Below are positions 1-24,065 of a stretch of 24,065 bases of DNA, in pieces. The translations under genes and the position numbers were made by a program. The stretch spans positions 1 to 24,065 of IMG/VR virus record IMGVR_UViG_3300025122_006653; one strand, given 5' to 3'. A model generated the notes under the pieces. That model saw only the letters and a program-made list of their open reading frames with translations, was not told the origin of the DNA and ran no database searches. Every line of letters starts with the position of its first letter. The first letter of the stretch is position 1. This DNA is from a virus.

Positions 1-843
1 ATGCTAACAGTAAAAAAAGGAATTCATATACAGGGTGGTCCAGTTGATTACTGGAGGGATCTTTGTAAGAGCAATAATTGCTATGATAGCAGCATAGATG
101 TAGCACTATTTGGCCCAGCTGTTCGTACCAGTCTATGGGTAGGAATGTTTGATCATCTATTGCAAACAAATAGTTGTAATTTTAAAATATTTTTTTGTGG
201 ACCGACCCGACCAGAATTTAAATTACCGTCAGGAATAGTTTATGTATATTCAGATATGTGTGCCGCTGCCTGCGCTGAGATAGCTAGAAGACTTGCACTG
301 TCATGCGGTGCAGACTATTTGATGGATATACATGATGATCTAGATTCATCACCTAATCTACTTGATAGTTTGATTGGCAGAATACAGAATGATGAGAAAG
401 AGGTAATAGTTGTACCAGGGTTTAAGCCAAGATTAAATTCATCTCCCCTCCTCTGGACACAACAAAAACATTTTGCGGGCTTGCATTACATAATGATGAA
501 ATGTTCAACGTCTATAAAGATGGGAGGCGTTGATAAGAGGTTTGTTGGAGCCTATTGGGGACATGATCAGATGTTACGACTAGAGTCTACTGGAGAGGTA
601 GAATTTAGAGTTTGCCCCGAGGCTTTTGTAGCAGAAGATGAAAAAAAACAAAGGATTCAAGTTCCTGGCAAAAGAAGGCTTTCTTCGCGTCACACAAAGG
701 TGGACAGGGCATTACACCTAAGCTTATGGCAAAATACAGGCAGGCCAACAAATCCACAGTATGAAGTACCGCTTAAGAGAATAGATGAAGTACAGCACTT
801 TTCTGATGAGGAGCTTCATTTTACAATAGAGGCAAATGAGTAA
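1..843 (+). CDS. Putative GT-A-type (family 2-like) glycosyltransferase
   Basis: This 280-residue protein probably transfers a sugar from a nucleotide donor. Two features show it. Residues 109-115 (DIHDDLD) form an acidic cluster that could be the metal/nucleotide-sugar DXD site. Residues 176-194 (GVDKRFVGAYWGHDQMLRL) match the acceptor/catalytic block of GT2 enzymes, in which a Gly-Gly-x-Asp-x-Arg-Phe stretch is followed by W-G-x-D. The extreme N-terminus lacks the usual glycosyltransferase opening strand with a clear Rossmann pattern, so the family is inferred from the two blocks. The ATG is the first base of the window, so a more upstream start cannot be excluded. It is followed after 5 bases by an SGNH-like gene and belongs to a run of sugar genes up to 7641. 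The acceptor is unknown. Confidence 0.6.
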   Translation: MLTVKKGIHIQGGPVDYWRDLCKSNNCYDSSIDVALFGPAVRTSLWVGMFDHLLQTNSCNFKIFFCGPTRPEFKLPSGIVYVYSDMCAAACAEIARRLALSCGADYLMDIHDDLDSSPNLLDSLIGRIQNDEKEVIVVPGFKPRLNSSPLLWTQQKHFAGLHYIMMKCSTSIKMGGVDKRFVGAYWGHDQMLRLESTGEVEFRVCPEAFVAEDEKKQRIQVPGKRRLSSRHTKVDRALHLSLWQNTGRPTNPQYEVPLKRIDEVQHFSDEELHFTIEANE

Positions 844-848
844 GCTTA

Positions 849-1730
849 ATGTCTAAGCATGTTGTGATAGGCGGCTGTAGTTTTACACAGCACAATAGAC
901 AAGAAACATGGCATCACAGTGTTAAGAGAGATTTCTCAGAAGATGTAGTGTTGCATAGTGTTGGCATAGGCGGAGCTGGAAACTATCTGATATCAACAAT
1001 GTGTATAAACAAAGCTAGTGAGCTATTGAGGCTCGGCGTTCAGCCTGAGGACATCTTTGTAATAACACAGTGGAGCGGAATTTCTAGAAAATCATTTATA
1101 GGAGATAAAAGAAGCTCAGTTCTTTCAGTGCATTTTGAACATTGTGAGGCAGATAATGAAATAAAAAGACTAAGCAGTAGCGAAGGGTCTTCAAAGTTTT
1201 GCTGGGACATTGGAAGAAAAAATGATATAAAGTATTGGACAAACTATAAGGACAATTATTGGTCTGATGAAGCTGCGTTTATTGAAACTTTAGAGAATAT
1301 ATTAAGAACTCAGTGGTTTTTAAAATCTTCAAACATAAGATTTCTTATGTTTTTAGGATGGGATCTATTCACCAACTCAGATACAGGAAATCACATGCAT
1401 AGCTCCTGGAAGGGGTGGTTCAAAGGCAATGATGGAAGAGGTCAGTGGCACAAGACAATAAAATATAGAAATAAAGAAAACCAGCTGCTAAAGGACAAAT
1501 ATAGATGGTCACATCACTTGTGGGATATGATAGATTTTTCAAGCTTTACATTTTTTGAAAATAAAAACATAAAGATGGGTGGAATGATCCAGTGGGGCCA
1601 GCAAAACTTAGATCCAGAAAGGTGGTATTGTAGCCATAATGATCCACACCCATCAAGATATGTTCAAGAAGGATTTTATAATAATCATATAAAACAATGG
1701 ATAGAGAGAAATATTAAAAATGATAGTTGA
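849..1730 (+). CDS. SGNH/GDSL-hydrolase-like protein
   Basis: This 293-residue protein resembles SGNH-fold esterases and acyl-hydrolases. Residues 9-13 (GCSFT) are block I with the candidate nucleophile Ser11. Residues 39-45 (GIGGAGN) fit the Gly and Asn oxyanion blocks. Near the C-terminus, residues 263-269 (HNDPHPS) carry Asp265 and His267, the DxH-type partner of the catalytic triad. The central 80-250 region is rich in Trp and Tyr and I do not recognise it. Such hydrolases add or remove acyl groups on sugars, which fits its place between glycosyltransferase-like genes. The ATG starts 5 bases after the previous stop without a strong Shine-Dalgarno sequence, suggesting coupled translation. 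The gene overlaps the next one by 11 bases. The fold is fairly likely; the substrate is unknown. Confidence 0.6.
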   Translation: MSKHVVIGGCSFTQHNRQETWHHSVKRDFSEDVVLHSVGIGGAGNYLISTMCINKASELLRLGVQPEDIFVITQWSGISRKSFIGDKRSSVLSVHFEHCEADNEIKRLSSSEGSSKFCWDIGRKNDIKYWTNYKDNYWSDEAAFIETLENILRTQWFLKSSNIRFLMFLGWDLFTNSDTGNHMHSSWKGWFKGNDGRGQWHKTIKYRNKENQLLKDKYRWSHHLWDMIDFSSFTFFENKNIKMGGMIQWGQQNLDPERWYCSHNDPHPSRYVQEGFYNNHIKQWIERNIKNDS

Positions 1731-2502
1731 TTCCAACCAAACAGAATTTGGATACGAGCTAATAGCATGCCTTCCTTTTGCTTATTGGCTTCATAAAAAT
1801 AATCAGCTAGATGGAGTTATAAGCTGCACTGATACGAAATGCATGTATTATTTTGCAGAAAATCATAAAGAAGTATATGATTCAAGGTCTGAATTTAAAA
1901 AACCCTCTGTTCCAAATGGAAATATTCATGTGCCAATGCTTGATCTTAGAAAGTGGGATCCGCCGCCTTTAAAAAGTTATTATAAAAATGATAGATTTAA
2001 GTGGGACAAGCCAACCATGATCATTTGTAATAAGTTTAAAGACGGAGGAAGAAATCCAATGGGATTACCTGTCGATGTACTAGATGAACTATTTTCTTAT
2101 TTTTGTGATCATTACCAGATAGTTTATAATCGTCCGCTTCACAAGAATATAACACACGACGAATCAGGTCAGATTGATATTGGAGATTTTGATCTCATAC
2201 ATAGAAAATTTCCTGATATCATAGATATCAATGATCTTTATCTAGACAATACAGACTTGACATGCAACTTACTTCAGGTAATGGTGATGTCTAATTGTGA
2301 AAATTTTATTTCTATGCAGGGAGGTTCTTCAATTTTATGCAGCTACTTTGGAGGAACAAATTTAATTTATGCATACGAGGGAAAAGAGTTAGTGTGTGGC
2401 TCGTATAGTAATTGGTATAATAAACTATCAGGATCAAAAGTTAGACATTCTTCGTCTATTGATAGTTTAAAAAAATCCTGCTTAGAGCTTTTTGGTAAAT
2501 AG
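1720..2502 (+). CDS. Unrecognised protein, possibly GT-B-like glycosyltransferase
   Basis: This 260-residue protein is not firmly recognised. Residues 10-24 (FGYELIACLPFAYWL) look like an N-terminal helix preceded by a Gly-Tyr-Glu turn. Residues 196-222, containing SMQGGSSILCSYFGG followed by a beta strand and a Tyr-Glu, resemble the donor-binding region of GT-B enzymes in which a small-residue loop precedes a helix. No complete GT motif or transmembrane segment is visible. The start ATG lies inside the end of the SGNH-like gene (11-base overlap), so the two are probably translationally coupled. The context, sugar genes on both sides, supports a glycan role. Function beyond that is a guess. 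Confidence 0.35.
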   Translation: MIVDSNQTEFGYELIACLPFAYWLHKNNQLDGVISCTDTKCMYYFAENHKEVYDSRSEFKKPSVPNGNIHVPMLDLRKWDPPPLKSYYKNDRFKWDKPTMIICNKFKDGGRNPMGLPVDVLDELFSYFCDHYQIVYNRPLHKNITHDESGQIDIGDFDLIHRKFPDIIDINDLYLDNTDLTCNLLQVMVMSNCENFISMQGGSSILCSYFGGTNLIYAYEGKELVCGSYSNWYNKLSGSKVRHSSSIDSLKKSCLELFGK

Positions 2503-2512
2503 TGGTGGTAAA

Positions 2513-3427
2513 TTGAAAGTAATGATAACAGGCGGCTTGGGACATATTGGATCCTATCTTATTAAAAAGCTACCAGAAGATTTTAATATAGTTGTTGTAG
2601 ACAACCTTCTGACTCAAAGATTTTGTTCACTTTTTAATAGAGAAAGAAAGATAACATTTATAGATGAAGATATAGAAAATATAAAAGTTAGTCATCTTAA
2701 AGATATAGACGCCGTTATTCATCTTGCAGCTATAACCAACTCTGTTGAAAGTTTTAAAAATAAGAATGAGATGGAAGATGTAAACATCACAAAAACAGAA
2801 AAATTTATCAATACATGTAAAAATGCTAAAGTTCCAAGATTAATATTTCCTTCATCTGCCAGTGTTTATGGGATCGATTCTAGCTATGTCTATGAAGACA
2901 ATGATAGATTTATAAATCCGCAAAGCCCATATGCAGAAGCAAAAATAAATGTTGAGAATACAATTAAAAAATCACTGGGAAAAGATACGAAATTTATAAT
3001 ACTGAGGTTTGGAACAATATTTGGTGTCAGCCAGGGAATGAGATTTCACACAGCAATCAACAAGTTTTGTTATCAAGTCGCAACAAACAAGCCTCTAACG
3101 ATATGGAAGCAGAATTATAATCATACAAGGCCATACCTGGGAATAGATGACGCCGTTAGAAGTATGATATTTTTCTTAAATAAGAAAGATAATGTCTGGA
3201 ATGAAACATATAATGTTTTAACTTCAAATTATTCTCTGCATGATATAATTGAAATGATCATCAGCATTGATAATTCTGTATCAATTAAGCTCATCGATAC
3301 ACCTTTAATCAATCAGTATTCGTACAAGGTATCTGATGCAAAAATTAAAAATATCGGATTCACAACAAAAGATAGCATGATTAAGAGCATCAAGGAGACT
3401 CTTTTGCTTCTTGGGCATAGTATTTGA
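2513..3427 (+). CDS. NAD-dependent epimerase/dehydratase, extended SDR family
   Basis: This is a sugar-nucleotide epimerase or dehydratase of about 304 residues. The N-terminal Rossmann motif GGLGHIG is at residues 7-13, followed by VVVDN at 28-31, where the Asp binds the NAD ribose. SSASVYG at 114-120 and Tyr140-x3-Lys144 form the Ser/Tyr/Lys active site. The length fits GalE/WbpP-like or dTDP-glucose-type enzymes, but I cannot tell which sugar it uses. I chose the TTG at 2513, which gives MKVMITGG and sits about 5 bases after a GGTGG sequence. ATG 2522 is an alternative, and a TTG at 2492 would add seven residues overlapping the upstream gene. It sits between two glycosyltransferase-like genes. 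Confidence 0.8.
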   Translation: MKVMITGGLGHIGSYLIKKLPEDFNIVVVDNLLTQRFCSLFNRERKITFIDEDIENIKVSHLKDIDAVIHLAAITNSVESFKNKNEMEDVNITKTEKFINTCKNAKVPRLIFPSSASVYGIDSSYVYEDNDRFINPQSPYAEAKINVENTIKKSLGKDTKFIILRFGTIFGVSQGMRFHTAINKFCYQVATNKPLTIWKQNYNHTRPYLGIDDAVRSMIFFLNKKDNVWNETYNVLTSNYSLHDIIEMIISIDNSVSIKLIDTPLINQYSYKVSDAKIKNIGFTTKDSMIKSIKETLLLLGHSI

Positions 3428-3434
3428 GAAAGAT

Positions 3435-4271
3435 ATGAATATAATATCTGATAAAATTATGGTCGGGTGGCTATCTTATGTAAATAAAGATAACATAGAT
3501 AGGCGGCATGATATCTTTGAAACAAGCATAGAAAGTTTAATAAATTTAAAAGATCAGCCCACATATATTGTAAATTTTGATAATAACTCTTCTACAGAAA
3601 TAAAAGATAGAATTTTAAATTCTAATATATTTGATAAATGCATTCACTTTAAAGATAATTTTCTTGATATATCTGTTCTTTTAGGTGTCCCATATCTCGC
3701 CAATAAGATGGGCTTTAAGTATTGCATGTATATGTACGATGATTTCACTATTTTTAATAATGATTTTGTGAATGATACAGTATCGTTTTTGAATAACAAC
3801 GAGGATGTTCACTGTGTAAGAGTAACAGAATATTCCTATTCAAAGATGAATGAATATGATTCTAGAATTATTCCAAAGAATAAAAACCCAGATTCTATTA
3901 GACACTATAACACAGTTACAGGAAATAAGCTTTCATGGTCTGATCCAATACATGTCGGAAAAAGTGTTTTCTATAAAAATAATTGGCACTATACATCTAG
4001 ACCAACTGTGTGGAGGACAGATGTACTTCTTTCCATTTTTGAAAATATAGATGAGATCCCAGTCATGCAACCATTTGAAGGGTATGCTTGTAAAGAGCTT
4101 CAAAATATACCCCTTGTTACAGGAGTGTTAGATTTTGGTGCAATGAATACATTCAAGCAAAGTGAGAGAATGATAACTAAAAAGCAAATTGGAAAAGGCA
4201 AACCTGCTAGATCTATTAGCTCAAAGATAAGCAAAGACTTATTTATTAAACTCTTGATGGAATTGACGTAA
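3435..4271 (+). CDS. Putative GT-A-like glycosyltransferase
   Basis: This 278-residue protein has the look of a small GT-A transferase. An N-terminal strand (KIMVGWLSYV) is followed by helix-strand alternation. Residues 97-107 (CMYMYDDFTIF) form a hydrophobic strand ending in a DD pair that could bind metal and nucleotide sugar. A C-terminal part (RPTVWRTDVL near 189-198, EGYACKEL at 215-222) could hold the acceptor side. It lacks a textbook W-G-x-D block, so the call is tentative. The ATG at 3435 lies 7 bases after the stop of the upstream SDR gene and has GAGAAAG just before it. A TTG at 3411 in frame is less convincing. Confidence 0.45.
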   Translation: MNIISDKIMVGWLSYVNKDNIDRRHDIFETSIESLINLKDQPTYIVNFDNNSSTEIKDRILNSNIFDKCIHFKDNFLDISVLLGVPYLANKMGFKYCMYMYDDFTIFNNDFVNDTVSFLNNNEDVHCVRVTEYSYSKMNEYDSRIIPKNKNPDSIRHYNTVTGNKLSWSDPIHVGKSVFYKNNWHYTSRPTVWRTDVLLSIFENIDEIPVMQPFEGYACKELQNIPLVTGVLDFGAMNTFKQSERMITKKQIGKGKPARSISSKISKDLFIKLLMELT

Positions 4272-4307
4272 AATTATCTGAAAGTAATTCCAGAAAATGA
4301 GAGATAA

Positions 4308-5042
4308 ATGAAAGGAATAATTCTTGCAGGCGGAACTGGATCAAGGCTTAATCCGCTTACAAAGGCCACAAATAAACACCTGCTTCCCGTAGGGGGAGTT
4401 CCGATGATATACCACCCGCTTAAAAGATTAATAAAGTCTAAAATAACAGACATCATGATTGTTACCGGTACAGAACACATGGGAGATATGATAACTACAC
4501 TAGGAAGTGGTAGAGAGTTTGGGTGTGAAATAACCTATAGGGTCCAGGACATGCCTGACGGTATTGCTGGAGCGCTTCTTTTATGTGAATCATTTATTGG
4601 TGATGATTTATTTGTAACGATTCTTGGGGATAATATTTTTGAAAATAGCTTTTCTAGATATGTGGAAAAGTTTAAAAAAATTCAAAGTAGTAGCGGATTT
4701 AAAAGTATGCTACTTCTTAAAGAGGTGCAGAATCCTGAAAGATTTGGGGTGGCAACTGTTAGAGGCGGAAAGATAGTGAAGATAGTTGAAAAGCCAGAGA
4801 ATCCAGAATCAAATCTTTGTGTCACCGGGGCATACTTTTATGATAAAAATGTATTCAAATTTATTAAAAATCTTAGTCCTTCTATGAGAAATGAATTAGA
4901 AATAACAGATGTAAATAATCAATATATCAAGCTAGATTCATGCTATCATGATGTTTTAGACAGCTGGTGGACAGATGCCGGAACACACGCATCTTATAAT
5001 CACGCAAATTTATTTTTTATCGATGGTGAAAAAAATCTATGA
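4308..5042 (+). CDS. rmlA: Glucose-1-phosphate thymidylyltransferase (RmlA-like, short form)
   Basis: It joins dTTP and glucose-1-phosphate to give dTDP-glucose, the first step toward dTDP-deoxysugars. The nucleotidyltransferase signature is at residues 8-18 (GGTGSRLNPLT), followed by KHLLPV at 23-28. TYRVQD is at 76-81 and GDNIF at 107-111, with a catalytic metal Asp. RFGVA is at 145-149, EKP at 161-163 and TGAYFYD at 173-179. At 244 residues it matches the short RmlA type (about 245 residues) rather than the 290-residue enterobacterial form with its C-terminal allosteric extension. GAGAG precedes the ATG by a few bases. The stop overlaps the start of the RmlD-like gene by 4 bases (ATGA), so the two are coupled. 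Confidence 0.9.
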   Translation: MKGIILAGGTGSRLNPLTKATNKHLLPVGGVPMIYHPLKRLIKSKITDIMIVTGTEHMGDMITTLGSGREFGCEITYRVQDMPDGIAGALLLCESFIGDDLFVTILGDNIFENSFSRYVEKFKKIQSSSGFKSMLLLKEVQNPERFGVATVRGGKIVKIVEKPENPESNLCVTGAYFYDKNVFKFIKNLSPSMRNELEITDVNNQYIKLDSCYHDVLDSWWTDAGTHASYNHANLFFIDGEKNL

Positions 5043-5866
5043 AAAAATTAGTCTTTGGAGGCGGAAAGGTCTCAGTTGGATTTTCTAGGTTTAGTAGCTC
5101 ATATACAGCTATTAAAAGAAGTGAATGTGATATATCAAATATTGATAATGTTAGAAGCATCGTAGCTGGGCATAGGCCAGACGTGATAGTTAATGCTGCA
5201 GCAATAACAAATCTAGAAAGATGTGAAAGTAATAAATACGACGCGTATCTATCTAATACTTTGGGAGCTTTGAATCTTTTAAAGGTGTGCTCAGATTTTT
5301 CAATAAAGTTTGCTCATGTTAGTAGCGGTTGTCTTTTTGATGGAAATAGCTCTGTATTTACTGAGACTTCATCGCCAGATCCAAAGGTGTGGTATACAAG
5401 AACAAAAGCGTGGACAGATGATATTATATCATCATTTGGTTATGAAAACTATATCATTCTCAGGCCTAGACAGATGATATCTTCATTTTCACATCCTACT
5501 AATATGATTACAAAATTTCTCAATATGGAGTCAATATTAGCAATAGACGAGCCAAATTCACTGACCTGTGTCGAGGATTTTTGTGAAATGCTAGAGCACC
5601 TTATAAAATATGAACATTGTGGAATTTTTAATTGTTGCAACTCTGGTCATATCACGCCATACGATATCGCATGCAGAATTAGAGACAAGCTCAAAAATAG
5701 CTTTCATGTAGAGAAAATAGAATATAAAGAATTCCTAAAAACAATTCCTAATAAAAGAGTGAATACACTCCTGTCTATAGAAAAATTAAAGTCCACAGGC
5801 TATAATCCTAGATCTGCATCTGAAGCTCTCACCTGGTGTCTCGAGGAGTATAAGAGTTATGAATAG
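5039..5866 (+). CDS. rmlD: dTDP-4-dehydro-6-deoxysugar reductase (RmlD-like)
   Basis: This is a 275-residue SDR reductase. RmlD family marks are DIS at 31-33, RPDVIVNAAAITNLERCE at 46-63, VSSGCLFDG at 94-102 and Tyr119-x3-Lys123. RmlD reduces the 4-keto group of a dTDP-deoxysugar using NAD(P)H. The N-terminal nucleotide-binding loop is unusual: it reads GGGKVSVGF instead of the usual G-x-x-G-x-L-G. The RmlA-RmlD-RmlB order is compact, with a 4-base overlap upstream and an 8-base overlap downstream. Because no RmlC-type epimerase is present in the window, the stereochemistry of its product is open; it could act on the unepimerised 4-keto-6-deoxyglucose. Assignment to the RmlD-like family is firm; the exact substrate is not. 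Confidence 0.75.
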   Translation: MKKLVFGGGKVSVGFSRFSSSYTAIKRSECDISNIDNVRSIVAGHRPDVIVNAAAITNLERCESNKYDAYLSNTLGALNLLKVCSDFSIKFAHVSSGCLFDGNSSVFTETSSPDPKVWYTRTKAWTDDIISSFGYENYIILRPRQMISSFSHPTNMITKFLNMESILAIDEPNSLTCVEDFCEMLEHLIKYEHCGIFNCCNSGHITPYDIACRIRDKLKNSFHVEKIEYKEFLKTIPNKRVNTLLSIEKLKSTGYNPRSASEALTWCLEEYKSYE

Positions 5867-6806
5867 TAATGCAGTATTGTTAACAGGGTGTGCTGGCTTC
5901 ATAGGAAGTCACGCAGCAGAAGAATTTTTAAAACATGGATATGATGTAGTTGGAGTAGATAATCTCACGTATGCTGGAAAAATGAAAAATATGAATGAAT
6001 TTATAGATCACTCTAGGTTTATATTTTATAAAGAAGATATCTGTAATTTCTCTTCAATTTTAGAAATTTGTCAAAGACATAATATTGGCTGGATAATAAA
6101 CTTTGCTGCAGAAACTCATGTAGACAATTCTATAGATGACTGCAATAGCTTTATTCACTCTAATGTTACAGGGGTGATGTCGCTACTTAATGTTTGTAAA
6201 AAATTAAAGTGTAAAATTTTTCATATTTCAACAGATGAGGTCTATGGATCGACTAAGTCTGGATCATTTTCTGAAAATGATATCTTAGATCCTAAAAATC
6301 CATACTCAGCGACAAAAGCAGCAGCTGAGCATCTTGTAAGATCATATGCTAACACATATGATATAAAATATCTTATTGTAAGACCATCTAATAATTTTGG
6401 GCCCAGGCAACATGATGAAAAATTTCTTCCTACTATTATAAGATCACTTGCAAATAATGATAAAGTTCCTATTTACGGTGATGGAAAAAATATTAGAGAC
6501 TGGTTGTTTGTTAAGGACAATGTTAGAGCAATAAGGTATATTATTGAGAACTCTCCTGAGTGTGAAATTTATAATATTACATCTAAAAATGAAATGACAA
6601 ATTTACAAATTTGTAGGATAGTTTGTAATATCCTTAATAAGGAAGTTGATAAAAGTATAGAATTTATCAATGATAGACTGGGACATGACTTTAGATATTC
6701 TATTAAGAATGCTAAGCTTAAAAGTATAGGATTTTCTAATTTTTCATCATTTAAAAGGTCTATGAATGAGACTGTTAAAGGTCTATGCGGAGAAAAAAAT
6801 GAGTGA
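5859..6806 (+). CDS. rmlB: dTDP-glucose 4,6-dehydratase (RmlB-like)
   Basis: It converts dTDP-glucose to dTDP-4-keto-6-deoxyglucose. The Rossmann motif GCAGFIG is at residues 10-16 and VDNLTYAG at 33-40. HISTDEVYG at 122-130 supplies the catalytic Thr-Asp-Glu typical of 4,6-dehydratases, and Tyr149-x3-Lys153 lies in PYSATKAAAEHL. RPSNNFGPRQHDEKFLP begins at residue 175 and GDGKNIRDWLFV at 207. At 315 residues it is slightly shorter than the usual 340-360. It follows the RmlA- and RmlD-like genes and overlaps both neighbours by 8 bases, so the three are almost certainly co-translated. This is the most confident of the sugar-pathway calls. Confidence 0.92.
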   Translation: MNSNAVLLTGCAGFIGSHAAEEFLKHGYDVVGVDNLTYAGKMKNMNEFIDHSRFIFYKEDICNFSSILEICQRHNIGWIINFAAETHVDNSIDDCNSFIHSNVTGVMSLLNVCKKLKCKIFHISTDEVYGSTKSGSFSENDILDPKNPYSATKAAAEHLVRSYANTYDIKYLIVRPSNNFGPRQHDEKFLPTIIRSLANNDKVPIYGDGKNIRDWLFVKDNVRAIRYIIENSPECEIYNITSKNEMTNLQICRIVCNILNKEVDKSIEFINDRLGHDFRYSIKNAKLKSIGFSNFSSFKRSMNETVKGLCGEKNE

Positions 6807-7641
6807 TATGAAAATAGGCGTTGTGGGCCAGGGATTTGTGGGATCAGCGATTAGAGAGGGTCTTTGTAATTTTTATAGCGTATTAACCTACGATATAGAT
6901 CCTTCAAAATGCAATAGCACACATGAAAAGGTATGTGATGAATCAGATATAATATTTGTTTGTATTCCAACACCTATGAAAAAATCTGGTGAATGTGATA
7001 CAAGGCTTCTTGAAAAAGTTGTTGCGAAGATTCAAAATAGATGTAGAAAGTCTAACAATATGCCCACACTGGTAATAAAGTCTACAATACCTCCGGGAAC
7101 AACTGAAAAGATTTATAATAGAGGGTGGCTAGATATATGCTTCAGCCCGGAATTTCTCACAGAAGCAAATTCATTTGAAGATTTTAAAAATCAATCTAGA
7201 ATAATAATAGGAGGAGCTGGAGCAAAAAAGGTCAAGCAAATGTTTAGAAAAGTATTCCCAAGAATACCGATAGTTGTAACTAAGTCAGAGACAGCTGAGA
7301 TGGTTAAATATTTTACCAATTGCTTTCTTGCAACGAAGGTAACATTTGCTAATGAAATGTATGATATATGTCAATCATCGAATATTGATTATGATAAAGT
7401 ATGTGAATATTCTCTTCATGACTCTAGAATAGGAAGAAGTCACTTAGCTGTGCCAGGCCCAGACGGAGATAGAGGGTTTGGTGGACATTGCTTTCCTAAA
7501 GACCTAGAGGCAATGGTTTATTTTTCAGAAATAAATCATTATGAACCATCTCTTTTAAAAAAGGTTCTTGATAAAAACGATAAGATTAGAGAAAATAGAG
7601 ATTGGGAAGCCATGAAAGGTCGCGCAGTTAGTGAAGATTAA
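6799..7641 (+). CDS. Short UDP-glucose/GDP-mannose dehydrogenase-like protein
   Basis: This 280-residue protein carries the conserved blocks of the UDP-glucose dehydrogenase family, which oxidises an NDP-hexose twice to a uronic acid. VGQGFVG at 9-15 is the NAD loop, followed by VCIPTP at 54-59, KSTIPPGTTEK at 94-104 and SPEFLTEANSFEDF at 116-129. AEMVKYFTNCFLA is at 166-178 and NE at 185-186. The catalytic-cysteine motif is GGHCFPKD at 228-235 (Cys231). It ends about 45 residues after the Cys, so the C-terminal nucleotide-binding domain of full-length enzymes (about 390-450 residues) is missing. The ATG at 6799 has GGAG 6 bases upstream and overlaps the RmlB-like gene by 8 bases. It could make a uronic-acid sugar or act as a short variant dehydrogenase. 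Confidence 0.78.
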   Translation: MSDMKIGVVGQGFVGSAIREGLCNFYSVLTYDIDPSKCNSTHEKVCDESDIIFVCIPTPMKKSGECDTRLLEKVVAKIQNRCRKSNNMPTLVIKSTIPPGTTEKIYNRGWLDICFSPEFLTEANSFEDFKNQSRIIIGGAGAKKVKQMFRKVFPRIPIVVTKSETAEMVKYFTNCFLATKVTFANEMYDICQSSNIDYDKVCEYSLHDSRIGRSHLAVPGPDGDRGFGGHCFPKDLEAMVYFSEINHYEPSLLKKVLDKNDKIRENRDWEAMKGRAVSED

Positions 7642-7670
7642 TAGATCTACGTGTTAATTCTTAAAAAATA

Positions 7671-7679
7671 TGGTATAAT
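7671..7679 (+). promoter_or_regulatory. Extended -10 (TGGTATAAT) promoter at a start codon
   Basis: TGGTATAAT is a perfect extended -10 element (TGn plus TATAAT). The region 17 bases upstream (GTGTTA) is not a good -35, as is usual for extended -10 promoters. The expected transcription start, 6-7 bases after the hexamer, falls on or next to the ATG at 7686, so a transcript from here would have almost no leader. It lies in the 44-base gap before the nuclease gene and would start the second transcription unit. Prediction from sequence only. Confidence 0.5.
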
Positions 7680-7685
7680 TCTACT

Positions 7686-8537
7686 ATGAAAAATGAAAGT
7701 AAAGTAAATTCGCTACCTATTCTTCCAACTGGAAAATCTCATATTTCATTTTCTGAGGTTAAGTGTTGGAAGGAGTGCTCATGGAGGCACAAATTAGTTC
7801 ACATTGACAAGGTTGATGTATTTGAACCATCACCCTATTTAGATTTCGGAACTGCAGTTCATGAGGGATGTGAGTCATATTTGAAGACTAAGACTATCGA
7901 CGAGAAGGTATTGCTAGATGGCGTTAGAGATGCCTGGAAAGATAACGGATTTGATGATCCTGAATGGGTAAAGAAGCAGCCTGGGTGGTATAAATACAAG
8001 CCAGTAGAGGAGTGGTGTACCTGGGCTAAAAACATGTGGAGTGAAATTCCAGATTTTTTAGATGAAACATTTCCAGGCTGGGAGTGCTTCGATGCAGAGG
8101 AACGGCTTTATGAGTCCATCGAAGGAAAGGACATCAACTTTAAGGGTTTTATTGACGCTGTTATAAAAGTGCCAGATAAGAATGGAAGCTACAAGTACTG
8201 GATAATTGACTGGAAGACGGCCCAGTCCTACGGCTGGCGTAGACAGAAAAAACAAGATATTTTAATGACAGCACAACTAATTCTCTATAAGCATTTTTGG
8301 TCTAGGAAGCACTCTGTTGACTTGAAGGACATTAGATGTGGTTTTATATTATTGAAGCGCGGGGGTAAACCAGGCAGGGTCTGTGAGCTCGTAACAGTAT
8401 CTGTTGGGCCCAAATCACTAGCTAGAGCAAAAAAGATAGTCAATAATATGATAGCATCTGTTAGAAGAAGAATGTTTTTAAAAAATAGAGATTCGTGTAC
8501 GTATTGTCAATTTAAAGAAACACACCACTGTACATGA
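7686..8537 (+). CDS. PD-(D/E)XK nuclease, Cas4/RecB-like, probable Fe-S protein
   Basis: This 283-residue protein is likely a DNA exonuclease of the Cas4/RecB-nuclease group. GTAVHEG at 55-61 supplies the conserved His59. GFIDAVI at 154-160 gives the first Asp, and IIDWKT at 173-178 gives the D-x-K core (Asp175, Lys177). QLILYKHFW from Gln197 fits the following QhxxY motif. Four cysteines in the Cas4-like arrangement, Cys31 near the N-terminus and Cys271, Cys274 and Cys282 near the C-terminus, could hold an iron-sulfur cluster. Cys27 is also present. No Shine-Dalgarno precedes the ATG, and no alternative in-frame Met follows before about residue 117. Related phage nucleases act in recombination or host DNA breakdown. 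No CRISPR array is nearby, so a CRISPR role is not supported. Confidence 0.82.
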   Translation: MKNESKVNSLPILPTGKSHISFSEVKCWKECSWRHKLVHIDKVDVFEPSPYLDFGTAVHEGCESYLKTKTIDEKVLLDGVRDAWKDNGFDDPEWVKKQPGWYKYKPVEEWCTWAKNMWSEIPDFLDETFPGWECFDAEERLYESIEGKDINFKGFIDAVIKVPDKNGSYKYWIIDWKTAQSYGWRRQKKQDILMTAQLILYKHFWSRKHSVDLKDIRCGFILLKRGGKPGRVCELVTVSVGPKSLARAKKIVNNMIASVRRRMFLKNRDSCTYCQFKETHHCT

Positions 8538-8554
8538 TTAACTCTATCTATTAG

Positions 8555-8571
8555 ATGAGATACAATCTCAT
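8555..8571 (+). promoter_or_regulatory. Perfect 7-bp inverted repeat before a glycosyltransferase gene, possible promoter overlap
   Basis: ATGAGAT and ATCTCAT flank a 3-base ACA loop, immediately upstream of the GGAG ribosome site (8573-8576) of the gene at 8586. Overlapping it, TACAAT (8561-8566) with TTAACT (8538-8543) 17 bases upstream looks like a weak sigma70 promoter. In RNA the hairpin would sit beside the ribosome site and could affect translation; in DNA it could be an operator. There is no following T-tract, so a rho-independent terminator is unlikely. Confidence 0.3.
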
Positions 8572-8585
8572 TGGAGATATATGGT

Positions 8586-9833
8586 ATGCCAGAGAAAAAG
8601 AAGGTTATAGTATTATCAGATCATGCACTTTCAACCTCTGGGGTTGGAACTCAAACTAGGCACCTCATCCAGGGCCTTCTCGAAAAGAAGAAGTGGTCCT
8701 TTAGACAGTTTGGTGCAGCACTAAAGCATGTTGATTATAATACTGTAGTTGTTAGTGATGATTTTATCATCAAACCAATTGATGGATTTGGTGATAGAGA
8801 GCTCATAAGAGTCACACTAGCAACAGAAAAACCTGACGTGATATTGATTTTTACAGATCCAAGATTTTTTATATGGCTTTTTGAGATGGAGGATGAGATT
8901 CATCAGATGTGTCCTATAGTATGGTGGCATGTTTGGGATAATTATCCTTATCCAAAATATAATAGTGTGCTATATGAATCTACAGATATAATTAATTGTC
9001 ACTCATTTTTAACATATGAGATGATTAAGGAAAAATTTCCAAAAAAGACTAACTTTATACCTCACGCTATTCCTGAAGATATTTACCATCCCCTTCCTGA
9101 AGATGATATAAAACGATGGAAAAAACAAATTTTAGGGGAAGATAAGGGCGATCACTTTGTTGCAATATGGACAAATAGAAACGCAAAAAGAAAGAGACCT
9201 AATGACCTTTTAGAATCTTGGAAGATGTTTCTTGACTATCTTGAGAGCACGCATGGGCATAGAAAAGGAATACTCATAATGCACACGGACCCATTCGACG
9301 GTGAGGGCCCAAATTTGACTGTGACGGCTGAAATGTTGAACATTCATGAGAATGTATTTTTCTCATCTGATAGAATAGAATTTGATAAAATGAACGTTCT
9401 CTACAATATCTCAGACTGCTGTATAAACATTAGCTATGCAGAAGGCTTTGGACTTCCCACATTAGAATGTATGCAGGCGGGAGTTCCAATTATAGCTGTT
9501 AAGACAGGCGGTCTCACAAGACAGGTTGTAGATCATAGAGACGGTAGTGAAAATGGTGTAGCTTTAGATATAGAGGTTAGATCTCTTGTAGGATCACAGC
9601 AGGTACCTTACATTTATGAGGATTATGTTTCCTGTGAGTCAATTTCAAATGCTATTATTAAGCTATATGAGATGGATGAAAAGGATACAAATAAGCTCAA
9701 AAAGAAAGTAAGAGAGTATGCATTAAGTGAGTTTTCATATCAAAAAACAATAGATGACTGGGATCATCATTTAGAAGATATTTCTAAAACGTGGAGAGAA
9801 AAATATGAGCGGTGGAACTGCGTCACCATTTAA
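8586..9833 (+). CDS. Glycosyltransferase family 4-like (GT-B)
   Basis: This 415-residue GT-B enzyme probably transfers a sugar from a nucleotide donor. The N-terminal domain carries SDHALSTSGVGTQTR (residues 11-25) with the Gly-rich donor-side loop, and WWHVWDNYPYPKYN (residues 113-126) may be acceptor side. The C-terminal domain has NRNAKRKRP (197-205) and EGFGLPTLECMQAGVPIIAV (286-305), the standard GT4 E-x7-E region in which the two Glu bind the sugar-nucleotide. The chosen start is ATG 8586, with GGAG 9 bases upstream; an in-frame TTG at 8571 is possible but would overlap the hairpin. The 3' end overlaps the next glycosyltransferase gene by 29 bases, suggesting translational coupling. The acceptor is unknown. 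Confidence 0.88.
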   Translation: MPEKKKVIVLSDHALSTSGVGTQTRHLIQGLLEKKKWSFRQFGAALKHVDYNTVVVSDDFIIKPIDGFGDRELIRVTLATEKPDVILIFTDPRFFIWLFEMEDEIHQMCPIVWWHVWDNYPYPKYNSVLYESTDIINCHSFLTYEMIKEKFPKKTNFIPHAIPEDIYHPLPEDDIKRWKKQILGEDKGDHFVAIWTNRNAKRKRPNDLLESWKMFLDYLESTHGHRKGILIMHTDPFDGEGPNLTVTAEMLNIHENVFFSSDRIEFDKMNVLYNISDCCINISYAEGFGLPTLECMQAGVPIIAVKTGGLTRQVVDHRDGSENGVALDIEVRSLVGSQQVPYIYEDYVSCESISNAIIKLYEMDEKDTNKLKKKVREYALSEFSYQKTIDDWDHHLEDISKTWREKYERWNCVTI

Positions 9834-11013
9834 CTTTAATCCAAATTTAGGTAAAAAAAATGTCGTAATTAGAGCGCCACTTCTTTCTATAAGTGGGTAC
9901 GGTGTTCATTCTAGACAGGTCTTTAAGTGGGCCCAAAAGAGAAATTTTAACCTATATTCTCAGATCGTTCCGTGGGGAAATACCACGTGGATGGTAAACC
10001 CGGACATGGAAGGTGGGCTTGTTGGAGAAATCATGTCTACATCTTCAGAAAAAAGAGATAAATACGACATATCTTTTCAAGTTCAACTACCTGATGAGTG
10101 GGATCCGAATCTCGCTGAGTTTAATATAGGCGTCTCAGCAGTTGTTGAAACAGATAGGTGTAATCCGGAATGGATAGATAGGTGTAATTTGATGAATTGC
10201 GTCGTTGTTCCGTCTAATCATATAAGAGATGTGCTTTTAAGAACAGGAGAAATTAAGGTGCCGCTTTATGTTATTCCAGAGTGGTATTTTGAAGAAATAG
10301 ATACAGGATCATCAGAAAGCATTGATGTAGACCTATGTACAGATTTTAATTTTTTACTAGTCGGTCAGTTCACAGGTGGTGATCCGTGGAATGATAGAAA
10401 AAATATATATTTCACAATAAAGTGGTTTTGTGAGGTATTCAAAGATGACCCAAACGTTGGACTAATACTAAAGGCTAATCACGGTAGAGGAACTAGAATT
10501 GACAGAGAGATAACACGCAACAAGGTTCGTCAAATTCTCGGAGAGGTCAGAAAATCAGAGTTTCCAAAAGTTCACCTTATACACGGAAATTTAACACCAG
10601 GAGAAATTATAAGCCTCTATAAAAATTCTAATGTTAGATGCTTACTAAGTTTAACAAGAGGCGAGGGTTTTGGCCTGCCATTGCTAGAGGCGTCAGCGTG
10701 TGAATTGCCAGTAATAGCCACTAATTGGTCTGCTCATTTAGATTTTTTAAATTTAGGAAAATTTATACCAGTTCAGTATAAGCTAGAAGAGATTCCTTCA
10801 AGCAGGGTGGATAATAGGATTTTTCTTTCTGGAATGAAATGGGCCCAACCTTTGGAAGATGACTTTAAAAAGAAAATATTAAAGTTTAGAAATAAGTACA
10901 CTATACCTGATCAGTGGGCCTCTGAGCTGTCTAAAAAGGTTAGAAATGAATTTTGTGACAGATCTATAATGCTTAAGTATGATAAGCTATTATCTGAAAT
11001 GCTTGGGATTTAA
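9805..11013 (+). CDS. Second glycosyltransferase family 4-like (GT-B)
   Basis: This 402-residue glycosyltransferase is related in layout to its upstream neighbour. The N-terminal APLLSISGYGVHSRQVF (residues 24-40) holds the Gly loop. VVVPSNHIRDVL (133-144) and VGQFTGGDPWNDRKN (186-200) match the inter-domain region seen in GT4 enzymes. The signature RGEGFGLPLLEASACELPVIA is at 285-305. The ATG at 9805 lies inside the end of the previous gene (29-base overlap) with GGAG about 8 bases upstream. The pair may act one after the other on a shared glycan. Donor and acceptor are not readable from sequence, though the nearby dTDP- and UDP-sugar genes are obvious donor sources. Confidence 0.85.
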   Translation: MSGGTASPFNFNPNLGKKNVVIRAPLLSISGYGVHSRQVFKWAQKRNFNLYSQIVPWGNTTWMVNPDMEGGLVGEIMSTSSEKRDKYDISFQVQLPDEWDPNLAEFNIGVSAVVETDRCNPEWIDRCNLMNCVVVPSNHIRDVLLRTGEIKVPLYVIPEWYFEEIDTGSSESIDVDLCTDFNFLLVGQFTGGDPWNDRKNIYFTIKWFCEVFKDDPNVGLILKANHGRGTRIDREITRNKVRQILGEVRKSEFPKVHLIHGNLTPGEIISLYKNSNVRCLLSLTRGEGFGLPLLEASACELPVIATNWSAHLDFLNLGKFIPVQYKLEEIPSSRVDNRIFLSGMKWAQPLEDDFKKKILKFRNKYTIPDQWASELSKKVRNEFCDRSIMLKYDKLLSEMLGI

Positions 11014-11328
11014 ATGAGCTTTGTTTCTATTTTTTTGATATCTTCGTGTGTGATACTAGCTGTTTTATTATCCATATCTGTATATTTTAATATAAAACAT
11101 GGAATTTTAATTTTAAAAATTATGGATCAAATTGATATATCACTTGATATCATAGATCAAAAATATGCTAGTGTAAGTAAGATATTAGAAATTCCTATTT
11201 TTTTTGATTCTGTTGAAATAAGACAGGTGATATCTGACATAGAGTCTGTTAGATATTCTTTTTTAGACGTCGCAAGAATTCTTACAGATGAGGATGAAGA
11301 CCAAGATCAAGAAGGAACAGATGCCTAA
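11014..11328 (+). CDS. Small one-pass membrane protein, function unknown
   Basis: This is a 104-residue protein. Residues 3-25 are strongly hydrophobic (FVSIFLISSCVILAVLLSISVYF), giving one transmembrane helix close to the N-terminus. A mostly helical segment with a regular heptad-like pattern (IDISLDIIDQKYASVSKIL) follows, and the C-terminal tail is very acidic (DEDEDQDQEGTDA). It starts at the base after the upstream stop and overlaps the sigma-factor gene by 8 bases. I do not recognise the family; the close link to the sigma gene is the main clue. The overlap means the acidic tail is encoded over the sigma gene's ribosome site. Confidence 0.6.
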   Translation: MSFVSIFLISSCVILAVLLSISVYFNIKHGILILKIMDQIDISLDIIDQKYASVSKILEIPIFFDSVEIRQVISDIESVRYSFLDVARILTDEDEDQDQEGTDA

Positions 11329-12058
11329 AAAAGTTAGAAGAAAGATTAGAAGACCTAAAAGGTCTACAAAGCCGTATTTTGACAAAAATACACACGATGC
11401 AATTGTAAAATTTCAAAATACAGAAGAGAGAGATGAAAAAGAAAAGATTTATGTAAAAGAAATTCTTCCTGCATTTAATAAGCTGGCAGAAAATTTAATA
11501 TTCATTCATGGATTTGCTAAACCACACGGGCTGGGAGCCTATGAGGGATTAAAGAGTGACTGTGTTACATTTTTGTATGAAACTCTAAGAAAGTTTGATC
11601 CTTCTCGAGGAACAAAAGCATTTTCTTATTTTAATGTTGTTGCTAAAAATTGGCTAATCATTCAAAGTAAGAAAAAAATTAAGAGTAACCGAAGGCACGT
11701 AAGTATAAGTGATAGTGGTGCGCTATCAGTTTCAGATCTATCTTTAATTGAAAACTTTAAGGTAGAACCATCACAAGATGATGCCATGATAAAAAAGGAG
11801 GCAATATCAAATTTATTTGATTTAATGGTAGAGATTAGATCAAGACTAAAAAGTGAAAATGAGCTAGCGTGTATGGACGCGATACTTACAATTTTTTCGA
11901 GAATAGATGACTTAGACCTACTTAATAAGAGAGCTGTATTTGTCTATATGAGAAACTTGTCAAACCTAAATCCCAAACAGCTATCTGTAGCGATGTCAGT
12001 TATAAGAAAGCATTATAAAGAATTAGTTAAGACAGGTGAATTTGATATTTTCTTTTAG
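11321..12058 (+). CDS. 55: T4 gp55-like late-transcription sigma factor
   Basis: This 245-residue protein looks like the phage sigma factor for late genes, which directs host RNA polymerase to late promoters. Residues 54-114 form a sigma region-2-like block; KLAENLIFIHGF, LKSDCVTFLYETLRKFDPSRGTKAF and YFNVVAKNWLI are the recognisable parts. The final six residues, EFDIFF (240-245), resemble the sliding-clamp-binding tail of T4 gp55 (a hydrophobic/acidic peptide), so it probably also needs the phage clamp. A basic N-terminus (KKVRRKIRRPKR, residues 3-14) is notable. The start chosen is ATG 11321 with AAGGA 4 bases upstream; an in-frame ATG at 11288 is deep inside the neighbour gene. This is consistent with the late baseplate genes downstream. 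Confidence 0.85.
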   Translation: MPKKVRRKIRRPKRSTKPYFDKNTHDAIVKFQNTEERDEKEKIYVKEILPAFNKLAENLIFIHGFAKPHGLGAYEGLKSDCVTFLYETLRKFDPSRGTKAFSYFNVVAKNWLIIQSKKKIKSNRRHVSISDSGALSVSDLSLIENFKVEPSQDDAMIKKEAISNLFDLMVEIRSRLKSENELACMDAILTIFSRIDDLDLLNKRAVFVYMRNLSNLNPKQLSVAMSVIRKHYKELVKTGEFDIFF

Positions 12059-12066
12059 GAGCCCGT

Positions 12067-12426
12067 ATGTCTAAAGCAGTTGAAGATATGATAGATAAAT
12101 TAAAAGGTACAGAAAAGAAGATAGATAGATTTTCAGATCTATTAGATTCTTTAGAGTCGACAGAGGACAAAAAAAAGCTTTTATGGAAGGAGATTTATGA
12201 AAATGCCCTAACAGATAGAGAAAGTGCAGGAATTCTCTTCACTGATCTTCTTACACAGTCTCAGGGAAATGCTGCAAATCATTCTATGTTTGGTCCAATT
12301 ATGTCTAAATATCTTGAGAGAATGGCAAAGTCAAATGATCAAATTCTAAGGCTTGCTGAGCTCATAGCTAAAGAAGAGCAATCTCCTCTAAATCCGGATG
12401 ATATATTTAATAAGATAAAGGATTAG
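12067..12426 (+). CDS. Small helical phage protein, unknown role near late sigma
   Basis: This 119-residue protein is predicted helical and charged. KKKLLWKEIYENALTDRE (residues 35-52) is followed by FTDLLTQSQGNAANHSMFGP and then KYLERMAKSNDQILRLAELI. The C-terminus (SPLNPDDIFNKIKD) has no clear motif. AGGAG precedes the ATG by 5 bases. It sits directly after the gp55-like gene and before the gp5-like gene. T4 gp33, a 112-residue late-transcription coactivator, is a possible counterpart by size and neighbourhood, but I see no convincing sequence match. I cannot assign a function. Confidence 0.55.
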   Translation: MSKAVEDMIDKLKGTEKKIDRFSDLLDSLESTEDKKKLLWKEIYENALTDRESAGILFTDLLTQSQGNAANHSMFGPIMSKYLERMAKSNDQILRLAELIAKEEQSPLNPDDIFNKIKD

Positions 12427-12428
12427 AT

Positions 12429-14192
12429 ATGGGCAGACAGAGCCGAGGAGATGGGATACTCATAGGAACACTGAAGTCTCCCGGGGGAAGAAGAAATAGA
12501 ACAAGAATATTACGTGAGGGCAAGGTTGCAAATAGGGTATTTTATTCTGCAGTCGTATTTGATTTCCTATCTAACCCACTTGAAGATTTAGAAGTAACAC
12601 GATCAGATGACGAGGATCAAACATATAGAGAATCGCTTAGGTCCGGTGTTAACAGAGTTGCAAATCCTCAATTTATAGATAGAATGCCCAGAAATAGCAT
12701 AATAGGCCAAATAATATCAGAAACTGGAAAAGATGGAATGCCAGAAATATTTTATCCATTTTTTTCACCTCATTTATCTCCCCCGGTTAAGGCCGGTGAG
12801 CAAATTTGGGTATTTTTTGAAAGTGCAGGAGATAAAAATGCACTAGGCTACTGGATGACAAGAAGGTCAACAGACTTGCAGGTAGATGACTTGAATTACA
12901 CACATCAAGATAGGGCATCTGATCCAGCTGTCGTGAAGACTAGCCAGTCCTTAAAGGCATCTCATAGCGGAGAAGCTATTGATGAAGAGGCTCTTGCGTA
13001 TGGCTTTCCAAGCGGGGGAGGATTTTCAAAAGAAGACAATACACTTCTGGGCGATGCACCATACGATGGAATCGTAGACGCGTCAAATTCATACCAAAAT
13101 CAATTTACAGGAGAGCCAGTACCTAGATTTAGCAAACGAGCCTCTGATTTCACAATTCAGGGGTCTAATAACACATTAATATGTCTTGGAGAAGATAGGG
13201 GTAGAAATTCTGACGGTGATGGTGGATTGCCCGATGTTGATAGTGATATAACAGGAAAGGGTGCAATTGATATTGTTGCTGGCAGGGGAGTATCATTAAA
13301 TGCTGATGATGGATCCCTGGAGTATGATGATGCGACCTCTCCTCCGATCGCAGAGAATACTCGAGAGTATGAAGAGACGAATAAGACTCCTGAGGTCAAG
13401 AATGAGTCTAGTAATCTATCTGAAGGTGACCCTGATTTTATTAATGATTTTTCAAGAGTGTACATTACTATGAAGTCAAGCGGTGATGTGAATTTTGGAA
13501 TATCTGAATTAGAGTCTGTGGGTAGCACATCCATGCCTGCGGCAAATTCTCCAATAACTGATGTATCTGACAGAATAGATGAACCATTTGTTATAGTTAA
13601 GTCAACAAATACAAGAGTAATATCGAAAGGTGATGGATCAATTAAGATAGTTAAGATGCTAGATTCTGATGCTCAGTCTGAAGGTGATACATCTATTGGA
13701 AACGAGGCATCCATAATAATTGACAAGGATGGAAATATACAGATCAGGACTGGTGGAAAGATTGAGATCGCAGGAGTAGCGAATACTTTTTCAGATTCTG
13801 CTGCGGGCTCTGGAACGACCCCAAACGGTGCAGCAGACCAGCCGTACCTGAGATGGGATGAGTTTTCAGCGTGGGCAGATAAGCTTATAGATACACTAAC
13901 AGATTACTTTGATTCTGTAAGAACAGCAGTCAACGGTAATGGTGACGCGATTAACATGTGCGGAAATATGGGCTCAAGTGGCGGAGCTACTCCCGGATGG
14001 GGCGCACCAAATGCTGTTCTAGGCGGTGCGATCGGTAAATTGATAGCACCCGGGGGTGACACAGTATCCACATCCACCGACACAAGCTGGAACAACACGA
14101 CACTAGATGATCTAAAAAGCGGTGAATCAACAGGCGACATAGCTGGAACACCGATGAATAATATCAAGTCAAAGATAATTTTTGGAGAGTAG
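12429..14192 (+). CDS. 5: gp5-like baseplate hub protein (OB-fold, no evident lysozyme)
   Basis: This 587-residue protein belongs to the central baseplate hub and spike. Residues about 85-150 fit the OB-fold of gp5/VgrG-type hub proteins (RMPRNSIIGQIISE, FYPFFSPHLSPPVKAGEQIWVFFE, LGYWMTRR). A long acidic middle (160-400) follows, with IDIVAGRGVSLNADDGS. Short strands near the C-terminus (GSIKIVKM, SIIIDKDGNIQIRTGGKIEIAG) could form part of the needle. A Gly/Ser-rich C-terminal region starts at about 460 and continues to the end. I see no Glu-Asp-Thr lysozyme arrangement like that between the OB fold and needle of T4 gp5. AAGGA precedes the ATG by 7 bases. Adjacent gp25 and gp6 homologues support the baseplate call. 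Confidence 0.8.
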   Translation: MGRQSRGDGILIGTLKSPGGRRNRTRILREGKVANRVFYSAVVFDFLSNPLEDLEVTRSDDEDQTYRESLRSGVNRVANPQFIDRMPRNSIIGQIISETGKDGMPEIFYPFFSPHLSPPVKAGEQIWVFFESAGDKNALGYWMTRRSTDLQVDDLNYTHQDRASDPAVVKTSQSLKASHSGEAIDEEALAYGFPSGGGFSKEDNTLLGDAPYDGIVDASNSYQNQFTGEPVPRFSKRASDFTIQGSNNTLICLGEDRGRNSDGDGGLPDVDSDITGKGAIDIVAGRGVSLNADDGSLEYDDATSPPIAENTREYEETNKTPEVKNESSNLSEGDPDFINDFSRVYITMKSSGDVNFGISELESVGSTSMPAANSPITDVSDRIDEPFVIVKSTNTRVISKGDGSIKIVKMLDSDAQSEGDTSIGNEASIIIDKDGNIQIRTGGKIEIAGVANTFSDSAAGSGTTPNGAADQPYLRWDEFSAWADKLIDTLTDYFDSVRTAVNGNGDAINMCGNMGSSGGATPGWGAPNAVLGGAIGKLIAPGGDTVSTSTDTSWNNTTLDDLKSGESTGDIAGTPMNNIKSKIIFGE

Positions 14193-14201
14193 GAGAGAAT
14201 A

Positions 14202-14444
14202 ATGAGTGATTGGAGTGACTTTGAAGATAATCTTGTTGATGCGTTTTTATACGCTGCAGAGAAGGCAGCCATAGATGCGGGAGAGCCTATGACAAACACA
14301 CAGAGAGTGAAGGCAGAGGCTAATATCGCTATTCTTGTGGACGGCGACGGCAGCGGCAGCGATCATGAAGGCCTAAGAAGAGCAATAAGAGACTACATAA
14401 ATTATAAGATTGATAATCACACCTCTAACGAAGATCACGATTAA
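14202..14444 (+). CDS. Small acidic protein with DGDGSGSD loop
   Basis: This 80-residue acidic protein sits between the hub gene and gp25. N-terminal residues 8-27 look helical (EDNLVDAFLYAAEKAAIDAG), and residues 47-54 (DGDGSGSD) look like a calcium-binding loop but do not match a canonical EF hand. The C-terminus is acidic (SNEDHD). The DNA encoding the loop (14341-14364) contains short GACGGC/AGCGGC-type repeats. AGGAG lies about 6 bases before the ATG. I cannot name a family; it could be a small baseplate or assembly factor. Confidence 0.5.
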   Translation: MSDWSDFEDNLVDAFLYAAEKAAIDAGEPMTNTQRVKAEANIAILVDGDGSGSDHEGLRRAIRDYINYKIDNHTSNEDHD

Positions 14445-14451
14445 TTTTAAG

Positions 14452-14470
14452 TCAGCATTTCACTTGCTGA
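14452..14470. promoter_or_regulatory. Inverted repeat (6-bp arms) before gp25
   Basis: TCAGCA and TGCTGA flank a 7-base loop in the 50-base gap between the small acidic gene and the gp25 gene, followed by AATATTTAAT and then the ribosome site AGGAG (14484-14488). It could be a weak stem that modulates translation or separates messages. It has no strong downstream T-run, so a rho-independent terminator is not favoured. This is one of the few real intergenic gaps in the window. Confidence 0.3.
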
Positions 14471-14494
14471 ATATTTAATCTTCAGGAGAGTGTA

Positions 14495-14977
14495 ATGGCC
14501 GAACTTAGCTTTAAAAGTGTGGGTATCAAGAATACAGATTCTTCACTTAGAAGACATGTTGATACGCACCCAATAGGGATCAAGACACCGCTCCGTCTTG
14601 GTAATGAGAGATCTGGTTTATTTGATATGCATTTCTCAATTGAAGATCAGATAACTGATAATCTTAGAAATCTAATTTTAACTAACTATGGTGAGAGGCT
14701 CTGTAATTATAACTACGGAGCTAATTTAAGAGAGCTTACAACAGAGCTGTCATCAAAGGATGATTTCGATGCTGAGGCTATGCTTAGAATTAAAAGCGCA
14801 GTTAAGTCTCACCTTCCGTTTGTTGAACTAGATACGTTTGTATCAACTTTTGATAGAAGTGTGCTCAATTCAGGCGTCGAGGCTGTGTCTAAGATACAGC
14901 TCATGGTAAAATATAGTATACCAAAACTTAGGGTGACAGATCGAGCAATTAATGTATTTTTATATGTAATAGGATAA
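14495..14977 (+). CDS. 25: gp25-like baseplate wedge protein
   Basis: This 160-residue protein matches the gp25/GpW family of contractile-tail baseplates, which forms the wedge core with gp6. Recognisable parts are PIGIKTPL (26-33), GLFDMHFSIEDQITDNLRNLI (41-61) and GERLCNYNYGANLREL (66-81). The family core (SIEDQI, GER) is well kept. T4 gp25 is about 130 residues, so this protein is a little longer. It starts after AGGAG and is followed 4 bases later by the gp6 gene, in the order expected in T4-like phages. Confidence 0.92.
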   Translation: MAELSFKSVGIKNTDSSLRRHVDTHPIGIKTPLRLGNERSGLFDMHFSIEDQITDNLRNLILTNYGERLCNYNYGANLRELTTELSSKDDFDAEAMLRIKSAVKSHLPFVELDTFVSTFDRSVLNSGVEAVSKIQLMVKYSIPKLRVTDRAINVFLYVIG

Positions 14978-14981
14978 CTCC

Positions 14982-16817
14982 ATGGCTTCAAAAATTAAAA
15001 ATGTACGACCAAGATCATATCTCAATAGAGATTTTGATTCCTTTAGGGCTGAACTTGTAGAATACGCAAGAACATATTTTAGTGATAAGATAACAGATTT
15101 TTCTGAGAATGGGATGGGTGGACTCTTTGTAGAGATGGCTTCATATGTGGGTGACACAATGTCGTATTATTTAGATCACCAGTTCAATGAGCTAGACATC
15201 CAAACTGCCGTAGAGCCTGGAAATATTGAACGTCTTGTTAGAATGTCTGGGGTCAAAATACAGGGCGCGGCACCCGCAACTGCTACTGTAGATTTTTATA
15301 TAGAGGTTGATTCGATTCTTAAAAATACATCCTACATTCCAGATGTAACAAAGATGCCAGTGGTAAAGATGGGTACGTTAATTTCCTCAAAAAACGGCGT
15401 AATGTTTGAGCTTCTTGAGGATTTAAATTACACAAAAACAGATTCTGAGGGAAATGTTATAGCAGAATATGAGACTAGATCAACAGACTCTAGTGGAAAT
15501 CCATTAACATTTTCTGTTAAGCTAACTGGTGTATGCCAGTCTGGAATAACTTCGTCACAATCCTTTGTTATTCCAGATAGTCTTCATCCATTTAGAACGA
15601 TAACACTAAGCTCACCAAACGTAGTTGAGATAATACACGTATCAGATTCAAATGGAAACACATATTATCAGGTTGACGCTCTGACACAGGATGTAGTGTA
15701 TAAGAGAGTTGTTAATATAGACGAAGATAATGATCTTGTTCCTGAAAATATTGAGCTTCTTCCAGCACCATACAGGTTTATATCGACAACAAGTAGACAG
15801 ACTGGAATGACATCTTTAAGGTTCGGAGGAGGAAGCGCTGATACATTTGATAATGATATTATTCCTGATCCAAGCGAGGTAGCATTGCCTCTATATGGAA
15901 GTAAGATGACATTTTCAAGATTTACAATAGATCCTAATGCCCTATTAGAGACGAGAACACTCGGAATATCTCCTAGAAATACGACCATAACTGTTAGATA
16001 TAGAGCGGGAGGTGGGCTTTCTCACAATGTCTCAGCCAATCAGATACAAACAGTTTCAACACTTTTAACTGAATTTTCATCGACAACATCGGCATCAGTT
16101 GTAACTTCAGTTCGTTCATCTATGGAGGTTGATAATCCCAACCCAGCATCGGGCGGCGAGGCAGCAATGACATTAAATGAGCTTAGGGCTACTGCTTTAG
16201 CATTTAGAAATTCACAGTCTAGAATAGTAACAAAATCTGATCTCATTGCTAGAATATATACTATGCCGTCTAATTTTGGAAGAGTTTTTAGAATTGGAAT
16301 AAGATCAAATCCCAATAATCCCCTAGCCACAGAGCTCTCAATATTAAGTAGAAGTTCTGATGGTAGACTTATAATTTCTCCTGACTCTCTCAAGGAAAAT
16401 TTAAGACTATATGTAAATGAATTTAGGTTAATATCTGACGCAATAGACATAATTGATGCACAGGTATTTAATATGAAAATAGAATATGGTGTTGTTGTTG
16501 ATACGGTATCTAATAAAAATTTAACAATACAGAGCATTAATTCATCAATCAAGGAGTATATGTCAATTGAAAATTTCCAAATTGATCAACCAATAATGAC
16601 GTCAGATCTCATTAATTTAATTATCAATGCATCTGGTGTGATATCTCTTGTAGATTTTTCAGTTTCTAATATGGTTGGAGAAATCGATGGAAGAGAATAT
16701 AGTACTAGCTCATTTTCTGTAGCATCAAGCACAGATAGAGGTATGATTTATGCTCCTTCTGGTGGAATTTTTGAAGTAAAGTATCCTGATGATGATATTG
16801 TTGGAAGCGCGAGGTAA
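14982..16817 (+). CDS. 6: gp6-like baseplate wedge protein
   Basis: This 611-residue protein is a gp6/GpJ-family baseplate wedge subunit that makes the inner ring of the baseplate. The N-terminus has the family pattern YLNRDFDSFRAELVEYA (13-29) and ITDFSENGMGGLFVEMASYVGD (37-58), with SYYLDHQFNELDIQTAV immediately after. The C-terminal half contains VTKSDLIARIYTMP beginning near residue 415, the conserved TKxD turn of GpJ proteins. T4 gp6 is about 660 residues, so the length fits. AGGAT precedes the ATG and the upstream gp25 stop is 4 bases before it. Downstream is a DNRLRE-like structural gene. Confidence 0.92.
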   Translation: MASKIKNVRPRSYLNRDFDSFRAELVEYARTYFSDKITDFSENGMGGLFVEMASYVGDTMSYYLDHQFNELDIQTAVEPGNIERLVRMSGVKIQGAAPATATVDFYIEVDSILKNTSYIPDVTKMPVVKMGTLISSKNGVMFELLEDLNYTKTDSEGNVIAEYETRSTDSSGNPLTFSVKLTGVCQSGITSSQSFVIPDSLHPFRTITLSSPNVVEIIHVSDSNGNTYYQVDALTQDVVYKRVVNIDEDNDLVPENIELLPAPYRFISTTSRQTGMTSLRFGGGSADTFDNDIIPDPSEVALPLYGSKMTFSRFTIDPNALLETRTLGISPRNTTITVRYRAGGGLSHNVSANQIQTVSTLLTEFSSTTSASVVTSVRSSMEVDNPNPASGGEAAMTLNELRATALAFRNSQSRIVTKSDLIARIYTMPSNFGRVFRIGIRSNPNNPLATELSILSRSSDGRLIISPDSLKENLRLYVNEFRLISDAIDIIDAQVFNMKIEYGVVVDTVSNKNLTIQSINSSIKEYMSIENFQIDQPIMTSDLINLIINASGVISLVDFSVSNMVGEIDGREYSTSSFSVASSTDRGMIYAPSGGIFEVKYPDDDIVGSAR

Positions 16818-16825
16818 AAGATATA

Positions 16826-18361
16826 ATGTATAGAATTTTAACTGCCAGTAAAGATTCATATATCACTAATAAAATTATTGATAATAGTTTTAGAGCAACA
16901 GATGCAAATGTTGGAAAAGCAGCAACGCTAGACCTTTTTAAACTATACGCAGAATCAACGTCTGGATCTAATACATCTCCCACGGAGCTATCTAGGGCTC
17001 TTGTTAAGTTTGATTTAAATGCATTAAGAAGGATAACGGGTTCATTTCTAGATATTGGACATTCATCATTTAAATGCACACTCAAGCTCATAGACGTGTA
17101 TGGAGGTCAGACATGTCCATCTAATTTTAAATTAATCGTATTTCCGCTTTCAAAATCATTTGATGAAGGAATAGGAAGAGATATAGTAAGATTTTCAGAC
17201 CTAGACAGCTGTAACTGGTTAACCTCTTCAGTTTCAAATTCGACAACAGCAGAAACGTGGTCTTTGGGAGGTGCGAATAAACATGGACTTTTGGGATCTA
17301 CAAATATAGACATAATTGCTAGTGGAAACCTAAAAGATGGAAATGGAGTTTCACAAATATGGAAAGAACAGATATTTTCAACCGGAGAAGAGAATCTATC
17401 TATTGATGTAACAACTATTATTTCTGCAACTTTAAAAAATATAATTCCAGATTATGGACTAAGAATATCATATACTGGGTCAGAAGAAACAGATAGTGTA
17501 ACGAGGTTTGTTAAGAGGTTTGGATCAGCAAATTCATCTAATCCTAATCTTAGGCCCCAATTAATCGTAGAATATAACGAAGCCATACAAGATCATCACA
17601 GGTCATTTTATTTTAATCTAAGCGGTTCATTATTTTTAAATAATTTTCACAGAGGGTTTTCAGCAAATATGTTGTCCGGATCCTCAGCTACACAAATTAC
17701 TGGATCCAGCTCTATTATTTTAGAAATAAAATCCGGAAGCACGTCTAGGGGAACTTATTTTTCAAAAATAATAACAGGTTCTCAGCACAAAGTAGGCACA
17801 AACTTTATTACTGGAGTGTACTCTGCGTCATTTGCTGTATCGCAATGGGCATCTGGAACAATTCACAAGGAGATCAAAAATGCAGGATCAGCGACGTTTA
17901 AAGAGATATGGAGCTCTCTTGATAGATCTGTTGGTTTTTTGACATCTAGTTTTGTGGTCAAGAGTGTTCAAAGGTCATCATTTTCTAATCAGCCTAAACG
18001 TCTTCTAGCAAGTATTACAAATTTACAGAATGAATATTCAAAAAACAGTAAGATAAAAATAAGGGTTTTTGTTGAGGATGTAGATAGACCAGTCGTATAT
18101 AAGAAGGTTCCTTTTGTAAATGATGGAGAGATATTTACTTCAATGTATTATAGAATTCTTGATTCTATGACAGGAGATGTAGTTATTCCATATGGAACAG
18201 ACGGAAGCACACTATTATCTACAGATTCTGACGGGATGTATTTTGAATTCTATGTAGATTCTTTACACAAGGGTAGAGCCTATAGATTTGAATTTCTAGT
18301 AAAGGATATGGGAGTTGATCAATATTTTGACAATGTTGCATCATCGTTTAGTGTGATTTAG
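16826..18361 (+). CDS. DNRLRE-like beta-rich structural protein of the baseplate or tail tip
   Basis: This is a 511-residue protein. Residues 1-250 resemble the DNRLRE/carbohydrate-binding-like beta sandwich: an N-terminal DSYITNK (10-16), RALVKFDLNAL (57-67), and a closing FGSANSSNPNLRPQLIVEY (232-250), which matches the family's terminal strand. The middle (260-330) is packed with SGS/TGS tripeptides and the C-terminal part (about 400-511) looks like an Ig-like beta domain. It sits after gp6, where T4-like phages usually encode further wedge proteins, so it is probably part of the tail tip and may contact a sugar or protein ligand. The family call comes from the start and end motifs; the exact role is inferred. 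Confidence 0.55.
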   Translation: MYRILTASKDSYITNKIIDNSFRATDANVGKAATLDLFKLYAESTSGSNTSPTELSRALVKFDLNALRRITGSFLDIGHSSFKCTLKLIDVYGGQTCPSNFKLIVFPLSKSFDEGIGRDIVRFSDLDSCNWLTSSVSNSTTAETWSLGGANKHGLLGSTNIDIIASGNLKDGNGVSQIWKEQIFSTGEENLSIDVTTIISATLKNIIPDYGLRISYTGSEETDSVTRFVKRFGSANSSNPNLRPQLIVEYNEAIQDHHRSFYFNLSGSLFLNNFHRGFSANMLSGSSATQITGSSSIILEIKSGSTSRGTYFSKIITGSQHKVGTNFITGVYSASFAVSQWASGTIHKEIKNAGSATFKEIWSSLDRSVGFLTSSFVVKSVQRSSFSNQPKRLLASITNLQNEYSKNSKIKIRVFVEDVDRPVVYKKVPFVNDGEIFTSMYYRILDSMTGDVVIPYGTDGSTLLSTDSDGMYFEFYVDSLHKGRAYRFEFLVKDMGVDQYFDNVASSFSVI

Positions 18362-21300
18362 ATGGCAAGGAATATTCACAAACACACTAGACCAAAATTA
18401 TTTAGTCCAGCCGTAACTCGGCTAGAGACAAAGCTTGCGATAAGTGATCCTATCACATTGTCAAAGCTATCTGATACAAATGTCGAGAGCACATCATCAT
18501 TTAGATATGATCAACCAGGAACAGGGTTAAAATCGACGCAGGAGTTGCCAATCGATTGGTCATCTTTTGAAAATCATACATTTTTTAATTCAGCACAATC
18601 TAAAGTAAATGTCGCATTCAATAGAATTGTTAATCACTATCCTTTTCAAGGAACAGAGAAAGAAATAGAAGCGTTTGAAGATTCTCTTACAGGATATGAA
18701 AAATATATCTTAGATGTATTTCCAAAGAATAACGGATATCTATTTTTCTCAGGAACATCAAAAAGTGAGAATCCAGAAGGTGGATTTTTAGAAAAGCTTG
18801 GAACATACATCTCAGTACTAGATAGTGCCGGAAGCCAATTTCCTCTATTTTCAAAAAATAGAACTGGCGAGTCAGTGATAAATCCTGGAATAAAATCATT
18901 GAGTTTTGAAATGCAGTTATTTATTCCTGATCAAGTAAATGATAATCAAATCATATGTCAGAGGAGAGTTGCGAATAATCAAGCAATAACTCTTGCGCTG
19001 TCTAAGTCACAGTCATCTAGAAACTGTAAGCTAATTTTTTCCGTTAATTCCGGATCAGCAAAACTTTTTACAAGTTCATCAATTGAAAAAGGTACGTTTA
19101 ATCATGTTTGTGCAACTTTTGATAGAAGATCAGGGGTAAATGGTCTTAAGCTATATTTAAGTGAATCTCTTGTATCTTCTTCTTCAACAACATACGATAT
19201 GGGAAATTTATCTACAAATAAGAGTAGGTTTATAATAGGATCAGGGTCTTCGTTTAGTGTAACAAAAGGTATTCTCCCACCCATGGGATCCGGAGACGTT
19301 GAAATATTTACACCAGCTCAGACTCTTTCAGGAGCTTTAGATGAGTTTAGGATTTTTCATGACATAAGGACGCTTGATCAACAAAGACAGTATGGAAATA
19401 AGTCAATTTATGCATCTAATGATTTAAAGTTATATTTTAAATTTAATGAGCCGACAGGATCATTTAATATCGATGATGCTTCTCTTGACAGTTCTGGAAA
19501 TTCTCTTCATACTAGAATTTCAAACTTTACATATGGACTAAGAAATACGGGATCAATTTCTAATCCAATGACTGCAGAAGATATCAATAGATGTCCAATA
19601 TTATTTCCATCCTATAAGACAGTTAAAAGTTTAAATGTTCATCTTTTGGCGTCTGCAAGTAATTATGATGATAGAAATCCCAATCTAATAACAAGACTTA
19701 TTCCAATTCATTATCTCCTAGAGGGAGAATGGGAACAGGGATTATCATCACTAGATGGCCAGATGAATGATGCATACACAGCTACGTCAATTCCAGGATC
19801 TGGCAAGATTGGAACAGCACAATATTTAACAGCATTTTTGCTAGTGTGGGCAAAGTTTTTTGATGAATTAAAACTATTCATTGATTATTTTTCTACTGTT
19901 ACGGGAATAGATTACGATTCTTCTAATTCTGCACCAGATAAATTTCTTCCATTTATTGCAAGCTATTATGGATTCACGCTGCCTTCAATTTTTTCTAATA
20001 CAGACCCACTCCAGTTCATAAGAGGAGAAAATATAAAAGACTCTTATTCTAAGTCTGCTCATTCATTATCATATGTTCAAAATCAGGTGTGGAGAAGAAT
20101 TCTTATAAATTTGAATGAAATAATTCAATCTAAGGGAACTGTCTATAGTATTAAAGCGTTAATAAGATCTGCCGGAATAGACCCGGATGGAATTCTTACA
20201 ATAAGAGAATATGGCGGACCGACGAAGCGAACACTCAATAACAGCAGACAATCAAGAACCGAGGTAGCCTCAATTTTAACATTTTCTGGTAGTCTCGCTT
20301 CTGTGTCTTCTTCTTTATCTGCACAGGGTTTTGCTAACAATTATCCCCACATTGTGTCTCCATTTTTGTCATCTTCAAGAGTGGAGGTGGGCTATCCACG
20401 AGCTGTGGGATCGTTTGTTAAAAAACAGAATCATTATCCACATGGAATATCTAACAATTCCTCAGATGGTCTTTATACATCTGGATCATGGACATATGAG
20501 GGAATTTATAAATTTAAGATGTTAAGAACTGGATCATATAGTACATTTCAAAGCGTGGCAAGAATTCACTCATCCGGAACTAGTGCACCCTCATCTACTC
20601 ATTCAGTTTTAGCTAATTTAGTAATACATTCAGGATCACAAAATAGCCTTACTTCTAGTGGATCTGATCTGAAGTTGTATATTAGACCATCTATTGGCTC
20701 TACAAGTGAGCCAGTTTTAAAGTTAGCTTTAACAGGGGTTCATATTTTTGATGGAAATCTTTGGAATATTTCATTTGGCAGGAGGAGATCAGATCAACCC
20801 ATTACAAATGCCACAGGATCTTATTTTGAAGGAACAGTTGGAACTTTATCATCATCTTATTTCTTGCGATGTGCTAGATCATCATTTGGAGAGATAAAAG
20901 ATATTTTTTATGAGTCAAAATATTTTAATGAAACAAGCACTGGAAATCAGACAGATAACATGTTTCAAACAATAAATAGTTCCTATAACACATCTGGTGG
21001 ATTTGTTGTAATTGGATCACAAAGCTTAAATACAGCTCCCCAATATTTTTTAAATGATTCATCATTAAATAGCATTCACAGAGAGGTTAAATTTGAAGGT
21101 GACGTCTCACAGATGAGATTTTGGTCAAAAGCATTGACGATCACTGAGTGGAGATCTCATGTTAGAAGTTTTAAATCCCTAGGCGTAGAAGATCCTTTAA
21201 TAAATTTCAATTTTGAGACATACCAGACTGGATCTTTCCAAAAAATCAGATTTGATGTGTCAACAGATCAAAGAATTACAGAGACTGACTCTGATGGAAA

Positions 21301-21970
21301 CATCATGTTGAAAGATTTTTCTCAGAATAATCTTAATATGACAGGATCAGGATTTGAGGTTTCCACAGATGTTATAAAGCCAGAGACATTTTATTATAGT
21401 ATTTTCTCTCCTAGCTTCGATGTAGCTCAGACAGATAATAAGGTCAGGGTGAGGAGCTACCAGAATCCTAAATATCTAAAAGAGAGGGACTATGCCTCTA
21501 CAGCTCCCGTTTATGAGGTTCCTAGAAGTGAAGAACCAGACGATGATACGAGATTCACAGTAGAATATTCATCTGTTAGAGCACTAAATGAAGACATAAT
21601 GAGACTCTTCGGTACATTAGATTTTTTTGATGATGCTCTTGGAAGGCCAAATCTTCTATTTGATGAATTTTATCCCGATCTTGATCAGATGAGAAAGGTA
21701 TACTTTAAGAGATTAACTGGAAAGCTTGATATCCACACTTTCTTTAGTATGTTTAAGTGGTTTGATACAGCACTAGGATCTTTAATAGAGCAGCTAGTTC
21801 CTAAAAAGGCTAAATTTCTTGGAGTAAACTTTGTTGTTGAGTCACATGTATTAGAGCGAAATAGATTTAGATATCTATTTGATGATATTTACTTACTTGC
21901 ACTTGAGAGAAATACTGATAGAGGTAACTTATTTCTTTCTCAAGTTGCGGGAACAATGAAGAAGTTTTAA
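18362..21970 (+). CDS. Mosaic baseplate protein: gpI/gp7-like core with two LamG-type domains
   Basis: This 1202-residue protein begins one base after the previous stop. Residues about 175-345 look like a LamG/concanavalin jelly roll (SLSFEMQLFIP, FNHVCATFDRR, GLKLYLSE, GALDEFRIFHDIRTL). Residues about 485-620 look like a P2-gpI/T4-wedge tail core (FDELKLFIDYF, VWRRILINLNEIIQSKGT, SIKALIRSAGI, IREYGG). A second jelly roll is likely at about 705-1000 (YEGIYKFKML, GDVSQMRFWSKALT). The C-terminus, residues 1141-1170, has LIEQLVPKKAKFLGVNFVVE followed by SHVLERNRFR. By position after gp25 and gp6 it may take the place of gp7. Very rich in SGS/TGS. A plausible receptor or glycan contact point. Confidence 0.65.
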   Translation: MARNIHKHTRPKLFSPAVTRLETKLAISDPITLSKLSDTNVESTSSFRYDQPGTGLKSTQELPIDWSSFENHTFFNSAQSKVNVAFNRIVNHYPFQGTEKEIEAFEDSLTGYEKYILDVFPKNNGYLFFSGTSKSENPEGGFLEKLGTYISVLDSAGSQFPLFSKNRTGESVINPGIKSLSFEMQLFIPDQVNDNQIICQRRVANNQAITLALSKSQSSRNCKLIFSVNSGSAKLFTSSSIEKGTFNHVCATFDRRSGVNGLKLYLSESLVSSSSTTYDMGNLSTNKSRFIIGSGSSFSVTKGILPPMGSGDVEIFTPAQTLSGALDEFRIFHDIRTLDQQRQYGNKSIYASNDLKLYFKFNEPTGSFNIDDASLDSSGNSLHTRISNFTYGLRNTGSISNPMTAEDINRCPILFPSYKTVKSLNVHLLASASNYDDRNPNLITRLIPIHYLLEGEWEQGLSSLDGQMNDAYTATSIPGSGKIGTAQYLTAFLLVWAKFFDELKLFIDYFSTVTGIDYDSSNSAPDKFLPFIASYYGFTLPSIFSNTDPLQFIRGENIKDSYSKSAHSLSYVQNQVWRRILINLNEIIQSKGTVYSIKALIRSAGIDPDGILTIREYGGPTKRTLNNSRQSRTEVASILTFSGSLASVSSSLSAQGFANNYPHIVSPFLSSSRVEVGYPRAVGSFVKKQNHYPHGISNNSSDGLYTSGSWTYEGIYKFKMLRTGSYSTFQSVARIHSSGTSAPSSTHSVLANLVIHSGSQNSLTSSGSDLKLYIRPSIGSTSEPVLKLALTGVHIFDGNLWNISFGRRRSDQPITNATGSYFEGTVGTLSSSYFLRCARSSFGEIKDIFYESKYFNETSTGNQTDNMFQTINSSYNTSGGFVVIGSQSLNTAPQYFLNDSSLNSIHREVKFEGDVSQMRFWSKALTITEWRSHVRSFKSLGVEDPLINFNFETYQTGSFQKIRFDVSTDQRITETDSDGNIMLKDFSQNNLNMTGSGFEVSTDVIKPETFYYSIFSPSFDVAQTDNKVRVRSYQNPKYLKERDYASTAPVYEVPRSEEPDDDTRFTVEYSSVRALNEDIMRLFGTLDFFDDALGRPNLLFDEFYPDLDQMRKVYFKRLTGKLDIHTFFSMFKWFDTALGSLIEQLVPKKAKFLGVNFVVESHVLERNRFRYLFDDIYLLALERNTDRGNLFLSQVAGTMKKF

Positions 21971-21984
21971 TAAGGATAAAATAT

Positions 21985-22878
21985 ATGTCAATTCCTCCAT
22001 TTAAAGATGTGCCTATCGTTGATGTGGGTCAAAGTGTAACTGTCGTAAGTGCCAGTGTAGGAATGGATACATCTGATACAGATCATCTAAGACAGGGTGT
22101 GAGTGTTAGAGATATGAGAGACTACGGGTCTACGATGTTTCCAATTTTGTCAAATAAGGGGCTTCCTAAAAATGCAGGTGAAAAATTTGATCACACAATG
22201 GATGACCCAGCTTCATTTGGAGATGTAAAGATTTTTAATATTGTTGCAGACTCAGGATATTTTAATGGAAGATTTCAACCATTTGATGACATAGTAGGTG
22301 TATTTAATCCAGTTCAATTTATTAATGACCCTGGAACACAACAATATCCAGTTGTTTGGTGGGGAGCCACATTTTTAGATCCATCAATGTTTAATGGAAT
22401 AATTGAACCACTCGCCATAAGACACAAGATGAGCAATGTTAGCAATGACGGACCGTTTCCAGCTCATGATGTCAGAGCGTCACTAGATTTTACGTCAGGT
22501 CCCATGATAACGGGAAGATCGCTTTTTGTTGTTCAAAAGATATGTTTCGAACCGCAGGATTCAATTTCTCCATTCGAGGATTCTCAAGAGACGTTTTATA
22601 AACCACCCGGCGTAGATGGCAGCCCAGTAATGATGCCTGGGTATGATGATCCAGAGGAAAAAGCTATTCATCCATTTGATGACTCAACCGATAAGAATAT
22701 TTCTGAATTTTCAGTCTTATCTGCTTCTTTTGAGGATCTCGGCCCATATGGAAAATACTGCAAGTCATCTGTAGCAGGATTCACATATAGGTCGGGAGAC
22801 TATAATGTACTAGAGGGGACAGGAAACAACAGGGTCAACGGTACAGACTCTCTTGCTTTTGGAGGTCTAATTAAATAA
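21985..22878 (+). CDS. Unrecognised tail-region protein
   Basis: This 297-residue protein lies between the 1202-residue mosaic and the LamG-containing gene. I do not recognise the family. It is acidic, with no obvious signal peptide, transmembrane helix or coiled coil. Short recognisable-looking parts are FNIVADSGYFNGRFQPFDDIVGVFNP (residues about 84-109, not a known motif to me) and ISEFSVLSASFEDLGPYGKYC. AAGGA lies 8 bases before the ATG. The stop overlaps the next start (TAATG at 22876-22880). A structural role is inferred only from the neighbours. Confidence 0.55.
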   Translation: MSIPPFKDVPIVDVGQSVTVVSASVGMDTSDTDHLRQGVSVRDMRDYGSTMFPILSNKGLPKNAGEKFDHTMDDPASFGDVKIFNIVADSGYFNGRFQPFDDIVGVFNPVQFINDPGTQQYPVVWWGATFLDPSMFNGIIEPLAIRHKMSNVSNDGPFPAHDVRASLDFTSGPMITGRSLFVVQKICFEPQDSISPFEDSQETFYKPPGVDGSPVMMPGYDDPEEKAIHPFDDSTDKNISEFSVLSASFEDLGPYGKYCKSSVAGFTYRSGDYNVLEGTGNNRVNGTDSLAFGGLIK

Positions 22879-24065
22879 TGGCTAGAAGAAGAAGAGTTCA
22901 ATTTTTTAATCCAGCGAATAACTCAGTTTCATATGAGGGTCCCACAAATGTTCTCCAGGGTCTCGGAATAGATGGAGAAAAGAGATATAACTCAAGTGAT
23001 TCACTTGTTGGATTCTGGAGATTCAGCACGGATGTTTCTAAGTCTGGAGATACTCCTGATCTTTCTAATTATGGAAATGATGCGACATATGCTTCGTATG
23101 CTGAGAGACCATCACATATAGGTCTGACACCGTCTTATCACATTCAAGATGCTGCTAATGTGTGGAATGGAACGGATGGTGGCACAATAGCACAGGCTGG
23201 GTCTGCGGAATTCTGGAATAAGCAGGTCGGCGACGGCAATAAATCTGGTATTGGCATCGCTGACTCTGACAGCTTCACGTTTGCAGCGTGGATAAGACGT
23301 ACCAATGGCTCTGGGACCTATCCAAGGGTATTTGAGATAGGAGATAATCATCTATTTGTAATGATTAGTACATCTAATGATGCTCTGTATCTCACTAGAA
23401 AATTTCATGATCCAGGGAACCCAGCAGCTAAGATTAATGGTGTCTGGCGCACAAATGTATTAGGTTATCCGTCCACAAAAATAGCATCCAATAGGTGGTA
23501 TCACATAGTGATAACTTATGATGCATCATCATATTCTAATGATCCAATTTTTTATATTAATGGAACAAAGTATCTCGTAGGCGATGGTCTCAACGTAGAC
23601 GTGGCACCAACTGCAGGATACGTTGCTTCATCAATAGATACATACGGACTACAAGTAGGAAATAGATATGCAAATGATAGAGTGTGGGGAGGAAATATAG
23701 CTTCAATAGGATTTTGGAGCGAGGTATTAGACCAGACAAGTATAGAGTCAATGTATGCTGCAAGGCTTGGGTCCTATGAGGATATGTCTGGGTACATAAG
23801 TCTTCCATCTAGAGTAAGGCTTAGAGAGTGGGATAACATGACAGGATCTTATCCCACAGTTCTTAGAACTACGGGAAGAAAGAAACCTCCATTTAAGAAT
23901 TACTTTGATGACGAGAGAACTATCATATATAAGGATACCCCTGGTGCTGTCTATCCGTTTATTCTAAATGTAAGAGATTTTGTTAAGTACGGCAGCAACT
24001 GGCAAGCAAGACCCTCCGGTGTCCTAGCAACAGTTGGATCTAACTCTGAGGAGGGAGCAGCTGGA
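22878..24065 (+). CDS. LamG-domain tail protein, 3' end cut by the window
   Basis: Open to the window end: 396 codons from ATG 22878 without a stop. Residues about 41-300 form a concanavalin/LamG-type jelly roll (SLVGFWRF, SFTFAAWIRRTNG, NRWYHIVITYDAS, IFYINGTKYL, NIASIGFWSEVL). A basic start (MARRRRVQFFN) precedes it, and a region without clear family marks (SYEDMSGYISLP onward) follows. It overlaps the upstream stop by 1 base (TAATG), so it is translationally coupled. LamG domains bind glycans or proteins, which fits a tail-tip or fibre role. The full length and C-terminal domains are unknown. Confidence 0.75.
   Translation, partial: MARRRRVQFFNPANNSVSYEGPTNVLQGLGIDGEKRYNSSDSLVGFWRFSTDVSKSGDTPDLSNYGNDATYASYAERPSHIGLTPSYHIQDAANVWNGTDGGTIAQAGSAEFWNKQVGDGNKSGIGIADSDSFTFAAWIRRTNGSGTYPRVFEIGDNHLFVMISTSNDALYLTRKFHDPGNPAAKINGVWRTNVLGYPSTKIASNRWYHIVITYDASSYSNDPIFYINGTKYLVGDGLNVDVAPTAGYVASSIDTYGLQVGNRYANDRVWGGNIASIGFWSEVLDQTSIESMYAARLGSYEDMSGYISLPSRVRLREWDNMTGSYPTVLRTTGRKKPPFKNYFDDERTIIYKDTPGAVYPFILNVRDFVKYGSNWQARPSGVLATVGSNSEEGAAG

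Follow-up and report, generated by a model that had tools for sequence, protein, structure and literature searches.

The closest described precedent for a baseplate wedge protein of this kind is Gp119 of Bacillus phage Vp4, a baseplate wedge 3 protein with two carbohydrate-binding modules (CBMs), which decorates cells, unlike Gp177, a homologue that lacks the CBMs (PMC11406892); with it, a cell-binding wedge carrying carbohydrate-binding modules is already published. The gp7-type subunits gp17 of the contractile system XM1 (PMC10457771) and Alg12 of AlgoCIS (PMC8894135) bind tail spikes or fibres. A literature search returned no paper linking LamG (laminin-G) domains with 'baseplate wedge'.

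The protein considered here is encoded on a viral contig of 24,065 bases (IMG/VR record IMGVR_UViG_3300025122_006653), which as a whole is called the window and is a fragment, since its last ORF passes the contig end. A sequence-only reading had called a 1202-residue ORF at 18362-21970, with coordinates and length that proved exact, and had taken its product for a wedge protein with added LamG modules, a proposal for which synteny, profile comparisons and LamG-less homologues speak, in an amended form. We favour, with a probability of roughly 0.55, a wedge subunit in the gpI/gp7 position that carries old LamG appendages, for which docking is the most likely role and glycan adhesion is possible in addition. 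The features are collected in Table 1, where the gene is called wedge-LamG.

Table 1. Features of the window, with coordinates in the 24,065-base contig
Feature	Coordinates	Strand	Basis or remark
NAD-dependent epimerase/dehydratase	2492-3427		sugar-nucleotide cluster
Nucleotidyltransferase, RmlA-like	4308-5042		sugar-nucleotide cluster
RmlD-like	5039-5866		sugar-nucleotide cluster
RmlB/GDP-mannose dehydratase-like	5859-6806		sugar-nucleotide cluster
UDP-glucose/GDP-mannose dehydrogenase	6766-7641		sugar-nucleotide cluster
gp25-like baseplate wedge/sheath initiator	14495-14977	+	Pfam GPW_gp25, E 7e-4, below cut-off
gp6/J-like baseplate wedge	14982-16817	+	phrog_219, E 4e-13; TIGR02243, E 4e-13, below cut-off
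511-aa protein, DNRLRE-like domain (below cut-off)	16826-18361	+	between gp6 and wedge-LamG genes; nearly as conserved as gp6
wedge-LamG gene	18362-21970	+	1202 aa, ATG start
N-terminal helical segment, residues ~57-130, ..DWSSFENHTFFNSA..	18530-18751	+	conserved; also in LamG-less relatives
LamG1, residues ~149-362 (Pfam match 189-337)	18806-19447	+	Pfam, DSSP, Foldseek
gpI-like core, first half, residues 416-625	19607-20236	+	aligns to Immutovirus/Mel-JY01 cores; weak P2 gpI profile match
KGT motif, SKGTVYSIKALIRSAGIDPDGILTIREYGG, residues 590-619	20129-20218	+	gpI-resembling stretch; PF09684 matches of relatives
LamG2, residues ~629-1015, nested in core	20246-21406	+	model beta-sandwich, tandem-LamG matches, motif, weak Pfam
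gpI-like core, second half, residues 1048-1175, with ..IEQLVPKKAKFLGVNFVVESHVLER	21503-21886	+	aligns to C-terminal core part of LamG-less relatives
Downstream variable LamG protein, passes contig end	22878-24065	+	Pfam Laminin_G_3, E 2e-11

The wedge-LamG gene is encoded after the gp25- and gp6/J-like genes, with one 511-aa gene between, and this order, which fits a wedge role, is kept in 80 IMG/VR loci wherever the contig reaches. These loci belong to the best 80 of 283 relatives found among IMG/VR contigs, most of them colinear across nearly the full length of the protein. The named relatives comprise four Immutovirus records, in which the order is gp25-gp6-X-homologue of the wedge-LamG gene, as well as Microcystis phage Mel-JY01 and the jumbo phage LR756508. 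A scan of GTDB genomes added two MAG contigs with relatives (Halobacteriovorax, Rhodospirillales), too weak a basis for naming a host; the Halobacteriovorax contig (PBIO01000013.1, 109 kb), which may be a binned phage, encodes a family member at 44% identity and ORFs of similar size in the same order. Elsewhere in the window there is a sugar-nucleotide gene cluster at 2492-7641, a PD-(D/E)XK nuclease-superfamily protein at 7686-8537 (PDDEXK_1, E 7e-20) and, at 8571-11013, adjoining ORFs of which one is a Glycos_transf_1 glycosyltransferase (9805-11013) and the other glycosyltransferase-like by inspection (8571-9833). A 256-aa protein at 11288-12058, encoded in 46 loci, matches phage late sigma factors weakly (phrog_234, E 0.007).

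Conservation differs along the locus. Among the fetched relatives, median identity to the window reaches 51% in gp6 and 48% in the 511-aa protein, and is 45% in wedge-LamG and 44% in gp25; it is 29% for the gene next after wedge-LamG, and 31% over 46% of the length for the downstream LamG protein (24 loci). Within the wedge-LamG protein itself, mean pairwise identity ranges from 36% in LamG1, the fastest-changing region, through 44% in LamG2 and 47% in the first core half to 54% in the second (1048-1175), the most conserved. Identities in the LamG modules co-vary with those in the core (Mantel r ~0.67, 0 of 2000 permutations). Judged by these comparisons, the gene looks like that of a vertically inherited structural protein.

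An AlphaFold model of the 1202-aa protein, built from 60 sequences (mean pLDDT 78.8, pTM 0.68), helps to sort out the anatomy. Nearly all of the 50 matches listed in a Foldseek search of this model against the PDB are of LamG/pentraxin/ConA type, and in BFVD unannotated virus proteins match it from end to end, the highest TM being 0.68. PHROGs and NCBIfam profiles gave no match anywhere in the protein, and when profiles of the whole family, of LamG2 and of the cores of relatives were run against the PDB, LamG1 was the only region matched. Of the two jelly-roll-like regions described earlier, both stand as LamG-type beta-sandwiches, the second less firmly, and this second one, which had been placed after the core, is instead inserted inside it. 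Similarly, the C-terminal block is conserved as claimed, at 54% mean pairwise identity, and is not a separate block: it is the second half of a split core, because the pieces joined without LamG2 align to the uninterrupted core of the Immutovirus relatives. Specifically, the core joined with LamG2 cut out reaches E 2.7e-18 against the LamG-free Immutovirus core and E 1.9e-29 against the Mel-JY01 group; with both LamG modules excised, the alignment runs from the N-terminal segment to the core end (E 4e-17 and 2e-32, respectively). The N-terminal segment (~57-130) is also recovered by hhalign, with P 2.5e-6 for the Mel-JY01 group and P 3e-4 for Immutovirus.

The likeness of this core to P2 gpI is local. 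Searched over 12 whole phage records, PF09684 (Tail_P2_I) gave eight matches, one per record, every one of them in the gene of the wedge-LamG family at the KGT motif and every one sub-threshold (8-15 bits, where the cut-off is 20.6); no other gene in these 12 records emerged as a gpI candidate, and in the window protein PF09684 has no match at E up to 1. Profile comparison of the core with P2 gpI, represented by 10 gpI sequences, gave P 0.002-0.003, above chance around the KGT motif. The score was reached by none of 150 column shuffles, and by 10 and 1 of 150 block shuffles; since shuffles of 15-column blocks can reach it, the signal is mostly the KGT block. T4 gp7 has no significant sequence or profile match to the core, in a comparison where the control pair gpI-gp7 fails too. 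T4 gp7 and P2 gpI, when compared by profiles built from single sequences, gave signals too weak to use, and a fold search with an AlphaFold model of the Immutovirus core, which gave no match, was discarded on account of the poor model (pLDDT 39). The gpI-type core of the sequence-only reading is therefore retained as a weak local profile match at the KGT motif, with all Pfam matches below cut-off, and of the two comparisons it had called for, that with gpI gave this weak match and that with gp7 no significant one. Because the gpI evidence is weak and centred on KGT, we label the protein 'gpI/gp7-position with gpI-like motif' and stop short of calling its gpI membership proven.

A weak and local gpI match might also be a chance resemblance around the KGT motif in a protein that is a tail fibre or adhesin and no wedge subunit at all, and LamG domains are indeed common among predicted viral proteins (many appear among the BFVD matches). 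This explanation is very unlikely: a tail fibre would sit poorly with the conserved position after gp25 and gp6, with a gene conserved like gp6, with a LamG-free homologue at the same syntenic position and with whole records that contain no other gpI match.

The two LamG modules are not equally firm. LamG1 lies above the curated Pfam cut-off (Laminin_G_3, residues 189-337, E 4.9e-10, the sole Pfam LamG match in the protein) and has LamG/pentraxin-type fold matches in the PDB by Foldseek. LamG2 is recognized as a LamG module less firmly, mainly through the predicted fold, in which a second large beta-sandwich occupies ~629-1015. In the window protein Pfam has no LamG match at this site, and only 2 of 60 relatives have one (best E 2.6e-4). 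A PDB profile search with LamG2 also gave no match, so that some other, non-LamG beta-sandwich could be considered, compatible with any functional reading. We regard this as unlikely, given that tandem-LamG PDB chains (neurexin L2-L3, laminin LG4-5) align with the model over ~800 columns, a figure that counts alignment columns and not query ranges; such alignments are consistent with two predicted LamG modules. The diagnostic motif IGSxS...F/SGxxxxxRFW...L aligns LamG1 with LamG2 (P 0.0044). In addition, an insert of the Mel-JY01 group at the same site as LamG2 matches the LamG1 profile of the window family with P 1.9e-9 and the LamG2 profile with P 8e-4, and one motif is common to the inserts of the window family (FxGxVxxxRFWSKxLxxxEWxxH), Mel-JY01 (SGSIFELRYWSNELQESSFDNH) and LR756508 (FNGDIDNVKLWKDPLPREQFDEH). 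As the Mel-JY01 insert matches the LamG1 of the window family better than its LamG2, the LamG-type inserts may have separate origins.

In a gp6 tree the window family forms one clade and Immutovirus another, with the Mel-JY01 group beside the latter and LR756508 outside both. LR756508 appears to carry a LamG-type insert with the same FNGDIDNVKLW...FDEH motif, and LamG2 is missing from the Immutovirus relatives according to the core alignment; LamG1 was not found by hhalign in the aligned Immutovirus or Mel-JY01 relatives. These distributions suggest an ancestral LamG2 that Immutovirus has lost, and a LamG1 added in the window's clade. We infer this history rather than read it off the tree, because the tree has no more than a midpoint root, with LR756508 on a long branch; moreover, with the 80 best of 283 relatives kept, clade members without LamG1 could have escaped. 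The two domains had been described as acquired, which agrees with LamG1, missing in both outgroups, and disagrees with LamG2, which looks ancestral in the midpoint-rooted gp6 tree.

In the favoured reading, the split helical core (416-625 and 1048-1175) would most likely join two gp6-like copies in a (gp6)2-gp7 heterotrimer, which would lie beneath the gp25-like sheath initiator. LamG1, which precedes the core, and LamG2, which is inserted into it as a loop, would project to the baseplate rim, where they would most likely offer a conserved structural or docking surface to the variable adhesins encoded just downstream, and direct glycan adhesion may be an extra role. The docking proposal is based on XM1 and AlgoCIS, where spikes or fibres are attached to the gp7-type subunit. 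The slower change of the wedge-LamG protein would suit a conserved glycan ligand too, which counts against the docking argument.

LamG and pentraxin folds often bind glycans. The same wedge could thus owe to LamG1 and LamG2 a genuine adhesion to host glycans, the baseplate itself binding the cell as the sequence-only reading had proposed, and as in the precedent of Vp4 Gp119, where a baseplate wedge with carbohydrate-binding modules decorates cells (PMC11406892). That LamG1 changes faster than the rest of the protein (36% mean pairwise identity) would also suit an adhesin. Adhesion as the main role is a serious contender, though less probable than docking, as nothing points to swapped modules (identities in LamG follow those in the core), the LamG1 positions conserved at >=90% look mostly fold-related by inspection (SGxxDEFR, LKLYF), and separate variable proteins, one of them with LamG, are encoded downstream. 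It is improbable that in this widespread phage family the wedge itself is the primary contact sensor, with glycan binding by a gpI/gp7-type subunit coupled directly to sheath triggering and no fibre between.

Compared with known systems, the wedge-LamG protein resembles Vp4 Gp119 in being a wedge with carbohydrate-binding-type domains that are missing from homologues, cell binding being demonstrated for Gp119. The modules of Gp119 are of the CBM16/xylanase type and differ between similar phages, whereas those of the window family are LamG, with putative glycan binding, and are present throughout a broad family. P2 gpI shares the position after J/gp6 and the region of the KGT motif; it has only 176 aa, lacks LamG and matches weakly in sequence. 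T4 gp7 has the position after gp6 in common, with other accessory domains and a non-significant sequence match. Among closer relatives, the 1265-aa hypothetical protein of Flavobacterium phage immuto (Immutovirus, MW353176) has the homologous core and N-terminal segment in the same order after gp25 and gp6, lacks both LamG1 and LamG2 and ends in a C-terminal extension of another kind; Immutovirus has Flavobacterium sp. LMO8 as host. In Microcystis phage Mel-JY01 (WWT39511.1, 1336 aa) and, as it appears, in LR756508, the LamG2 site of the homologous core is occupied by a LamG-type insert, and these proteins differ in the missing LamG1, the N-terminal part and a C-terminal extension. The window belongs to a large group of uncultured phages with contractile tails (283 IMG/VR relatives), and the core of their wedge protein is covered by no Pfam, PHROG or NCBIfam model. 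Since homologues with both LamG modules, with one and with none occur naturally and can be compared, the role of lectin-like modules in the baseplate is testable, in the way that Gp119 was set against Gp177 in Vp4.
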